A stretch of DNA of 64,000 nt from Cyanobacterium stanieri LEGE 03274 (GTDB lineage: Bacteria; Cyanobacteriota; Cyanobacteriia; Cyanobacteriales; Cyanobacteriaceae). The translations under genes and the position numbers were made by a program. Each line of letters opens with the position of its first letter. The first letter of the stretch is position 1. The stretch is taken from the NCBI RefSeq assembly GCF_015207825.1, contig NZ_JADEWC010000017.1, positions 1 to 64,000 on the forward strand. Direction: 5' to 3'. The notes below the pieces were generated by a model. That model was not told the DNA's origin and ran no database searches. It saw only the letters and a list, made by a program, of their open reading frames with translations. Below are positions 1-64,000 of the stretch, in pieces.

Positions 1-424
1 GTTGATCTTGTAAGCTGGTTAATTCTTCTAAATATGCAGGGGAAACTAAGTCGGGGCGGGTGGAAAGGGCTTGACCAATTTTGATGTAGGCAGGACCTAG
101 TTTGGTTAAAATCTTTCTGAGTTTTTCTGCTTGTTTTTTTTGATGTTTTTTTGATGTACCCCAGAGGGAATGCCACCAGTTAGTTAACATAAAGGAGGCG
201 AAGGGAAAGGAAATATTGATTAATCTTGCTAATACTTGGAAAGGTTTGCCCCGATAATATTTAATGATAGTATCTGGATTGTATTCCCAATCTTCTGGGC
301 TAATGTCTGTAATCGGGCCCAAGTTTTCTTGATGTTGTTTGGGGGAAGCTACAATTTCTGACTGGACATCAATTATCGTTTCTTCTTTATTTAATGGGTT
401 TTGGGGGGAAGTAGTTTGAGTCAT
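1..424 (-). CDS. ABC1/UbiB-family atypical kinase-like protein (partial, 5' end only)
   Basis: Only the first about 141 codons are inside the window; the gene continues past position 1. The translation starts MTQTTSPQNPLN and, after a polar leader of about 50 residues, contains YRGKPFQVLARLINISFPF and then AYIKIGQALSTRPDLVS followed by YLEELTSLQDQ. The KxGQ-type motif followed by ALSTRPD is the hallmark of the ABC1/ADCK/UbiB atypical kinases, which in cyanobacteria and plastids are linked to quinone and prenyl-lipid metabolism. The ATP-binding and catalytic parts lie outside, so activity cannot be judged. It is divergent from the next gene with 220 bp between them. Confidence 0.85.
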   Translation of the reverse strand, partial: MTQTTSPQNPLNKEETIIDVQSEIVASPKQHQENLGPITDISPEDWEYNPDTIIKYYRGKPFQVLARLINISFPFASFMLTNWWHSLWGTSKKHQKKQAEKLRKILTKLGPAYIKIGQALSTRPDLVSPAYLEELTSLQDQ

Positions 425-644
425 GAGATCCGTACTATTTTATTTAGTATCTGGGGTTGTTAGTCATTGTAACAAGATCTTAACATTTTTCTCACTATTC
501 TCCCGAACTGTTGACGGTGTGGAAATTAGCAATTGATCTATTGATTTTTATGGATTATGAGTCTTTGAGGTTGAGGGATAAGAACTGAAAAAAGGCCTTG
601 TAGTTATACTGAGAAAAGAAGATCAAGTTATTAGGAGACAAAAT

Positions 645-1400
645 ATGAACCCCAATCCCGCCATTATGAAATCTGTGGAAAAATTAGATTATCGTGTCAC
701 GGTGGGTGATGTCGCTTCGGAGAGTGGTTTAGATGTTGCTTTTGCCCAACGGGAGTTGTTGGCCTTGGCATCGGAAGCGGGAGGACATTTACAAGTAGCG
801 GAAACGGGGGATATGGTTTATGCTTTCCCCAATGATTTTCGGGCTATTTTGCGTAATCGTTACTGGAAGTTAAGAGTTAAACAATGGCTTTCTAAGGCAT
901 GGGAAGTGATTTTTTATTTGATACGTATTTCTTTTGGTATTTTGTTGATTGCGTCTATTGTAATTTTAGCCGTTGCGATCGCCCTTATTGTGATCGGACT
1001 TTCTGCTTCAAGGGGTGATAATGATAACCGTGGTAATGATTCTCGGGGAGGAGGAGGAATGATGTTTGTGCCAAATTTTTGGCTGATGCCTAATCCTTTC
1101 TCTATTTTTAGCCCCCGTTACCACCGCAATAATTACTATTATCAACAGTCTTATCAGGGTAATATATCTCAACAATCTAAACAAGAGAGTGAGTTAAATT
1201 TCCTTGAAAGTATTTATTCATTCTTATTCGGTGACGGTAATCCTAACCCCAATCTGGAGGAAAGAAGATGGCAGGAAATTGCGGGGGTAATTCAAAACAA
1301 TCAAGGTGCAGTCATAGCCGAACAAATTGCCCCTTATCTCGATAACATTAACATCTATAATGAAATGAAAGGGACGAAGATTATATGTTACCTGTGTTAA
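645..1400 (+). CDS. Membrane protein with N-terminal winged-helix-like segment; 5' part of a gene split by a frameshift
   Basis: A good ribosome site (TTAGGAGACAA) precedes ATG 645. Residues about 10-70 form a winged-helix-like segment ending in ETGDMVYAFPNDF, followed by a hydrophobic stretch (about 85-120), a Gly/Asn-rich linker and a polar domain. The last residues (GTKIICYLC) look unrelated to the rest. A second copy of the ETGDxxYxFP motif follows in another frame from 1385. The sensible reading is one protein of about 430 residues with two such repeats, interrupted near 1368-1373 by loss of one base in the AAAGGG run. No function is known to me. Confidence 0.7.
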   Translation: MNPNPAIMKSVEKLDYRVTVGDVASESGLDVAFAQRELLALASEAGGHLQVAETGDMVYAFPNDFRAILRNRYWKLRVKQWLSKAWEVIFYLIRISFGILLIASIVILAVAIALIVIGLSASRGDNDNRGNDSRGGGGMMFVPNFWLMPNPFSIFSPRYHRNNYYYQQSYQGNISQQSKQESELNFLESIYSFLFGDGNPNPNLEERRWQEIAGVIQNNQGAVIAEQIAPYLDNINIYNEMKGTKIICYLC

Positions 1401-1945
1401 CCCGTTTTAATGGTTATCCTGAGGTGTCAGAAACGGGGGACATTATTTACTATTTCCCTGAACTACAGGTTAAGGCAAAGGTAAAAGAAAAAAGCTCTAT
1501 TGCTCCTTATTTGGAGGAAAATAAATGGCGGTTTAGCATTGCCACCAGTTCACAAAAAATCATGGCATTTGGTTTAGGGGCGGTTTATTTTATCTTGGTA
1601 TTGGTTTTTTCTTCCCTTACTAAGCAAGATATATCTACTTTATCCCCCGATTTAGTTTCCTTTGTGGATTTTGTGCGTTTTATTTATCCTATTCTTGTCA
1701 GTTATTCTGTGGCTTATTTAACAGTGCCTTTAGTTCGTTATTTTTGGATTCAAAATCGCAATGCTAAAATCGAAAAACGTAATGATAATAGGCAAGAGAG
1801 GGCTGGTTTATTGATAGAAAATAGAGAGCAATTACAACCTAAAATTAATTATGCCCGTCAATTTGCTAGTCAAAAAGTGCTTAGTGAAGATAAGATGATT
1901 TACTCTAGTGATCGAGATATGTTAGATAATTTATTAGAAGAATAA
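1385..1945 (+). CDS. 3' part of the frameshifted membrane protein gene
   Basis: This reading frame overlaps the end of the upstream frame by 16 bp and is open back to 1364, where it reads NERDEDYMLPVL. It carries the second SETGDIIYYFPEL motif (matching ETGDMVYAFP in the upstream part), then two probable membrane helices (about residues 58-80 and 95-120) and a charged tail. There is no convincing ribosome site before ATG 1385. Restoring one A or G in the AAAGGG run at 1368-1373 joins both parts in one frame. It may be a true pseudogene, a programmed shift or a sequencing error; the intact remainder of both frames argues against long-standing decay. Confidence 0.6.
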   Translation: MLPVLTRFNGYPEVSETGDIIYYFPELQVKAKVKEKSSIAPYLEENKWRFSIATSSQKIMAFGLGAVYFILVLVFSSLTKQDISTLSPDLVSFVDFVRFIYPILVSYSVAYLTVPLVRYFWIQNRNAKIEKRNDNRQERAGLLIENREQLQPKINYARQFASQKVLSEDKMIYSSDRDMLDNLLEE

Positions 1946-2099
1946 GTCATTAAAATATGCTCTCCCCTAGCCCCTAGAAGACTGGGGGGGAACTTGATTT
2001 AACTTCAATTTGGGATAATCGTCGTTAATGTGCTAGAGAAGTTGTGCCACGTCCGTACAGATTACAGGTTACGGGTATTAATACCAAATCCGATTTGTA

Positions 2100-2192
2100 A
2101 TATGAAATATAAAAAAGATTGCTATAAATATAATTCGGCTGGGATGTCATTTTAAAGGCTTTATTTGTCGCAAACATTTAAGTATTTCATAT
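2100..2192. repeat. MITE-like element, uninterrupted copy
   Basis: The 93-bp element is bounded by perfect 10-bp inverted termini, ATATGAAATA on the left and TATTTCATAT on the right. The interior shares AAAAAAGATTGCTATAAATA, GGCTGGGAT and TTTATTTGTCG with a second copy at 40999-41242. It contains no ORF. Confidence 0.75.
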
Positions 2193-2254
2193 AAGATTTA
2201 CTATCATCCACTTGCCACAGTTGACAATAAACAATTATTATCTTTTTTCTGTTG

Positions 2255-2278
2255 CCTGTTCCCCGTTCCCTGTTCCCC
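2255..2278. repeat. Heptamer tandem repeat (STRR type)
   Basis: Three consecutive 7-bp units CCTGTTC, CCCGTTC and CCTGTTC, then CCC. The same kind of heptamer recurs at 4087-4107, 9773-9800, 15958-15985 and 37405-37432. Confidence 0.75.
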
Positions 2279-2329
2279 ACTCTAATTAGTATATTTTGAT
2301 TTACGAATTTAATATAAGCTGATCAAATG

Positions 2330-3682
2330 CTAATTATTTCTTGAGTGCCAATTATCGATATTTTTTTGTTTTTGACGGGCGATCGCCAATGCCCCATCAG
2401 GTACATCATGGGTAATGACTGAACCCGCACCGATGGTAACATCTTCACCGATGGTAACGGGGGCAACAAAGACACTATTTGAACCAGTCTTGGTGCGATC
2501 GCCTATAACCGTAGGATGTTTATTAACTCCATCATAGTTAGCGGTAATAGTACCAGCGCCTACATTAACTTGATTACCAAGGGTAGCGTCCCCAATATAA
2601 GATAAATGAGCCACATTCGTTTTATTACCAATGGTGGATTTTTTCACCTCCACAAAATTTCCTACCCGACAATTTTCGCCAATATTTGCCTGTCCTCGCA
2701 AATGAGTATAGGGGCCTATTTTGCCCCCCGAAGCCACCCGACTATCGGTAATGGTGGAATAAAACACCTTAACATCTTCCCCAAGGTGACTATTTTCGAT
2801 AAAACTACCAGGGCCGATGTGACATCCTGAACCAATGATGGTATTACCCCTTAAATGGGTTTGGGGTTCGATAATCACATCACTGCCAAGGGTGACGGTA
2901 TCTTCAATGGTAATGCTATCAGGATCAATCATGGTTACCCCTGCCATCATCCACGCTTCTTTTACCCTTGCTTGTAAAATATCATAGGCCACGGCCAATT
3001 GACGACGATCATTAATACCATTAATCTCTAAAGAATCATCAACATCCAAAGCCATGACGGGGTTTAAATAATCCACTACCTCGGTGAGATAATATTCTTT
3101 TTGGTCATTATTGGTGCTGAGTTTCGGTAATACTTCTTTAAGGGCATCCCAGTTAAAACAATATACCCCCGCATTGACTCGGGGATTCTGTTTTTGGGCA
3201 GAACTACAGTCTCGATGTTCTACAATTTGTTTAACAATATTGGTGCTGTCGCAAAATACCCTTCCATAACCCGTAGGATTGGATAAATTAGCAGTGAGGA
3301 GGGTTGCTTGGTTTTTATTTTCCTTGTGGATGGTGATTAATTTTTGAACTGTTTCGGGGCGTAATAGGGGTACATCACCGTTTAAAACCAATAAATCTCC
3401 TGAAAAGTCTTTGAGGGGTTCGAGTAACTGTTGAATGGCGTGTCCTGTGCCTAGTTGCTCTTTTTGTTCAACAAATTCTACCTCTTGAAGGTGATGGAGG
3501 GCTTCTTTTATTTTATCTCCTTCATAGCCGATAATGATGGCGGTGCGATCGGGTTTTATCAGTTCACAAGAGGCGATCGCCCTTTCCACTAAAGTTTTAT
3601 TTCCTAAAGGATGTAACACCTTAGGAAGTTTGGATTTCATTCTAGTTCCTTTGCCTGCGGCAAGTATTGCAACTGCTAACAT
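2330..3682 (-). CDS. glmU: Bifunctional UDP-N-acetylglucosamine pyrophosphorylase / glucosamine-1-phosphate N-acetyltransferase GlmU
   Basis: GlmU acetylates glucosamine-1-phosphate and then couples the product to UTP, giving UDP-GlcNAc for peptidoglycan and lipopolysaccharide. The N-terminal half (about 1-230) starts with the nucleotidyltransferase signature [20 protein letters not shown] and has VLNGDVPLL and the NAGVYCF region. The C-terminal half (about 250-450) is a hexapeptide-repeat left-handed beta helix with [11 protein letters not shown], where the conserved His of the acetyltransferase site sits, and [11 protein letters not shown]. The length of 450 residues is normal. It is transcribed alone. 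Confidence 0.97.
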
Positions 3683-3758
3683 GAGATATTTTTACTACCG
3701 TTTGCCCTAGAGTATATCATCAAAGGATTACCTTGGTTTAGTTGAAAATTTAGCAGAT

Positions 3759-3836
3759 ATGAAAGATGGAGAGGATGAAAGGTTAAGGGTGGCTTTATCA
3801 TTGTGGGAAATAGAATTAAAAGCCCTGCAAAATTAA
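3759..3836 (+). pseudogene. Short coding fragment, possibly a degraded gene end
   Basis: The frame reads MKDGEDERLRVALSLWEIE and stops at 3834-3836. It is open upstream of the ATG to about 3711 and reads KDYLGLVENLADMKDGEDE. The composition is protein-like (amphipathic, charged), but there is no ribosome site and no full-length frame. A slight resemblance to C-terminal ends of Phd/YefM-type antitoxins is an impression only. It could also be chance. Confidence 0.3.
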
Positions 3837-4086
3837 GAGATCAAGATATTGTAACTGTGGATAATTTACTGTTCTTTGTTTGCTATTAATAATTATTATT
3901 TAATTTAAATTTATTCTTTAGACTATCTTTTTTGCTAATCTTATTACTGTGCTTTTGTTTAACTGTTTATCATAGACAAACTTTTTTAAGTTATAACAAA
4001 CAATGTTAATTTAATCTGAGTTCGAGATAAAATTTATAGTCTTGTAAAAGTGTGAACCATTAACAATGGACAGTGAAGAACTATTG

Positions 4087-4107
4087 CCTGTTCCCCGTTC
4101 CCTGTTA
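4087..4107. repeat. Heptamer tandem repeat (STRR type)
   Basis: Three 7-bp units CCTGTTC, CCCGTTC and CCTGTTA, nearly identical to the copy at 2255-2278. Confidence 0.7.
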
Positions 4108-4349
4108 CCTTCTCCCGATTGACAAGCATTATCCCGAACTGAAGTTAATTTAGTCAGCACATACTTGAGGATTAGAAATAAATAGTAAAAAATAACCGAA
4201 CAGAAATAGAGTGATTACCGCTCTAATTTTATTTTTTCTGTGGTAAGAAGTATCATATTATAGTAGTAGCAATAATTAAAATTATTTCAGAAAATCGTAT
4301 CTTTAAAAGCGATTGAAAATGTTCAGTTAAATAAGGAGACAAACAATAT

Positions 4350-5459
4350 ATGAACGGTAACATCAGAGTGGGGAATCTATTCGGAATTCCCTTTTATATT
4401 AATCCATCATGGTTTTTAATCTTGGGTTTAATGACTCTTACCTACGGTGGACAATTAGCCTTTACTACCGAACTTCCGGGAGTAGTGCCTTGGTTGGTGG
4501 GTTTATTCGCTTCTTTACTGCTTTTTGCCTCAGTGTTAGCCCACGAATTGGGGCATAGTTTTGTGGCCATTTCCCAAGGAATTGAAGTTAAATCCATTAC
4601 CTTGTTTATTTTTGGTGGTTTAGCATCCCTTGAAAGAGAATCAAAATCCCCTGGGGAAGCCTTCGCCGTTGCGATCGCAGGGCCCCTTGTCAGTATAATT
4701 TTATTTGCTATTTTCACGGCAATTCAAACCACCGTTACTCTACCTTTAGCATTATCGTTAGTGGTATCCTTATTGGCTTACATTAACTTAATTTTGGCAT
4801 TGTTTAACATGATTCCTGGCCTACCCCTTGATGGTGGTAATGTGTTGAAAGCCATCGTCTGGAAAATTACAGGAAATCCCCAAAAAGGTGTTATTTTTGC
4901 AGGACGTTTTGGACAGTTTTTCGGTTGGACGGCGGTTATCATTGGTGCATTGGGTACTTTGAATGTCATTACTTTTGGTAACTTTTGGACAGTGTTAATT
5001 GGTTGGTTTTTACTTCAAAACGCAGGAAATGCCGCCCAATCGGCGAGATTAGAAGATAAGTTAAATCACTTTAGTGCCGGAGAAGCCATCACCGAAGAAA
5101 GCCCCATTGTAAAAGAAAATATCACCCTAAGAGAATTTGCCAACAATTACATCATCGGTAAACAACCTTGGCGTAAGTTTCTTGTTACCAACGAAGACAA
5201 TATTTTAGTAGGGGTGTTGGAAGTGGAAGATATAAAAGGTATTTCCACCCATCTTTGGGGAGAAACAACCATTAAGGAGTTAATGAAATCCCATGATGAT
5301 GTGAAAACCGTTATTGATACCGAAACCCTATGGGAAGTTGTCAAAATGCTTGAGCAACAAAAAGAGTCGGAATTAACGGTAGTTAAAGAAGATGGTACAT
5401 TGTTAGGTTTAATTGAGAAAAAAGGTATCACTAAACTTTTACAATCTCAAAAGTCTTAA
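4350..5459 (+). CDS. Site-2-protease-type M50 zinc metalloprotease with two CBS domains
   Basis: This is an integral membrane protease that would cut substrates within the bilayer. HELGH (residues 65-69) gives the zinc ligands and the catalytic Glu, and NMIPGLPLDGG (153-163) gives the third ligand, Asp. About six hydrophobic segments cover residues 15-225. Residues about 240-369 form a pair of CBS domains (ESPIVKEN, LVGVLEVEDIKG, LLGLIEKKG), probably an adenine-nucleotide-sensing regulatory module. The start at 4350 has a good ribosome site (AAGGAGACA). The domain order is normal for the cyanobacterial S2P-CBS class. The substrate is unknown. Confidence 0.93.
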   Translation: MNGNIRVGNLFGIPFYINPSWFLILGLMTLTYGGQLAFTTELPGVVPWLVGLFASLLLFASVLAHELGHSFVAISQGIEVKSITLFIFGGLASLERESKSPGEAFAVAIAGPLVSIILFAIFTAIQTTVTLPLALSLVVSLLAYINLILALFNMIPGLPLDGGNVLKAIVWKITGNPQKGVIFAGRFGQFFGWTAVIIGALGTLNVITFGNFWTVLIGWFLLQNAGNAAQSARLEDKLNHFSAGEAITEESPIVKENITLREFANNYIIGKQPWRKFLVTNEDNILVGVLEVEDIKGISTHLWGETTIKELMKSHDDVKTVIDTETLWEVVKMLEQQKESELTVVKEDGTLLGLIEKKGITKLLQSQKS

Positions 5460-5610
5460 TAATAAGAGCCTTCTATACCAATGGGCGATGAGAAAACGAA
5501 CATGGTGGGTAGTTTTGCCCATCTTAATTCCATCAACTGATTATGTTAAAATGGGTATCATTCTTGACCTGAAATTGCTATTCCTAATACACTAAGAATA
5601 TAACCCTGTT

Positions 5611-6870
5611 ATGACTGTAACTCAAGTAAGTGCGATCGCCCCAAACCTCAGAAAAGATTTTCCCATCCTTCACCAAGAAATCAACGGCAAACCTTTAATT
5701 TATTTTGATAATGCGGCTACCTCCCAAAAACCCACCGCCGTTATCAACGCCCTCAAAAATTACTATGAGTTAAACAATGCTAACGTCCACCGTGGCGCCC
5801 ACAGTCTTAGCGGTAGGGCAACGGATGATTACGAAGGGGCAAGGGATAAAGTAGCAAAATTTATTAATGCCCGTAGTCGTAACGAAATTGTCTATACCCG
5901 TAATGCCAGTGAAGCCATTAACATTGTGGCCTATACTTGGGGTTTGGCGAATCTCAAAGAAGATGACGAAATAATTTTAAGTGTCATGGAACATCATAGC
6001 AACATTGTGCCATGGCAAATTATCGCCCAAAAAACAGGCACAAAAATCCGTTTTGTAGAACTAACGGACACCGAAGAATTTAATTTGCAACAATATAAAA
6101 CTTTCCTCAACGAAAAAACTAAATTAGTATCCATTGTTCATGTTTCTAATACCCTCGGTTGCATTAACCCCGTAGAAGAAATTATCAATCTTGCCCATCA
6201 ACAAGGCGCGAAGGTTTTAATTGATGCTTGTCAAAGTCTTCCCCATATGCCCATTGACGTTCAGGGGATGGATTGTGATTGGTTAGTGGGTTCTGGCCAT
6301 AAAATGTGCGCCACCACAGGCATTGGCTTTTTATATGGTAAAGAAGAACTATTATTGAAGATGCCTCCTTTTTTGGGGGGAGGAGAGATGATAGGAGAAG
6401 TATATCTTGATCATTTTACTTGCGGTGAATTACCCCATAAATTTGAAGCGGGTACTCCTGCCATTGGAGAGGCGATCGCCCTTGGCGCCGCGGTGGATTA
6501 TTTGAGTAGTATTGGCATGGATAAAATTCACCAATATGAGGAGCAATTAACCGCTTATTTATTTGAGAAGTTGAATAAAATTCCCCATCTAAAAATATAT
6601 GGTAATCAACCCACCCCCGATGGTCAAGGAAGGGCTTGTTTAGCCGCTTTTAATGTGGATGGCATTCATGCTAGTGATTTGGCTACCCTCCTTGATAACG
6701 AAGGGATTGCCATTCGTTCGGGGCATCATTGCACCCAACCTCTCCATCGATATTTAGAAATTTCTGGCAGTGCTAGGGCGAGTCTTTATTTTTACAATAC
6801 CTTTGAGGAAATAGATACTTTTGTTAAGGCACTCCAAGAAACCATCGATTTTTTCACCCAGATGATGTAA
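5611..6870 (+). CDS. sufS: Cysteine desulfurase SufS
   Basis: A PLP enzyme that takes sulfur from cysteine for Fe-S cluster assembly. [14 protein letters not shown] carries the PLP lysine (Lys231), and [11 protein letters not shown] carries the persulfide cysteine (Cys374). The RxGHHCxQ motif, lack of an extended IscS active-site loop and length of 419 residues place it in the class II SufS/CsdA group. No sufBCD lies next to it here, so sufS stands alone, downstream of the protease gene by 151 bp. A different, class I-type desulfurase lies at 49026-50180. Confidence 0.95.
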
Positions 6871-6935
6871 GCAAAAAAAATATGGCTGTTACAAAATTTT
6901 AGATTTTCTGGCCCTCAATCACTGTATTTTAAAAA

Positions 6936-7811
6936 ATGAATATAAATGCTCATAAAATACAAAATGCCATGTTAAAGAAAATTTTATACGCCGATTCGGG
7001 AAATGGTCACACCCAAGAAATGTTAAAAACTTTACAGGATATTCCTGCTTTTCAAAATTGTGACCTAACCATCTTACACGTTGTTTCCCCCCAAACCAGC
7101 GCCGATGCCCTCGAAAGTAAATGGGAAGAAGGGGGAAAGATTTTGGCAGACATCGTTAAAAACGTAGAAATTGATCCTAGTAAGGTTGCCACTATCCTTA
7201 GACAAGGTGAACCGAAAGACGTTGTTTGTCAGGTAGCCCAAGAAATTGACGCAGACTTGATTTTAATGGGTTCTCGGGGTTTAAAAAGGTTAGAATCTTT
7301 CTTGGAAAACTCTGTTAGTCAATATGTATTCCAACTGAGCGATCGCCCCATGCTCTTGGTCAAAGATGATATATATGTAAGAAGGATAAAAAGGGTAATG
7401 CTGGCTCTAGATAAATCAGAGGCTGCCCAATATGCCCTTGAGTTAACCATTAATATGCTCAAAGACTATCGGGAAGCAGAATTATATCTAGTGAGGGTAA
7501 ACCCCGATTTAGATGCCAATGTGGATTTATCTAAAACCGAAATGGAACAAAACCCCATCCTTGCCCCTGCCCTTGCCCAAGCTAAAAGAATGGGAATTAG
7601 TACCCGTTGTATCGTCACAGGGGGTAAACCAGGGAAAAAAATCTGTCAGTTAGCCGAAGAAAAAGACATTGATTTATTATTATTAGGCTCTCCTGATCGT
7701 CGTCCTTCCATTGCTAAAAGTTTGGTAGATTTAGATCGTTTACTGGGTTCTTCTCTTTCTGATTATATTCGAGTCAATGCCAATTGCCCTGTTTTATTAG
7801 TGAGAAAATAA
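6936..7811 (+). CDS. Tandem universal stress protein (two UspA domains)
   Basis: Two Usp folds are fused in 291 residues: about 14-142 (KILYADSGNG to DRPMLLVKDD) and about 149-291 (RVMLALDKSE to NCPVLLVRK). The first domain has MGSRGLKRLESFLENSVS, where the usual second Gly of the ATP-binding G2xG9xG(S/T) loop is Asn. The second has LGSPDRRP and LGSSLSDYI. ATP binding may therefore be weak in one or both domains. The likely role is stress signalling or tolerance; no partner is evident. A start at residue 12 (MLKKILYADS) is an alternative, since upstream signals are weak. Confidence 0.88.
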   Translation: MNINAHKIQNAMLKKILYADSGNGHTQEMLKTLQDIPAFQNCDLTILHVVSPQTSADALESKWEEGGKILADIVKNVEIDPSKVATILRQGEPKDVVCQVAQEIDADLILMGSRGLKRLESFLENSVSQYVFQLSDRPMLLVKDDIYVRRIKRVMLALDKSEAAQYALELTINMLKDYREAELYLVRVNPDLDANVDLSKTEMEQNPILAPALAQAKRMGISTRCIVTGGKPGKKICQLAEEKDIDLLLLGSPDRRPSIAKSLVDLDRLLGSSLSDYIRVNANCPVLLVRK

Positions 7812-7910
7812 GGTTTCAGGTTTGGGGTTTTAGGTGATGTGTCCGTACAGGTGTTAGGTAAATGGGTAATTTAATTATCCATTATCAATTCTCCATTATC
7901 AATTATTATC

Positions 7911-8510
7911 ATGTCTATAGGCGATCGTTTTAATAAAATTAGAGGCAAAACTAGATTTGTTGTCTCTCGAATTTTTATCCATTTACAAGGGGAAGAAATA
8001 GCTCCTTTATTGGGGGTATTAAATGAAAATGCCCGTAGTGCCGTCGATGCGGATGGTGATTTGGAAGTGATGGGGGAATGTTTGGTTAATGTTTGCCAAA
8101 GTTTACTCCAATATCAAAACTATTGGCGTAGTGCTTCCAATGAAGGTGACGTAGTCTGGAATGAAGGTGAAGCCGGGGATTATGTAGAAGAATTGTTCAC
8201 CGATTCAGCTAACCGCTATCTTTCTCAACCCGATGTTACTCCCATGGTAGAGGAAAACGAACTTCTATCCTTGCCCATCACCGATAACTTAATTGTTATG
8301 ATTACGGTAGCCTTTGAAGGGGAATCCCCCGACATTGAAACTGATTTAGGGGAATATGATGCCCTTAGTGAAGGTTTAAAAGCTCTCATTAGTCTTAATT
8401 ATAAAGGGGGATACCGTGCGATCGCACTTCACTTCTCCCCCGCCCGACTAGGAGAAATCCTCACCGAAGAACAAACCATTCTCAATTTCCCAGAATTAGT
8501 ACCACTATAA
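7911..8510 (+). CDS. DUF1517-like conserved cyanobacterial protein
   Basis: The protein has 199 residues, with an acidic middle (NEGEAGDYVEELF) and a C-terminal half of the DUF1517 type: NLIVMITVAFEGE, then LGEYDALSEGLKALIS, and the ending GEILTEEQTILNFPELVPL. The last motif is the most diagnostic. There is no signal peptide or membrane helix. The biochemical role is unknown. It lies 20 bp before the lipoprotein gene and may be co-transcribed with it. Confidence 0.75.
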   Translation: MSIGDRFNKIRGKTRFVVSRIFIHLQGEEIAPLLGVLNENARSAVDADGDLEVMGECLVNVCQSLLQYQNYWRSASNEGDVVWNEGEAGDYVEELFTDSANRYLSQPDVTPMVEENELLSLPITDNLIVMITVAFEGESPDIETDLGEYDALSEGLKALISLNYKGGYRAIALHFSPARLGEILTEEQTILNFPELVPL

Positions 8511-8530
8511 AAAAGTATCCATACATTACA

Positions 8531-9424
8531 ATGTTTAAGAAATTACTCGCTATATGTTTAGTCATCACCCTCGGTTTTACTACCGTTGCCTGTGGCTCAA
8601 ACAACCCTAGCCGTAACAATACCAACTTTACCAACAACACAAGCCCAACCGCTACCAATAATATCCCCAATGGTCAATATCCCGTCCAACAAGCCACTTT
8701 TAACGATGTAGATGGGGAATATAACCTAATGCTATTAAATACCCCCTCTGGTAGTCGTCCCAACTTCATGACTACCGATTTACAGATGGCAAGGTTAACC
8801 GATGAGGAAATCGAAGCAGGTAAACAAACCTACGTAGAAATTAACGGTAGTGATGCCGTGATGCACCTTACCGAAGATTTTCGCATTGAATACATCCACA
8901 ACGAAACCGAAACCGTCACCAACCCAGACACGGGCAGACAAGAAACCGTCATTGTCAGACAACAATCTAGCTTCTGGAGTCCTTTTGCGGGAGCATTAGC
9001 AGGACAAGCCATTGGTAATATGTTATTTAGTCCCCAATATTATGTTCCTCCCGTATATCAACCAGGGGTAACTTTAACGGGTTTTGGGGGTTATGGCAGT
9101 AGCTATAGTCAAGCGGTGGACAGCTATCGTAGTAACCATAATACTGTGCCTCCTGTGGAAAAAAACCGCCAATCGGTACGCACCACGGGAACTATTAGAA
9201 ACAGTCAAACAGGGGTTGTGAAAAGAACAAACCTTAATAATACTAGGTCAACGGGTTCTGGAGTTGGTTCTAGTAATCTCCGTAATAATAATACATCTAA
9301 CAGCACTACCAGACAAAGAAATAATAGCAGTTTTGGTACTAATCGTAACAGCGGTAGTACAACCCGTCGTACTCCTACTCGTCGCAGTAGCGGTAGTAGT
9401 GGTTTCCGTCGTCGTCGTCGTTAA
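8531..9424 (+). CDS. Putative lipoprotein with a low-complexity Ser/Asn/Thr/Arg-rich tail
   Basis: MFKKLLAICLVITLGFTTVA followed by Cys21 is a classic lipoprotein signal and lipobox, so the mature protein is probably membrane-anchored on the periplasmic side. Residues about 60-170 look folded (QATFNDVDGEYNLMLLNTP, MHLTEDFRIEYIHNETET). Residues about 205-297 are repetitive Ser/Thr/Asn/Arg and end in FRRRRR, probably disordered and able to bind polyanions. I do not recognise the family. The upstream gene is 20 bp away. Confidence 0.8.
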   Translation: MFKKLLAICLVITLGFTTVACGSNNPSRNNTNFTNNTSPTATNNIPNGQYPVQQATFNDVDGEYNLMLLNTPSGSRPNFMTTDLQMARLTDEEIEAGKQTYVEINGSDAVMHLTEDFRIEYIHNETETVTNPDTGRQETVIVRQQSSFWSPFAGALAGQAIGNMLFSPQYYVPPVYQPGVTLTGFGGYGSSYSQAVDSYRSNHNTVPPVEKNRQSVRTTGTIRNSQTGVVKRTNLNNTRSTGSGVGSSNLRNNNTSNSTTRQRNNSSFGTNRNSGSTTRRTPTRRSSGSSGFRRRRR

Positions 9425-9500
9425 CTATCGGAGCAAAAAAATTAATGGGGTGGATAGGTTTTGGGTTTTAACTAATTCCTAATTCCTATCACCTTAATGA

Positions 9501-9832
9501 AACCTCAATTTGGGATAATAATTATATCAAGTTCGGATAATTCGTTGTAAATAAATTGTACCCCAGTCCCACCATGTAATGAATCACACGGCTAATGGTA
9601 GTTCGTTCAATAAATTGAACTAAGATATTAATATTGCTAATTTGTAAGTGATCAAGCGGATTTTATAATTATTAGTCTGGTTTAGTATCATGCTTGACGA
9701 TAAAAACTTTACAACGGTTTTCAAATTTTTAAATAATAGCCAGAAATGGTTGAAAATATTTACCTTACCATTGCCCGTTGCCCATTCCCTATTCCCTACC
9801 TTAACTAAAAAATCTTATCTCGAACTCAGGTT
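9501..9832. mobile_element. MITE-like element with 18-bp imperfect inverted termini
   Basis: The left end AACCTCAATTTGGGATAA and the right end TTATCTCGAACTCAGGTT are inverted repeats matching at 14 of 18 positions. Inside are the palindromes common to this window (ACATGGTGGGAC on the reverse strand, and GTTCAATAAATTGAAC at 9605-9620) and a heptamer repeat at 9773-9800. It has no coding capacity. Related end sequences occur at about 1998, 4129, 21558 and 41165, so the family is dispersed. Confidence 0.55.
9773..9800. repeat. Heptamer tandem repeat (STRR type)
   Basis: Four 7-bp units GCCCGTT, GCCCATT, CCCTATT and CCCTACC, more diverged than the copies at 2255 and 15958. Confidence 0.6.
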
Positions 9833-9878
9833 AAAATAGTAGCTACAATTTTTTCATCAATGATTATCATTTGGCACC

Positions 9879-12113
9879 ATGGGTAAAAAATCATCATCCC
9901 CTGCAACAATAGATAAAATGGTAACGGGAGTTTTACAAACTATCCAAGCCCAATTTAATCTTCCTAAGTTAAAACAAGGTGCGATCGTTCCCAAAATAAT
10001 ACTTAAAAATGGTAGTAGTGGTAAAACCCACGAATATCCACTATTAGGAGAACGTTATATAATCGGTAGAAATAAAAATAGTTGTGATATTATTCTCCGT
10101 AACCCCATCATTAGTCAGATTCATTGTGCCGTTGAAAAAGATAAAAAAACCAATAGATTTAAGATAAAAGATTTACAATCCACCAATGGAATTTACCTGG
10201 GCAAAAAACGTTACCAATCAATTGCCCTACACCATAATGATACTGTCACCCTAGGGCCTCCAGAGTTAGAAGATGTCATAGAATTATATTTTGATAAACC
10301 CCCCTCCAAATTATCGTTAATTCTTCGCTACGGATTATTTACCATGGCGGGTTTTTTAATTCTCATCAGTGCCGTTGTGGCGGTGGCGTGGTCAAGATAT
10401 ACTGTTTATCCTATGCCCCAAGGTAATACTGGTGCCACCGTGGTTTATGGAGAAGATGGGGTAACACCCCTTGCCCCTCGTATTTCTTCCCCCCATCGAG
10501 AGTTAGAAAGATTAAGTGATTTTTCTCCTTATTTACCACAGGCGTTAATTGCTTCGGAAGATTCTCGCTATTATTGGCATTTTGGGGTTGATCCTGTGGG
10601 GGTTTTACGGGCTATCCTCATTAATACGGGAGATAGTGGGGTAAGACAGGGGGCAAGTACCATTACTCAGCAGTTAGCCCGTAGTTTATATCCTGAGGTG
10701 GGTAGGGAAAATACTATTGCACGGAAGGTGCGAGAAATGATTGTGGCGACTAAGTTGGAGGCTGTATATAGTAAAGATGAGATTATGAAGGGTTATCTCA
10801 ATCGGGTTTATTTGGGGATAAATCTTTATGGTTTTGAGGATGCGGCGAGATTTTATTTTGGCAAGTCAGCACGGGATGTGTCTATTGAGGAGGCGGCGGC
10901 GTTGGTGGCGATTTTACCTGCCCCTAATGCTTATAACCCTGTGCAGGATTATGATACAGCTTTAGGATTGCGTAATCGTGTCATTAGTCGTATGCTTTCT
11001 TTGAGTATGATAACAGAGGATCAGGCAAATAGTGCGAGAAGATCTCGCATTGAGATAACCCCCGAAGCAAGGGAGACTTTATCAAACACCATTGCCCCTT
11101 ATTTTTATAGTTATGTGTTTGATGAGGTGCGGATGTTGTTGGGGGCTGATTTGTTGCAGGAGGGGGATTTTATCATCGAAACGGGGTTAAATTTAGAGTA
11201 TCAAAGGGAGGCGGAAAATTCCCTTAAGGATTATATTAATACTAATGGATCTCGTTTTAATTTTGACCAAGGGGCGATCGCCACTATCAACAGTCAAACA
11301 GGAGAAATTGTTGCCCTAGTGGGGGGAAAAGACTTCCAAGAAAGTCAATTTAATCGAGCCACCCAAGCCCAACGACAAGCCGCCTCCACCTTTAAACTAT
11401 TCTCCTACGCCGCTGCCCTCGAGGCTGGAATCTCCCCCCATAAAACCTATTCTTGTGCCGCTTTACAATGGCAAGGGGTACAGTTTCGCCCCTGTAATAA
11501 CTTTTCTGCCCCCATTGATATGTTTGTGGGCATGGCAACTTCAGAAAATGCCGTGGCTTTACGCATTGCCCAAGATGTGGGCTTAAATAAGGTGGTGGCT
11601 ATTGCAAAAAAAATGGGTATAAATTCCCCCCTAAATCCTGTACCTGGTTTAGCCCTGGGGCAAAGTGAAGTCAACGTTTTAGAAATGACAGGGGCTTATG
11701 CCACTATTGCCAACCAAGGGGTATGGAATCGCCCCCACGCCATCAACGTCATTCGAGATGGCAGAGACTGCGAAAACGTAGATGAATATAATACCTGTAG
11801 GGAAGTATATCGTTTTAATCAAGGGGGTTATGAAAGTAAACAAGCTATTACTCCCCAAATTGCCCAAACCATGCACCAAATGTTTCAAAGGGTTGTTACT
11901 TCAGGCACTGGTAGAAATGCCAATATAGGTAGGGGGGAAGGGGGTAAAACAGGTACGAATTCCCAAGGTATTGACTTGTGGTTTATTGGTTATAGTCCTC
12001 AAGATAACCTCACCACAGGAGTATGGTTGGGCAATGATGATAATTCCCCCACTAGGGGAGGTAGTGCGCAGGCTGCTTCTTTATGGGGTAGTTATATGAG
12101 AAAATTACTTTAA
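9879..12113 (+). CDS. Class A penicillin-binding protein (transglycosylase/transpeptidase) with N-terminal FHA domain
   Basis: This protein polymerises and cross-links peptidoglycan. Domains in order are: a cytoplasmic FHA domain at about 47-125 (YIIGRNKNSCDIIL, NPIISQIHCAV, STNGIYL); one membrane helix at about 146-170; a GT51 glycosyltransferase at about 200-390 with the catalytic-Glu motif IASEDSRYYWHFGVDP, GASTITQQLAR and GYLNRVYLG; and a transpeptidase at about 460-740 with STFK (Ser503), SEN (555-557) and KTGTN (from Lys690). All catalytic motifs are intact. FHA domains bind phosphothreonine, so the enzyme may be controlled by a Ser/Thr kinase; this is inference. A repeat element ends 46 bp upstream. 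Confidence 0.95.
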   Translation: MGKKSSSPATIDKMVTGVLQTIQAQFNLPKLKQGAIVPKIILKNGSSGKTHEYPLLGERYIIGRNKNSCDIILRNPIISQIHCAVEKDKKTNRFKIKDLQSTNGIYLGKKRYQSIALHHNDTVTLGPPELEDVIELYFDKPPSKLSLILRYGLFTMAGFLILISAVVAVAWSRYTVYPMPQGNTGATVVYGEDGVTPLAPRISSPHRELERLSDFSPYLPQALIASEDSRYYWHFGVDPVGVLRAILINTGDSGVRQGASTITQQLARSLYPEVGRENTIARKVREMIVATKLEAVYSKDEIMKGYLNRVYLGINLYGFEDAARFYFGKSARDVSIEEAAALVAILPAPNAYNPVQDYDTALGLRNRVISRMLSLSMITEDQANSARRSRIEITPEARETLSNTIAPYFYSYVFDEVRMLLGADLLQEGDFIIETGLNLEYQREAENSLKDYINTNGSRFNFDQGAIATINSQTGEIVALVGGKDFQESQFNRATQAQRQAASTFKLFSYAAALEAGISPHKTYSCAALQWQGVQFRPCNNFSAPIDMFVGMATSENAVALRIAQDVGLNKVVAIAKKMGINSPLNPVPGLALGQSEVNVLEMTGAYATIANQGVWNRPHAINVIRDGRDCENVDEYNTCREVYRFNQGGYESKQAITPQIAQTMHQMFQRVVTSGTGRNANIGRGEGGKTGTNSQGIDLWFIGYSPQDNLTTGVWLGNDDNSPTRGGSAQAASLWGSYMRKLL

Positions 12114-12165
12114 ATGGCTTTTTTCTCGTAAAAGTGCGTCTTTATTTTAAATATTGAAAAAACTT

Positions 12166-12384
12166 TTATTCTACTTTTTCAAAATATTGATTTTCTAACA
12201 AAAAGGCTTTTTGGGTAAAACGAATTGCCCAATATCCGCTTGGTTTTGGTGATAAAATAATTCCTTCTTCGCCTATGGCTATTTCTGAGGCTGATTTTAG
12301 CATGGGCATGGGTTCAGCTGTTTTGAGGTATGGAGGTAATTTTGTTACCCTAATTTTGTCCCCTACTTTTAATGTTTGTTCCAT
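12166..12384 (-). CDS. Small DUF3148-type protein (SH3-like fold)
   Basis: The 72-residue protein contains VGDKIRVTKLPPYLKTAEPMPMLK, then GEEGIILSPKPSGYWAIRF and FLLENQYFE. The PPYLKTAxPMPMLR core and the small beta-barrel-like pattern fit the DUF3148 family of cyanobacteria and plants. Its function is unknown to me. It is convergent with the PBP gene (52 bp between the stops). Family assignment is from memory of the motif. Confidence 0.75.
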   Translation of the reverse strand: MEQTLKVGDKIRVTKLPPYLKTAEPMPMLKSASEIAIGEEGIILSPKPSGYWAIRFTQKAFLLENQYFEKVE

Positions 12385-12576
12385 TTTTTCTAGTGTTTAA
12401 TTTATCTTTGTAACTTGGATTTTAATTAGGGTGCGCTGATCAAAAATATCCTATCTAATTAGTAAATTCTACCATTATTCACGGTATAATCAATGACGTA
12501 GCTAAGGATTAATATTCAATAAATTGAACAAAAAGTTATATTTTGATTTACGGATTTAGTATAAATTATTAAAAAA

Positions 12577-13812
12577 TTAGTTTAAAAATAAAATAATAGC
12601 TTGTAAAGCACCAATAAAAAATCCTAAAATTCCTCCTAAATTAACGATCGCCTGTAGCTCACTTTTAACAATAGATTGAGTGGCATTTTCTAACTGTTCG
12701 GGGGAAGTATCTTTGATACGATCAATAATGACTTGATCTATGGCTAAAATAGGGATTGCTTGGGTGACAATTTTTTCTAAATCTTCTTCTAAATACCTTT
12801 CCAAAATTAAGGCTAATTCTTTACTCACAACCCCCAGGGAACTATTAACCACGGTGGAGGATTGGAGACGACTAATAATTAAAATTGAAACCTTATCCCA
12901 ATCAATAGAAGCACTAAAATCCTGTAAAAAATCTACCCCTTTTTCTTGAATATATTCCCTAACAATTTTTCCTGTAGTTTGTCTCAATTGTTTAACAGTG
13001 GCTACGGGTAAATTTTGTAAAGATAAGGTAAGAAAAAATTCCTTTAAACGGGTTCTAACTTCTAAAGATAATAATATTTCTTTGATGCGTAAATTAGCGG
13101 TTTCTTTTTCATCTAAACAAAAAGTTCTTAACCTTTGTAAGCTATTTTTTACCCCGAACAAATTAGCCACTACCCAATAAGTACCGCTAGTTTTTTCCCT
13201 AAATCCCTCATCGATAACAGTTATGTTTCTGTCTGTCAAAAAATTAACTAAATTTTCCCGTAAAAAATCGGGAGAGAATACAGCCTTTAATAACCAGTCT
13301 GATAGTTGTCTGGCTTGATTTTCCGTTAAAGTAAATTCTAATAAAATACGGTCAAAAATTTGATCTATTTGAGCTTGAAAAAAATTCTCTTTTCTGGCTA
13401 AGGCTCTTAATAATTTCGGGAAAGATTCTCCAAATAAATCCCTTAAAATATCGGCTAAAATTCGAGCAGTTTTATTTTCTTTATCCTCCTTAATTTGCTT
13501 TAATGCTAACTGTAATAACCAAACGATCGCCCCTTCAACCCTTTCAGTTTGTAATAATCTTTTAGCTAACTTTTGTAACTCTGAAGGAGTCAAAAGAGAA
13601 CCCATAATAGTATCAGAAACCCTTTTAGCTAATCTTTCTTGATTTCGGGGAATTAAACCGGGGGTAAAAGGAAGTCTTTTTTTGAAAATAAATACGGGGC
13701 GATAAGGTCGAAATAGCATATTAATGGCTAAATCGTTGGTAAAATAACCTATTACTGCTCCTGCGACGGGGGGTAAAGCGTATTGCCACCAGTTATTGAA
13801 TCCTAAAAACAT
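12577..13812 (-). CDS. DUF445 family membrane protein
   Basis: The 411-residue protein begins [21 protein letters not shown], a membrane segment, and has the DUF445 feature [14 protein letters not shown] followed by [21 protein letters not shown] long helical middle leads to a C-terminal hydrophobic segment ([20 protein letters not shown], about 390-409). Family members are conserved inner-membrane proteins without a settled function. It stands alone on the minus strand, with menG 166 bp upstream on the same strand. Confidence 0.88.
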
Positions 13813-13978
13813 TAATTCTTGTTGATAACTGTTTTTTCTTGCTTTCTTTTATTATTTAAATAAATAGATTTGCAAAATTAATGATGATATTTGATGGTTA
13901 AAAAATTCTCACAAGGGGCTTATGCCTTCTGGATAAATTTATTTAATATTTTAACTTTTCAAATAAAAATTTTATTAG

Positions 13979-14686
13979 TTATTTTGTTAATACTAAGACC
14001 CCCATTATACCACCAGCTAGGGGGTAATGGATAGCCGAATTAAATCCCGCTTTTTGTCCTAATTTTATTTGTTCCTCACCACAGGGAAATCGGTCTAAAC
14101 TGGGATTAATATAAGCATATTCAGCCGTTGAGCCAAAATATTGAGCCATATTAACCACAATATTATCTATATACCATCTTTGGGCTTGGGCTAATAGGGA
14201 ATCAGAAGGGCGATGAAAATCAAGAATGGCGACTTTAGAGTTAGGTTTCAAAACTCGGTGGATTTCTTGGAGGGCCAGGGGTATATCAACAACGTTTCTG
14301 AGTCCATAACCCATGGTGGCACAGTCAAAGGTATTGTCATCAAAGGGGAGAGTTAAAACGTCACTTTCTATCCAAGTTATATTATTGATAGAGGGTTTTT
14401 GTTGTTGTTTTTCTTGGGCAACGGCAAGGAGTTGGGGGGAGAAGTCAACGCCGTAAACTTTGCCGTGGGTGATTTGTTTTGCTAATAAAAAAGTAAGATC
14501 ACCTGTACCACAACAGAGGTCTAAACCTTGATGATGGGGTTGGGCGTTGCTCCATTTTACCGCCATTTTTTTCCAAACATGGTGAACCCCAAAACTAAGC
14601 CAGTTATTCATTTGGTCGTAGATAGGGGCAATGTTGTTAAAGATGTTTTGAATTTCTTTATCAGTGGGTTTGGTGGATGATGTCAT
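13979..14686 (-). CDS. menG: 2-phytyl-1,4-naphthoquinone (demethylphylloquinone) methyltransferase, MenG/UbiE family
   Basis: A SAM-dependent methyltransferase that makes the final methylation in phylloquinone synthesis (plastoquinone methylation uses a different enzyme in cyanobacteria). The SAM-binding motif is LDLCCGTGDLTFLL, followed by YGVDFSPQLL, SDVLTLPFDDNTFD and MGYGLRNVVD, all typical of UbiE/MenG. The N-terminus IFNNIAPIYDQMNNWLSFG is also diagnostic. The length of 235 residues is normal. MenC, another enzyme of the same pathway, is encoded at 41430-42536. Confidence 0.93.
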   Translation of the reverse strand: MTSSTKPTDKEIQNIFNNIAPIYDQMNNWLSFGVHHVWKKMAVKWSNAQPHHQGLDLCCGTGDLTFLLAKQITHGKVYGVDFSPQLLAVAQEKQQQKPSINNITWIESDVLTLPFDDNTFDCATMGYGLRNVVDIPLALQEIHRVLKPNSKVAILDFHRPSDSLLAQAQRWYIDNIVVNMAQYFGSTAEYAYINPSLDRFPCGEEQIKLGQKAGFNSAIHYPLAGGIMGVLVLTK

Positions 14687-14893
14687 ACTAAGTCCTATTT
14701 TAATAATATACCAATATAGGTTAAGGCAGGAAACGGGAAACAGGGAACAGATAATAATGTTTTATTCTCAATTGTCAGACGGTGGATAATACTAAACTTT
14801 ACTAATCGGATTTGCTGTCATGGAGTTTGTTTGGAATTAACTGGCTTTTTCGGTATGATTCGATCTAGTGTATCGATTTTTGATTTGTGATGA

Positions 14894-14900
14894 GGGAGGT
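14894..14900 (+). promoter_or_regulatory. Ribosome binding site that decides a TTG start
   Basis: GGGAGGT lies six bases before an in-frame TTG at 14907 and is the strongest Shine-Dalgarno match near this gene. The ATG at 14868 upstream has no such site. Confidence 0.6.
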
Positions 14901-14906
14901 ATTCGG

Positions 14907-15908
14907 TTGACTTTTGTGGAATCAAGGATTAAGGTGGCGGATGATTTATCTTTGTCTGTGATGGGTTGTGGCACTTGGGCTTGGGGAAATCAGTTTTTGT
15001 GGGGTTATACTCCCGAGATGGATGGGGAGTTACAGAGGGTTTTTAATTTGATGGTGTCGCAGGGGGTGACTTGGTTTGATACGGGGGATTCTTATGGCAC
15101 GGGGAAATTTAGTGGGCGCAGTGAGTCTCTTTTGGGTCGGTTTGTGGCAGAATATGAGGGGGAACATTGGGGGGATATTGCGATCGCCACTAAACTAGCG
15201 GTATATCCTTGGCGTTTAACTCCTCAATCCATGGTCAAAGCCTGTGAAAAATCAGCTCAAAGACTGCAAAAACCTGTGGATTTGGTACAGTTACACTGGC
15301 CCCCTACCAAGTATTTTCCATGGCAAGAAAAGCCCCTTTTAGAAGGGTTGGCGAGGTTATATCATCAGGGTAAGGTAAGGGCGATCGGTTTGTCTAATTA
15401 TGGCCCTGATAATTTACTCAAAGCCCATCAGTTTTTTCAAGCCCAAGGGGTGAAAATTAGTACGTTGCAGGTACAATATTCTTTACTTTCTACCTATGCC
15501 ATTTCTGAGTTAGGGTTAAAAGATTTATGTCGGGAGTTGGACATCAAAATTATCGCCTATAGCCCCCTAACGTTGGGTTTATTGACGGGAAAATATGGTT
15601 TAGATACTCCACTACCTAAAGGCTCTCGACGCTTCTTATTTAAGCAATTATTACCCAGTATTCAACCTCTTTTGGATCGGCTAAGGGCGATCGCCCTTAA
15701 CAACGGCAAAACCATGGCACAAGTAGCCATCAATTGGTGTATTTGTCAGGGTACAATCCCCATTCCGGGAGCAAAAAACCTGCAACAAGCCCAAGACAAT
15801 ATAGGGGCGCTGGGGTGGCGTTTGAGTAATCAAGAAGTAAAAGAATTAGAACAAATTGCCCTTAATTTGGATAGAAAAATGATCCAAAATATATTCCAAA
15901 CCAGTTAA
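14907..15908 (+). CDS. Aldo/keto reductase
   Basis: An NADPH-dependent oxidoreductase of the AKR superfamily (TIM barrel). The catalytic tetrad can be traced: Asp in FDTGDSYG with the Tyr two residues on, Lys in IATKLAVYPW and His in LVQLHWPPT. The cofactor region NWCICQGTIPIPGAKN is also present. I prefer the TTG start at 14907 because of the Shine-Dalgarno sequence GGGAGGT; an in-frame ATG at 14868 would add 13 residues. The substrate is unknown. Downstream is the 133-bp duplicated segment. Confidence 0.9.
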   Translation: MTFVESRIKVADDLSLSVMGCGTWAWGNQFLWGYTPEMDGELQRVFNLMVSQGVTWFDTGDSYGTGKFSGRSESLLGRFVAEYEGEHWGDIAIATKLAVYPWRLTPQSMVKACEKSAQRLQKPVDLVQLHWPPTKYFPWQEKPLLEGLARLYHQGKVRAIGLSNYGPDNLLKAHQFFQAQGVKISTLQVQYSLLSTYAISELGLKDLCRELDIKIIAYSPLTLGLLTGKYGLDTPLPKGSRRFLFKQLLPSIQPLLDRLRAIALNNGKTMAQVAINWCICQGTIPIPGAKNLQQAQDNIGALGWRLSNQEVKELEQIALNLDRKMIQNIFQTS

Positions 15909-15922
15909 TAAATTATATGGCA

Positions 15923-16055
15923 TTGGTGAATTAAGGTATGATTTCTTGTTGAGGAAGGGAACAGGGAACGGGGAATAGGGAACAGTTATAATATTTAGAA
16001 GTCTTAGTTTTTTGTGTAATTCAATAATGTTTCATACTCAAAATCAGCAATGCCA
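15923..16055. repeat. 133-bp duplicated intergenic segment, copy 1
   Basis: From TTGGTGAATTAAGGTATGAT to CAAAATCAGCAATGCC this segment is identical to 37370-37501 except for one extra T in the run at about 16019-16022. It contains four heptamers (15958-15985) and no ORF. It fills most of the gap between the aldo/keto reductase and the mannosidase stop. Confidence 0.9.
15958..15985. repeat. Heptamer tandem repeat (STRR type)
   Basis: Four 7-bp units GGAACAG, GGAACGG, GGAATAG and GGAACAG, the reverse-strand form of the repeat at 2255-2278, inside the duplicated segment. Confidence 0.75.
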
Positions 16056-16073
16056 ATCAAAAGTTTGCCAGTT

Positions 16074-19000
16074 TTAACCATTACCCATTTTCCTTAAACT
16101 ATAACTAGCAATTTCAGAAGGTTTAATATAGTTTAAGTTGTCTTCATCAAGGGGATTTTCTAAGATATTAACCTTATGTTCAATGGTTAAATCTAAACTA
16201 TTTTGTAAATCAAAGTTGCTAACCCGATGGGCAGATTCATAAAAACGCAAAATTACTTGATTTTTATCATCATATCCCTGTTTAAAACAAGTTAAAATCA
16301 GATTATCAGAGCCTAAATTTAAAAACTCCTGTTCAGGGGGAAAAATGTCAAAATGGTGTTCATTTTCCGCCAAAACTACTACTTGTAAAGGTACATTTAA
16401 TTCATAGCCTTTATTAACTGTTTTAGCCTCTTGCCAACCCTGATGATGGGGATAAATAGCATAATTGAAATTATGCACCATCATATCAGAAGTAGCGTCA
16501 GGCCATTTAGGGCTACGTAACAAACTTAGTCTAATTTGATTTGGCTTAAAATCATGACCATATTTACCATTGTTAAGTAAACTTACTCCATATTCGTTGT
16601 TACTTAAATCAACCCAATGATGGGCGCAGATTTCCCATTTGGCTTTTTCTAGGGCAGTTTTTGGATTAGTGGGATATTCCATTACGGCGCAGGGGGTTTC
16701 ATAACAAGCTGTTGGGCTATTAAAATTGAGGGGAAAGTTAACTTTTAAGAGAGTATATTCTTCTTGCCAATCAATGGTATTTTCTATATGAATTATGGGG
16801 CTATGGGAGTATAAGATATATTTTTGAGTAAAGGTTGATTTATTATATTTTTTGACGACTTCTATGATTTGTCTTAATGCTCCTTTTTCTAAACATTTTA
16901 TCTCTGTTAATCTGGGATTTGGTAAGGGTTTTTGTTCATAATTAGGATCAATATTCCAAGCATCCCAATATTGTCCTTTATCTTCAAATAGTTGTAGTTC
17001 GTTGGCTTCTTGATTAATGATTTCTTTATTTATTTGATAATCATAAATATTAACAATATTTCCTGTTTTTGGATTTATTTTTGCGGTTATATATTCATTT
17101 TCTAATATAAAATCTGTAGTTATAATTTCATCTGGTTGAACTTCTTCTATGGGAGATAAAATTAATTGAGTATAGCCTATTTTTGGAATATCATTAACTA
17201 ATACTAATAGTTTATTTTCTTTACTGATTTGGGTTATTAATATATTGCCTTCTCCATCTTCTACTTGATATTTATTGCCTTCTATATCAATTTCTATGAT
17301 TTCTGAGCGTTGCCAGTTTAAACTATTAAAAATTACTACTCTTTTTTCTCCTTTTGATAATACTCTTTTTTTATTATCAATATTAAGGGCGATCGCCCTT
17401 AGACAATCATTTAAAATTAATTCACCTTCTTTAATTACTTCATTCCAAATTTGATTAGCTTCAGTAAAAACAGGAGTAATCGAAGTACCGGGTAAAATAT
17501 CATGAAATTGATTTAATAATATTTTTCGCCATAAATCATCAATTTTATGTTGACTACCAACAATAGTGCTATTGATTAAACTATACTTTTTATTTAAAAT
17601 AGTAATAATAGTTAAAAACAATTCAGCCTGAAAAAGTAGTTTTTCAGAATATCTATTAAAATATTTTTGCTCTCCATGGGTAGTATAACAACCTCGATGT
17701 AACTCCAAATATAACTCCTCATCCCACAAAGGAATATCATCACCCAATTGATGACTAATCTTATCTAAATAATCTTCCGCCCTAGCAAAAGTAACTTGTG
17801 GAAAAAAGGGAGAATCATCATAACGTTTCACTACATCTAACATATCACGGGTTGGACCCCCTCCATGATCACCCACCCCAGGCAACCAAAAAATATCCTT
17901 TAACCCTGTCTGTTTTTCCCAAGCCACACTGTAATCACTCATTACTACTGGATTAGTATTCATTACCCCCGCAATATTGGGGGGAGACATGGTGGTAAAA
18001 ATACGACTACCATCGGGAGATTGCCACCAAAAACAACCATGGGGAAACTTGTTGGTATCATTCCAATGTAATTTGCCTGTGACAAAATAATCAATTTCCC
18101 CTAACTTCATAATTTGTGGCATTTGGGCAGGAAAACCAAAACTATCGGGTAACCATGCTACTCGATTATATTTTGTAAATTTTTCTTGAAAATATTTTTG
18201 TCCATATAATATTTGTCTAATTAATGATTCTCCACTAATTAAATTAACTTCTGGTTCAACCCACATTCCTCCTAATATTTCCCATGTGTTATTTTTTACT
18301 TTAGTTTGAATTTGATTAAATAATGATTTATTATGGTTTTCTATCCACTCATATAAATAAGCCGTAGTATGTCCAAAAGTTAATTGAAAAGTATTTTTTT
18401 GTAAATTTAATACAGAGTTAAATGTTCGTTGGGCAACGTCATAAGTTTCGTCCATTGTCCATAACCAAGCCATATCTAAATGGGCATGACCTAATAAATA
18501 AAAGTTTCTTTCTTTGATAATTTCTGAAAGGGATAATAGTTTATTTCTAAACTCTATTAAGGATTTATTAAATATATCTTGATTTTTAATATTACCCCAA
18601 TCGATAATTTTTAAACTATCATTGATAGTGGTTTTATATTCAGGGTAGAAATTATTAATATATTGTGATAAAACTGTTAGTTCATTGGCAACTAAACTAG
18701 GATCAACTTTATTATAGTTGCTTTCATAAAGACAACGAGAAATCATTAATCCCCCAATATCATGACCAGGACTTGTTAATTTTAAACTAATAATAAATTC
18801 CTGCTCACATTGAGCATTATTAGTAACTAAAACTCGGCTAGAGGAGTCGAATAAATCTCCCTCACAAACCAATGTACCATCAATAAATATTTGAGCTGAT
18901 TTGGCCCACCATGTTAAATTAATACGTAGAGATAAGTTATTTAAGGGATAATGATTAAGATGATGAGGAATAGTTACTTTTTGAATAAACCAGCGCACCT

Positions 19001-19184
19001 TATCCCCTTTTTCCCATACTAAATATCTTTTTTCGTTGGGGATAGCCTGTTGCCAATTATCATCGATATATATGGGAGGATGATTTAAATTTTGGTCAGT
19101 AAAAAACCAATTATTTTGTATATCTAATTCTGTCAGATTTCTGAGGTTATTAATGGTTTGCTCTAAGGAGATATTTTGGGTCAT
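16074..19184 (-). CDS. Glycoside hydrolase family 38 alpha-mannosidase
   Basis: A retaining, zinc-dependent alpha-mannosidase. LLGHAHLDMAWLWTMDETY (about 230-248) carries the zinc-binding His-x-Asp. WLPDSFGFPAQMPQIMK carries the probable nucleophile Asp. Another conserved stretch is GVGDHGGGPTRD. The N-terminal about 200 residues are a beta domain with a galactose-binding-like look (YLVWEKGDKVRWFIQKVTIP), and the C-terminal 400 residues are the GH38 beta domains. The 1036 residues match the 2C1/Ams1-like group. No signal peptide is seen, so it is probably cytosolic. Its substrate may be an internal glycan or glycolipid. No sugar transport genes flank it. Confidence 0.93.
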   Translation of the reverse strand: MTQNISLEQTINNLRNLTELDIQNNWFFTDQNLNHPPIYIDDNWQQAIPNEKRYLVWEKGDKVRWFIQKVTIPHHLNHYPLNNLSLRINLTWWAKSAQIFIDGTLVCEGDLFDSSSRVLVTNNAQCEQEFIISLKLTSPGHDIGGLMISRCLYESNYNKVDPSLVANELTVLSQYINNFYPEYKTTINDSLKIIDWGNIKNQDIFNKSLIEFRNKLLSLSEIIKERNFYLLGHAHLDMAWLWTMDETYDVAQRTFNSVLNLQKNTFQLTFGHTTAYLYEWIENHNKSLFNQIQTKVKNNTWEILGGMWVEPEVNLISGESLIRQILYGQKYFQEKFTKYNRVAWLPDSFGFPAQMPQIMKLGEIDYFVTGKLHWNDTNKFPHGCFWWQSPDGSRIFTTMSPPNIAGVMNTNPVVMSDYSVAWEKQTGLKDIFWLPGVGDHGGGPTRDMLDVVKRYDDSPFFPQVTFARAEDYLDKISHQLGDDIPLWDEELYLELHRGCYTTHGEQKYFNRYSEKLLFQAELFLTIITILNKKYSLINSTIVGSQHKIDDLWRKILLNQFHDILPGTSITPVFTEANQIWNEVIKEGELILNDCLRAIALNIDNKKRVLSKGEKRVVIFNSLNWQRSEIIEIDIEGNKYQVEDGEGNILITQISKENKLLVLVNDIPKIGYTQLILSPIEEVQPDEIITTDFILENEYITAKINPKTGNIVNIYDYQINKEIINQEANELQLFEDKGQYWDAWNIDPNYEQKPLPNPRLTEIKCLEKGALRQIIEVVKKYNKSTFTQKYILYSHSPIIHIENTIDWQEEYTLLKVNFPLNFNSPTACYETPCAVMEYPTNPKTALEKAKWEICAHHWVDLSNNEYGVSLLNNGKYGHDFKPNQIRLSLLRSPKWPDATSDMMVHNFNYAIYPHHQGWQEAKTVNKGYELNVPLQVVVLAENEHHFDIFPPEQEFLNLGSDNLILTCFKQGYDDKNQVILRFYESAHRVSNFDLQNSLDLTIEHKVNILENPLDEDNLNYIKPSEIASYSLRKMGNG

Positions 19185-19421
19185 AATTTAAACTATTTTA
19201 GATAATAATTTAAGGGCGATCGCCCCTAAGATAATAAAAAACCTATAGACAAATAAAAACTAACAATAATAAAGATAACAAAAAATATTAAATCAAAAAT
19301 AAGATAAACAAACTAAATTAGTAACCATAAAAAGAAAATTAATTTTTTTATCGTAAAAGCAAAAAAATCAAGTAGCTATGTCAAACTATATATATAAGGG
19401 CAAAATAAAAGGAGCAAAACC
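19185..19421. promoter_or_regulatory. Divergent AT-rich promoter region
   Basis: This 237-bp region separates the divergent mannosidase and stress-protein genes. It is very AT-rich, contains an extended HIP1 palindrome GGGCGATCGCCC at 19213-19224 and, near the stress gene, TATATATAAGGG (19389-19400) as a possible -10 region, followed by the ribosome site AAAGGAGCAAAACC before ATG 19422. No conserved operator is evident. Confidence 0.4.
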
Positions 19422-19949
19422 ATGGAAAATAAATTAGAGAATAAAAATAATAGTTTATCCCTAGGGTTTCACAAAATCATCGTCAGTTTAGACTACCCCG
19501 AAATTAATAAAGAAGTTTATCAACAAGCCCTAGCCATAGCTAAAAATAATCAGAGTGAATTAATGCTGTGCCATTGTTTGCACGAAAATCTATCCCATAA
19601 TACTGATTTATTGATGCCTTCTGTGGTAGGTAGCGGGATGTATGCCTCCGAGGTTTGGGATGTTGAACAAGAAATGTTAGAAAATAACAAGAAAAAAATA
19701 AACGAATGGCTAGAATCATTACAAACTGAAGCTCATCAGGCACAGGTTAGATGTGAATTTGTCTGCTTAACAGGTAACATAGCCGTGGAAATTTGTGAAT
19801 TAGCCCAAGAATGGAAAGCCGACTTAATCGTTACGGGGCGCCGAGGCTTAAAAGGCTTAGGAGAAGCATTATTAGGCAGTGTCAGTAACTATGTCGTCCA
19901 CAACGCTCCCTGTGCTGTTTTGGTAATACAACATAGTACCAAAAATTGA
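19422..19949 (+). CDS. Universal stress protein (single UspA domain, ATP-binding type)
   Basis: The 175-residue Usp fold starts at about residue 18 (KIIVSLDYPEINKEVYQQAL). Unlike the tandem protein at 6936, it has a complete ATP-binding loop, TGRRGLKGLGEALLGSVSNY, matching G2xG9xGS exactly. The middle part (LMPSVVGSGMYASEVWDVEQ) is of the long-loop type. The ribosome site AAAGGAGC is strong. It is a monocistronic gene, probably induced by stress, though nothing in the sequence names the signal. Confidence 0.92.
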   Translation: MENKLENKNNSLSLGFHKIIVSLDYPEINKEVYQQALAIAKNNQSELMLCHCLHENLSHNTDLLMPSVVGSGMYASEVWDVEQEMLENNKKKINEWLESLQTEAHQAQVRCEFVCLTGNIAVEICELAQEWKADLIVTGRRGLKGLGEALLGSVSNYVVHNAPCAVLVIQHSTKN

Positions 19950-20153
19950 CCAAAAGTCAACAATAACTAAAAACCCACTCATGTTTAAATTGCTAAATTG
20001 AACGATCATTTTACCCTAGCTAGGGCATAAGAAAATGTCTTCAATTCTTTACCATTAGCAGTCGAATAAAAGTTAATGTGACACAATAAAAGGTAATTAT
20101 TAGTATTTAAATAGTGAAAAAAAGCCTTTAATATAATTTTAGGAGTTTAATTT

Positions 20154-21410
20154 GTGAGTACAGCAACTTTAACATCTAGTTTTGGCGTTGCCCAAAGAGA
20201 AGACTTTAACCAATATGTAATGAATACCTACGGGCGTTTTCCCGTTACCATAGAAAAAGGTCAAGGGTGTAAACTATGGGATACTGAGGGTAAAGAATAT
20301 CTTGATTTTGTAGCAGGTATTGCTACTTGTACCTTAGGCCATGGACATCCTGCCCTCATTGAGGCGGTGAGTGAGCAAATCAAGAAACTACACCATGTTT
20401 CTAATTTATATTATATTGCCGAACAGGGGGCATTAGCTAAAAAAATTGTCGAAAGTTCCTGTGCTGACAAGGTTTTTTTCTGTAATTCGGGGGCAGAAGC
20501 CAACGAAGCAGCCATTAAATTAGTTAGAAAATATGCCCATACGGTCTTAGAATTTTTAGAAGAACCTGTTATTTTAACTGCTAAATCTAGTTTCCATGGT
20601 CGTACTTTAGCCACTATCACCGCCACAGGGCAACCTAAATATCAAAAACATTTCCAACCTTTAGTACCGGGGTTTGAATATGTGCCTTACAATGATATTC
20701 GTGCCGTAGAAGAAGCTATCACTGATATTGATGAGGGCGATCGCCGCGTAGCTGCTATCATGATAGAACCATTACAAGGGGAAGGAGGAGTAAGGCCAGG
20801 GGATTTAGATTATTTCCTCCGCCTCAGAAAAATATGCGACGATACCGGCATTCTACTGGTGTTTGACGAAGTACAAGTGGGAGTAGGACGCACAGGGAAA
20901 ATGTGGGGTTACGAAAATCTTGGGGTTGAACCTGATATTTTCACCAGTGCCAAGGGTTTAGCTGGGGGTATCCCCATCGGGGCGATGATGTGTAAATCTA
21001 GTTGTGATGTTTTTGAGCCCGGTAATCATGCTAGTACCTTCGGCGGTAATCCTTTCGCCTGTGCAGCAGCCCTCAAAGTGCTAGAAACCATCGATAATGA
21101 AGGTATTTTACAAAACGTCCAGGCCCGTGGCGAACAACTTAGAACCCGCTTAAGGGCGATCGCAACTAGCTATCCTCAAACATTTGAAGAAGTCAGAGGA
21201 TGGGGACTAATCAACGGCATTGAAATTAAAGCCGACACCCCACTAACCTCCGTTGAAATCGTCAAAAAAGCCATGGAAAAAGGTTTATTACTAGCCCCCG
21301 CAGGGCCAAAAGTAGTTCGTTTTGTACCCCCCCTAATCATTTCTAGCCAAGAAATCGACCAAGGTGCCGACATCCTCGAACAAACCCTTAACGAATTAAT
21401 TAACCCCTAA
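20154..21410 (+). CDS. argD: Acetylornithine aminotransferase ArgD
   Basis: A PLP-dependent class III aminotransferase that converts N-acetylglutamate semialdehyde to N-acetylornithine in arginine synthesis. Visible are YLDFVAGIATCTLGHGHPAL, FCNSGAEANEAAIKLVRKYA, FHGRTLATITATGQ, LLVFDEVQVGVGRTGKMW and TSAKGLAGGIPIGAMM, where the Lys of SAKG binds PLP. The start is GTG 20154 with TAGGAG upstream. The length of 418 residues is normal. No other arg genes are nearby, as usual for cyanobacteria. Confidence 0.94.
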   Translation: MSTATLTSSFGVAQREDFNQYVMNTYGRFPVTIEKGQGCKLWDTEGKEYLDFVAGIATCTLGHGHPALIEAVSEQIKKLHHVSNLYYIAEQGALAKKIVESSCADKVFFCNSGAEANEAAIKLVRKYAHTVLEFLEEPVILTAKSSFHGRTLATITATGQPKYQKHFQPLVPGFEYVPYNDIRAVEEAITDIDEGDRRVAAIMIEPLQGEGGVRPGDLDYFLRLRKICDDTGILLVFDEVQVGVGRTGKMWGYENLGVEPDIFTSAKGLAGGIPIGAMMCKSSCDVFEPGNHASTFGGNPFACAAALKVLETIDNEGILQNVQARGEQLRTRLRAIATSYPQTFEEVRGWGLINGIEIKADTPLTSVEIVKKAMEKGLLLAPAGPKVVRFVPPLIISSQEIDQGADILEQTLNELINP

Positions 21411-21411
21411 T

Positions 21412-21520
21412 ATCATATTCAATAAATTGAATATCAACCAATAGCCGTGTAATTCATTACACGGTGGGGCAACTGCTAAAATACAATCTAATTATAAGGA
21501 ATTTTTCGAACTTGATATAA
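21412..21520. repeat. Palindromic repeat cluster
   Basis: The region holds ATTCAATAAATTGAAT (21418-21433) and CCGTGTAATTCATTACACGG (21444-21463), a near-perfect hairpin. The same pair of palindromes occurs at 9570-9620, 37261-37320, 38341-38400 and 40740-40800. It directly follows argD and might act in transcript ending as well as being a mobile repeat. Confidence 0.65.
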
Positions 21521-21570
21521 TTCATTCCAAGGGGAGTGATTGATATATTTTCTATTCTCCCCAACTCAAG

Positions 21571-22617
21571 TTAAAAAACATAACCCCCCTCCCCATCCTT
21601 CGCATAGGCTTTACTCAACAACTCATTAATACTCACGTTAAAAACCGCCTCGCCATTAAACACCGTACCTATCTGATGGGTGTTGAAATGAATCAAAGCC
21701 ACCTCATAAGCAGAATCAGGTAACGGTAAATAGCCAACCTCCCTTACAACCCCAGAAGCAGACTTCAGAAAATAATCCACAAAACCTTTTAAAGCACCAT
21801 TATCCTGAGCGCTCTTAGCGTTAACATACATAAACAAAGGACGAGTCAAAGGACGATAAGTATTATTAATAATAGTTTCATCAGAAGGAAAAACCGCCCC
21901 TTCCCCATTATCAATAGCCAAAGCCTTTAACTTATCCTTATTCTGCTCATAATAAGCATAACCAAAATAGCCTAACCCATTAATATCCTGAGCCACCCCA
22001 TTTACCAACGCCTCATCATTCTCGCTAAATACATAGTCATTACGACTAGCTTGAGCATCTCCCACAATTGCCCCCGTAAAATACTCAAAAGTACCAGAAT
22101 CACGACCAGGACCAAATAAATTTAAAGTATTATCAACCCAATCAGAATTAACCTGATTCCAAGTCATAATTTGATTTTCTGCCTCCGGTTGCCACATAAT
22201 TTTTAACTCTTGTACCGTAATAGAATTAAGCCAATTATTATTTGGATTTACCACCACCGTTAAAGCATCAAAAGCCACAGGCAATTCAATATAAGCCACT
22301 CCATTTTTTTTACACTCCTCCATGGCTTCCCTGGGAATTGGCACAGAAGAATTATTAATATCCGTTTCCCCATTACAAAACTTACGAAATCCACCCACAG
22401 AACCCGAAAAACTTACATCGATCGCCACTTGATTTTCACCTTGCCCATTAAAATTTTTTGCAATTAAATCGGTAATCGGAAAAACCGTACTTGAACCATC
22501 AATAGAGATTGATTTATTTTCTTCAGTAACACTATCTCCACAGCCTTGAGTCAAAATACCCAACCCTATACATACTAAAATATATTGAATTATTTTTGTT
22601 TTTGATTTACGCCACAT
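21571..22617 (-). CDS. Phosphate-binding lipoprotein of the PstS/SphX family (second copy, divergent)
   Basis: A periplasmic substrate-binding protein for high-affinity phosphate uptake. With the start at ATG 22617, a signal sequence ends in the lipobox LTQGC (Cys26). ISIDGSSTVFPITDL is the phosphate-binding start, and SGSVGGFRKFCNGETDI and FGPGRDSGTFEYFT are further ligand motifs. An in-frame TTG at 22641 would add 8 residues but fits less well, because GAGGATTAAGG lies just before ATG 22617. It is divergent from pstS and differs from it clearly; it resembles the SphX subgroup. It probably gives a different affinity or range. Confidence 0.88.
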   Translation of the reverse strand: MWRKSKTKIIQYILVCIGLGILTQGCGDSVTEENKSISIDGSSTVFPITDLIAKNFNGQGENQVAIDVSFSGSVGGFRKFCNGETDINNSSVPIPREAMEECKKNGVAYIELPVAFDALTVVVNPNNNWLNSITVQELKIMWQPEAENQIMTWNQVNSDWVDNTLNLFGPGRDSGTFEYFTGAIVGDAQASRNDYVFSENDEALVNGVAQDINGLGYFGYAYYEQNKDKLKALAIDNGEGAVFPSDETIINNTYRPLTRPLFMYVNAKSAQDNGALKGFVDYFLKSASGVVREVGYLPLPDSAYEVALIHFNTHQIGTVFNGEAVFNVSINELLSKAYAKDGEGGYVF

Positions 22618-22641
22618 AACCTTAATCCTCAAACAATACAA

Positions 22642-22665
22642 AGAGTTAACTTGGTTCTTAACTCT
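22642..22665. repeat. 8-bp inverted repeat in the leader of the second phosphate-binding gene
   Basis: AGAGTTAA (22642-22649) and TTAACTCT (22658-22665) are perfect inverted repeats with an 8-base spacer, starting 25 bp upstream of ATG 22617. It may be an operator or an mRNA hairpin; its relation to Pho control is unproven. Confidence 0.45.
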
Positions 22666-22820
22666 AATATTATTTCAAAAATAATTAGTTAGTGATAAAT
22701 GTAACAAAAAAGATAAACTACATTTAAAACCTTAAAAAAAACCAAAGCTAAAGAGTTTTTTTCTCAATAAAATAAGCAGATCAAATCAGTTAAAAAAAAA
22801 GATAGATAAAAAATAAATTT

Positions 22821-22850
22821 CTTAACCTAACCTTTACCAACAAATAAGCA
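22821..22850 (+). promoter_or_regulatory. Candidate Pho box (SphR/PhoB-type response-regulator site)
   Basis: CTTAACCT (22821-22828), CTTTACCA (22832-22839) and the weaker AATAAGCA (22843-22850) are spaced 11 bp apart. This matches the cyanobacterial Pho box, made of 8-bp (C/T)TTAACCT units with 3-bp spacers. It lies 56 bp upstream of pstS and could also act on the divergent gene. Confidence 0.7.
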
Positions 22851-22905
22851 TCCCTGTTCTATGATTAAAACCTGAACAGGAAATTAAATTTTTATTCTCA
22901 ATTAT

Positions 22906-24072
22906 ATGTTGACAAAATTAAACAGTAAAACTTTAAAAAATAAAGTTGTTGGCGGATTTTCTAGCCTAACCCTAGCTTTCATTCTTGCCGCCTGTGGCGG
23001 TGAATCCACCACTACCACCCCCGAAGGAGGTACAGAAACAGGAGGAGAAACCACCGAAACCACCACCGGTAGTATCGAACTTCCCTTCGACGATAGCGTT
23101 TCCTTAACCGGTGCAGGAGCAAGTTTCCCCGCCTCTATTTATCAAAACTGGTTTGTAAGCCTTAACGAACAAGTACCCCAACTACAAGTAAACTATCAGT
23201 CTGTCGGTAGTGGTGCAGGAATTGAACAATTCACCGCAGGAACTGTAGATTTTGGTGCTAGTGACGTTGCCATGACTGACGAACAAATTGCCGAAATTGA
23301 TAGAGGAGTTTTACTATTACCCGTTACCGCAGGGGGTATCGTATTCGCATTCAACGTGCCTGGGGTAGAAGAATTAAACCTCAGTAGAGAAGTGTATGTG
23401 GACATCGCCCTAGGTAGAATTACTAGATGGAACGATCCTCGCATTGCCGCCGATAACCCCGATGCCCAATTACCCGACTTAGCCATCACCTTCGTACATC
23501 GTTCCGACGGTAGTGGTACTACAGGGGTACTCACCAAACATCTATCCGCCATTAGTCCTGATTGGGAAAGCGAAGTAGGCTCAGGAACTACCGTAGAATG
23601 GGGTAACGCTGGGGGAACTTTTATCGGTAGTAGAGGTAACGAAGGGGTAACCGCTAGTATCATGCAAACCGAAGGGGGCATTGGCTACATTGAATATGGT
23701 TATGCCCTTAACAACGATATTCCCATGGCTTCTTTACAAAATGCCTCTGGAGAATTTGTTTACCCCACCGAAGAAACCACCTCAGCAACCTTGGGTAACG
23801 TAGAACTACCTGATAACCTTAGAGCATTTATCCTCGATCCTGAGGGCGCTAATTCCTATCCCATTGTTACCTATACTTGGATTTTGGCTTATCAACAATA
23901 TGATGATCCTCAAAAAGCCGTCGCCTTAGAAGCCGCTATTCAGTATGCCCTAACCGACGGTCAAAATGTTGCCACTGAACTAGGTTATATCCCCTTACCT
24001 CCCAATGTGGCCGCTAGGGTAGCTCAGGCAGCTGATCAACTTACCGATGAATTTACCATCACCGTTGAATAA
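22906..24072 (+). CDS. pstS: Phosphate ABC transporter substrate-binding lipoprotein PstS
   Basis: The signal peptide ends in ILAACGG (lipid-anchored Cys30), followed by a Thr/Gly/Glu linker. The binding domain shows LTGAGASFPASIYQNW, YQSVGSGAGIEQFTAGTVDFGASD, VHRSDGSGTTGVLTKHL and GNEGVTASIMQTEGGIGYIEY, the standard phosphate ligands of PstS. It is the first gene of pstS-pstC-pstA-pstB and lies 56 bp behind a candidate Pho box, so induction by phosphate starvation is likely. Confidence 0.96.
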   Translation: MLTKLNSKTLKNKVVGGFSSLTLAFILAACGGESTTTTPEGGTETGGETTETTTGSIELPFDDSVSLTGAGASFPASIYQNWFVSLNEQVPQLQVNYQSVGSGAGIEQFTAGTVDFGASDVAMTDEQIAEIDRGVLLLPVTAGGIVFAFNVPGVEELNLSREVYVDIALGRITRWNDPRIAADNPDAQLPDLAITFVHRSDGSGTTGVLTKHLSAISPDWESEVGSGTTVEWGNAGGTFIGSRGNEGVTASIMQTEGGIGYIEYGYALNNDIPMASLQNASGEFVYPTEETTSATLGNVELPDNLRAFILDPEGANSYPIVTYTWILAYQQYDDPQKAVALEAAIQYALTDGQNVATELGYIPLPPNVAARVAQAADQLTDEFTITVE

Positions 24073-24181
24073 AACCTACTTCCATTTTAGGAATTTTTAA
24101 AAATTGCCATTTTCTCGACAAATACTACGGGAAAATGGTATAAACCGATATATTTACAGTTTATTTAACTTGGTATTTAAA

Positions 24182-25144
24182 ATGAGTGTTTCTGGTTATT
24201 CCAGTCGTTCTAGTGCCGTTACCGATTCTAGATCCGTTACTGAAAAAAATCTCGATACGGGCTTTCGTTGGTTAACCTATGCCTTTGCCATCGGTATCGG
24301 TTTAATTTTAATTAGTATTGCTTTAATTATCATCGTTGGTGCTTGGCCGGCCATTGTCGAATTCAATGTCGGTTTTTTTGCGGGTAGTAGCTGGAATCCC
24401 GTGGAAGATGAATACGGAACTTTGATGGTAATTTATGGAACTTTGGTTAGTTCTTTTATTGCTCTGCTAATTGCCGTACCCTTGGGGGTGGGCGCTGCTA
24501 TTTTTTTAAGTGAGGATTTTTTACCGGAACAAATTCGCACCATCTTGGTGTTTTTGGTGGAAATTTTGGCGGCTATCCCCAGTGTTGTATATGGTTTATG
24601 GGGTATCTTTGTTTTAATTCCTTTAACCAGAACCCTCGGACTTTGGTTGAATGCTAATTTTGGTTGGATTCCCATTTTTAGCACTGAGCCATCAGGTCCT
24701 GGTATGTTACCCGCTGGGATTATTCTAGCAATCATGATTTTACCTATTATCATAGCCATTTCCCGTGATTCTTTGGCTTCTTTGCCCCCTGATTTACGTC
24801 AGGCTTCTTTAGGTTTGGGGGCTACTCGTTGGGAAACTATTTTCCGTGTGTTAATTCCTGCTGCCATTTCTGGTATTGTGGGGGGAACTATGTTGGCTTT
24901 GGGTCGTGCTATGGGTGAAACCATGGCGGCAACCATGATTATTGGTAATGCTAATCGTCTTAATATATCTATTTTAGATCCTGCGAACACGATCGCCTCT
25001 TTGATCGCTAATCAATTTGCTGAGGCTAGTGGTTTACAGGTATCGGCTTTGATGTATGCTGGTTTGGTGTTAATGATCTTAACTTTTATTGTCAATATTT
25101 TTGCTGAATTAATTGTTAATAAAATTAAGGCTAAATACGAATAG
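24182..25144 (+). CDS. pstC: Phosphate ABC transporter permease PstC
   Basis: Inner-membrane subunit of the Pst transporter, with about six transmembrane helices. The binding-protein-dependent transport motif is ISRDSLASLPPDLRQASLGLGATRWETIFRVLIP, starting at about residue 204, and GGTMLALGRAMGETMAATMIIGN follows. I take ATG 24182 (MSVSGYSSRSS) as start; a TTG at 24104 would add 26 residues with no ribosome site. It follows pstS by 109 bp and precedes pstA by 103 bp. Confidence 0.95.
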   Translation: MSVSGYSSRSSAVTDSRSVTEKNLDTGFRWLTYAFAIGIGLILISIALIIIVGAWPAIVEFNVGFFAGSSWNPVEDEYGTLMVIYGTLVSSFIALLIAVPLGVGAAIFLSEDFLPEQIRTILVFLVEILAAIPSVVYGLWGIFVLIPLTRTLGLWLNANFGWIPIFSTEPSGPGMLPAGIILAIMILPIIIAISRDSLASLPPDLRQASLGLGATRWETIFRVLIPAAISGIVGGTMLALGRAMGETMAATMIIGNANRLNISILDPANTIASLIANQFAEASGLQVSALMYAGLVLMILTFIVNIFAELIVNKIKAKYE

Positions 25145-25247
25145 TTAATTTAAGGATATTTTTTGATATTTTTAAATCATCTATTTATGAACAATTTTAC
25201 CTTAATTTCAAAGTTGATTTGTATCTAACTTTATCTTAAATTTTATT

Positions 25248-26138
25248 ATGACTTCCTCAACCATTAAAGGTTTAGATTTAAAGAAAAATAGCAATAGCCC
25301 AAGAACTATTATGGGTAATGTCATGACGGCTATTTCTGGTCTTTGTGTCCTCATTACCCTCATCCCTTTAGTGGCACTTATTTATTTTGTGGTGGTACAG
25401 GGCTTTAGTCGTCTCAATGCCGATCTATTTACCAAGTTACCCCCTCCCCCTGGCTTGACTGAGGGGGGTTTAGCTAATGCCATCATCGGAACTTTGGTGG
25501 TGGTGGGTATTGCTACCCTGATTTCTGTTCCCTTTGGGGTAATGGCTGCCATTTATCTCTCGGAGTTTAGTGGTAATAATAAAACCGCCCTAGCCATTCG
25601 TTTTGCCACCAATGTTTTAAGTGGTGTACCCTCCATTATTGCGGGGGTATTTGCCTATGGCTTATTGGTTGCTACGGGTATTGTGGGTTTTTCTTCTGTC
25701 GCTGGGGGTGTTGCTTTGGCGGTATTGATGTTACCTACCATTATTCGTACCACCGATGAAGCCCTGAAAATTATTCCCCAAGAAATTCGCTGGGCTGCTT
25801 TAGGGGTAGGGGCTTATAATTATCAAACGGTATTAAAAATCGTCTTACCTGCCGCCTTACCCGGGATTTTAACTGGGGTTACCTTGGCGATCGCCCGTGC
25901 GGCTGGAGAAACCGCCCCCCTACTATTCACCGCCCTATATTCCAACTTTTGGCCTAACGTATCAGCCCAAGGATTATTTGAACCCATCGCCACCCTAGCG
26001 GTATTGGTGTATAACTTTGCGATCGTTCCTTTCCCCGCTCAAAACGAGTTGGCCTGGGCTGGGGCATTAATTTTAGTTATGTTGGTACTCTTTACCAGTA
26101 TTATTGCTCGTTTTGCCCTCAGAAAAAAGGTTTATTAA
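25248..26138 (+). CDS. pstA: Phosphate ABC transporter permease PstA
   Basis: Second membrane subunit of the Pst system, 296 residues, six predicted helices. Diagnostic parts are TKLPPPPGLTEGGLANAIIGTL, FGVMAAIYLSEFSG and the EAA loop TTDEALKIIPQEIRWAALGVGA, ending in AIARAAGETAPLLFTALYSNFW. It pairs with PstC to form the channel and docks to PstB. The pstA-pstB gap is 148 bp, rather long, but no terminator is seen in it. Confidence 0.95.
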   Translation: MTSSTIKGLDLKKNSNSPRTIMGNVMTAISGLCVLITLIPLVALIYFVVVQGFSRLNADLFTKLPPPPGLTEGGLANAIIGTLVVVGIATLISVPFGVMAAIYLSEFSGNNKTALAIRFATNVLSGVPSIIAGVFAYGLLVATGIVGFSSVAGGVALAVLMLPTIIRTTDEALKIIPQEIRWAALGVGAYNYQTVLKIVLPAALPGILTGVTLAIARAAGETAPLLFTALYSNFWPNVSAQGLFEPIATLAVLVYNFAIVPFPAQNELAWAGALILVMLVLFTSIIARFALRKKVY

Positions 26139-26286
26139 TCATTTAATTCTCCAGAGAAATTTAATAACTTTAGCCTTAAAATTAGAAGAGGAATAATAGT
26201 TCCATAAATTTTTGAAATAATCATCGTCCATAGATATTCCGCACCTTTAATCAATTAATTTTTTATCGTTAATTCAAATAAAAAAA

Positions 26287-27114
26287 ATGCACTCTGATAA
26301 CAATTACACCGATTCCCCCGATATTGACATTAGTGATTCAAGAGTAATGGCATTGGACAATGTTGATATTTATTATGGTAGCTATAAAGCCGTTAGGGGA
26401 ATTAACTTAGAAATTCCGCAAAATCAAATAACCGCTTTTATTGGTCCTTCTGGGTGTGGTAAAAGTACCATTCTTCGCTCTTTAAATCGTCTCAATGACT
26501 TAATTAAGTCTTTTCACCTCACAGGGAAAGTAAGCTACCACGGACAAAATATTTATAACAAAAGTATCGATCCTGTAAAATTACGTCATCACATCGGCAT
26601 GGTTTTCCAGCGCCCTAACCCATTTCCTAAAAGTATTTATGACAATGTGGCCTATGGGGCAAGAATCAATGGTTATAAAGGGGATTTAGATGAATTGGTA
26701 GAAACTTCCCTCCGCCGTGCGGTATTGTGGGATGAGGTAAAAGATAAATTGAAAAAAAGTGGTTTTTCCCTATCAGGGGGACAACAACAGCGGTTATGTA
26801 TTGCTAGAACCATTGCCGCAGAACCAGAGGTACTATTAATGGATGAGCCTTGTTCTGCCCTTGATCCCATTTCCACCCTCAAAATTGAGGAGTTGATGCA
26901 CGAATTAAAACAAAATTACACCATTGTCATTGTCACCCACAATATGCAACAGGCCACGAGGGTAGCCGATCGCACCGCCTTTTTTAATGCTGAGGCCATC
27001 GGTGATAAGGGTAATAAAATCGGTTATTTGGTGGAGTTTGACGACACCGACAAAATATTTAATGACCCTGCTGAGGAATTAACCAGAGATTATGTGAGTG
27101 GTAAGTTTGGTTAA
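26287..27114 (+). CDS. pstB: Phosphate ABC transporter ATP-binding protein PstB
   Basis: The ATPase that drives Pst uptake. Motifs are Walker [10 protein letters not shown], the Q-loop region [21 protein letters not shown] (typical of PstB), signature [16 protein letters not shown], Walker [14 protein letters not shown] and the switch His in [11 protein letters not shown]. The 275 residues are normal. A strong terminator follows at 27181. No phoU gene is present here. Confidence 0.97.
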
Positions 27115-27180
27115 CTTTTTTTATCACCACAAAAGTCGTTGAAATCAAATATAAAACTGTTCTTGATCAAAGTATTTAAT

Positions 27181-27210
27181 GGTGGGCGATACATCGTCCC
27201 ACCTTTTTTT
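27181..27210 (+). terminator. Rho-independent terminator after pstB
   Basis: GGTGGGCGAT and ATCGTCCCACC form a 10-bp stem with one bulged T and a two-base loop core, directly followed by TTTTTTT (27204-27210). It lacks a T tract on the other strand, so it serves the pst operon rather than the convergent protease gene. Confidence 0.85.
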
Positions 27211-27224
27211 AATCTGTCTGAATT

Positions 27225-28499
27225 TTAATTTCTAGCGGTGTTACCCATTTGGTTTCCGAGAACTTCAAGAGCCTTTTTAAATTGAGCATCTTCCAAAGTA
27301 CCGACCTTCTGGCGATCGCCCGCTAAAACCTCCCGTTGCTCCTCACTAAGTTCATAAACAATGTCGGGGGTAATACCCTCTTTATTAATATCCCGACCAT
27401 CAGGGGTGAGATACTTAGAAATAGTCACCGCCAATCCAGAACCATCACTCAAACCGCGCACCGACTGTACCAAACCCTTACCAAAAGTCTGAGTTCCCAC
27501 AATGGTTGCCCTTTCATTATCCTGTAGAGCGCCCGAAACAATTTCACTAGCACTGGCAGAACCACCATCCACCAACACCACCAAAGGTTTATCCGTCAAA
27601 GCTCTACCATTGGCCTGATGACTATCCACCTCCCCAACTCGGTCAACGGTGGTGACAATACCTCCTCGGTCAATAAACATCCGAGAAATTTCCACACTAG
27701 AATATAATAAACCCCCCGGATTAGAACGTAGATCTAAAATATAACCATTAACGTTTTGGGATTCGGCTTGGGCGATCGCCTCTCGCATCTCCGCAGAAGC
27801 ATTATTACTAAACTGAACCAATCGAATATAAGCAATTCTACCAAGGTTCGGATCTTCTTCAATGCGGCTTCTAACAGGTTTAATCTCAATCTTTGCCCTA
27901 GTCAACTCAAAATCAATTTCCCGATTATCCCTTTGTATTGTAAGCACCACATTACTTCCAGGGACACCCCTAATTAAATTAACCGCATCATTTAGCTCCA
28001 TCCCTTCAGTGCTTTGACCATCAATTTTTGTGATAATATCCTTCGCCATAAGCCCCGCCTCCGATGCAGGGGTATCCTCAATGGGCGCCACCACCACAAT
28101 ATTATTTGTCTCCTCCTCCTTGGTGATTTGAATACCAACCCCTGTTAACTCCCCAGAAGTGTCAATCTGCATACTCTTAAACTCCTCAGGGTCCATAAAA
28201 CGAGTATAGGGATCTTCTAAAGTTTTCAACATCTCCCTTACCGCCTCATAGGCTTCCTCCTCATTGGCATATTCCCTTTCTAGGTATTCATTTCTAATGC
28301 TACGCCAATCTTGACCGTTAAAAGTTGCATCGACATAACGGCTATTGATTACTTGCCATACCTCATCGACTATTTCCTTAGGACTTTGTTGGACAAAAGC
28401 CTGAGTTTGCGAATAGTGGAGACCAAAGCCTGTGATTGCTACACTACCAGCAGTTAAGGCGGTTGCCCCTAAGATTAGTCCATTTTTGGTGATGTTCAT
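27225..28499 (-). CDS. Carboxyl-terminal processing protease (S41 family, CtpB/CtpC-like)
   Basis: A serine protease with a Ser-Lys dyad. After a signal or membrane segment (about 5-30), residues about 95-180 form a PDZ domain (TSGELTGVGIQITKEEET, VVVAPIEDTPASEAGL). The S41 core carries the catalytic Ser in DGGSASASEIVSGAL and the Lys in GTQTFGKGLVQS. In cyanobacteria CtpA matures the D1 protein of photosystem II; this sequence looks more like the CtpB/CtpC paralogues, so the substrate is left open. It is located in lumen or periplasm. Confidence 0.93.
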   Translation of the reverse strand: MNITKNGLILGATALTAGSVAITGFGLHYSQTQAFVQQSPKEIVDEVWQVINSRYVDATFNGQDWRSIRNEYLEREYANEEEAYEAVREMLKTLEDPYTRFMDPEEFKSMQIDTSGELTGVGIQITKEEETNNIVVVAPIEDTPASEAGLMAKDIITKIDGQSTEGMELNDAVNLIRGVPGSNVVLTIQRDNREIDFELTRAKIEIKPVRSRIEEDPNLGRIAYIRLVQFSNNASAEMREAIAQAESQNVNGYILDLRSNPGGLLYSSVEISRMFIDRGGIVTTVDRVGEVDSHQANGRALTDKPLVVLVDGGSASASEIVSGALQDNERATIVGTQTFGKGLVQSVRGLSDGSGLAVTISKYLTPDGRDINKEGITPDIVYELSEEQREVLAGDRQKVGTLEDAQFKKALEVLGNQMGNTARN

Positions 28500-28883
28500 A
28501 GTGTCGAATTCGTGTTATGAAAATTAGTTTTTTGTTGTTAGCCTTTGTTGTTAAAGATAATTTACTTAATGGTTTTCTATCTTTAATAAATAGGTTTTTA
28601 ACGATACTTTGATGTTAGCATAATTTATTTTTCCCTTGTTAACATCCTCTATGGTTCTCTTTGTCTCTTTTACACGACTATAGATGATTCTTGAAACCTT
28701 ATTTTTCCATACTCCCAACATATATTTTTAAATTGAGGAATTATACTGTTTTAGTTAACTATAAACATTCGGTAAACCATCCTGCCTAAATATCGGTTTT
28801 CCCTAATCTATTTTAACCTATTTATTGCCAGAATATAAATTAAGTAACAGCTTATTAATGACCATTGCTGGAGGATTAAATAT
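28500..28883. other. 384-bp divergent region between the Ctp protease and hsp20
   Basis: No ORF or repeat of the families seen elsewhere. It must contain both promoters. I see no CIRCE element (inverted TTAGCACTC). The last 30 bases before ATG 28884 can form a hairpin over the ribosome site (separate entry). Confidence 0.5.
28855..28879 (+). promoter_or_regulatory. Candidate RNA thermometer hairpin over the hsp20 ribosome site
   Basis: TTAAT (28855-28859) can pair with ATTAA (28875-28879), and CCA (28862-28864) with TGG (28869-28871), giving a short AU-rich hairpin with an asymmetric internal loop that includes the Shine-Dalgarno bases GGAGG (28870-28874). A single small hairpin of this kind controls hsp17 translation in Synechocystis; the match here is by architecture, not proven homology. 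Confidence 0.45.
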
Positions 28884-29339
28884 ATGTCTTTAGTTCGTTT
28901 TTATCCCTTATCTGATGTTAATGGTTTACACCGTCAAATGAATCGTTTATTTGATGAATTAAGTAATACTTGGGAACAAGTTCCAACCATTGGTAATATT
29001 CCTTTAGAATTATTTGACAATGGTGATACCCTCGTTTTAAAGGCAGTTCTGCCCGGTGTTAATAAAGATGACATTGATATTAGTGTCAGCCGTCAAAATT
29101 TAAAAATTGCAGGGGAGTATCATCAAAACGTAGCGGAAAAAGAAAATAACTATTTTATTTCTGAGTTTAATTATGGTAAATTTGAACGTACTATTAATTT
29201 ACCTTTTCCTATTAAAAATACTGAAGTAGTAGCAGATTATAATGATGGTATTTTAACTTTAACTTTACCTAAGGTAGAGGAAGTAAAAAATAAGGTTGTC
29301 AAGGTTAGTTTAAATCCAGTAAAAAGTATTGATAATTAG
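28884..29339 (+). CDS. hspA: Small heat shock protein, Hsp20/alpha-crystallin family
   Basis: An ATP-independent chaperone that holds unfolding proteins and stabilises membranes under heat. The alpha-crystallin domain spans about 42-146, with LVLKAVLPGVNKDDIDISVS, KFERTINLPFPI and the conserved YNDGILTLTLPK. The 151 residues and the N-terminus MSLVRFYPLSDVNGLHRQMN match cyanobacterial Hsp17/HspA. Its ribosome site (TGGAGGATT) may be masked by a temperature-sensitive hairpin. A HIP1-type terminator follows. Confidence 0.95.
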   Translation: MSLVRFYPLSDVNGLHRQMNRLFDELSNTWEQVPTIGNIPLELFDNGDTLVLKAVLPGVNKDDIDISVSRQNLKIAGEYHQNVAEKENNYFISEFNYGKFERTINLPFPIKNTEVVADYNDGILTLTLPKVEEVKNKVVKVSLNPVKSIDN

Positions 29340-29410
29340 TTTTTGATTACTGTTTCAAACTTTTATTCTTATTTTTAATGTATCATTCTAGGGCGATCGC
29401 ATTTAACCAG

Positions 29411-29435
29411 TAAGGGCGATCGCCCCTATTTTTTT
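29411..29435 (+). terminator. Terminator after hsp20 built on an extended HIP1 palindrome
   Basis: TAAGGGCGATCGCCCCTA, whose core GGGCGATCGCCC is a perfect palindrome (29414-29425), is followed by a run of seven T. It can fold as a GGGC/GCCC stem with GATC as loop, extended by A-T pairs. Confidence 0.65.
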
Positions 29436-29496
29436 AACCAACTAACTGTAAAATAAAAAGTGCCATTATCCATAACCAATCAATCAATAAAAAATC

Positions 29497-30249
29497 ATGT
29501 CCCATCAACATTGTTTAATCCTAGGAGCAAGTCAAGGCATAGGTTTAGGATTCGTTAAACAACTAGCCGAAGATAATAATTATCAAAAAATATACAGCCT
29601 ATATAGAAATAAAAATAACGCCGAAAAACTATTTCAACTACAACAACAATATCCCCATAAAATTCATTGCATACAAGGAGATATAACCCAAGAAAAAGAC
29701 ATCATTAACCTAGTAGAAAAAATAAAATCAACCACCAATCAACTTCACCTAGTCATCAACTGCGTAGGAATTTTGCATCAAGGAGAAATACAACCCGAAA
29801 AAAGTTTAAAACATATCCATAGCCCCAACCTACTACATTACTTTCAAGTAAACGCCATCCCAACCGTCTTACTAGCCAAACATCTCCTCCCCCTGCTAAA
29901 ACATAGCCAAAAGAGCATTTTTGCCACCATCTCAGCCAAAGTAGGTAGCATAGAAGACAACTATCTAGGAGGTTGGTATGGTTACCGTGCCTCCAAATCA
30001 GCCCTCAATATGTTCATTAAAAATATAGCCATAGAATATAACCGAGTCAGCAAAAACACCATCGTTATCGCCCTCCACCCCGGCACCACCGACACCCAAC
30101 TATCCCAACCCTTTCAAGGAAATGTTCCCCCCGAAAAACTATTTTCTGTCGAGCGTTGCACCTCTCAATTACTATTAATAATTAATCGCTTAACCAAAAA
30201 TGATCACGGTAAATTTTTCTCCTGGGATGGCTCTATTTTGCCTTGGTAA
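29497..30249 (+). CDS. Short-chain dehydrogenase/reductase (SDR), C-factor-like
   Basis: An NAD(P)-dependent oxidoreductase with a Rossmann fold. The cofactor motif is LGASQGIGLGFVKQL, the NAG-type motif is VINCVGIL, and the active site is YGYRASKSALN (Tyr and Lys), with the catalytic Ser in ATISAKVGS. The ending HPGTTDTQLSQPFQGNVP is typical of the C-signal/CsgA-like subgroup. The substrate is unknown. Its last 17 bases overlap the stop end of the convergent PepSY gene. Confidence 0.9.
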   Translation: MSHQHCLILGASQGIGLGFVKQLAEDNNYQKIYSLYRNKNNAEKLFQLQQQYPHKIHCIQGDITQEKDIINLVEKIKSTTNQLHLVINCVGILHQGEIQPEKSLKHIHSPNLLHYFQVNAIPTVLLAKHLLPLLKHSQKSIFATISAKVGSIEDNYLGGWYGYRASKSALNMFIKNIAIEYNRVSKNTIVIALHPGTTDTQLSQPFQGNVPPEKLFSVERCTSQLLLIINRLTKNDHGKFFSWDGSILPW

Positions 30250-31318
30250 AAAAGAACTTTTTTTTCTGAATCCAAATCAAAAATCCCGTTAAAGATAAAC
30301 CTACTAATACGAATCCAAAAACAAAATAAACTCCCATGCTAAATATACCGAATAAAATACCATAATGAAAAACATCAGACCATACCCGAAAACGCTGATA
30401 AAATGATTTTTCAGAGAACTTATCAACATTCAATAATTCTCCTGTTTTGCCATTAAAAGAAATATAACTTCTACCCCGAGGATTAATATCATAACCCTGT
30501 TTAAAACGAAACTCAATAATATCTCTTTCTTCTACAAACTTGACTTCTGTAAAATTATTTTCCCCCGTAATATGTTTTGCTTCTCTTAAAAGACTATCTA
30601 GGGATGATAAATTAGTATTATTATTTACCATTAAAGATTGATTATTGACTGTCACAGTTTCTAAATTAGATGGAGAAAAAAGTTTATTTATCGGTTGCTC
30701 AAAAGCTAATATTGATCCCGTAATAGCCATATTAGCCACCAAAATAAAAGAAAAAATACCGATAAATTGATGTAAATCATAATTAATAACTTGCGGTTTT
30801 GACAACCAGCGCACCTTAAAGCCCATACGAAACCTTTTCCACCCCTTCCAAAGAAATATACCAGTAAGAGAAAGAATCAATAAACAAATCCCCAATAAAC
30901 CAAGAATAAATTTACCAATATTTCCCCCTAATAACTCCGTATGTAACCTATGTAAAAAAGGATCATAAGTATTATTTCTGCCATAAATATTTAATACTTT
31001 TTCCTGCTCAAAATCAAAATAAATTTCTTGCCTAATGTCTTGAGCATCATTCAAAATAAGACGTAACGGAGACTTTTTTTGCAATGGTAAAACAATTTTT
31101 GTTAACCTAAGACTAGGATAACTTTCAGTCAAAAAATTAACAGTTTTATCCAAAGTATAGTCAGGTTTATCAACATCTAATTGGTGAGTGTAACTATAAA
31201 CCACAGGAGTTATCTCCCGACTCCATACCAAGTAGCTACCAGTCAAACCCATAACCATAATAATCAGAGCTACCATTACCCCAATTATTTGATGAACCCT
31301 TAAGAAAAATTTCCTCAT
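30233..31318 (-). CDS. PepSY-associated transmembrane protein
   Basis: The 361-residue protein has about four membrane helices: about 10-30 (IIGVMVALIIMVMGLTGSYL), 135-155 (FILGLLGICLLILSLTGIFL), 182-205 and 325-350. Between them are two PepSY-like periplasmic segments (YSYTHQLDVDKPDYTLDKTV; RGRSYISFNGKTGELL) and conserved His residues in helices (LRVHQIIG, LHRLHTELLGG, DLHQFIGIF). Family members are linked to iron uptake or reductase functions; nothing nearby fixes the role here. Confidence 0.87.
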   Translation of the reverse strand: MRKFFLRVHQIIGVMVALIIMVMGLTGSYLVWSREITPVVYSYTHQLDVDKPDYTLDKTVNFLTESYPSLRLTKIVLPLQKKSPLRLILNDAQDIRQEIYFDFEQEKVLNIYGRNNTYDPFLHRLHTELLGGNIGKFILGLLGICLLILSLTGIFLWKGWKRFRMGFKVRWLSKPQVINYDLHQFIGIFSFILVANMAITGSILAFEQPINKLFSPSNLETVTVNNQSLMVNNNTNLSSLDSLLREAKHITGENNFTEVKFVEERDIIEFRFKQGYDINPRGRSYISFNGKTGELLNVDKFSEKSFYQRFRVWSDVFHYGILFGIFSMGVYFVFGFVLVGLSLTGFLIWIQKKKFFFTKAK

Positions 31319-31427
31319 AAAATATTACTTAAATTTAATATTTATTGAACCATCAAGCTACCATAGCACTATACTATTAAAAGTTATTTATACATTTTAC
31401 AAAAAACAATTTATTCCTTCATTATCC

Positions 31428-32600
31428 ATGAAAAACTACTCCATTCTTGTAGTTGATGATGAGCCAGATAACTTTGACGTTATCGAGACATTTTTAACCT
31501 CAGAAGAATATCAATTATATTACTGCTCCAGTGGTTATGACGCCATCCATTGGTTAGAAGACTTTGAGCCAGATTTAATATTGCTAGATGTGATGATGCC
31601 AGAATTAGACGGTATCCAAGTATGTCGAGAAATCAAAAGCAGAAGCAAATGGAAAAAAATACCTATCATAATGGTAACAGCCCTTAATTCAAAACAAGAC
31701 CTAGCAAACTGCTTAGAATCAGGCGCTGATGACTTTATTGGTAAACCCGTAAACAGCATTGAATTAAAAGCCAGAATCAAATCGATGTTGAGAATAAAAA
31801 CTCAATACGATCGCCTTAATCAGTTTTCCATCTTACAAAGGAATACCATTAATATGTTAGCCAGAAACATGGACGAGCTAACAGGAAATATTGCTACGAG
31901 TTTATCCCATGAATTAAATACCCCCCTAAATGGTATTGTAGGGGCGCTCGATATTCTCACCAGTAATTTTTCTGATGATGACGAGTTTAACCTAGACAAT
32001 GAAGAAATATTAGAATTATTAGACTGCGCCCAAAACTCCACCAATCGATTAGTCGATTTAACCAAAAGATTTTTACTCTATCTACAACTAGCCATATCCA
32101 ACTCCACCAAAAAAGAATCCATTGCGGGGGAAAGTATTTTTTCCCTTGCCATCATTGATGGCATCACTAAAGAAATAGCCCTAAACCTCAGTCGTGAGCA
32201 AGATTTAGTTTTTGAGATACAAGAAGCAACCCTTGCCATTAACGAACAATATTTAGCCTTAATAATTTCCGAGTTAGTAAGTAACGCCCTCAAATTTTCC
32301 CCCTCAAATTCACCCATCACTATCTCAAGCCACATAGATAATAATCAACTGCATATTTGCATCCACGATTTAGGGAAAGGAATGACAGCCGAACAAATTT
32401 CCAAAGTAGGCATTTTAAGGCAATTTGAACGGGAAAAACACCAACAACAAGGGGTAGGTATTGGGTTAAACCTAGTCAGAATGATAACTCAAGCCGTTGA
32501 AGGTTCGATGAACATTGATAGTGTTTATGGAAAAGAAACCAAAGTAGTAATTAGTTTACCGATTATGCAGGAAGAAGAAACCATGGCTGATGAACATTAA
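31428..32600 (+). CDS. Hybrid response regulator - histidine kinase
   Basis: The N-terminal receiver domain (about 1-120) has the acidic pair DDEP, the phospho-acceptor Asp54 in LILLDVMMPELDG and the Lys of IGKPVN. A HisKA-type segment follows with His in ATSLSHELNTPLNGIVGAL, then an HATPase_c domain with ISELVSNALKFSPSN (N box), DLGKGM (G1) and GVGIGLNLVRMITQ (G2). It has no membrane helix, so it is a soluble receiver-kinase, typical of cyanobacteria. The next gene (147 bp on) encodes a larger kinase, so the two may act together. Confidence 0.92.
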   Translation: MKNYSILVVDDEPDNFDVIETFLTSEEYQLYYCSSGYDAIHWLEDFEPDLILLDVMMPELDGIQVCREIKSRSKWKKIPIIMVTALNSKQDLANCLESGADDFIGKPVNSIELKARIKSMLRIKTQYDRLNQFSILQRNTINMLARNMDELTGNIATSLSHELNTPLNGIVGALDILTSNFSDDDEFNLDNEEILELLDCAQNSTNRLVDLTKRFLLYLQLAISNSTKKESIAGESIFSLAIIDGITKEIALNLSREQDLVFEIQEATLAINEQYLALIISELVSNALKFSPSNSPITISSHIDNNQLHICIHDLGKGMTAEQISKVGILRQFEREKHQQQGVGIGLNLVRMITQAVEGSMNIDSVYGKETKVVISLPIMQEEETMADEH

Positions 32601-32746
32601 GATTTTGTCATATTAGGTAGTGGATATTAGGGATTTTTGTTTTGTTTGGGGAAAATGAAGGCATAAGGTAATCAAAGTTTGATGATTTATTAACCTTGTA
32701 CCTCACCCGTAAAAATACAAACTGATGTTGACAGGAAAAAGGGCTA

Positions 32747-35700
32747 ATGACACAACCTATTAATATAACCATCCAAAACTTACAAAGTGCAATGATTGAT
32801 GATCCCTTAACGGTATCACCCCAAAGCACCCTTACAGATGTTATAACCCTAATCCATCATAAATACCATCAGCAACATGATCCTATTTTAAAAGTAAAAA
32901 CTCCCTGTACCTGTGCAGTGGTCGTTGAATCAGATAAAATTGTTGGTATTCTAACCCTAAAAGATATTCTAGGTTTAACCCTTAGCCATCATAACACCTT
33001 AGATAATTTAGTTATTGGGGAAGTGATGAAATCCCCCGTTATTACTCTGAAAATTTCAGAATTTGACGATTTATCTACCCCAAAAAATTTACTCAAGCAA
33101 CATAACATTAATCACCTTCCTATCATCGATGAAAATAATTATCTAGTGGGCTTAGTTACCCATCAAACCATCGAAAACCTAGCTTATTACCATCTCCAAA
33201 AACAACTACAAGAAAAACAACAAACAGAAGAAAACCTCAAAGAAAGTGAAAATCGCTTCCGTCAACTAGCCGAAAATATTGACCTAATCTTTTACCTAAC
33301 TAACCCAGAATGTACCGAAACATATTATATTAGCCCTTCTTATGAATCAATTTGGGGTAAATCTTGCCAAAGTTTATACGAAAATCCTACCTCCTACCTA
33401 GATAATATTCACCCCGAAGATAAACATATCGTCCTCCAAGTTAAAGAAAACCAAATATATGAAGAGCAAACCACCGCCGAATATCGTATAATACGTCCCG
33501 ATGGTGAAATTCGTTGGATTTTAGATCGCACCTTTCATGTTAAAACATCCGATTGCCAAACCACGAGAATATGTGGCATTGCCGAAGACATCACCGCCGG
33601 GAAAGAATATGAAATACAACTAATAGAATCTACCAGGGAACTAGAAACCACCTCCCATCGCCTTCAAGAAGTCCAAAGAATCGCTAAACTAGCCCATTGG
33701 GAATATGATCACCGTAATCATCAAGTTTACTGGTCAGAGCAATGTTTTTCCATATTTGAACTTAATCCCGATCAGTTTATTCCTACTTATAACAATTTTT
33801 TACAATTTGTTCATCCGGGCGATCGCCCCTTAGTCCATCAACATTACTCAAATCATATTCATAACCATACCCCCTACAGTATCTCCCACCGCATCATAAC
33901 CCCCAAAGGAGAAATAAAATATATACAAAACCAATGCGAAACAGAATATACCCTTGAGGGGAAACCCATCATCTCCCGAGGCACAACCCAAGACATCACC
34001 GCCATCAAACAAACCGAAATCGAACTAGCAAAACTAAATCAACAACTAGAACAAAAAGTCATTCAGCGCACCCACGAACTATGGGAAATCAACCACCTGC
34101 AAACAACCATCCTCGATAGCACCGACTACGCCATCATATCCATCGACTGTAACGGTTATATCAAAACCTTTAACCGTGGAGCAGAAAAAATGTTGGGCTA
34201 CATCTCCACCGAAGTCATCGACAAAACAACCCCCCTCCTATTCCTCGACAAAGAAGAAATCAAAGCCCATAGCCTAAAAATATTTCAACAACTAGGGCAA
34301 CCAATCCCCCCACAAATCAACGACTTTACCATCAACCAAGTATTAAACCAACTCAGCCAAGAAGTTACCATTCACCACATTAAAAAAAATGGTACTCGTT
34401 TCCCCGTCATGATGACCATAAACCCCCTCAAAAACGAGCAAGGAGAAACCATCGGTTTTTTGAGCATCGGTAAAGACATTACCGCCCGTAAACAAACAGA
34501 AATCAAGATACAAAAAGAAAATATCCTACGACAACAAATCCTCGAAAAAATGGGCGATGGCTTATGTGTCTTCTACGAAACTGCCCATCATCCCTTAATA
34601 CGCTTCACCATCTGGAATCCCAAAATGGAAACCATTACAGGCTACAGCCGAGAAGAAATTAATACCCGTGGTTGGTTTGAGTGCGTCCATCCCCATGCCG
34701 AAACCAGAGCCATAGCCATAGAGAGACTCAAAAAAGTCAGTGAAGGAAAAAATCTGATGGCCGAAGAATGGGAAATACACACCAAAAATGGCGAAAAGCG
34801 CATCATTACCGTTTCTACCTCCATCCTTGCCACAGAGGGTAATATTATTTTTGTTCTTGCAGTCATTCAAGATATTACAGAAAGAAAAAAGAAGGAAATT
34901 GAAAACCTCTATTTAAAAGAGCGTTTAGAATTTGCCCTCTCATCTAGCCCCGCCACCATTTATAGTTGTGACGCTACCCAAGAAAATCTTCCCGTCAAAT
35001 TCATTAGCCCCAACGTGAAAACCCTTGTGAATTATCAAGCTAAAGACTTTATCTCAGGTTCACTATATTGGAATGATTTTATTCACCCCGACGACATCCC
35101 AACCGTTAACAAAACCCTCGAACAAGAGCTTTTAACTAACAACTACTGTTCCCTTGAATATCGCTTTTTAACGGGCAATGGAGATTATATTTGGTTACAG
35201 GATGAAATGGTTTTATATCGAGATAATCAAGGTAATCCTCGTAATATTGTTGGTTATGTGGCGAATATCAACGATCGCAAACAGGCCCAAATCCAACTAA
35301 AACAGAAAACCGAACTACTCTCCACCATCAGTAAAGCAGAATCACAATTTATCACCGCCGAAAATCGTTTAACCATCTTTGAGCAACTACTTTCAGACTT
35401 ATTAGAATTAACCGACAGCGAATATGGCTTTATTGGGGAGGTACTATTTAAAGAAGACGGTAGCGCCTCCATTGAAGAAAACTTTTTCAAAATTAAAGGA
35501 GTACCCTACATCAAAAACCGCAGCATTACCAACATCGCTTGGAATGAAGAAACCCTCAAATATTACGAAGAAAACTTTGAAGAGGGTATGGAATTTCATA
35601 ATATGCAAACCCTATTCGGGGCAGTAGTTACCACAGGAAAGCCCGTTATTGCCAATAACCCTAGCACTGATTCTCGTCGGGGCGGCACTCCCCAAGGGCA

Positions 35701-37132
35701 TCCCCCCCTAAATGCTTTTTTAGGTTTACCGTTTTTTAGTGGTCATAATTTAGTGGGTATTGTTGGCATTGCTAATGCTCCAAGGGATTATGATGATGCC
35801 GTAATTGAATATTTACAACCATTTTTGATGACTTGTAGTATTTTAATTGAAGGTTTTCGCCTCGATCAACAAAAAAAATTAGCCGAACAACAATTATTTG
35901 AAAGTAATCAACAGTTAATTCGGGCTAATCGCTTGAAGGATGAGTTTTTGGCGAATATGAGCCATGAATTAAGAACCCCCCTCAATGCTATTTTGGGTAT
36001 GACGGAGGGGTTATTAGACGAAATATTTGGGCAGATAAACAATAAACAACTAAAAGCCCTTAATACCATCGAACGTAGTGGCACCCATTTACTGGAGTTA
36101 ATTAATGATATTCTCGATTTAGCCAAAATTGAAGCCGAACATCTGGAGCTACACTGTGAGCCTGTTTCTATTAATAATCTTTGTGATTCTAGCTTAGCTT
36201 TTGTGAAACAAATGGCTTTGAAAAAAAGAATACAGTTAACCACTGATTTACCCGCTACTTTTCCCGATTTAATCGTTGATGAAAGAAGAATTAGACAAGT
36301 ATTAATTAATTTACTTAATAATGCGGTTAAGTTTACCCCCAAGGGAGGTAATATTAGTCTTCGGTTTTCTTGCAATCCTCCACCGATAGTCCCTGATTTT
36401 TTTACCCATACTTTTGAGAATCGGGGGGATACTTCCCATAATTTGTCTTCCCAAAGCTATATTTATATTTCGGTGATTGATACGGGTATCGGAATTTCTC
36501 CTGATAATATACAAAAACTTTTTCAACCTTTTATGCAGATTGATAGTGCTTTAAATCGTCAATATGCTGGTACAGGTTTAGGTTTATCCCTTGTGCGTAA
36601 AATTGTTGAATTGCATGGGGGTTATGTGATTGTTAGTAGTCAATTGGGGGTGGGTAGTTATTTTACTATTGTTTTGCCCTGTGTTTGTTGTGATTCTTCC
36701 CTTATTACGGAGGCAGTTGATAATTCATCTATTATTCCTCAGAATGTTACTTCATCTCCTCTGGAGAAACCTTTGATTTTGTTGGCGGAGGATAATGAGG
36801 CTAATATTCGCACCATTGCTAATTATTTGAAGGCTAAGGGCTATAATTTAATTTTTGCCGAAAATGGTGAAAAGGCTGTTTCTTTGGCGATTTCGGAACA
36901 GCCAGACTTGATTCTGATGGATATTCAAATGCCCCAGATGAATGGTTTAGAGGCGATCGCCCTTATCCGTGAACATGATACCCTGTGTAATACCCCTATT
37001 ATCGCCCTCACGGCTTTAGCCATGAAAGGAGATGAAGAAAAATGTCTGCGCATGGGCGCCAATGAATATTTGAGTAAACCTCTCAAAATGAAGCAGTTAG
37101 TTAGTAAAATTCAACAATTATTGATGGTTTAA
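32747..37132 (+). CDS. Large CBS-PAS-GAF hybrid histidine kinase with C-terminal receiver
   Basis: In order along 1461 residues: a CBS pair (about 10-150; DPLTVSPQSTLTDVITLI, HNINHLPIIDENNYLVGLV); a series of four to five PAS/PAC units (about 170-840) with PAC ends such as RICGIAEDITAGKEYE and FLSIGKDITARKQTE; a GAF domain (about 860-1030) holding FGAVVTTGKPVIANNPSTD; HisKA with His1073 in NMSHELRTPLNAILG; HATPase_c (NLLNNAVKFTPKGG; DTGIGI; GTGLGLSLVRKI); and a receiver with Asp1392 in LILMDIQMPQMNGLE. There are no membrane helices. Several cytosolic signals probably converge on it. The output partner is not encoded nearby. Confidence 0.93.
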   Translation: MTQPINITIQNLQSAMIDDPLTVSPQSTLTDVITLIHHKYHQQHDPILKVKTPCTCAVVVESDKIVGILTLKDILGLTLSHHNTLDNLVIGEVMKSPVITLKISEFDDLSTPKNLLKQHNINHLPIIDENNYLVGLVTHQTIENLAYYHLQKQLQEKQQTEENLKESENRFRQLAENIDLIFYLTNPECTETYYISPSYESIWGKSCQSLYENPTSYLDNIHPEDKHIVLQVKENQIYEEQTTAEYRIIRPDGEIRWILDRTFHVKTSDCQTTRICGIAEDITAGKEYEIQLIESTRELETTSHRLQEVQRIAKLAHWEYDHRNHQVYWSEQCFSIFELNPDQFIPTYNNFLQFVHPGDRPLVHQHYSNHIHNHTPYSISHRIITPKGEIKYIQNQCETEYTLEGKPIISRGTTQDITAIKQTEIELAKLNQQLEQKVIQRTHELWEINHLQTTILDSTDYAIISIDCNGYIKTFNRGAEKMLGYISTEVIDKTTPLLFLDKEEIKAHSLKIFQQLGQPIPPQINDFTINQVLNQLSQEVTIHHIKKNGTRFPVMMTINPLKNEQGETIGFLSIGKDITARKQTEIKIQKENILRQQILEKMGDGLCVFYETAHHPLIRFTIWNPKMETITGYSREEINTRGWFECVHPHAETRAIAIERLKKVSEGKNLMAEEWEIHTKNGEKRIITVSTSILATEGNIIFVLAVIQDITERKKKEIENLYLKERLEFALSSSPATIYSCDATQENLPVKFISPNVKTLVNYQAKDFISGSLYWNDFIHPDDIPTVNKTLEQELLTNNYCSLEYRFLTGNGDYIWLQDEMVLYRDNQGNPRNIVGYVANINDRKQAQIQLKQKTELLSTISKAESQFITAENRLTIFEQLLSDLLELTDSEYGFIGEVLFKEDGSASIEENFFKIKGVPYIKNRSITNIAWNEETLKYYEENFEEGMEFHNMQTLFGAVVTTGKPVIANNPSTDSRRGGTPQGHPPLNAFLGLPFFSGHNLVGIVGIANAPRDYDDAVIEYLQPFLMTCSILIEGFRLDQQKKLAEQQLFESNQQLIRANRLKDEFLANMSHELRTPLNAILGMTEGLLDEIFGQINNKQLKALNTIERSGTHLLELINDILDLAKIEAEHLELHCEPVSINNLCDSSLAFVKQMALKKRIQLTTDLPATFPDLIVDERRIRQVLINLLNNAVKFTPKGGNISLRFSCNPPPIVPDFFTHTFENRGDTSHNLSSQSYIYISVIDTGIGISPDNIQKLFQPFMQIDSALNRQYAGTGLGLSLVRKIVELHGGYVIVSSQLGVGSYFTIVLPCVCCDSSLITEAVDNSSIIPQNVTSSPLEKPLILLAEDNEANIRTIANYLKAKGYNLIFAENGEKAVSLAISEQPDLILMDIQMPQMNGLEAIALIREHDTLCNTPIIALTALAMKGDEEKCLRMGANEYLSKPLKMKQLVSKIQQLLMV

Positions 37133-37154
37133 GTCCTCCTAGTATTTAAGCTCA

Positions 37155-37262
37155 ATACGGGAGATGGGGAGTATGGGAGATGAGGGGTATGGGAGAGGAG
37201 GAGTAGGGGTGATGAGGAGTAGGGGTGATGAGGGGTATGGGTGATGAGGAGTATGGGTGATA
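37155..37262. repeat. 16-bp G-rich minisatellite
   Basis: Units such as GTATGGGAGATGAGGG (37171-37186), GTATGGGAGAGGAGGA, GTAGGGGTGATGAGGA, GTAGGGGTGATGAGGG and GTATGGGTGATGAGGA follow each other with exact 16-bp spacing from 37171 to 37250, with partial units on both sides. All G runs lie on one strand. Confidence 0.85.
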
Positions 37263-37366
37263 TAGTTCGATTTATTGAACGATAAACTGTTAGCCTTGTA
37301 ATTCATTGCAAGGCGAGTCATGATATATTGTCTAAATCTGAGTGGGTGTAATTCATTACATGGTGG
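37263..37366 (+). repeat. Palindromic repeat element, left copy of an inverted pair
   Basis: It contains GATTTATTGAAC, then GCCTTGTAATTCATTGCAAGGC (a hairpin at 37293-37314), then CGAGTCATGATATATTG and GTGTAATTCATTACATGG. The same order is found inverted at 38288-38398. Confidence 0.8.
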
Positions 37367-37369
37367 GCG

Positions 37370-37501
37370 TTGGTGAATTAAGGTATGATTTCTTGTTGAG
37401 GAAGGGAACAGGGAACGGGGAATAGGGAACAGTTATAATATTTAGAAGTCTTAGTTTTTTGTGTAATTCAATAATGTTTCATACTCAAAATCAGCAATGC
37501 C
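37370..37501. repeat. 133-bp duplicated intergenic segment, copy 2 (132 bp)
   Basis: It matches 15923-16055 base for base except for one missing T. It lies directly before the DUF2358 gene, so it may provide or displace its promoter. Confidence 0.9.
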
Positions 37502-37539
37502 GAATTTAGTATCAGTATTAAAACGCAAAATAAAAAAAT

Positions 37540-37917
37540 ATGAATTTAGTCAAAATTATTGAGGAAGATTATCAGCGATTTCCAGAAAATCAAACTTACG
37601 GTATTTACGCTGAAGATGTTCATTTTAAAGATCCTGTTTATGATTTTCGGGGCTTAAAAAAATATCAAGAGATGATTGGTTTTTTAAAGAAATGGTTTGC
37701 TAATTTACGCTTAGAACTTCATGAGATTGAGCAATGTGGAGATCAAATTAACACCCGTTGGACTATGTCATGGAATAGCCCTTTACCTTGGAAGCCTTTT
37801 ATTTCCGTTTCCGGCCGTAGTGAGTTAAAGTTAAAGGATAATTTAATTGTGGGCCATTATGACTATTGGGATAAGTCTTTCTGGCATATGATTAAACAAC
37901 ATTTTCCTTTTCAATAG
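37540..37917 (+). CDS. DUF2358 protein (NTF2-like fold)
   Basis: The 125-residue protein shows the DUF2358 pattern: EEDYQRFPENQTYGIYAEDV, HFKDPVYDFRGLKKYQEMIG, then DQINTRWTMSWNSPLPWKPF, SGRSELKL and HYDYWDK. The family is shared by cyanobacteria and chloroplasts and has an NTF2-like cone fold; its function is not established. The next gene follows after 23 bp, so they are probably co-transcribed. The pair is bounded by inverted repeats. Confidence 0.82.
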   Translation: MNLVKIIEEDYQRFPENQTYGIYAEDVHFKDPVYDFRGLKKYQEMIGFLKKWFANLRLELHEIEQCGDQINTRWTMSWNSPLPWKPFISVSGRSELKLKDNLIVGHYDYWDKSFWHMIKQHFPFQ

Positions 37918-37940
37918 TTATATACTCTAAGAGTTTTTTT

Positions 37941-38240
37941 ATGAATGATCAAGATAATCAAGGAAACTTGAATAAGAACAATAATAGCCCTAGTTTAAAA
38001 CAGAGTGACCCTGAAAAGTATGCTTATTTGATGTCCGAGGCTCAAGCCCCTTATCGGGGGCTACGTAGGTTTATTTATGTGGGTTTTGGAGCTTCTGGGG
38101 CTATAGGTGCTTTTATTTTTTTTACTCAGATTTTAGCGGGTAAGGGGGTGGAGGATAATTTGCTTAATTTGTTGGTGCAGTTGGGGGTTATCGGTTTGAT
38201 GGTTTTTTTATTTAAATGGGATCGCAAAAAGGATAATTAA
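37941..38240 (+). CDS. DUF3493 small membrane protein
   Basis: The 99-residue protein has a polar N-terminus, then DPEKYAYLMSEAQAPYRGLRRFIYVGFG and two membrane helices (about 46-66 and 73-92) with a short charged end. The AEAxAPYRGLRRF motif marks DUF3493, a family with plastid relatives linked to photosystem II assembly (LPA3-like). That role is known for the family only. It follows the DUF2358 gene by 23 bp. Confidence 0.8.
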   Translation: MNDQDNQGNLNKNNNSPSLKQSDPEKYAYLMSEAQAPYRGLRRFIYVGFGASGAIGAFIFFTQILAGKGVEDNLLNLLVQLGVIGLMVFLFKWDRKKDN

Positions 38241-38287
38241 TATCTAGTTCGGATAAATGATTATAAATAGATTGTATGTTTGTAGTT

Positions 38288-38412
38288 GCCTCACCCTGTG
38301 ATGAATTATACCCAATCAGATTTAGATAATATATCATGACTCGCCTTGCAATGAATTACAAGGCTAACAGTTTATCGTTCAATAAATTGAACTATATCAC
38401 CCCTACTCCTCA
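38288..38412 (-). repeat. Palindromic repeat element, right copy of an inverted pair
   Basis: On the reverse strand it reads, in the same order as 37244-37366, one minisatellite-like unit (GATGAGGAGTAGGGGTGATA), TTCAATTTATTGAACGATAA, ACTGTTAGCCTTGTAATTCA and TTGCAAGGCGAGTCATGATA. Only a few substitutions separate the copies. Confidence 0.8.
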
Positions 38413-38448
38413 TCCCCTTTACTCCCAATCACCCATACTGAGGTTATC

Positions 38449-39279
38449 TTATGATGAGTGTTGAAGGGCTTTTTCGCCGATAAATTCTACAAGGGGTTTA
38501 AATTCGTTGATGAGTTTAGGATGGGCGACACAGAGGGAAGGAAATCCCCTATGGCTGTAGTCGGTGCCTTGGGGAAGGGGGAAAACCGGTTGAGGTTCGA
38601 GGTGAATTAATTGTCCTCCTGCGGCTCTGAGGATAGGATATGCCCCTGCGATGTCCCAAATTTTGGGGGTGGCTTCGAGAGAGCCTAAGGCCGCACCACA
38701 GGCCACTAAAAGCATATTATAACTGGCGACTCCCGTGAGTCTGATTTTGCAGGGAAAGTAGTTTTTAAGCACTTCTGTGCTTCTGGCACAAAGGGTAAAG
38801 ATATGATTCATACTGGCATCGGCGTTGCTGGTATAAATGCGATCGCCATTAAGATAAGCACCTTTTGGCCCGGTTAATCCTGTATCGCCATAAAAATAAC
38901 CATGATAGGTTTGTTGGATTTGGGGAAAATGTACAAAACCAAATACGGGAGTACCTTTGAATAGTAAACCGATGGAAATACCCCAAATGGGTAGTCCTCT
39001 GGTAAAATTGGTTGTACCATCAATGGGATCAACTACCCAACACCAATCGTTAATAGGTAAAAGATGTTCGGTTTCTTCGGTGAGAATACCATGGGTGGGG
39101 AAACATTGTTTAATTCCTGTTCTAATTTCTTGATCAGCCCACTTATCAGCGGCGGTAACGAGGCTACCATCGGCTTTGCGGGTGGGTTCTAATTTGGCAA
39201 AGTCTTCTAATAACTTGTCTCCTATACGGCTGGTGATGTGTTGACAAAAATTATATACTTGTTGCCAAAAGTAAATCAT
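38449..39279 (-). CDS. Inositol monophosphatase family protein
   Basis: A metal-dependent sugar-phosphate phosphatase. The motifs are GILTEETEHLL (metal-binding Glu), WVVDPIDGTTNFTRGLPIWG (Asp ligands) and KIWDIAGAYPILRAAGGQ (third Asp). The 276 residues are normal. It could act on inositol-1-phosphate, histidinol-phosphate or 3'-phosphoadenosine 5'-phosphate; the sequence does not decide. It has its own transcription unit. Confidence 0.9.
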   Translation of the reverse strand: MIYFWQQVYNFCQHITSRIGDKLLEDFAKLEPTRKADGSLVTAADKWADQEIRTGIKQCFPTHGILTEETEHLLPINDWCWVVDPIDGTTNFTRGLPIWGISIGLLFKGTPVFGFVHFPQIQQTYHGYFYGDTGLTGPKGAYLNGDRIYTSNADASMNHIFTLCARSTEVLKNYFPCKIRLTGVASYNMLLVACGAALGSLEATPKIWDIAGAYPILRAAGGQLIHLEPQPVFPLPQGTDYSHRGFPSLCVAHPKLINEFKPLVEFIGEKALQHSS

Positions 39280-39556
39280 GGTTTTTTGGTTCGTTTATTT
39301 TTTTTATATGGGTGGAACACCGTTCAAATAAACTTATCCCCACTTATGTTAAATGGTATGGTCTATTTTTTGGTAATGGTTTGACCATTACAGGGTTAAA
39401 CGGTAAACCCTTTATTCCTTGGTTAAGTACATCAGGAATTGCTTGATTGTTTTTTACTATTGATTTTTTAATGGTAAAGTATAATCGGGTTTTTGTAACC
39501 TAGTAAGATTTGATGTATTTACAAACTTTTATTATTGATTATTAATTATTCTGATT

Positions 39557-40615
39557 GTGTCTGATCATAAATCGAGGTTGTTAATCGCTGCTAGTGGTAC
39601 GGGGGGACATTTATTTCCTGCCCTTGCGGTGGCTCAGAAATTGTCTGATTATGAGATTCAGTGGTTAGGAGTGCCTAATCGCCTAGAAACTTCTTTAGTG
39701 CCTGATTTTTACCCTCTACATACCGTTAATATTGATGGTTTTCAAACGAGGTTGGGGGTGAAAACTATTTTTCTTTTTGCCAAAATGTTAGGGGCGATCG
39801 CCTTTACCTATAAACTAATTAAAAGGGAAAAAATAGACCTAGTATTCACCACGGGAGGTTACATCTCCGCCCCCGCTATCTTAGGGGCAAAACTCGCAAA
39901 AGTTCCTGTTATCTTACACGAATCCAACTATATTCCGGGGAAAGTTACTAAACTTCTCGGTAAACAATGTAATCTCGTTGCCTTAGGTTTTGAAGGCACA
40001 AAAAAATATTTACCTAAAACTAAAACTCAATGGGTAAGTACCCCCGTACGTCAAGAGTTTTTATCCCCTAACCCCCTAGATTTCAAAATTCCCCCCAATG
40101 TTCCTGTTATCGTTGCCATGGGCGGTTCTCAGGGGGCTGTAGCCCTAAATAGATTAGTCAGACAGTGCGCCCCACGATGGCTGAAAAATGGTTGGTATAT
40201 TGTCCATTTAACGGGTAATAGGGACGATGATTTTGGCACTTTTGAACACCCCAATTACATTGAAATGACTTTTTATGATAACATGGCAGGATTGTTAAAT
40301 AGAGCTGATTTTGCCATTAGTCGTTCGGGGGCTAGTGCTTTGACGGAGTTAGCCATCACCAAAACTCCTTCTGTATTGATTCCTTTTCCTTTTGCTGCAG
40401 AAGATCATCAATTTTTTAATGCCCAAGTTTTTACCGAAGCAAATGCAGGGATTGTCTTTCGTCAGGATGATTTAACCCCCGAAATTTTAGATAAGACTGT
40501 TACTAATTTAATTAAGGATAAAATAAAGTTAAGGGAAATGGCTGGTAATTGTCAAAAGTTAGCTTTGTTTGACAGTGCAGATATTCTTGCTAGAATTATT
40601 CGTTCTTTAGGTTAA
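39557..40615 (+). CDS. murG: MurG, UDP-GlcNAc:undecaprenyl-PP-MurNAc-pentapeptide GlcNAc transferase
   Basis: MurG adds GlcNAc to lipid I, giving lipid II, on the cytoplasmic membrane face. Motifs are ASGTGGHLFPALAVAQ (glycine-rich loop 1), TTGGYISAPAILGAKLAKVPVILHE, MGGSQGAVALN and the sugar-nucleotide site ISRSGASALTELAITKTPSVLIPFPFAAEDHQ. The start is GTG 39557. The 352 residues are normal. GlmU in this window supplies its donor substrate. It stands outside any division cluster. Confidence 0.95.
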   Translation: MSDHKSRLLIAASGTGGHLFPALAVAQKLSDYEIQWLGVPNRLETSLVPDFYPLHTVNIDGFQTRLGVKTIFLFAKMLGAIAFTYKLIKREKIDLVFTTGGYISAPAILGAKLAKVPVILHESNYIPGKVTKLLGKQCNLVALGFEGTKKYLPKTKTQWVSTPVRQEFLSPNPLDFKIPPNVPVIVAMGGSQGAVALNRLVRQCAPRWLKNGWYIVHLTGNRDDDFGTFEHPNYIEMTFYDNMAGLLNRADFAISRSGASALTELAITKTPSVLIPFPFAAEDHQFFNAQVFTEANAGIVFRQDDLTPEILDKTVTNLIKDKIKLREMAGNCQKLALFDSADILARIIRSLG

Positions 40616-40739
40616 AATAATCAAATTATTTTCTTTAATTAGTATTTGATGAAAAATCAAAATTATCAGATTAATTAATGATATTTTTCTTATTTTTTTG
40701 ATAGTTATAATATTAAACCTGTTAATCAAAATATACTTT

Positions 40740-40800
40740 AGTTTAATTTATTGAGCGATAAAATATTAGCCTTGTAATTAATTGCAAGGCGAGTGATGAT
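40740..40800 (+). repeat. Palindromic repeat unit
   Basis: TTTAATTTATTGAGCGATAA is followed by GCCTTGTAATTAATTGCAAGGC (hairpin) and GAGTGATGATATG. It is a diverged copy of the 37263-37320 element. Confidence 0.65.
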
Positions 40801-40998
40801 ATGTTTTTAAAATCGGATTTGGCTTAATATGCTTAAAAATCTTGTATTTATGGTTCAATATTTTATATTTTTTGTCATTTCTTTATTCATTTTAGCTGAA
40901 TAATCAATAAGTTACAAAATAGCAGATAATAATAAGTCAATAATATTACTATTTATATATTTTATTTTCTAAATTATTTTTTAGATAATCCTTAAGTA

Positions 40999-41242
40999 AT
41001 ATGAAATATAAAAAAGATTGCTATAAATATAATTAACTTAAGTTTTTCCCGCCTTGTAATTCATTACAAGGCTACGGATTTTTCGTTCAATTCATTGAAC
41101 TTTTATGTTTGGAAATAAATGGATTCAGCACCCATAAATCTATACAAGGAATGGTCAAGGGTTTTAACCTAAATTGAGGTTAATTAGGCTGGGATTTTAT
41201 TTGAGAGGTTTTATTTGTCGTAAACATTTAAGTATTTCATAT
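40999..41242. mobile_element. MITE-like element, second copy with a nested insertion
   Basis: It has the same 10-bp inverted ends (ATATGAAATA, TATTTCATAT) as the element at 2100-2192. After AAGATTGCTATAAATATAATT it is interrupted by 151 bp (41035-41185) and then resumes with GGCTGGGAT. The insertion is flanked by TAATT on both sides. Confidence 0.7.
41035..41185. mobile_element. 151-bp repeat inserted into the MITE-like element
   Basis: The insert starts AACTTAAG and ends TTGAGGTTAATT. It contains the hairpin GCCTTGTAATTCATTACAAG and GTTCAATTCATTGAAC. The 5-bp TAATT at both borders (41030-41034 and 41181-41185) looks like a target duplication. The ends resemble those of the element at 9501-9832. 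Confidence 0.55.
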
Positions 41243-41429
41243 AATGACTTTTTTGAATGAAAAATAAATTTTACATTAAAGATTATTCATAACATTCAAT
41301 GCCCAGTATTATTTAATATTAAGTTCGGATAATTTATTGTAAATAGATTTTGTCTTCCCAGTTGCCCCACTGTTTAATAAATTATATGACTAACGATACT
41401 TAGTTTAATAAATTGAACGAATATAGAGA

Positions 41430-42536
41430 TTAATAAGACTCTTTAAAGATAGTAAAAAAATCTAAATTATGTTGATCAATATCAACTCCTATTCCTAGTT
41501 TTTGAGGAACATTAATGGTAGAATCTTGGGGATTTAGTGTAATATTTTGGGCGATAATATCTTCTTTAAAATAACGATTGGTAGCGGAAATATCTGCGGG
41601 GAATTGAAATTGGGCAAGACTGGCGATATGAAGATTAGTTGCCCTACCGATGCCTGATTCTAACATTCCTCCGCACCATAGTTTTATTCCTGCTTTTTTA
41701 CATATATTATGAATATTAATGGTGTTAGTAATACCGCCGACACGGGATTGTTTTAAGTTGATTATTTGACAAGATTTAAGGGCGATCGCATTTAGGGTAT
41801 CATTAATAGAATTGATGCTTTCATCGAGACATAGGGGCGTTTTTATCTGAGACTGTAACTGACTATGTTCTAATAAATCATCATAGGCCAAAGGTTGTTC
41901 AATCATCAATAAATTTAAATTATCTAGCTGTTTGAATAACTCTATATCATCTAAAGTAAAAACCGAATTAGCATCTCCCATTAACATTAAATCGGGGTAA
42001 CTTTCACGAATAGCGCTTAAACAAGAAAAAGCATTATCAGGGGAAATTTTGAGTTTAATTCTTTGATAACCTTCCTCTACATAAGCATTTACTCTATTTA
42101 TTAAAGCCTCCATATTAGATTGCAAAGAAACGCTCACCCCTACTGTTACTTTTTCCCTCACTCCATTGATATACCTCGATAAAGGTAGATTTTTTTCCTT
42201 AGCAAATAAATCCCATAGTGCGCAGTCTAAAGCAGATTTTGCCATTTGATGCCCCCTCACAGGGGATAGTATTTGATTAATTTCTTGGGGAGAATTAATA
42301 TTTTTATGCAGTAATAAAGGAATTAAAAAATCTTTTAAAATATGATGGGCAGTGGTAATGGTTTCATAATTATAAAAAGGTTGATTAAAAGTCGGGCATT
42401 CCCCATAACCGATTAAACCATCACTATATATTTTGACAATCAAACAACTATGACTATCTACATTAATCCCATTGGTTTTGAAAGGATAAATAAACGGTAT
42501 TTCAACGTAGTATAAGTCAATTCTTTCAATTTTCAT
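41430..42536 (-). CDS. menC: o-Succinylbenzoate synthase MenC (enolase superfamily, OSBS/NSAR type)
   Basis: It dehydrates SHCHC to o-succinylbenzoate in the naphthoquinone (phylloquinone) pathway. RIKLKIS supplies the catalytic Lys, MGDANSVF, MIEQPL and CLDESI supply the metal ligands, and NLKQSRVGG supplies the second Lys. The ending WCGGMLESGIGRATNLHIAS with PADISATNRYF is typical of the subgroup that joins OSBS and N-succinylamino acid racemase, common in Firmicutes. The 368 residues are longer than the usual cyanobacterial MenC, as I recall it. Racemase activity is possible. It lies 50 bp downstream of the hydrate-repair gene. Confidence 0.85.
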   Translation of the reverse strand: MKIERIDLYYVEIPFIYPFKTNGINVDSHSCLIVKIYSDGLIGYGECPTFNQPFYNYETITTAHHILKDFLIPLLLHKNINSPQEINQILSPVRGHQMAKSALDCALWDLFAKEKNLPLSRYINGVREKVTVGVSVSLQSNMEALINRVNAYVEEGYQRIKLKISPDNAFSCLSAIRESYPDLMLMGDANSVFTLDDIELFKQLDNLNLLMIEQPLAYDDLLEHSQLQSQIKTPLCLDESINSINDTLNAIALKSCQIINLKQSRVGGITNTINIHNICKKAGIKLWCGGMLESGIGRATNLHIASLAQFQFPADISATNRYFKEDIIAQNITLNPQDSTINVPQKLGIGVDIDQHNLDFFTIFKESY

Positions 42537-42586
42537 AATTCAACGGTTAAAGACAAAAAATCCAAGGGAAATTAGCGATATTATCC

Positions 42587-44161
42587 TCAACAAGTCTCAT
42601 TAAAAAACCATTGCCCATTCCTTTTTAATTCATTAACCGCCTTAAGAATATATTGAGACAAAGTAACCCCATCTACCCCTAAAGTAGATAAATCCTCACT
42701 GGCTAAAATTCCACCCCGTTGATGTAACCAAGCCGCCGCCCCCACCGTATCAACACTAATGGTATCAGTAAAATTATTTTGAGCGAGTAAACCACCAATA
42801 AAACCGCTTAATACATCTCCGCTTCCTCCCCTGGCTAGGGCCGTTGTGCCATGGGGTATAATCCAAGTATTAATATTATCGCTAATAATGGTTTTTGCAC
42901 CTTTCCTTAAGATTGTAGCATTAAGGGCGATCGCCCCTTGCCTTGTTTCTTCGATTCTATCAGCCATGCCCACAAAAGGTAAATCAGGAAATAAACGCTC
43001 AAATTCTCCATCATGGGGAGTCAAAACCGTTTTACCATGGCGATTTTTCAATTCATCTAAAAGATAATAATTAGCCACGATATTTAAAGCATCAGCATCC
43101 AAAAGAATATCACAACCACTAGCAATTACCTTTTTTACCACCGATACCGCTTCCTTAGTTAACCCCATACCACAACATACCCACTGATATTTTTGCCAAT
43201 CTAATAAAGGTAAAGTTTCAATACTACCCAGGGAAGTTTCTCGACAACCAATCACCAACATTTCTGGCAATTGACTATTAATCAAAGGTTTAAGGCTATC
43301 AGGCACTACCATTGTCACCATCCCCACTCCACTACTTCTCGCCCCATAGGCAGATAACAAAGCCGCCCCCGCATATTCTTTTGAGCCACAAATTAACAAT
43401 AAATGTCCTTGTTTATACTTGTAAGTAGTAACATGGCGGGGGAGGGGTAAAATTTCTTGGACTTTTTCTTGTGTTAATAATTCCGTTGTCGGAAATTCGG
43501 CGGTAATTTTATCAATAAAAGCGGGGGGAATATTAAAATCTATTCTTTCTACTTGCCCTAAATATTCTAATGCCCTATCTTGCCAAATACCTTTTTTATA
43601 TAAACCTAAACAAAGGGTATGGGTTGCCTTAATAGCTATACCTAAAACTGCCCCTGTATCGCTGTTAATTCCTGAAGGAATATCAATACTAATAATGGGT
43701 TTATTCCACTGATTAACAATGGCTATGTCTTCTGCTAAATTATCTGTAATTTTACGAGTTAAACCAAAACCAAATAAACCGTCAACAATTATATGACATA
43801 TACTTAAGGCTTTAATGTTACTAACAATTTTTATTCCTAAACTTGAAGCATATTTAAAGTGATGGGCGGTTAATTCTTTAAATTTTTCTATTAAGGGAGG
43901 GTAAATAACTATATCATAGCCTTGATAATATAATTCCCTTGCAATTACTAAAGCATCACCTCCGTTATGCCCACAACCAACCATAAATCCGAGGGAAATT
44001 TTTTTTTCTTTTATAGGGTATAATTCTTTAATTTTTTGGGCTGTTTTTAGGGCTACTTTTTCCATTAAACTAGCTACGGGCATTCCTGCGGAGAAGATTT
44101 CCTCCTCAATTAGCTTCATTTCTTCGGCTGTGACTAAAGTTGTGGTTTTGTTTGAATACAT
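42587..44161 (-). CDS. nnrD: Bifunctional NAD(P)H-hydrate epimerase / ADP-dependent NAD(P)H-hydrate dehydratase (NnrE-NnrD)
   Basis: This enzyme repairs hydrated NAD(P)H. The N-terminal YjeF-type epimerase domain (about 1-220) has MVGCGHNGGDALVIARELYYQGYD and IVDGLFGFGLTR. The C-terminal ribokinase-like dehydratase domain (about 235-520) has YKQGHLLLICGSKEYAGAALL, LDADALNIV, LTPHDGEF and ARGGSGDVLSGFIGGLLAQ. I start at ATG 44161; the longer frame to 44194 would translate a tandem ACAATGG repeat. Fusion of both domains is normal in bacteria. Confidence 0.93.
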   Translation of the reverse strand: MYSNKTTTLVTAEEMKLIEEEIFSAGMPVASLMEKVALKTAQKIKELYPIKEKKISLGFMVGCGHNGGDALVIARELYYQGYDIVIYPPLIEKFKELTAHHFKYASSLGIKIVSNIKALSICHIIVDGLFGFGLTRKITDNLAEDIAIVNQWNKPIISIDIPSGINSDTGAVLGIAIKATHTLCLGLYKKGIWQDRALEYLGQVERIDFNIPPAFIDKITAEFPTTELLTQEKVQEILPLPRHVTTYKYKQGHLLLICGSKEYAGAALLSAYGARSSGVGMVTMVVPDSLKPLINSQLPEMLVIGCRETSLGSIETLPLLDWQKYQWVCCGMGLTKEAVSVVKKVIASGCDILLDADALNIVANYYLLDELKNRHGKTVLTPHDGEFERLFPDLPFVGMADRIEETRQGAIALNATILRKGAKTIISDNINTWIIPHGTTALARGGSGDVLSGFIGGLLAQNNFTDTISVDTVGAAAWLHQRGGILASEDLSTLGVDGVTLSQYILKAVNELKRNGQWFFNETC

Positions 44162-44169
44162 ATTGATTG

Positions 44170-44197
44170 ACAATGGACAATGGACAATGGACAATGG
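44170..44197. repeat. Heptamer tandem repeat ACAATGG
   Basis: Four perfect copies of ACAATGG are followed by ACAATAA. They lie just upstream of the start of the hydrate-repair gene (minus strand) and could alter its leader by slippage. Confidence 0.85.
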
Positions 44198-44338
44198 ACA
44201 ATAAAAGACTATTTTTTTTGATCACTGTATTTTAAATCTGTTACCTGCAACCAGCAAACTTCATCACCCTGAAAATTATTATTCAGATTTGAGGTTAAAT
44301 AGAGTAATTTTTTTCGACTAAAAATCATCTTCAACGAA

Positions 44339-45049
44339 ATGTTATATCGGCTAGTGATTACGGAGAGTCAACGACAGGATAACAAAATTATATTACATCC
44401 TGACCAAGAACATTATTTACGTCGTGTCGTTAGATTAAATGATGGACAATTTTTTATTGCTATCAATGGGCGGGGGAATGGTTGGCAAGTAAAATTAACT
44501 CCTATAGGGGGAGAGATTACCAACGATATTGTCGAAAATAAAGAGTTACCCATGGAGGTTTCTTTGATGGTTTCTTTACCCAAGGGAAGTGGTTTTGATG
44601 ATATTGTCCGTTGTACCACAGAATTGGGAGTAAGTCGATTATATCCGATTATGGCCGATCGCACTTTACTAAAACCCAAGGAAAATAAATTAGTCAGATG
44701 GCGTAAAATAGCCCAAGAAGCATCGGAACAATGTGAAAGATTAATCGTACCTTATATTGCCCCTCCCTTACCTTTTTTAGAAGCTATTCAACAAATGGAG
44801 GATGATTCTTCCCGTTTTATTGCCGTTGCCCGTAATACTGATAAACATTTATTTAACTGTCTTAATCCTCTCGATTTACCTTCTCAAATTACCATTGCCA
44901 CCGGTTGTGAAGGAGGATGGACTACAAATGAAATACAAAGTGCGATCGCCCATAATTTCCAACCCATTACCCTAGGGAAAAGAATATTAAGGGCAGTTAC
45001 TGCCCCCATTGCTATCATGGCATTAATTGCCTCCCTTGCTGAAAAATAA
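44339..45049 (+). CDS. rsmE: 16S rRNA (uracil-1498-N3)-methyltransferase RsmE
   Basis: A SPOUT-class methyltransferase acting on the 30S subunit. An N-terminal PUA-like domain (HPDQEHYLRRVVRLNDGQ) is followed by the SPOUT fold with LPKGSGFDDIVRCTTELGVSRLYPI, WRKIAQEASEQCERL, ATGCEGGWTTNE and the knot motif LGKRILRAVTAPIA. The 236 residues are normal. The next gene follows after 21 bp, so an operon is likely. Confidence 0.93.
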   Translation: MLYRLVITESQRQDNKIILHPDQEHYLRRVVRLNDGQFFIAINGRGNGWQVKLTPIGGEITNDIVENKELPMEVSLMVSLPKGSGFDDIVRCTTELGVSRLYPIMADRTLLKPKENKLVRWRKIAQEASEQCERLIVPYIAPPLPFLEAIQQMEDDSSRFIAVARNTDKHLFNCLNPLDLPSQITIATGCEGGWTTNEIQSAIAHNFQPITLGKRILRAVTAPIAIMALIASLAEK

Positions 45050-45070
45050 ATTATCCCTGAGGATACAACA

Positions 45071-46174
45071 ATGTTTAAAGACATAGTGACATATATTGAT
45101 AATCAAGAGTATGAAGAAGCAAACAAATTAATCCATCAATTATCATCAGAAGGAGAAGAATTACTCTGGAAAAATTATTATTACGGATTAATTGCCGAAA
45201 AAACTAACCAAATTGAAAAAGCAGAAGAAAAATATCGTCAAGTTATTAAAGATAGTATATTTCCTCATCCTCAAATGACCAAAAATATTAGGGATGGATT
45301 AGAAAGAATTAAACAAGTAAAAACCCTTAAAAAAGAAACAGAAAATCAACAAAGGGAAGCTAGAAAGGAAAAAACCTTAGCAGAATTTCAAGAAAATAAA
45401 AATAGTAATGACCTTGCTATCTTAGCATTAAAACCCCTAACTGTTGAACAAAAAAATCTAGTAGGTAAAAAGTTTGCTGAAATTATTAAAGTTGATCCCT
45501 ACACAGCAAAACTACAGCTTCCCACCAGAAATTTAAGACTATATCAAACAGGAAAATATGGAGAATTAAGTTATTATCAACAAGAGTTTAATTCCTTAAA
45601 TATTCAATCTATTTGCTACTCTATCAAAGAAATTAATCAAACTATTACCTATCAAGTTAAGTATATTATTAACCATCAAGAAAATATTACCATTGTCAGT
45701 CAAAATAAATTAGCCCAAGAAATACAATTTACCTTCAATCCCCAAGATATAATCAACCAAATTAGGGGAAAAATACCCATTTTTGAAATGACACTCCATA
45801 CTAATCCTCAGGGCAAATTAATTAGAAAAAAAGAAACCCTTGACTATATTAGTTTTTGTGACTTACATCTTCCTAAAGATAAAATAATCTTGCGATTTAG
45901 TGACTATATCTATCAATTTGACCAAGGAATTGATATATTTAATCAAGGGAAAACTAACCGAGATAAATGGTTGACCCTAATCAGATTTTTAAATGATAAA
46001 ATTGGTAAAGTAAAATCCCATGATGATTTTACAACCTTCGGAGAAGGTGCGATTCAGTTTCCCGAAATGCTGACACAAATTGAGTCTAATATTAATATTT
46101 TTAGAAAAGAAACAACATTATGGGATGAAGCATTTCAATTATATAGCGCCCTTATTTTACTCGATAGTAATTAA
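45071..46174 (+). CDS. Conserved hypothetical protein with TPR-like N-terminus
   Basis: I do not recognise the family. Residues about 1-60 look like a helical repeat (NQEYEEANKLIHQLSSEGEE, NQIEKAEEKYRQVI), and about 75-105 are a charged coiled coil (KKETENQQREARKEKTLAEF). The remainder is a folded alpha/beta region without familiar motifs. It has no signal peptide or membrane helix. It follows rsmE by 21 bp, so it is likely expressed with it. A link to translation is only suggested by position. Confidence 0.75.
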   Translation: MFKDIVTYIDNQEYEEANKLIHQLSSEGEELLWKNYYYGLIAEKTNQIEKAEEKYRQVIKDSIFPHPQMTKNIRDGLERIKQVKTLKKETENQQREARKEKTLAEFQENKNSNDLAILALKPLTVEQKNLVGKKFAEIIKVDPYTAKLQLPTRNLRLYQTGKYGELSYYQQEFNSLNIQSICYSIKEINQTITYQVKYIINHQENITIVSQNKLAQEIQFTFNPQDIINQIRGKIPIFEMTLHTNPQGKLIRKKETLDYISFCDLHLPKDKIILRFSDYIYQFDQGIDIFNQGKTNRDKWLTLIRFLNDKIGKVKSHDDFTTFGEGAIQFPEMLTQIESNINIFRKETTLWDEAFQLYSALILLDSN

Positions 46175-46234
46175 GGTTTTAACCATGATTTAAATATCTT
46201 TTGTTTTTATTATCAATAATCTATCATTAAATCC

Positions 46235-46921
46235 ATGAATAGTTCAAAAATTCCTAATTACTCTCCTAATTCTTTCAATCTGTTATCTTTTCTGACTAAA
46301 AGCGGAGTCAGTGTTATTTTTATGGTTGGTTTATTTTTCCTTTTCCAAACCAGTAATAAAATTATGGAAGGGTTAAAAAATTTACTTCCCACTGTCACCA
46401 ACGACATCGATACTTCTAAACTGATTGTACAAAAAATACAGGGTGTAAGTGAGTTAACTACCACCGTTTTTGTTATGGATGCAGTTATACCAACTTCCTC
46501 TAGTCGTAGGATAGGAGATTGGGTAGTGGGAGAAACTAATCTATTATATCTTGCACGGGGAGAAGTAAGGGCTGGATTGGATTTGAGTAAAATTGAAGAA
46601 AATAATATCCGTGTGGAAAATGACACCCTTACTATTACTTTACCTGCCCCCCAAATTTTAGACTCTAAGATAGATGTCACGAAATCCCAAGTATATGACT
46701 ATGATAGGGGATTTTTAAGTTTAGGGCCTGATGTTGCCCCTGATTTACAAACCCAAGCCCAAAGAGAAACTCTTAAAAAAGTGGTAAATTCGGCTTGTGA
46801 TGCTCATATTCTTACTCAAGCTAACCAAAGGGCGGTGTTAACTATTACTCAATTAATGGAAAACACGGGTTATGATTCTGTCAATGTCAAAACAACCCCT
46901 TCTAAGGAATGTAAGGGTTAA
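46235..46921 (+). CDS. DUF4230 membrane-anchored protein
   Basis: The 228-residue protein has one N-terminal membrane helix (about 22-42; SGVSVIFMVGLFFLF), then the DUF4230 domain: KLIVQKIQGVSELTTTVFVM, GETNLLYLARGEVRAGLDLSK, the IRVENDTLTITLPAPQILDS region and a C-terminal helix with AQRETLKKVVNSACDAHIL. The function is unknown. It is probably exposed outside the inner membrane. It lies 60 bp after the preceding hypothetical gene. Confidence 0.82.
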   Translation: MNSSKIPNYSPNSFNLLSFLTKSGVSVIFMVGLFFLFQTSNKIMEGLKNLLPTVTNDIDTSKLIVQKIQGVSELTTTVFVMDAVIPTSSSRRIGDWVVGETNLLYLARGEVRAGLDLSKIEENNIRVENDTLTITLPAPQILDSKIDVTKSQVYDYDRGFLSLGPDVAPDLQTQAQRETLKKVVNSACDAHILTQANQRAVLTITQLMENTGYDSVNVKTTPSKECKG

Positions 46922-46945
46922 GGTGCGCTGGAAATATTTTGAATG

Positions 46946-47563
46946 TTAACTATTGGTTTGATTGTAGAGATTAACGACGGCGGCTAAATCTTTGACTCTC
47001 AAACCCTCCCCTTTAGCATCCATTTCCCAATCTTTACCGTTGCGGGTTAATTCTGCCATAATCATGGCGGTTTGCCCTGTATATTCTGCCCCAGAAAGGG
47101 TATAACGCACGATTTCTTTTTGGTTGGTTAAATTAACTAAACGGATAAAAGCATTGTTTATTTGGGCAAAATCCTGTTGACGGTTAAAAGGATCGTAAAT
47201 ATTAACCACTATGGCAATTTTATATATATACTCTGGTAGTAGGGCTAAATTGATCATAATTTGTTCATCATCGCCGTTTCCTTCCCCTGTTAAGTTATCT
47301 CCTTGGTGCATGATGGCGGAGGAATAATGTCTGAGATTACCAAAATAGACAACGTCTTTTTCGTGTTTGACTTTTTTATTTTCACTAATACATATTACTG
47401 AGGCATCTAAATCAAAATTGCCATTGTTTTGGCTAAATAAACCTGACAAGAAACCACCTTTTTTGGTTGCCACATCCCACCCTAAACCGCACATCAATTG
47501 TTGTAATTGAGGGGCTTCTTTTGTTAGGGAGATTCTTTGTCCTTTTTGTAAATTAATTACCAT
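46946..47563 (-). CDS. TerD family protein
   Basis: A calcium-binding, stress-related domain protein. KGQRISLTKEAPQLQQLMCGLGWD is the start of the TerD domain, with DLDASVICISENKKVKHEKDVVYFGN, the acidic calcium-loop region HQGDNLTGEGNGDDEQIMINL and IYDPFNRQQDFAQINNAFIRL. The 205 residues fit the single-domain family (TerD, TerE, CABP). No other ter genes are adjacent, so tellurite resistance should not be assumed. It is convergent with DUF4230, 24 bp apart. Confidence 0.9.
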   Translation of the reverse strand: MVINLQKGQRISLTKEAPQLQQLMCGLGWDVATKKGGFLSGLFSQNNGNFDLDASVICISENKKVKHEKDVVYFGNLRHYSSAIMHQGDNLTGEGNGDDEQIMINLALLPEYIYKIAIVVNIYDPFNRQQDFAQINNAFIRLVNLTNQKEIVRYTLSGAEYTGQTAMIMAELTRNGKDWEMDAKGEGLRVKDLAAVVNLYNQTNS

Positions 47564-47800
47564 GATAATGATTTTTTTACTCTCTCTTTAATCTCAATTG
47601 TAGCTCAGTTATTTTTAAGATTGTTGTTAATTTTCTTTAACTTTGCATATCAATAATTATTAGATTTATTTACTAAACAAAAACGTAGTCCAACAAGGGT
47701 TATAATATATCTATGACTATTAAGATTGTTGTTTGTATTACCCTTCGAGCAACAACTTTTAGTTTATGTTAATAAACAATTTTATTTTAGTTTTTTAGGA

Positions 47801-48352
47801 ATGCAAGTTAACGATTTTATCTTTAAACAAGAGATTTCAGGCTCTCGTCGTCTTAGTAATTATCTAGTGGCGATCGCCTCTACCATCGGCGGAGTGGGCT
47901 TTTTATTAGCAGGATTATCTAGTTATTTTCACACTGATTTTCTCAAGGTTACTGATGTTTCTGGATTACAATTTGTACCCCAAGGTATAGCCCTTAGTTT
48001 TTATGGTGTGGCGGGTACATTATTAGCTTCTTATTTGTGGTTAAATATCTTTTTAAATGTAGGTAGTGGCTACAATGAATTTAATAAAAAAGAAGGAAAA
48101 GTAACTATTTTTAGACAAGGTTTTTTAGGTAAAAATAGACAGGTAAAAATAGTATATGATATTGATGATATTCAAGCAATTAGAGCGGAAATAAAAGAAG
48201 GATTAAACCCTAAAAGAACTCTTTATTTACGGGTAAAACCTAAAAGAGATATTCCTTTAACTCCTGTGGGTGAGCCTATCGCCCTTTCTGCCCTCGAAAA
48301 TCAAGGCGCTCAGTTAGCTCGTTTTCTCACTGTACCCCTCGAAGGTTTATAA
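47801..48352 (+). CDS. ycf4: Photosystem I assembly protein Ycf4
   Basis: A thylakoid membrane protein needed for efficient photosystem I assembly. It shows KQEISGSRRLSNYLVAIAS, then IGGVGFLLAGLSSYF (first helix), FVPQGIALSFYGVAGTLLASYLWL (second helix) and VTIFRQGFLGKNRQVKI in the conserved C-terminal half. I chose ATG 47801 (183 residues) because it fits the family length. The longer frame from TTG 47726 adds 25 residues not expected in Ycf4. Confidence 0.93.
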   Translation: MQVNDFIFKQEISGSRRLSNYLVAIASTIGGVGFLLAGLSSYFHTDFLKVTDVSGLQFVPQGIALSFYGVAGTLLASYLWLNIFLNVGSGYNEFNKKEGKVTIFRQGFLGKNRQVKIVYDIDDIQAIRAEIKEGLNPKRTLYLRVKPKRDIPLTPVGEPIALSALENQGAQLARFLTVPLEGL

Positions 48353-48526
48353 TATCACGCTCTGTTTACTTTTTTAAATCATAATTACTCTCTGGGGTGG
48401 CCATGGCTCACCCTTTAGTTTTTCTTATATGATTTACAATTTATATATATTGAACTTATATGGTTATTTGGCTTATCTCTCGCTACACTAAAAATAGTTA
48501 AGCAATAATAATCAATTAATCAAACA

Positions 48527-48826
48527 ATGATGAATTTTTCTTATGTACAGATTCCCAAGAAAATTTCCACAGCGCCCTTAGCCATTATCAAAGAGAAGTT
48601 AGGTAGTTGGGAAATTAAGGAGAAAAAAACTGCAAAAAGAGTTGTTAATTTGATTCCTAGTCAATGTCCGTTTGCTAGAGATGTTTATTTATTTAATCAA
48701 AAAATATTAACAATTCCTCCTCTATGTAAAATAAATCCTTTTTATGAAGATTTAATGATGTTGCGTTTTCGTGCTTTATGTTTTCTTAGTGAGATTGGAG
48801 AAGATATTACTCCTTATTGTCAATAA
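48527..48826 (+). CDS. Mo-nitrogenase C-terminal-like small protein (Mo-nitro_C family)
   Basis: The 99-residue protein contains NLIPSQCPFARDVYLFNQKI, ILTIPPLCKINPFYEDLMMLRFRALCFL and GEDITPYCQ. Conserved Cys residues in QCPF and PPLCK and the LNPxYEQLxxLRFRAL pattern match the small cyanobacterial proteins named after the nitrogenase C-terminal domain. They are widespread in non-diazotrophs, so the name does not imply nitrogen fixation. There are no nif genes in this window. Confidence 0.8.
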   Translation: MMNFSYVQIPKKISTAPLAIIKEKLGSWEIKEKKTAKRVVNLIPSQCPFARDVYLFNQKILTIPPLCKINPFYEDLMMLRFRALCFLSEIGEDITPYCQ

Positions 48827-48865
48827 TAATATTGTAAAAAAGTTTTTTCAAAAGAGGTAATTGAG

Positions 48866-49018
48866 ATGTTAGCAGGATTTAAAATTAAAGTTTGCCCCAT
48901 TTGTCGGGGTAGTGGTAAAATTTTAGTAAGAGAAAAAAACCCCTCTTATACAGGAGTAAAAGAATATCATCAAAAAACCTGTAATCATTGTCAAGGTAAA
49001 GGAATTATCGATAGTTAG
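48866..49018 (+). CDS. Small DnaJ-like zinc-finger protein (two CxxCxGxG motifs)
   Basis: This 50-residue frame starts MLAGFKIKVCPICRGSGKIL and ends CNHCQGKGIIDS. The two CxxCxGxG motifs (from Cys10 and Cys39) form half of the zinc centre of DnaJ and are like the BSD2/DnaJ-type small proteins of cyanobacteria and plants. AGAGG lies upstream of the ATG. Location 39 bp after the Mo-nitro_C-like gene suggests co-transcription. A thiol/chaperone role is inferred. Confidence 0.72.
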   Translation: MLAGFKIKVCPICRGSGKILVREKNPSYTGVKEYHQKTCNHCQGKGIIDS

Positions 49019-49025
49019 GATTTGA

Positions 49026-50180
49026 CTAAATCGCAAATAATGACAAAATTTGGTTAACAGCATCAATAAGAATAGTGGCACTTTTTTCTATTTCTTCATG
49101 GGTAGTAAATTTGCCGATACCGATTCTCAAGGCACTTTCTATCAACTCATCTTCTAGGTTTATTGCCCTCAATACATGGGAAGGGGCTAGGGTTTGGGTG
49201 GTACAAGCTGAGCCAGTGGAGATGGCTATTTTATCCCTTATTCTAGCAATCATAGCACTGTTAGGGACATGGGGAATAGATATATGAAGATTTCCTGCTA
49301 GGCGGTTATGGATGTCACCGTTGATGATTAATGAAGGGATTTGTGATTGTAATATTGATTGTAGATGATTTCGTTTAAGAGCGATCGCCCTTTCGTCTTC
49401 TACCATTTCCAATTGTCTGAGATAACAAGCCTCTCCTAAAGCCACTATTCCTGATACATTGAGTGTACCTGATCGCAGTCCGTTTTGATGTCCTCCTCCA
49501 TAAATGAGGGGTTGAAGATGATACCCTTGTTTGACGATTAATGCACCGATGCCCTTGGGGGCGTATAATTTATGTCCGGAGATAGTTAGGAAGGTGATAC
49601 CCCAATCTTGAAAATTAAGGGGAATTTTACCCACTGCCTGAGAGCCATCACATAAAAAAGGGATATGATATGTTTGGGCAATTTTACCAATTTCTTGGAT
49701 AGGGTAAATGTTACCGATTTCGTTGTTGGCTGCCATGACACAGAGTAAGGATGCGCCTTGAGTGCATATTTTTTCGAGATATTCTAAGTCAATTCTGCCT
49801 TTCTTATCTACCTTTAGCCATGTGATTTTGCCTAATCCTCGTTTTACCATGGCTTGGCAGGTATCAATGACGGCTTTATGTTCGAGGGGTGAGATAATGA
49901 AATGGTGAGGGGGTGTTAATCCTTGGATGACGGTGTTAATGCTTTCGGTGGCGCCAGAGGTGAAAATAATTTCTTGGGCTTGACAGTTGATTAAGTCGGC
50001 TATTTGTTGTTTTGCTTTTTTGATCACATTTAAGGTGCGATCGCCCCATAGATGATCTATACTACTAGGATTACCAAAATTATCGATCATCGAGTCATAT
50101 ATCACATCGAGTAAGCGGCGATCTACTGGAGTAGTAGAATGATAATCTAAGTAGATAGGATTAAGCATTTTTTCTAACAT
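49026..50180 (-). CDS. Cysteine desulfurase, class I NifS/IscS/DndA-like
   Basis: A PLP enzyme giving a protein-bound persulfide. YLDYHSTTPVD is the N-terminal mark, ISGHKLYAPKGIGALIV carries the PLP Lys, LRSGTLN binds phosphate, and STGSACTTQTLAPSHVLRAI carries the reactive Cys on the flexible class I loop. It is clearly different from the SufS at 5611. It lies only 46 bp downstream of the last restriction-type gene, on the same strand, so it may be the sulfur donor of the adjacent sulfur-handling island (like DndA/SspA), or a housekeeping IscS placed at its edge. No iscU or other isc gene is nearby. Confidence 0.9.
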   Translation of the reverse strand: MLEKMLNPIYLDYHSTTPVDRRLLDVIYDSMIDNFGNPSSIDHLWGDRTLNVIKKAKQQIADLINCQAQEIIFTSGATESINTVIQGLTPPHHFIISPLEHKAVIDTCQAMVKRGLGKITWLKVDKKGRIDLEYLEKICTQGASLLCVMAANNEIGNIYPIQEIGKIAQTYHIPFLCDGSQAVGKIPLNFQDWGITFLTISGHKLYAPKGIGALIVKQGYHLQPLIYGGGHQNGLRSGTLNVSGIVALGEACYLRQLEMVEDERAIALKRNHLQSILQSQIPSLIINGDIHNRLAGNLHISIPHVPNSAMIARIRDKIAISTGSACTTQTLAPSHVLRAINLEDELIESALRIGIGKFTTHEEIEKSATILIDAVNQILSLFAI

Positions 50181-50226
50181 AATCGATGATGCGTTACTAG
50201 TTTCCCCTCATTCTGCAATGATTAGT

Positions 50227-51027
50227 TTAGTCTTCTTTTTTACAAAGAGTATTTATTTCTTCTTCAGAAATTTCATGTTTCAATACTAATTGATAGTGTT
50301 TTTCTTCTACCACAGAAAGACGGAATTTTTCCTGAGTTTCTTCTACAGATAACTCTAAAATAGCTACATCATTATTGCTTAAAAACTGCAAAGCAATAGG
50401 CTTACAAATTAGATTGGGATAGCGAATTTTACAAAACTCAATATCTTGCATAACTTGTACAATACCAAAGCTATCACCAGGTGATTTCGCTTGACAAGGT
50501 AAAACAAAATGAGCACCTCTTTTATTAATTCCTAAATAAATTTCATCTATTTCAATTTGTCCGATAGTATCTATACTGGTTCTTAAATGATTTTGAATTG
50601 AATAACAAGTTAATCCAGTAAATATATCAATTAGTCGATTATATCGAACTTTTGTTAATAAGGCTTGTTCATCCATACCCGGTGCATAGCGTTTCACAAT
50701 TTCGGGAGTAGCATCTGGTATTTTTATTAACTGTCTATTTTTTGTTACTTCAATTTTTCCGGGAGTTGCTTGTCTAAATTCATATGAAGCTCTACCAGTA
50801 CCAATTATAATCCAATCAGTATTTTCGGGAGCTTTATTTTTGATAGAATCAGGCAAATTTCTTATAAAGCGATAAGTGTAAGGAATATCACCTAAATTTT
50901 TTATTCTACTGATATTTAAAGTGTCACAGGCTTCAGCTAATTCTTCTCTACCAAATGATACTGTTTTATAGCCTTCCCTATAATTATTAAAAAATACTGT
51001 TTCTATAATGTCATCATATTTACTCAT
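50227..51027 (-). CDS. Putative restriction endonuclease partner with PD-(D/E)xK-like motif
   Basis: The 266-residue protein starts at ATG 51027, overlapping the end of the methyltransferase by 4 bp. It has no recognised family name. Residues about 157-181 read GQIEIDEIYLGINKRG followed by AHFVLPCQAK, resembling the PD-(D/E)xK nuclease core with Asp/Glu followed by (Q/E)xK after one strand. The N-terminal half (EELAEACDTLNISRIKNLGD) could recognise DNA. Genetic coupling to a C5 methyltransferase makes a type II restriction enzyme likely. The call is inference. Confidence 0.65.
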   Translation of the reverse strand: MSKYDDIIETVFFNNYREGYKTVSFGREELAEACDTLNISRIKNLGDIPYTYRFIRNLPDSIKNKAPENTDWIIIGTGRASYEFRQATPGKIEVTKNRQLIKIPDATPEIVKRYAPGMDEQALLTKVRYNRLIDIFTGLTCYSIQNHLRTSIDTIGQIEIDEIYLGINKRGAHFVLPCQAKSPGDSFGIVQVMQDIEFCKIRYPNLICKPIALQFLSNNDVAILELSVEETQEKFRLSVVEEKHYQLVLKHEISEEEINTLCKKED

Positions 51028-52265
51028 AAAACACTCATTTTTAATCTTTTTCTTTTCGCAATTATATCATTAGAAACATTCCAATAATTTGATGCTTTGT
51101 CCATATTATATGCCATAAATTCAATATCTATTTTTTCTAATTTTCTCACGTCTAATTGGTTAATATCTATTTCTAAAACCTTAATTATTTCGTTTCCTAT
51201 TGCCTTCGCTAACATGGGAATAACTGCGTTACCAATTTCTCGGAAACCATGCCAAATTGTCTCATGAAATAAAAACCAATCAGGAAATGTGTGCAGTCTT
51301 CCTGCTTCCCTTACTGTAATACATCTTGGCTGATTGTAGTGGATTGGACGAGCGGCGGTATAAGCCCCTTTATCTCTAGCAGTTCCAGCCCTTAATGTGT
51401 TACACAATCCTGTAGGTGAAAGTTTCAAGAAACGACTGATTTTTTCTACTTCCCCTTGAGGAGTATTTTGAAAACGTTGTCTTGATTTTTCTGTGTGATT
51501 TGAGCCTACATGGTTATAAACTAAATTATCTCGTTGTCGATCATGACATAATTTATAAATCCCTTGAGGTTTTAAGGCAAAATTACGCCTAAATCCTGAG
51601 TAATCGAGTTTATTTACCTCTATACCTTCATTTTTACCAATAAAAGCGGAAATACTGCTTAAATCATTGATAGTATTCTCCACATCATTATATTCACCTG
51701 TTTCGAGAGGATAATTAACAGGTTGCATATCATGACGACTACCCATGAGGATAAGGCGTTTTCGCTTCTGGGGTGCCCCAAAAAGACTTGCATCGAGAAT
51801 TTGAATCGGCTTGGCGATGTGATAACCCAATGACTCAAATTCGTTGATTAGTTCTTCTAAAAATTGTTTATGCTTACCAACGGCGATACCGGGGACATTT
51901 TCAAAGACAAAATATTTCGGTTGTAAATCTCGAATCACTCGCACATATTCAAATACCAATGAATTACGGGGATCATCTAATTGTCTTTTTCCCATGAGAG
52001 AAAACCCTTGACAGGGTGGACCACCTGCGATTAAATCGATTTCATCGATACCTTTATCTTGAAGAATCCCTTTTAAATACTCGGTTTTGAGATGGTTTAT
52101 ATCTTGGCAAATAGTGTGAGTATAAGGAAAATTGAGATGATGAATTAGAGCATGAATTGCATCAAACTCAACAGCTACCACTACATCAAATCCAGAGGCT
52201 TCTAAACCCAAGGACATTCCCCCACATCCTGAAAATAAATCCATTGCAATTGGTCTTTTCATCAT
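51024..52265 (-). CDS. DNA (cytosine-5) methyltransferase
   Basis: The enzyme methylates C5 of cytosine in a short recognition site. Motif I is DLFSGCGGMSLGLEASGFDV, motif IV AGGPPCQGFSLMG (catalytic Cys in PCQ), motif VI VFENVPGI, motif VIII QKRKRLILMGS, motif IX TVREAGRLHTFPDWF and motif X IGNAVIPMLAKAIGNEI. All are present in the normal order in 413 residues, and the variable region sits between VIII and IX. Its stop overlaps the start of the nuclease candidate, a usual restriction-modification arrangement. Some cyanobacterial C5 enzymes methylate CGATCG, the HIP1 core; this one's site cannot be read from sequence. Confidence 0.95.
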   Translation of the reverse strand: MMKRPIAMDLFSGCGGMSLGLEASGFDVVVAVEFDAIHALIHHLNFPYTHTICQDINHLKTEYLKGILQDKGIDEIDLIAGGPPCQGFSLMGKRQLDDPRNSLVFEYVRVIRDLQPKYFVFENVPGIAVGKHKQFLEELINEFESLGYHIAKPIQILDASLFGAPQKRKRLILMGSRHDMQPVNYPLETGEYNDVENTINDLSSISAFIGKNEGIEVNKLDYSGFRRNFALKPQGIYKLCHDRQRDNLVYNHVGSNHTEKSRQRFQNTPQGEVEKISRFLKLSPTGLCNTLRAGTARDKGAYTAARPIHYNQPRCITVREAGRLHTFPDWFLFHETIWHGFREIGNAVIPMLAKAIGNEIIKVLEIDINQLDVRKLEKIDIEFMAYNMDKASNYWNVSNDIIAKRKRLKMSVL

Positions 52266-52506
52266 TTGAAAATAATACTACCTACTCACTTTATCAAGAA
52301 AATATTTTCATTTCAAGATCTTCAGATATTATTAAAATTTCGTCCACTACTATTGATACATTAAACTGTGCTTTAATAATAGAAAAAAATAATATAAAAA
52401 ACTGATTAAGTATGCTATTTTTATGTTCAGCATTCAGTAATAAATCAGATGTTTTCAATGTATGATAATCTCCATATTAAGCAATATATTAATAAGAATT
52501 TAACCT

Positions 52507-53961
52507 CTACATCACATCAACGATAATATCCCTCTCATACTGTTTAAACTCATCATCCAGATTGTACAATAAACCATGAATATTTTGTCGTAACTCTCGA
52601 GCAGGTTTTAAACAATTCAATAAATACTCCTCCGTTGTTAAATTAAGGCTAGGATAAAGTATTTTCAAAAAACCAGAAGCACTTTTTAAAATTGCATTTT
52701 CATCTCTTATAGATACCTTAGAAATAAAATTAGTATGAGATTTTGCATAATGATAAAAACGATTATCCTTCCTCAAACTCAATAAAACATCCCCAAAAAA
52801 ATCAGTTTTTAAACCTATCTGATAAGCCGTCATTTTTGATTGAAACTTAGGAATTTTCCACCCCGGAATAATTCCCGCAAAACGATCTAATAAAGCCGTT
52901 TCTGAAAAAAACTTAGGCAGATTTTTAATTAAATTATCTTCATTTTTCGGACGTTGATAAGCATCCAATTCGATATTAGCTAACAACACCAAACTACAAT
53001 CACTACTTATATCAGCAAACCCCGCCCGATTATAACGCCCATTCGCCAAATAAGTTTTTAAAGGGCCAATCATTTCGTCAGGATTATCAAAAGTTAAACT
53101 TTGAACCTCATCTAACACAGTAACATCATAAGTACCCAATAAACCTATTTCCCCAGTTCTACCATTAAAAAATAATCGTGGCGCCGTTATTTTCCCTCCA
53201 CTTACCACCATTACCTTACTATTAACATTCTCATAAAAGAAACTTTTTCCCGTGCCTTTAGGCGCCAATTCCATCACATGATAGTTAGATTCTACGAGAG
53301 GTAATAATCTACTGAAAACCCAGATTTTTGCATCATTATTATAGCCAGAATCTTCAGGGTTTAAACCCATCGAACAAAACATTAAATCTCGCCATTCTTC
53401 AAAGGTAAACTCATCACGACATCGAGCATAATATCTTAAATCCACTTCTGAAGATTGAAAAGGATCAAAATTGCAAATATTAATGTTATACTTTCCCTGT
53501 TCATTCACACTATAATTAAGGGTAATTTTCCCCCATAATCCTCTCCCTAATAATAAAGGATATTTTTCAAGAATATCAGAATCAATATCACATTCTCTAA
53601 GGTTTAAAATAGGAATACTTGCCAAGGGTTTTTGTATTTCATCCGTTGCTTTTTCAAGGGGAATTCTTACCTTTAATTTAGCAATTAACTGATATTCTTC
53701 TCCCTGATATACTTTATATTTGATTCTTTCCTTATCATCTTTTCTCGGAAAGGCTTTCATTACTAAACTGTTTACCCTATCATGCTCTGCATTACTTAAA
53801 TCACCTCTACCCGGTGCAATTTTATCTAATATCCATTCAGCCACAAAACTAGGCACTCCGACTTTATTTAATCCGCTAGACGGTAATCTTGTTTTATCAA
53901 TGGAATAGTCGCTAAATATTTGATTTACTAAATCATTCTGATAGGGATTATTGTGGTGCAT
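52507..53961 (-). CDS. BrxL-like AAA ATPase lacking the Lon protease domain
   Basis: The protein resembles BrxL of BREX phage defence: ELAPKGTGKSFFYENVN is Walker A (residues about 231-247), VVSGGKITAPRLFFN follows, TVLDEVQSLTFDNPDEMIGPLK is Walker B with its BrxL-specific continuation, and LLDRFAGIIPGWKIPK is another BrxL mark. The usual BrxL is about 680 residues, with a C-terminal Lon-like protease domain; here it stops at 484, so that domain is absent. The N-terminal part binds DNA in BrxL. It is followed by a 241-bp gap before the methyltransferase. Confidence 0.85.
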   Translation of the reverse strand: MHHNNPYQNDLVNQIFSDYSIDKTRLPSSGLNKVGVPSFVAEWILDKIAPGRGDLSNAEHDRVNSLVMKAFPRKDDKERIKYKVYQGEEYQLIAKLKVRIPLEKATDEIQKPLASIPILNLRECDIDSDILEKYPLLLGRGLWGKITLNYSVNEQGKYNINICNFDPFQSSEVDLRYYARCRDEFTFEEWRDLMFCSMGLNPEDSGYNNDAKIWVFSRLLPLVESNYHVMELAPKGTGKSFFYENVNSKVMVVSGGKITAPRLFFNGRTGEIGLLGTYDVTVLDEVQSLTFDNPDEMIGPLKTYLANGRYNRAGFADISSDCSLVLLANIELDAYQRPKNEDNLIKNLPKFFSETALLDRFAGIIPGWKIPKFQSKMTAYQIGLKTDFFGDVLLSLRKDNRFYHYAKSHTNFISKVSIRDENAILKSASGFLKILYPSLNLTTEEYLLNCLKPARELRQNIHGLLYNLDDEFKQYERDIIVDVM

Positions 53962-54049
53962 GATTATATTTTTTTGTAATCTTTAAACAATATTGAAAAG
54001 TGATTATTTTTTGTACTATAGATAAATATAGTAATTAAAAACACTTAAT

Positions 54050-56410
54050 CTATAAAAATTCGTCAATTCCTGTAGCAAAACCGCTATTATATTCAGTTTT
54101 ATTGTGATTGGTAGTTAGTCGGAAAAGAATTTTATTTTTATCGGCTAATTCTCCTAAACTGGCTTTAATATTTTCTTTTGCTAATTTTTCTACATCAATT
54201 TGTTTTGTTTTTATAATTGTAGCTACGTGTTTTTCTATATCTTCATCTAATAAACCTTGTCCTTTTAACTGTGCTTTTTGTAATTCCAATTGATTATTAA
54301 ATTCTTTAGATTTAATACTGCTATCAATACCTTTATTTATAAATTCTTTTCTCAGATTTAATATGCTGTCAATAATACTAGGTAATATCTTTAAATATTT
54401 CTGTGCTAAATCTTGACTATCTGGAGAATTTAATTCTTCTAATAATCCTTGATAACTATATTTACAATGCACCATTTCTAAGATAGCATAACGGAAAAAT
54501 ATCCATTGACTCTCATTTAATTCTTTAAGATGAAGATGCAACAAACCTCTTAAACCTAATTCACTAGGGTTAAATACATTAATTCTTGATTCATTTATTA
54601 AACCAGTTAGGGTATGGTGTAAACTATCGGATGATGAAGAAAAATATTTGTTTAAAGCCTTTAAATATAATTGAGAAATAAACTTAGTAATTCTCAGTCT
54701 TTCTTCATAGGATGTAGATTGATTATTTTCAATCATTAATTCAACAATAGAATGAATTGTCATGGGATAACCTAATTGAAAAGCCTGAGTAGAAATAGCA
54801 TCTAAAATAGATTTTGCTTTGGCTAATAACTCTTTTTTTTCGTTTTCGCTATTATTGTCTAAAAAACGATCGCACTCTATACTAAACAATTTACAAGCAG
54901 TATTTAACTTTATTTTATCTTCCCAAGTTTCTACGGCTTTTAAGGTATTTTTTGCATCTTTTAACTGATTATGAAGATAATCACTGATGGGTTTACCTTC
55001 TTCCTGATACTTATTAATTTTATCCTTTAAACGATGGATATGATCTTCAAAAATTGCTTGAACTGCACTACCTTCAAACAATAAATTAAAAGATTTAATG
55101 TGAATTTCTTCGGTGCGTAATAAAGGAGTTTGTAACTGCTGATAAACTTCTCTCATGGCTTGATTATAAACCGCAAAGGGAGTAAATTGATCGAATAAAG
55201 GTAACAAAACTACATCCGTTAAATTGCCCAATAAATTAACCGCTAATTGTACCTGTTGTAAAGGGTGATATTTTCCCGAAAAACGATCATAATAATTCCA
55301 TTTTTGCTCTAATTCTGTACCTTTTAATAAATCCTCACAACGCTCTTTATTTTTAACTCGACGCTTATCGGTAATATCTTTTACCGACTCATCAAGATTA
55401 AAAGCATCTTTCATGCCAAAACTAATGGCACAATGAATTTTATGTAATGCTACAGCTGTACAATATTCCAATTGCCCTGTAACCACTTCACTTTTACGGG
55501 TATCGGCATCAGAAAGACTATCACCAAAGGCAAAGGAGTAAATACGCGCCACCGAGGAATTATCTTCCCCCCTATCTTTTAACTGGGATAGGGTATTACG
55601 CATCATACGGGCGGCTAAATCTTCATCATCTAATAATAACTCCCTTGATGGACTAATACGTTTAGCATTTTTGTTTACTACCACAAAGATTTCTCGAGAG
55701 ACACTTTTTAAGTCGATGCCTTGGGTTTGTAAAGCCTGATTACCTTCATATAAATCAGGAAAAAAGACAATACAAACAGGTAATTCTAAGTTTTTTATCT
55801 GCTGTTGATTTACTTGTAAATGATTATAATAAGATGCGTATTTATTATCTCCCCATTTTTGGTTTATGGTGCGGTGAAGGGCTAAAATTGCCATGGCTCG
55901 ATGTTGTCCATCAACAATTATTAAAGCACTCTGTTTTTGGTTATATTTTAACACTCCTAAAGGGGTTAATTGTCCATTTAAAGTATGTTTTTCAAATTCA
56001 AATAAATTACCAAAACTCATGGATGTATCGTTTTGATGGGTAAGGGGAGGATAATAGGGTAATATACCTGATTTATCAATTCTTTTTGGGGCTAAAACTG
56101 CCAATATAGGCGGAAAAAAACGAGCATTAGAGCCACTTTCACCGAGTAGGTAAGGAATCAAGTCGTTAGCTACCCTAGAATCGTCTAAGTCTCTTTGTAG
56201 TAATTCGTCGAAGGTTAATTCATCAATTTTGAAAATTTCTCGCCAAGGCACCATTTGATCTGCTAAACTATTTTCCCAACTATTTTCTACCCCTGGCTTC
56301 ATTTTTGTAAGTAAATATTGGGCGGTAATATGTTTATTTTCTGACTCAATGGTAAATTCTCCATAAGTACCATAAACATCTTGTTTTTGCACACCAAAGT
56401 TTAAATTCAT
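54050..56410 (-). CDS. Large DGQHR-domain protein (DndB-like)
   Basis: The DGQHR signature ALIIVDGQHRAMAILALHRT lies at about residues 162-181, after an N-terminal part of ParB/DndB-like style. Further in are QGIDLKSVSREIFVVVNKNA and ISPSRELLLDDEDLAARMM, both seen in DndB proteins. DndB regulates or assists phosphorothioate DNA modification. At 786 residues it is about twice as long as usual DndB; the extra C-terminal half is helical, without known motifs, and has coiled-coil-like stretches (KINKYQEEGKPISDYLHNQL). It lies between the DUF262 gene (57 bp) and the BrxL-like gene (88 bp). Confidence 0.8.
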   Translation of the reverse strand: MNLNFGVQKQDVYGTYGEFTIESENKHITAQYLLTKMKPGVENSWENSLADQMVPWREIFKIDELTFDELLQRDLDDSRVANDLIPYLLGESGSNARFFPPILAVLAPKRIDKSGILPYYPPLTHQNDTSMSFGNLFEFEKHTLNGQLTPLGVLKYNQKQSALIIVDGQHRAMAILALHRTINQKWGDNKYASYYNHLQVNQQQIKNLELPVCIVFFPDLYEGNQALQTQGIDLKSVSREIFVVVNKNAKRISPSRELLLDDEDLAARMMRNTLSQLKDRGEDNSSVARIYSFAFGDSLSDADTRKSEVVTGQLEYCTAVALHKIHCAISFGMKDAFNLDESVKDITDKRRVKNKERCEDLLKGTELEQKWNYYDRFSGKYHPLQQVQLAVNLLGNLTDVVLLPLFDQFTPFAVYNQAMREVYQQLQTPLLRTEEIHIKSFNLLFEGSAVQAIFEDHIHRLKDKINKYQEEGKPISDYLHNQLKDAKNTLKAVETWEDKIKLNTACKLFSIECDRFLDNNSENEKKELLAKAKSILDAISTQAFQLGYPMTIHSIVELMIENNQSTSYEERLRITKFISQLYLKALNKYFSSSSDSLHHTLTGLINESRINVFNPSELGLRGLLHLHLKELNESQWIFFRYAILEMVHCKYSYQGLLEELNSPDSQDLAQKYLKILPSIIDSILNLRKEFINKGIDSSIKSKEFNNQLELQKAQLKGQGLLDEDIEKHVATIIKTKQIDVEKLAKENIKASLGELADKNKILFRLTTNHNKTEYNSGFATGIDEFL

Positions 56411-56467
56411 AATTTTTATTTTGAATTATTTATTACATTTAAAAAACGATAAAGTAGTTCTTCTATT

Positions 56468-58816
56468 TCAATCTAAATCTAACCAAGCAGACATACGATC
56501 CCATAAAATATCGCAAATTCTTTCTGTTCTTTTTTTTACCAGACTTAAATCCCAATTTCCTGTTTCACCAACTTCAATTATTGATTTAATATGATGGGCG
56601 TGTTTAGCTTCTTGTAATAATTGAATAGTTGAATCATTTAACTTAATCCTTTTCTCTTTAGCTTTTTGTTTAATTGTTTTCAATTTATCTGGGTCTGTCT
56701 CTCCCAAATGTTGATAATAAAACCATTTTTCAAGCCAGTTTTTATTTGATGCAGAAATATTAATCGAGGTAGGTAATAAAGTTAGATTTCCTATTAGTTG
56801 ATAATTATCATTTTCATATAAGTGTTTATCCCATGTATTGTTGTTATTGGGATTTTGAGGTGCAATATGTTCAATACTACTAAGTTCTTTAATCCATTTA
56901 TTCGGATCTAAATAAGATATGGATGAACCATCTGTTCCTTTTTTCATTAAACCTAACTCTTTTGGATCCGAAATAGTATCATTTGAGGTAACAAACAAAG
57001 CAAACTTACATACTTTCTGAACGTTGTCATATTTTAGATAGTCAATAGCTTTACTTTTCCAATTTTCTTTTGTTCCGATATTTTCTTTTTTAAGAACATC
57101 TCTAAAATATGTTTTTAACTCTTTTGTTGTTAAAAATTTGTCCCCTTTTTCCCAAGACATTTTATTTTTAAGTAACTCTCTATATACATCATCTAAGCCT
57201 TTATTTTCTAAGGTCGAACGCCATAGAGTAAAAAATGCGGCAACAACTTGACAGGCGACGGCAAATTCTTCTGTTGCGTAATTCACCAAGTTTTCTCTAT
57301 CGTCTTCTCTAATTTTTAATTCAGAAGAAATAGCCTGAGAATAAAAACGACTTAAAATCGTATCAGCCATTTTATGGTTAGCTTCTTTAAGATACAGCAA
57401 ACATATTGAAGAGGTATTTTTTTGTGATAAATCCAAACATTTTAATTGGGGGAGAGATTTTTTTAAGTTATTTTCAGAATATATTATATCCTTACAATAT
57501 TTGGCAATTTGCCCCATTTGACAAATAAAATTTTCCTTTTTATCGATAGATTCTTGCTGTTCAAATTTATTTATTAACCATTGTCTTTGAATGCTGAACT
57601 GTTTCCTTAAACTTTTTCCATCATAAGTTAAAGCAAATAAATTCAGATAATCATTCGTTCTTTTATTTTTACTAGAAGCACTTCTTAAGTTTTTCATTAA
57701 GTCCTCTATTTTTTGAAAATACTTATCAAAGTTTGACCCTAAGAAATTATTTTTATTATTTTCAAATATGTTTACAACTAAAGGTTTAAATGTTTCTATT
57801 GCAGTTAAAGGGGTACCTGTTGCATTGAGTGACTGAAACATATCAAAGGCTCTTACTTCTGATTGTGGTCGAATAACAGTAAAGCAACAGCGTTTAAATA
57901 GATAATGACAAAATGCAAATAATTGAACTACAGAACAAAGATTTTTTTCATTCTTATTCAGTTCTTCCAAAGACTTTTTACCACAATTATTAATTACCTC
58001 ATATAGTTCATGACGTTCATAGCTCCAAAACTCTGATTGATCTACTGTTTTAAGTATCTGCCATGCAGTTGGACAATCATCATTCAAACCATAGGATTTT
58101 TCTATTTTAGTTAAATAACTTTGAATTTTTTTGATATTTTTATATACCAAAGAATTTTTATTTATATTTTCAAAAGTAAAGAAATTATTTCTATTATTTT
58201 CTATTTCAAAAATATTCTTAATAAATTGAGCTAAATATGATGATACATCTGATTGATAATTTTCACTTTCTGAACCTTCACAAGTCCAACAATCTGATGA
58301 ACTTCTTATTATTATTGGTTTCCGTTCAGGAGAACCTCTTTGAAGATCAAATGAAAATATTTCTTGTAAAGACTTTAAATAAGTATTAATTGCTTCTCTT
58401 AATCCATCTAAATCTAAAGATGGATTTTTCATTGTGTTAGGCAGTTTTTGTTTTATTTCAAATATGTTTTGGTACAAGCAACAAGCTAATAACGCAATAG
58501 TTGATATTCTTTGTTGTCCATCAATTACATTATCAACACGAGTCGGAATAGCACGACTGTCTTGTGGTTGAATTTTTGATCTATCGTTTTCTGTACACAA
58601 AATAGTAGTACCTAAAAAGTGAATTGTTTGTTTGTTTTCCACTAATTCATAAACACCTGATAAAATATCTTCCATTAACTGTTCTACGTTATCTTCATCC
58701 CAAGCATATTCTCTTTGATAAACAGGGATATAATAAGCAGCACCTGCCTGTGTAAAAAAATCAAATATATCTTTGCTTTCTGTTTGAAAAATTCTTGTAA
58801 TATCTAAATTATTCAT
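56468..58816 (-). CDS. DUF262-DUF1524 protein (SspE/GmrSD-like restriction protein)
   Basis: The N-terminal DUF262 domain has YYIPVYQREYAWDEDNVEQL (about 28-47) and VIDGQQRISTIALLA (DGQQR at 99-103), the nucleotide- and modification-sensing motif. The C-terminal DUF1524 domain has the His-Asn nuclease core, IEHIAPQNPN (from about 648) and LIGNLTLLPTSIN. The same two domains form SspE, which restricts phages using phosphorothioate marks, and GmrSD, which cuts modified DNA. The length of 782 residues is normal. It starts only 13 bp after the PAPS-reductase-like gene ends, so they are co-transcribed and probably functionally linked. Confidence 0.88.
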   Translation of the reverse strand: MNNLDITRIFQTESKDIFDFFTQAGAAYYIPVYQREYAWDEDNVEQLMEDILSGVYELVENKQTIHFLGTTILCTENDRSKIQPQDSRAIPTRVDNVIDGQQRISTIALLACCLYQNIFEIKQKLPNTMKNPSLDLDGLREAINTYLKSLQEIFSFDLQRGSPERKPIIIRSSSDCWTCEGSESENYQSDVSSYLAQFIKNIFEIENNRNNFFTFENINKNSLVYKNIKKIQSYLTKIEKSYGLNDDCPTAWQILKTVDQSEFWSYERHELYEVINNCGKKSLEELNKNEKNLCSVVQLFAFCHYLFKRCCFTVIRPQSEVRAFDMFQSLNATGTPLTAIETFKPLVVNIFENNKNNFLGSNFDKYFQKIEDLMKNLRSASSKNKRTNDYLNLFALTYDGKSLRKQFSIQRQWLINKFEQQESIDKKENFICQMGQIAKYCKDIIYSENNLKKSLPQLKCLDLSQKNTSSICLLYLKEANHKMADTILSRFYSQAISSELKIREDDRENLVNYATEEFAVACQVVAAFFTLWRSTLENKGLDDVYRELLKNKMSWEKGDKFLTTKELKTYFRDVLKKENIGTKENWKSKAIDYLKYDNVQKVCKFALFVTSNDTISDPKELGLMKKGTDGSSISYLDPNKWIKELSSIEHIAPQNPNNNNTWDKHLYENDNYQLIGNLTLLPTSINISASNKNWLEKWFYYQHLGETDPDKLKTIKQKAKEKRIKLNDSTIQLLQEAKHAHHIKSIIEVGETGNWDLSLVKKRTERICDILWDRMSAWLDLD

Positions 58817-58829
58817 AAATTCTAAAGTA

Positions 58830-59636
58830 CTATAAGTTACACACTAGACAGGGTAGGGTAGAATCTTCCTCATCTAATACAGACTCCAACGCTTCTGCTA
58901 GGGGGCGATTCGGTGCTTTTTCTTGTTTACGGGCGATCGCCCTTTCATGTTGTGCTATAATGTCTTCTTTACGCTCCAAAAGCTGTAATAAAGTCTCTCC
59001 CTGAGTCCAGGTATAAGTTCTACCATCCCGATGATTTGACTCATATTCCACCGCCTTTGCAAACAAATCAGGATGATTCTCCGCCAACATCACCCACTCA
59101 TACTTGCGTTGAAAGAAACAAAAAAAACAACCAGAGCGACTACGCCACTTATAATATTCAGGTAAACCGATACCGCTTTCCTCTAGCAAACGAATAATAT
59201 CAGCCTTTACCAAACCCCTCTCTTTGAAAGGAAAAACAGGTTTAATATTCGGCTTTGTAGAGATGTAACCCTCCCTATTTTCATCCGCACGAATACCGAT
59301 GTAGCTGATAGCCTCATCATCCCCCACAAATTCCTCAAAAGGCTTAATCTTCATTTTTACCGTACACCAGCGCATCTGAGGAGAAGGCAATAAACCATCA
59401 TGAATCGCTAACCAATGATCAAAACCCCTTTTTTCGCTAAGATAATTTATTTTAATGCCTAAACGAGCCTGAATGCGATCGAGATAATCATAGGTTTCCT
59501 GTAACTCCTTATGAGTATCACAAAAAAAATACTCCATATCAGGGATTTCCCTATGCAAAAGAATAGCTAAAGCAGTGCTATCCTTACCCCCCGAAAGCCC
59601 TAAAACATGCCTAGTTTTCTTCCCTGTCATCAACAA
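58830..59636 (-). CDS. PAPS-reductase-family ATP pyrophosphatase (DndC/SspD/BrxP-like)
   Basis: LGLSGGKDSTALAILLHREI carries the PP-loop SGGKDS (residues 15-20), and FFCDTHKELQETYDYL follows, as in PAPS reductases and DndC. Cys in MRWCTVKMK and the SGCFFCFFQRKYEW pair could hold an iron-sulfur cluster, as in DndC. A further CLVC is at the C-terminus. The 268 residues lack the large C-terminal part of DndC. In sulfur-based DNA systems such enzymes activate DNA by adenylation before sulfur transfer. Assimilatory sulfate reduction is unlikely in this context. A HIP1 site occurs inside the gene. Confidence 0.85.
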   Translation of the reverse strand: MLMTGKKTRHVLGLSGGKDSTALAILLHREIPDMEYFFCDTHKELQETYDYLDRIQARLGIKINYLSEKRGFDHWLAIHDGLLPSPQMRWCTVKMKIKPFEEFVGDDEAISYIGIRADENREGYISTKPNIKPVFPFKERGLVKADIIRLLEESGIGLPEYYKWRSRSGCFFCFFQRKYEWVMLAENHPDLFAKAVEYESNHRDGRTYTWTQGETLLQLLERKEDIIAQHERAIARKQEKAPNRPLAEALESVLDEEDSTLPCLVCNL

Positions 59637-59775
59637 TATTTCAACGGTAAACTATGTTTCTTCCCATAGAATAGCAAGATTAAAGTCAGGGCGGTTGGAC
59701 TAAATTTTATTAAATCAAAATTAATTTAACTCAAAACTAATCCCCTCGGTAATCCCCAGTAGTTTGTTAATTTTT

Positions 59776-60900
59776 TTAACCATAATGCCAATTAGTAGAA
59801 AACCCCTGTATTTCCGCCAAAGAAATCAAAGGTTTAAAAGTTTTTTGATAAGCCTTCATCAAAATCTCTAACTTCAATAAATCATTAGGCTCATTTATTT
59901 TTAAATCAGTTAAATAACAATCAATATATTTTAACCATTTATTTTTAGGTAAAATATCATGGGAAATCATTAACCCTTGATGCTGTAAGTTAATAAACTT
60001 TTCCAAATAGTTAGTAGCAGGAATATTATTGGATTTAGCCGAATTAACATTATGAATACTAGGAATTAAATTCCATAATTGATCATGGGCAACAAATGAC
60101 CATGGTAAATAATGATCCACAGAAATACTTTTTTTGTCCAAAATATGACCAGAATAAATACATGTTAAAGACTCTTTTTCAAGAATTAACCTCCAGTATT
60201 TTGCCTGTTTAACAAGCGATTTACGTTTTACTAAAGGAAATAACTTTCTTGCTAAATTAGGAGTATTAGGATTATTTTTTTGCATATAATTTAACCACTC
60301 CCAAGCAACCCACCCCTTAAGAATTACAAAATTTTCTTTGATATAATTAATCCATTCAGGATGAATAATAACACCATCTATTGATTTATAATCCTCACTA
60401 TTAAAACAATATAATGGCTTTTTTTTCTCAAAAAAATCTCGTGATAACTCAATCATTTTATAATTTATATTAGCATCTTTTGCTCCTTTTAATTCCTCTA
60501 AAAAAAATGGTCTTATTAAACGAAAAGGAACATAAAACATTAAGCTATTAATAACATCATCAACATTAGAATGACTAAGAATAGAAATTAAAATATCTTT
60601 TCTGGTAATAGCTTTTTTTTCTGACTGTATATTAAGTCTATCTAACTTAAGAGAAATTTTATCCTGTTTACCAAAAGATAATTTAAAAAATACATGGGGA
60701 TACCAAGCATTAGCTAACATTTCAACTACTAAATCTCGAAAAGTAACTAACCCACAATTAAATAAATTTCTTTCTAAAATATCTAATAAAGCACTAAAAA
60801 AAAGATACTTATAAGAATTAGTAGTAGAGCTAAATAATTGACTTAAAGCTGAAATGTTCAGACAATGGGAAGAAGGTAAAGACTTATTATCAGTAAACAT
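59776..60900 (-). CDS. HNH endonuclease domain protein
   Basis: The C-terminal part has a good HNH core: LTCIYSGHILDKKSISVDHYLPWSFVAHD, with the catalytic His in VDHYLPWS, and LIPSIHNVNSAKSNNIP completing the HNH fold (about residues 250-300). The first half is helical, without known motifs (LVTFRDLVVEMLANAWYPHV). It is the first gene of the island, and the gap to the next is 139 bp. It probably cuts DNA, possibly depending on the modification made by the following genes. In related loci such HNH proteins accompany PAPS-reductase-like genes. Confidence 0.82.
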   Translation of the reverse strand: MFTDNKSLPSSHCLNISALSQLFSSTTNSYKYLFFSALLDILERNLFNCGLVTFRDLVVEMLANAWYPHVFFKLSFGKQDKISLKLDRLNIQSEKKAITRKDILISILSHSNVDDVINSLMFYVPFRLIRPFFLEELKGAKDANINYKMIELSRDFFEKKKPLYCFNSEDYKSIDGVIIHPEWINYIKENFVILKGWVAWEWLNYMQKNNPNTPNLARKLFPLVKRKSLVKQAKYWRLILEKESLTCIYSGHILDKKSISVDHYLPWSFVAHDQLWNLIPSIHNVNSAKSNNIPATNYLEKFINLQHQGLMISHDILPKNKWLKYIDCYLTDLKINEPNDLLKLEILMKAYQKTFKPLISLAEIQGFSTNWHYG

Positions 60901-61084
60901 TAACAGTATGATCCATTAATCTAAATTATAATAACCTGTAAAGTGAATTATCATCCACTGTTTAATAAATCCCATGACTGATAGGCTATTATTTAATAAA
61001 TTAAACTAAAATTAGTCGGATGCTTATAACATCCCCTCTAAATTAAGATAAGATTTGCTTGATGGTGGTTGCTAGGGATGCTCG

Positions 61085-61137
61085 TTACCTTGAAATGAGT
61101 TGTTAAAGCTAGAATACCTTGCCCGAAGACAAGGTAA
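61085..61137. promoter_or_regulatory. Mutually exclusive hairpins (attenuator-like)
   Basis: TTACCTTG (61085-61092) and TACCTTG (61115-61121) can each pair with the same CAAGGTAA (61130-61137). On the minus strand the inner hairpin (TACCTTG, loop TCTTCGGG, CAAGGTA) lies 11 bp after the small ORF and may be its terminator, though the T tract is weak. Confidence 0.4.
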
Positions 61138-61147
61138 ATATTAACTT

Positions 61148-61243
61148 TTAGCCCCCTTTAGCAAAGGCTGCCATAACAATCAAAGATAAAGATAATCCTG
61201 GGATTAATAGTATTACTAGCATAAAAAATTGATCACTGGTCAT
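61148..61243 (-). CDS. Candidate 31-residue single-helix membrane protein
   Basis: The frame starts MTSDQFFMLVILLIPGLSLS and ends IVMAAFAKGG, one perfect hydrophobic helix with short polar ends, like the tiny subunits of photosystems or the cytochrome b6f and NDH complexes. It does not match any of those that I can recall (PsaM, PetN, PsbM, Psb30). There is no good Shine-Dalgarno sequence. A hairpin lies just downstream. It is too short to be certain; conservation would decide. Confidence 0.45.
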   Translation of the reverse strand: MTSDQFFMLVILLIPGLSLSLIVMAAFAKGG

Positions 61244-61354
61244 AATATTTATTGCTTAAAAGTATTTACATTAACTATCATTTTAAAGGATAAGAAAAAT
61301 AACAAATCTTAAAAGATAGTTTAAGTTGATGTTTAAGAGTCAGTGGAGTGAGAT

Positions 61355-62110
61355 ATGGTAGAAATGAAAGATTTTTTTCTAGGTTTATTCTTGTGGTTGG
61401 GAAGTTCAACTTTTTTGATGGTTTTTTTGAGTAGTCAAAACCCATCCCAAAATAAGTCTATCTCCACTCCTCGGCGTAAAAAATTATTACAAATTTCTGA
61501 ACAACAAAAGATTATTATTGATAATTTACAAGGGCAATTGAATACTAAAACAAAAGAGTTACAACAAGCCCAAACAGATATTATTGAATTACAGTCTGAT
61601 TTGAATGTTTCTAGTGAGGAGTTAGAATCTAGCCAAGATAAATATCAAGCCCTCCATAAAGAGTTTACCCGCAAGGTGGCTGATTTGACTAATAAAATAC
61701 TGGAATTGGAACAACAAAACTCGTTTTTAACTCAAAAATGCGAGGTATTACCCAAGGAGGTAAGACAAAATTTACAGGCAAAATATTTTCAGCAGTTGGA
61801 GTCTTTATTGACTAATTATCCTACGGCGAAAATTATGGTTAGGTTTAAACCAGATTTACCCGCTAAGAGTGTGGTATGTCTATTAAAACCTTTGGAGGAG
61901 TTGTTGGCGGGGTGGGAGATAACTCCCGTTGGGCAACCATGGCGACGGGTAAATTTTAACCCTAATTTACACCAACCAGATGCTGATGATATTAGGGAGG
62001 GGGATTGGGTTTATGTGCGTTTTGTGGGTTATGCCCAACAGGATGAGGTTTTGGTTAAAGCGAAGGTGAGTCGTTTTTTACCAGGGCAAGAGGGTAACAA
62101 AACCCCCTAA
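61355..62110 (+). CDS. Conserved hypothetical: membrane anchor plus coiled coil
   Basis: An N-terminal helix (about 5-26, FFLGLFLWLGSSTFLMVFLS) is followed by a basic stretch (PRRKKLLQ) and a coiled coil from about 45 to 130 (KTKELQQAQTDIIELQSDLN, SSEELESSQDKYQALHKEF). The C-terminal about 110 residues are a small folded domain (NYPTAKIMVRFKPDLPAKSV, EGDWVYVRFVGYAQQDEVLV). The family is not recognised. The anchor-coil-domain plan suggests a structural or scaffolding role at the membrane. It is convergent with the cyAbrB gene. Confidence 0.72.
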   Translation: MVEMKDFFLGLFLWLGSSTFLMVFLSSQNPSQNKSISTPRRKKLLQISEQQKIIIDNLQGQLNTKTKELQQAQTDIIELQSDLNVSSEELESSQDKYQALHKEFTRKVADLTNKILELEQQNSFLTQKCEVLPKEVRQNLQAKYFQQLESLLTNYPTAKIMVRFKPDLPAKSVVCLLKPLEELLAGWEITPVGQPWRRVNFNPNLHQPDADDIREGDWVYVRFVGYAQQDEVLVKAKVSRFLPGQEGNKTP

Positions 62111-62140
62111 AGTGGGGTGGTTTGGTTGAGAGGTGAAATT

Positions 62141-62512
62141 TTATTCTTCCTCTACTTGTTTAAGGTGGATATTTTTGCGTCCTAAAACAACTTCAAATTC
62201 ATCCCCTGGTTTTAAGCCCATTTTTTCGGTGTAGGCTTTACCGATGGATAAGTTACCGTTAGATTGAACATTGATGCGGTAGTTAGCGCTTCTACCTCTT
62301 TTTTTTGCTTCGGTGGTGGAGTCGTTGTCTAGGCTAATGCCTTCGGCTTCTATGAGGGCATTTAAAAATTTTACCATGCTGACTCTTTTTTGTTTGCCTG
62401 ATAGGGTGTAATATCCACATTCAATGGCTTTTTCTTCTCGGGATGCGTCACCCATCTTTTTTACTTTTTTGAGTAACTCTTTTCCTGTTAATGGTTTTTG
62501 TTTTTTTGACAT
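62141..62512 (-). CDS. cyAbrB family transcription factor
   Basis: A DNA-binding regulator specific to cyanobacteria, affecting nitrogen and carbon metabolism genes in studied strains. It has the N-terminal KPLTGKELLKKVKKMGDASREE and CGYYTLSGKQKRVSM regions and a C-terminal AbrB swapped-hairpin domain: RINVQSNGNLSIGKAYTEKM and GLKPGDEFEVVLGRKNIHL. In cyAbrB proteins the AbrB domain is at the C-terminus, as here. Whether it is the B1 or B2 paralogue I cannot tell. It is probably autoregulated. Confidence 0.92.
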   Translation of the reverse strand: MSKKQKPLTGKELLKKVKKMGDASREEKAIECGYYTLSGKQKRVSMVKFLNALIEAEGISLDNDSTTEAKKRGRSANYRINVQSNGNLSIGKAYTEKMGLKPGDEFEVVLGRKNIHLKQVEEE

Positions 62513-62683
62513 TTACTTTTATTTTACTATTTTTTGACCAGCTATTTTTTTTTGATTTAAAAAAGACTAATATCTCTTTTTGTTTCTGATCTATAATATA
62601 CTAAAATAGCATTTTTTAATTTTATTTCTAAACTTATTGTTCTTTTATATGCTATATCTGTTTTTTTAATATTTTTTCTTTGT

Positions 62684-63127
62684 ATGAAGTTAACTACTAA
62701 GGGACATTATGCAGTTAAGGCTTTGTTAGATCTTAGTTTACAACCTAATTTTAAACCTACTTCTGTAAGGGCGATCGCCCTTAGACAAGATATACCAGCA
62801 CCCTACCTAGAAAAGATATTAATAAAAATTCGTCAAGCGGGGTTAATAAATTCCGTGCGAGGGGCGCAAGGGGGCTATCAATTAGCTTATCAAACCGATC
62901 AAATATCCCTCGGACAAATATTAGAAGCAGTGGGGGAAAATTTAGAGTCAATGCCCTTAGATATTAATAGTCAAAATAATTCAGCTGACTGGGTTACAGT
63001 GGCTTTATGGCGTAAATTAAATCAAAAAATAAAACAAGCAATTTATAGTATAACTTTAGCCGATTTATATTATGATGCCCGTAGTCGTCAGGCTTCTCAG
63101 GGAGAAGAAAATAATTTTATCGTATAG
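62684..63127 (+). CDS. Rrf2 family transcriptional regulator
   Basis: A winged-helix regulator. It begins MKLTTKGHYAVKALLDLSLQ, then VRAIALRQDIPAPYLEKILIKIRQAG and VRGAQGGYQLA, the standard Rrf2 DNA-binding wing. It contains no Cys at all, so it cannot hold an IscR-type Fe-S cluster through Cys. The 147 residues are normal. The dprA start is 8 bp past its stop, so the two are an operon; control of competence or cysteine metabolism is only a guess. Confidence 0.92.
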   Translation: MKLTTKGHYAVKALLDLSLQPNFKPTSVRAIALRQDIPAPYLEKILIKIRQAGLINSVRGAQGGYQLAYQTDQISLGQILEAVGENLESMPLDINSQNNSADWVTVALWRKLNQKIKQAIYSITLADLYYDARSRQASQGEENNFIV

Positions 63128-63135
63128 GATGAAAA

Positions 63136-64000
63136 ATGATTAATAACCGAGAAAAAAAGTATTGGTTGGCATGGTCAAATATTAAAGGATTAGGAGCAAC
63201 ATCTATCAGAAAAATAGCCCAAACTTTTGACAGTTTAGAAACCGCTTGGGGGGTTTCTTCGCAACAATTATTAACAGTAGATGGCATCGGTAAAAAAATT
63301 TCTGAAACCATCGATCAACAAAGAAGAAAAATTAATCCTGACGCTCTTTTTGAAGAACATATTCAAAAAAATCCGTTTTTTTGGTGTCCCAATGATAACC
63401 TATATCCCCATTTATTATCAGAAATTCCTAGCCCTCCTACTATTCTTTATTACAAGGGAAAAGTAGTAGAAAAAGAAAACAATGGTATTACCCCAATGAT
63501 TGGTATTGTCGGCACTCGAAAACCCACCGAACATGGGCGCCGATGGACATATAATATAAGCAAGGCTTTAGCTCAACAGGGATTTATCATAGTGTCTGGA
63601 TTAGCCGAAGGAATCGATACCGTTGCCCATCGAGCTTGTTTGGATGTGGGGGGGAGGACTATCGCTGTATTAGGTAATGGATTAGATCGAGCCTATCCCC
63701 TGAGTAATCGTGATTTGATGGCAGAAATCGCCGAAAAGGGCTTAATTTTGACCGAATATGCCCATGGTAGTCGTCCGGAAAGGGGAAATTTTCCCGCCCG
63801 TAATCGTATTGTAGCGGGATTATGTCGGGCGGTGTTAGTGATGGAAGCACCAGAAAAATCGGGAGCTTTGATTACAGCGCACTATGCCACGGAGTTTAAT
63901 CGAGATGTTTATACTCTACCTAATACCCCTGATAATTTTCGGGCTAGGGGATGTTTAAGGTTAATCCATAAGGGGGCAGAAATTATAGTTACCACGGAGG
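63136..64000 (+). CDS. dprA: DNA processing protein DprA (partial, 3' end outside)
   Basis: DprA loads RecA onto incoming single-stranded DNA in natural transformation. The frame starts MINNREKKYWLAWSNIKGLG and is open to the window end (288 codons visible). An N-terminal HhH-like part (LLTVDGIGKKIS) is followed by the Rossmann-like domain: MIGIVGTRKPTEHGRRWTY, IIVSGLAEGIDTVAHRACLD, TIAVLGNGLDRAYPLSNRDL and SGALITAHYATEFNRDVYTLP. All conserved motifs are in place. The missing end would hold the winged helix. Confidence 0.95.
   Translation, partial: MINNREKKYWLAWSNIKGLGATSIRKIAQTFDSLETAWGVSSQQLLTVDGIGKKISETIDQQRRKINPDALFEEHIQKNPFFWCPNDNLYPHLLSEIPSPPTILYYKGKVVEKENNGITPMIGIVGTRKPTEHGRRWTYNISKALAQQGFIIVSGLAEGIDTVAHRACLDVGGRTIAVLGNGLDRAYPLSNRDLMAEIAEKGLILTEYAHGSRPERGNFPARNRIVAGLCRAVLVMEAPEKSGALITAHYATEFNRDVYTLPNTPDNFRARGCLRLIHKGAEIIVTTE

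Follow-up and report, generated by a model that had tools for sequence, protein, structure and literature searches.

Ssp systems are a known kind of virus defense in which a cell marks its own DNA with sulfur, and the steps on which they depend (supply of the sulfur, its activation, its placement on DNA, and the sensing and nicking carried out by SspE) have been established for other Ssp systems. The window analyzed here, a stretch of 64,000 nucleotides from contig C17 of Cyanobacterium stanieri LEGE 03274, contains eight genes (table 1) that an earlier note, made from the sequence alone, had taken for a composite island of Dnd, Ssp, BREX, and restriction-modification parts belonging to no named type. 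The latter claim is not borne out: SspD, SspE, and SspA are clear members of the Ssp families and SspB and SspC are encoded on another contig (C2). Judged by these sequences, the eight-gene cluster probably supplies SspD, SspE, and SspA to an SspABCD-SspE phosphorothioate system whose B-C part lies on that other contig. The case illustrates how a known and complete defense system can be mistaken for a new one once half of it has been displaced to another part of the genome.

Gene Content of the Window

Table 1. Genes of the window cluster in order of transcription, from 60900 down to 49026.
Gene product	Position	Strand	Profile match
HNH nuclease	59776-60900	minus	Pfam HNH_4, 39.8 bits
SspD, PP-loop (PAPS-reductase-like) enzyme	58830-59636	minus	PADLOC SspD, 381 bits, full length
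SspE (DUF262-DUF1524)	56468-58816	minus	PADLOC SspE, 1061 bits, full length
DGQHR protein, 786 aa	54050-56410	minus	Pfam DndB, 34.6 bits, partial
Short BrxL, AAA+ ATPase	52507-53961	minus	BrxL, 410 bits; Pfam BrxL_N, BrxL_ATPase
C5 cytosine methylase, type II	51024-52265	minus	MTase_II, 494 bits
Type II restriction endonuclease	50227-51027	minus	REase_II, 324 bits, full length
SspA cysteine desulfurase	49026-50180	minus	DndA, 439 bits; SspA, 436 bits

The list of ORFs confirms the eight-gene run on the minus strand (49026-60900), each frame being open over its full length, and family profile scans of the eight proteins found the gene names given earlier to be mostly right; the protein first labeled PD-(D/E)xK-like matched REase_II. 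As first proposed, the best reading remains a system of DNA modification and restriction that depends on sulfur. The PP-loop enzyme carries an SGGKDS motif, has no second copy in its own genome (search at E≤0.01), and scores 34 bits to DndC and 49 bits to BrxP versus 381 bits to SspD. The same family scans returned no match to SspB, SspC, PglZ, BrxC, DndD, or DndE among the eight window proteins; the absences originally listed (SspB, DndD, DndE, PglZ, and BrxC) thus hold within the cluster, but that of SspB does not extend to the genome.

SspE aligns with the solved SspE 6jiv over nearly its full length and keeps the DGQQR motif, the HNH residues and Y30 and Q31, to which the sensing of phosphorothioate has been attributed (positions from a hand count along the alignment); counterparts of K40 and R408 are lacking in this alignment. 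From family membership and conserved residues, we infer a sequence of marking and sensing steps in which SspA would take sulfur from cysteine, SspD would activate it, and SspB (DNA binding and nicking) together with SspC (an AAA+ ATPase) would put it on one DNA strand. The mark would then be read by the N-terminal NTPase domain of SspE, with the HNH domain of the same protein nicking unmarked phage DNA.

SspB and SspC on a Second Contig

SspB occurs as a single copy on contig C2 (DUF4007, 328 bits; SspB profile, 391 bits) and is adjoined by SspC, likewise a single copy, which matches the SspC profile in two consecutive frames (969 and 483 bits). With SspD and SspA on C17, sspABCD does not form one cluster in the source genome. 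It does so in relatives G003, G004, and G011, and the congener G003 has at the end of its Ssp cluster an SspA that shares 92% identity with that of the window. HNH-SspD follows SspB-SspC, in that order and on one strand of one cluster, in all five family relatives that were read (with a few small ORFs between the two pairs in some of them). It is because SspB and SspC are present elsewhere in the genome, and precede HNH-SspD in the relatives, that we favor an SspABCD-SspE system with a displaced B-C half.

An uninterrupted C8-C9 run is present in SspC in all six family members (the run was surveyed at the 68 of 80 surveyed Ssp loci with a match spanning it), and the reading frame differs among them. 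Four of the six genes are shifted at this same run, and the two that are in frame come from genomes assembled as single contigs (G003 and G011). The difference in frame between the source genome and G003 stems from a base immediately preceding the run and not from run length. A run of this kind with a varying frame suggests either a switchable modification or assembly errors. Given the run and the out-of-frame SspC of the assembly, the sulfur modification may be switchable, and an SspC in this state may leave the system switched off or defective.

Effector Cassettes at the Ssp Locus

In cyanobacteria, effector cassettes are exchanged in the stretch between SspD and SspA. At the locus described here, this site is occupied by SspE, the DGQHR-BrxL pair, and a type II restriction-modification pair, and in relatives such as G010 the same site holds SspFGH-type genes (the locus survey counted 79 of 80 SspD, the SspD ORF of L067 being hidden by ORF picking). 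The site is thereby mapped with cassettes beyond SspE and SspFGH. Ahead of SspD, the HNH_4 gene (Cas9-like HNH) is an accessory that often stands beside Ssp genes: at 16 of 27 loci, counting the window, a core or cassette gene of Ssp is found no more than about 1.5 kb away, and the HNH residues are invariant in 12 of 12 proteins. Its predicted model (pLDDT 68.8) had no Foldseek match with E≤0.001, and its product would serve as a further accessory nuclease.

The restriction-modification genes had been counted as members of the composite system, a role that we reject, as they form an ordinary, independent type II system found elsewhere without Ssp. The methylase accompanies the restriction endonuclease at all eight other loci, the latter being present in 9 of 100 relatives (window included) and having no PDB relative at E≤0.1; the pair is probably a passenger in the cluster.

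BrxL and the DGQHR protein are, as had been recognized, extras beyond the classic Ssp set. Judged by where its gene occurs, the DGQHR protein is a constant companion of Ssp: it is encoded in 10 of 386 cyanobacterial genomes, in every one of them close to SspD, and the motif for which it is named is invariant in 13 of 13 proteins. Its gene often follows one that we call GIY-YIG-like, a name that reflects our reading of the motifs of that gene; a Pfam scan of one member found no match, and nothing useful came from PDB. The short BrxL scores 441 bits to TIGR02688, above the cut-off of that profile, retains its Walker motifs and, when aligned to the solved BrxL (679 residues), spans residues 10-455 of that protein, the Lon-like protease part being absent. 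DGQHR is directly followed by BrxL, with no PglZ, in three related genomes (the source genome, G004, and G011), and the BrxLs linked to DGQHR form one branch (support 92/90) in a tree of 17 rows, from which L030, L031, L156-L158, a second fragment from G004, and most of the distant loci were left out. No description of DGQHR and BrxL together was found in the literature searched.

The segment from residue 25 to 248 of the predicted DGQHR model aligns both to the N-terminal domain of SspE and to ParB/Noc (VIA-align, Z 4.5-4.7). This fold match is weak, since unrelated structures score alike (a designed cage at Z 5.5 and farnesyl diphosphate synthase at Z 4.8 score higher), the model has a pLDDT of 68, and it had no Foldseek match with E≤0.001; a comparison of the sequence with PDB sequences also gave nothing useful. 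From the model, we infer a ParB/Srx-like N-terminal domain and a helical C-terminal part. The former would sense the sulfur mark or a nucleotide, and the protein would direct or license the BrxL ring on DNA, providing a second arm beside SspE. We put forward this step of sensing and licensing tentatively, and regard it as possible rather than likely.

Alternative Explanations

Both the divided cluster and the shifted SspC could be read as signs of a decaying system, in which a rearrangement cut the cluster, SspC acquired a frameshift and the genes of the window are relics; the interrupted BrxL of G004 points the same way. Against this, all eight window genes are open and retain their motifs, and the recurrence of shifts at the same run in four of six SspC genes marks one hot spot and not scattered decay, so that we consider decay unlikely. 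A further reading attributes the split and the frameshift to errors of assembly or sequencing, with the true cluster in one piece and SspC intact. The source assembly consists of 67 contigs, the length of a long C run is easily misread, and both in-frame SspC genes come from single-contig genomes; however, the places on C2 and C17 are internal to their contigs and flanked by ordinary genes, the chromosomal genes that flank the window are located elsewhere in G003 and G004, and the base that separates the source frame from that of G003 is outside the run. Errors of this kind are thus a quite unlikely explanation of the two features taken together.

For the added genes, it may be asked whether DGQHR and BrxL replace SspB and SspC in a new, minimal sulfur system in which SspA, SspD, SspE, DGQHR, and BrxL are self-sufficient. 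The window taken by itself agrees with such a system, as SspD has no SspB or SspC beside it and an AAA+ protein accompanies DGQHR; but the genome holds both SspB and SspC, and the two other genomes with DGQHR-BrxL (G004 and G011) hold them in the same cluster, on which grounds we reject the substitution as very improbable. Less easily set aside, though still doubtful in our view, is that the DGQHR protein regulates sulfur marking in the manner of DndB and is not an effector, with the adjoining BrxL a left-over of a PglZ-BrxL cassette. The N-terminal part of the protein, with its match to Pfam DndB, and the position of related short BrxLs, which mostly adjoin PglZ-like genes, agree with this, and a published account describes DndB as a negative regulator that is ATP-dependent (PMC10853773). 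Yet the PADLOC DndB match is just 17 bits, the gene stands at the exchange site for effector cassettes, often after the GIY-YIG-like gene, and only 10 of the 80 surveyed Ssp loci have it, an odd distribution for a needed regulator.

Retaining the SspABCD-SspE reading, two leads follow: DGQHR as a family of Ssp-bound effectors or regulators, and the slippage-type run in SspC as a feature through which the sulfur marking of DNA could be reversible. Taken jointly, they amount to a speculative proposal, to which we give little weight, that phosphorothioation is phase-variable in this family through the SspC run and that DGQHR with a GIY-YIG-like nuclease or BrxL constitutes a new class of sulfur-guided effector. 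If so, toggling of the SspC frame would switch sulfur marking on and off, together with its dependent effectors, and a ParB/Srx sensor resembling the N-terminal domain of SspE would drive a separate DNA-acting partner. None of the titles and abstract openings returned by literature searches on phase variation with phosphorothioation or cyanobacterial restriction-modification describes a variable SspC, and no paper combining sspBCD, cyanobacteria, and phosphorothioate was found in the literature searched.

Comparison with Known Systems

The Dnd system (DndABCDE) shares with this locus a cysteine desulfurase, a PP-loop enzyme, and a protein bearing the DGQHR motif of DndB, but DndD and DndE are unmatched among the eight window proteins and the DGQHR protein is 786 aa long, with the DndB match confined to its N-terminal part. 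BREX type 4 is similar in its BrxL and PP-loop enzyme and in the relationship of SspB/SspC to DUF4007 and BrxC; however, no PglZ was found, the PP-loop enzyme is an SspD of 268 aa without DUF4007 and not a BrxP fusion, and the main effector is SspE. An own-genome search with PF08665 returned one match, whose 19 bits fall short of the cut-off (25 bits), in a search that could miss a divergent PglZ (the PglZ-like protein of G003 scores 21 bits); we take this match to be a phosphoglycerate mutase. With PglZ below the cut-off and no BrxP, BREX type 4 was rejected. SspABCD-SspFGH has the same modification core but differs in its effector, as neither the window nor the examined stretch of C2 has an SspFGH-type match. 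SspABCD-SspE is the complete named system that is largely matched, the genome encoding SspA, SspB, SspC, SspD, and SspE, each with a strong profile match; the source genome departs from that system in having SspB-SspC on the other contig, in an SspC that is out of frame at the C run in the assembly, and in the HNH gene, DGQHR-BrxL, and type II pair added to the cluster.

A Probable Ssp System Divided Between Two Places

A row of eight open reading frames in the window holds one part of what is probably an SspABCD–SspE phosphorothioate (DNA sulfur) defence system, divided between two places in the genome and carrying a DGQHR–BrxL cassette. An earlier note had described them as a composite island of no named type. 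Profile scans identify them, in order, as HNH, SspD, SspE, the DndB-motif protein DGQHR, a short BrxL (a BREX-type AAA+ ATPase), C5 methylase, type II restriction endonuclease and SspA/DndA, and bear out the note's naming of the genes. SspD (381 bits) and SspE (1061 bits) cover their Ssp profiles at full length, and the short BrxL comprises the N-terminal and ATPase domains only, aligning with residues 10–455 of the solved 679-residue BrxL.

A genome-wide DUF4007 search placed the single SspB on another contig, C2, adjoined by SspC in two consecutive frames (800 and 399 aa) that match positions 2–737 and 738–1104 of one SspC profile; the only SspD match at E ≤ 0.01 anywhere in the genome is the one in the window, on contig C17. 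In all five family relatives read (the congener G003, and G004, G008, G010 and G011), the SspB–SspC pair precedes HNH and SspD on a shared strand, with one or two small open reading frames between the two pairs in G008, G010 and G011. SspA ends the cluster in G003, G004 and G011 and also, behind a truncated copy, in G010; it was absent from the stretch examined for G008.

If a rearrangement broke the cluster between SspC and HNH, this would explain both why the DNA match to G003 and G004 stops at 60903, the start of HNH, and why the flanks of the window cluster lie far apart in both of those genomes. The split could alternatively be an assembly error. The places on C2 and C17 are both internal to their contigs, and the gene neighboring SspA in G003 is the neighbor of SspB here. 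At two further loci (L046 and L063) SspB and SspC are oriented opposite to SspD, which suggests that the two travel together as a block. In a further relative, G041, an SspD match with internal stops is preceded by urease-like genes, not SspC, and the sole DUF4007 gene is found close to the start coordinate of a different contig; this genome is possibly a second instance of a separated block.

All six SspC genes of the window's family hold a single uninterrupted run of eight or nine C in the same linker; in other SspC genes the longest C run anywhere is seven, in 3 of the 68 loci covering the stretch (the SspD proteins of these loci are at most 87% similar, against at least 91% within the family). 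The C8 run is in frame in G003 and G011 and the C9 run shifted in G004, G008 and G010; in our genome the run is C8, but a single-base difference immediately before it shifts the frame. A lone C8 run is unsurprising, because such runs are not rare in these genomes (each gave 31 to 124 matches, overlapping ones counted), and what is surprising is the conservation of a C run at one place with frame-changing lengths. The run resembles a site of slippage or phase variation, or else a weak spot in sequencing: miscounted homopolymers in the assemblies are a serious alternative, favored by the fact that both in-frame genes come from single-contig genomes. A simple off switch for SspC is opposed by G010, which carries SspFGH-type genes alongside its shifted SspC; unrestrained SspFGH is reported to be toxic to cells without phosphorothioate (PMC8092258), so that G010 may still produce a certain amount of full-length SspC, or else its run has been misread. 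SspE would be harmless with SspC off, because it is reported to be non-toxic alone and to act only with the sulfur mark (PMC9646914).

In an alignment with Streptomyces SspE (6jiv; residue positions counted by hand), Y30 and Q31, reported to sense phosphorothioate (PMC9646914), correspond to Y33 and Q34 of the window protein. Conservation extends to R32, R404, the DGQQR motif and the three HNH-motif residues (H, N and N), and counterparts of K40 and R408 are absent. SspE looks active because its sensing, DGQQR and HNH residues are kept, although its nucleotide gating or DNA binding may be altered.

Coordinates of the features discussed
Feature	Sequence	Position
Eight-gene cluster, minus strand	window	60900 to 49026
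C5 methylase gene, stretch with a DNA relative	window	51094-52259
C5 methylase relative	own genome, contig C4	57013-58166
SspB	own genome, contig C2	154176-155018
SspC with C run	L117 (own genome, C2)	8236-11837
SspC with C run	L118-L122	
BREX-like cassette genes	L118 (G003)	2922-12667
Interrupted BrxL	L119 (G004)	12439-16009
SspD match with internal stops	L147 (G041)	8812-12014
Inverted SspB-SspC	L046	2-5126
Inverted SspB-SspC	L063	2586-10817
Helicase/GHKL-ATPase/PLD-like trio	L123	4716-9486
GIY-YIG-like protein	L006	10824-11507

Cassette Exchange Between SspD and SspA

Among 80 SspD loci kept of 245 surveyed, SspB was present in 65 and SspC in 74 (some of the remainder being short contigs), and 41 held SspB, SspC, SspD and SspA together. 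Counted anywhere in these 41 stretches, where combinations occur, and labeled by BLAST similarity to one reference protein, such that function is predicted, the cassettes comprised helicase/GHKL/PLD-set genes (22), SspE (9), DGQHR (9, with a GIY-YIG-like gene labeled in 6), SspFGH-type genes (7), HNH (5) and a BREX-like gene of the 1566-aa type or PglZ-like (2); SspF and SspG of G010 were confirmed by profile. Cassette genes of cyanobacterial loci lie mostly between SspD and SspA, and the site differs in actinobacterial loci because SspA stands upstream of SspB there. The helicase/GHKL-ATPase/PLD-like trio recurs often as a cassette in the Ssp clusters of cyanobacteria; at L123 its GHKL-ATPase protein has a weak MzaB match. 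The cluster of G003 is an Ssp core with an added BREX-like cassette: the stretch from SspD to SspA encodes another, divergent DUF4007 protein, two proteins of 144 and 1566 aa that gave no family match, a weak PglZ and BrxL.

Relatives of the window HNH protein, with the HNH residues invariant in all 12 aligned sequences, occur in 27 of 386 genomes, and at 16 of the 27 loci, window counted, a core or cassette gene of Ssp is found no more than about 1.5 kb away. The restriction endonuclease was found in 9 of 100 relatives, own genome counted; the methylase stands beside it at all eight other loci, no Ssp gene was matched in their short flanks, and G010 has the pair and, far from it, an Ssp cluster. 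Judged by sequence comparison, the pair is an ordinary type II system landed in the Ssp cluster. At the DNA level the methylase gene is 72% identical to a relative on contig C4, and it has such a relative in G003 and G004 as well; this may represent an older methylase whose specificity is similar.

The DGQHR–BrxL Cassette

DGQHR is tied to Ssp: relatives of the window protein were found in 10 of 386 cyanobacterial genomes, in every one of which SspD is close by, separated by no more than a few small genes, a link not due to chance since SspD was found in 16 of 60 relatives. SspC is within the same stretch in eight of the ten, the exceptions being our genome and G041. A small protein with GIY-YIG-like motifs (at L006, with nine relatives in alignment A4) precedes DGQHR in many Ssp clusters; its gene is labeled at 8 of the 13 DGQHR loci of the survey and absent at the three with BrxL behind DGQHR (window, G004, G011). 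The one member scanned had no Pfam match; the protein may act with DGQHR as its nuclease partner.

All 13 sequences compared keep the DGQHR motif unchanged. In a structure model of moderate quality (pLDDT 67.9), residues 25–248 align with the N-terminal domain of SspE (7drs; Z 4.7, 142 residues, rmsd 3.9) and residues 32–249 with ParB/Noc (7ol9, Z 4.7; 6sdk, Z 4.5), low values that unrelated structures equal or exceed; with a Pfam DndB match, the model suggests a ParB/Srx-like N-terminal domain.

The window BrxL has relatives in 34 of the 386 genomes. Eleven of the loci compared encode a BrxL at least 60% identical, next to DGQHR (3) or a PglZ-like gene (6), beside two other genes of the PglZ-bearing BREX-like cassette (1), or with none of these in its short flank (1). 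In a tree of 17 rows, the DGQHR-linked BrxLs, all three with Walker A kept, form one branch (support 92/90) among PglZ-linked short BrxLs, for which reason they were probably acquired once from a PglZ-type BREX-like cassette. The BrxL of G004, whose Ssp cluster is on a 55-kb contig, is split by inserted genes in an otherwise near-identical cassette.

No description of the DGQHR–BrxL cassette was found in the literature searched; from domain resemblance and position, we infer that it may be an arm of Ssp defence. All five Ssp proteins are encoded in the genome, SspC in two frames, with key residues kept, and by analogy with known members of the family, the divided system would carry out sulfur marking, sensing and nicking.
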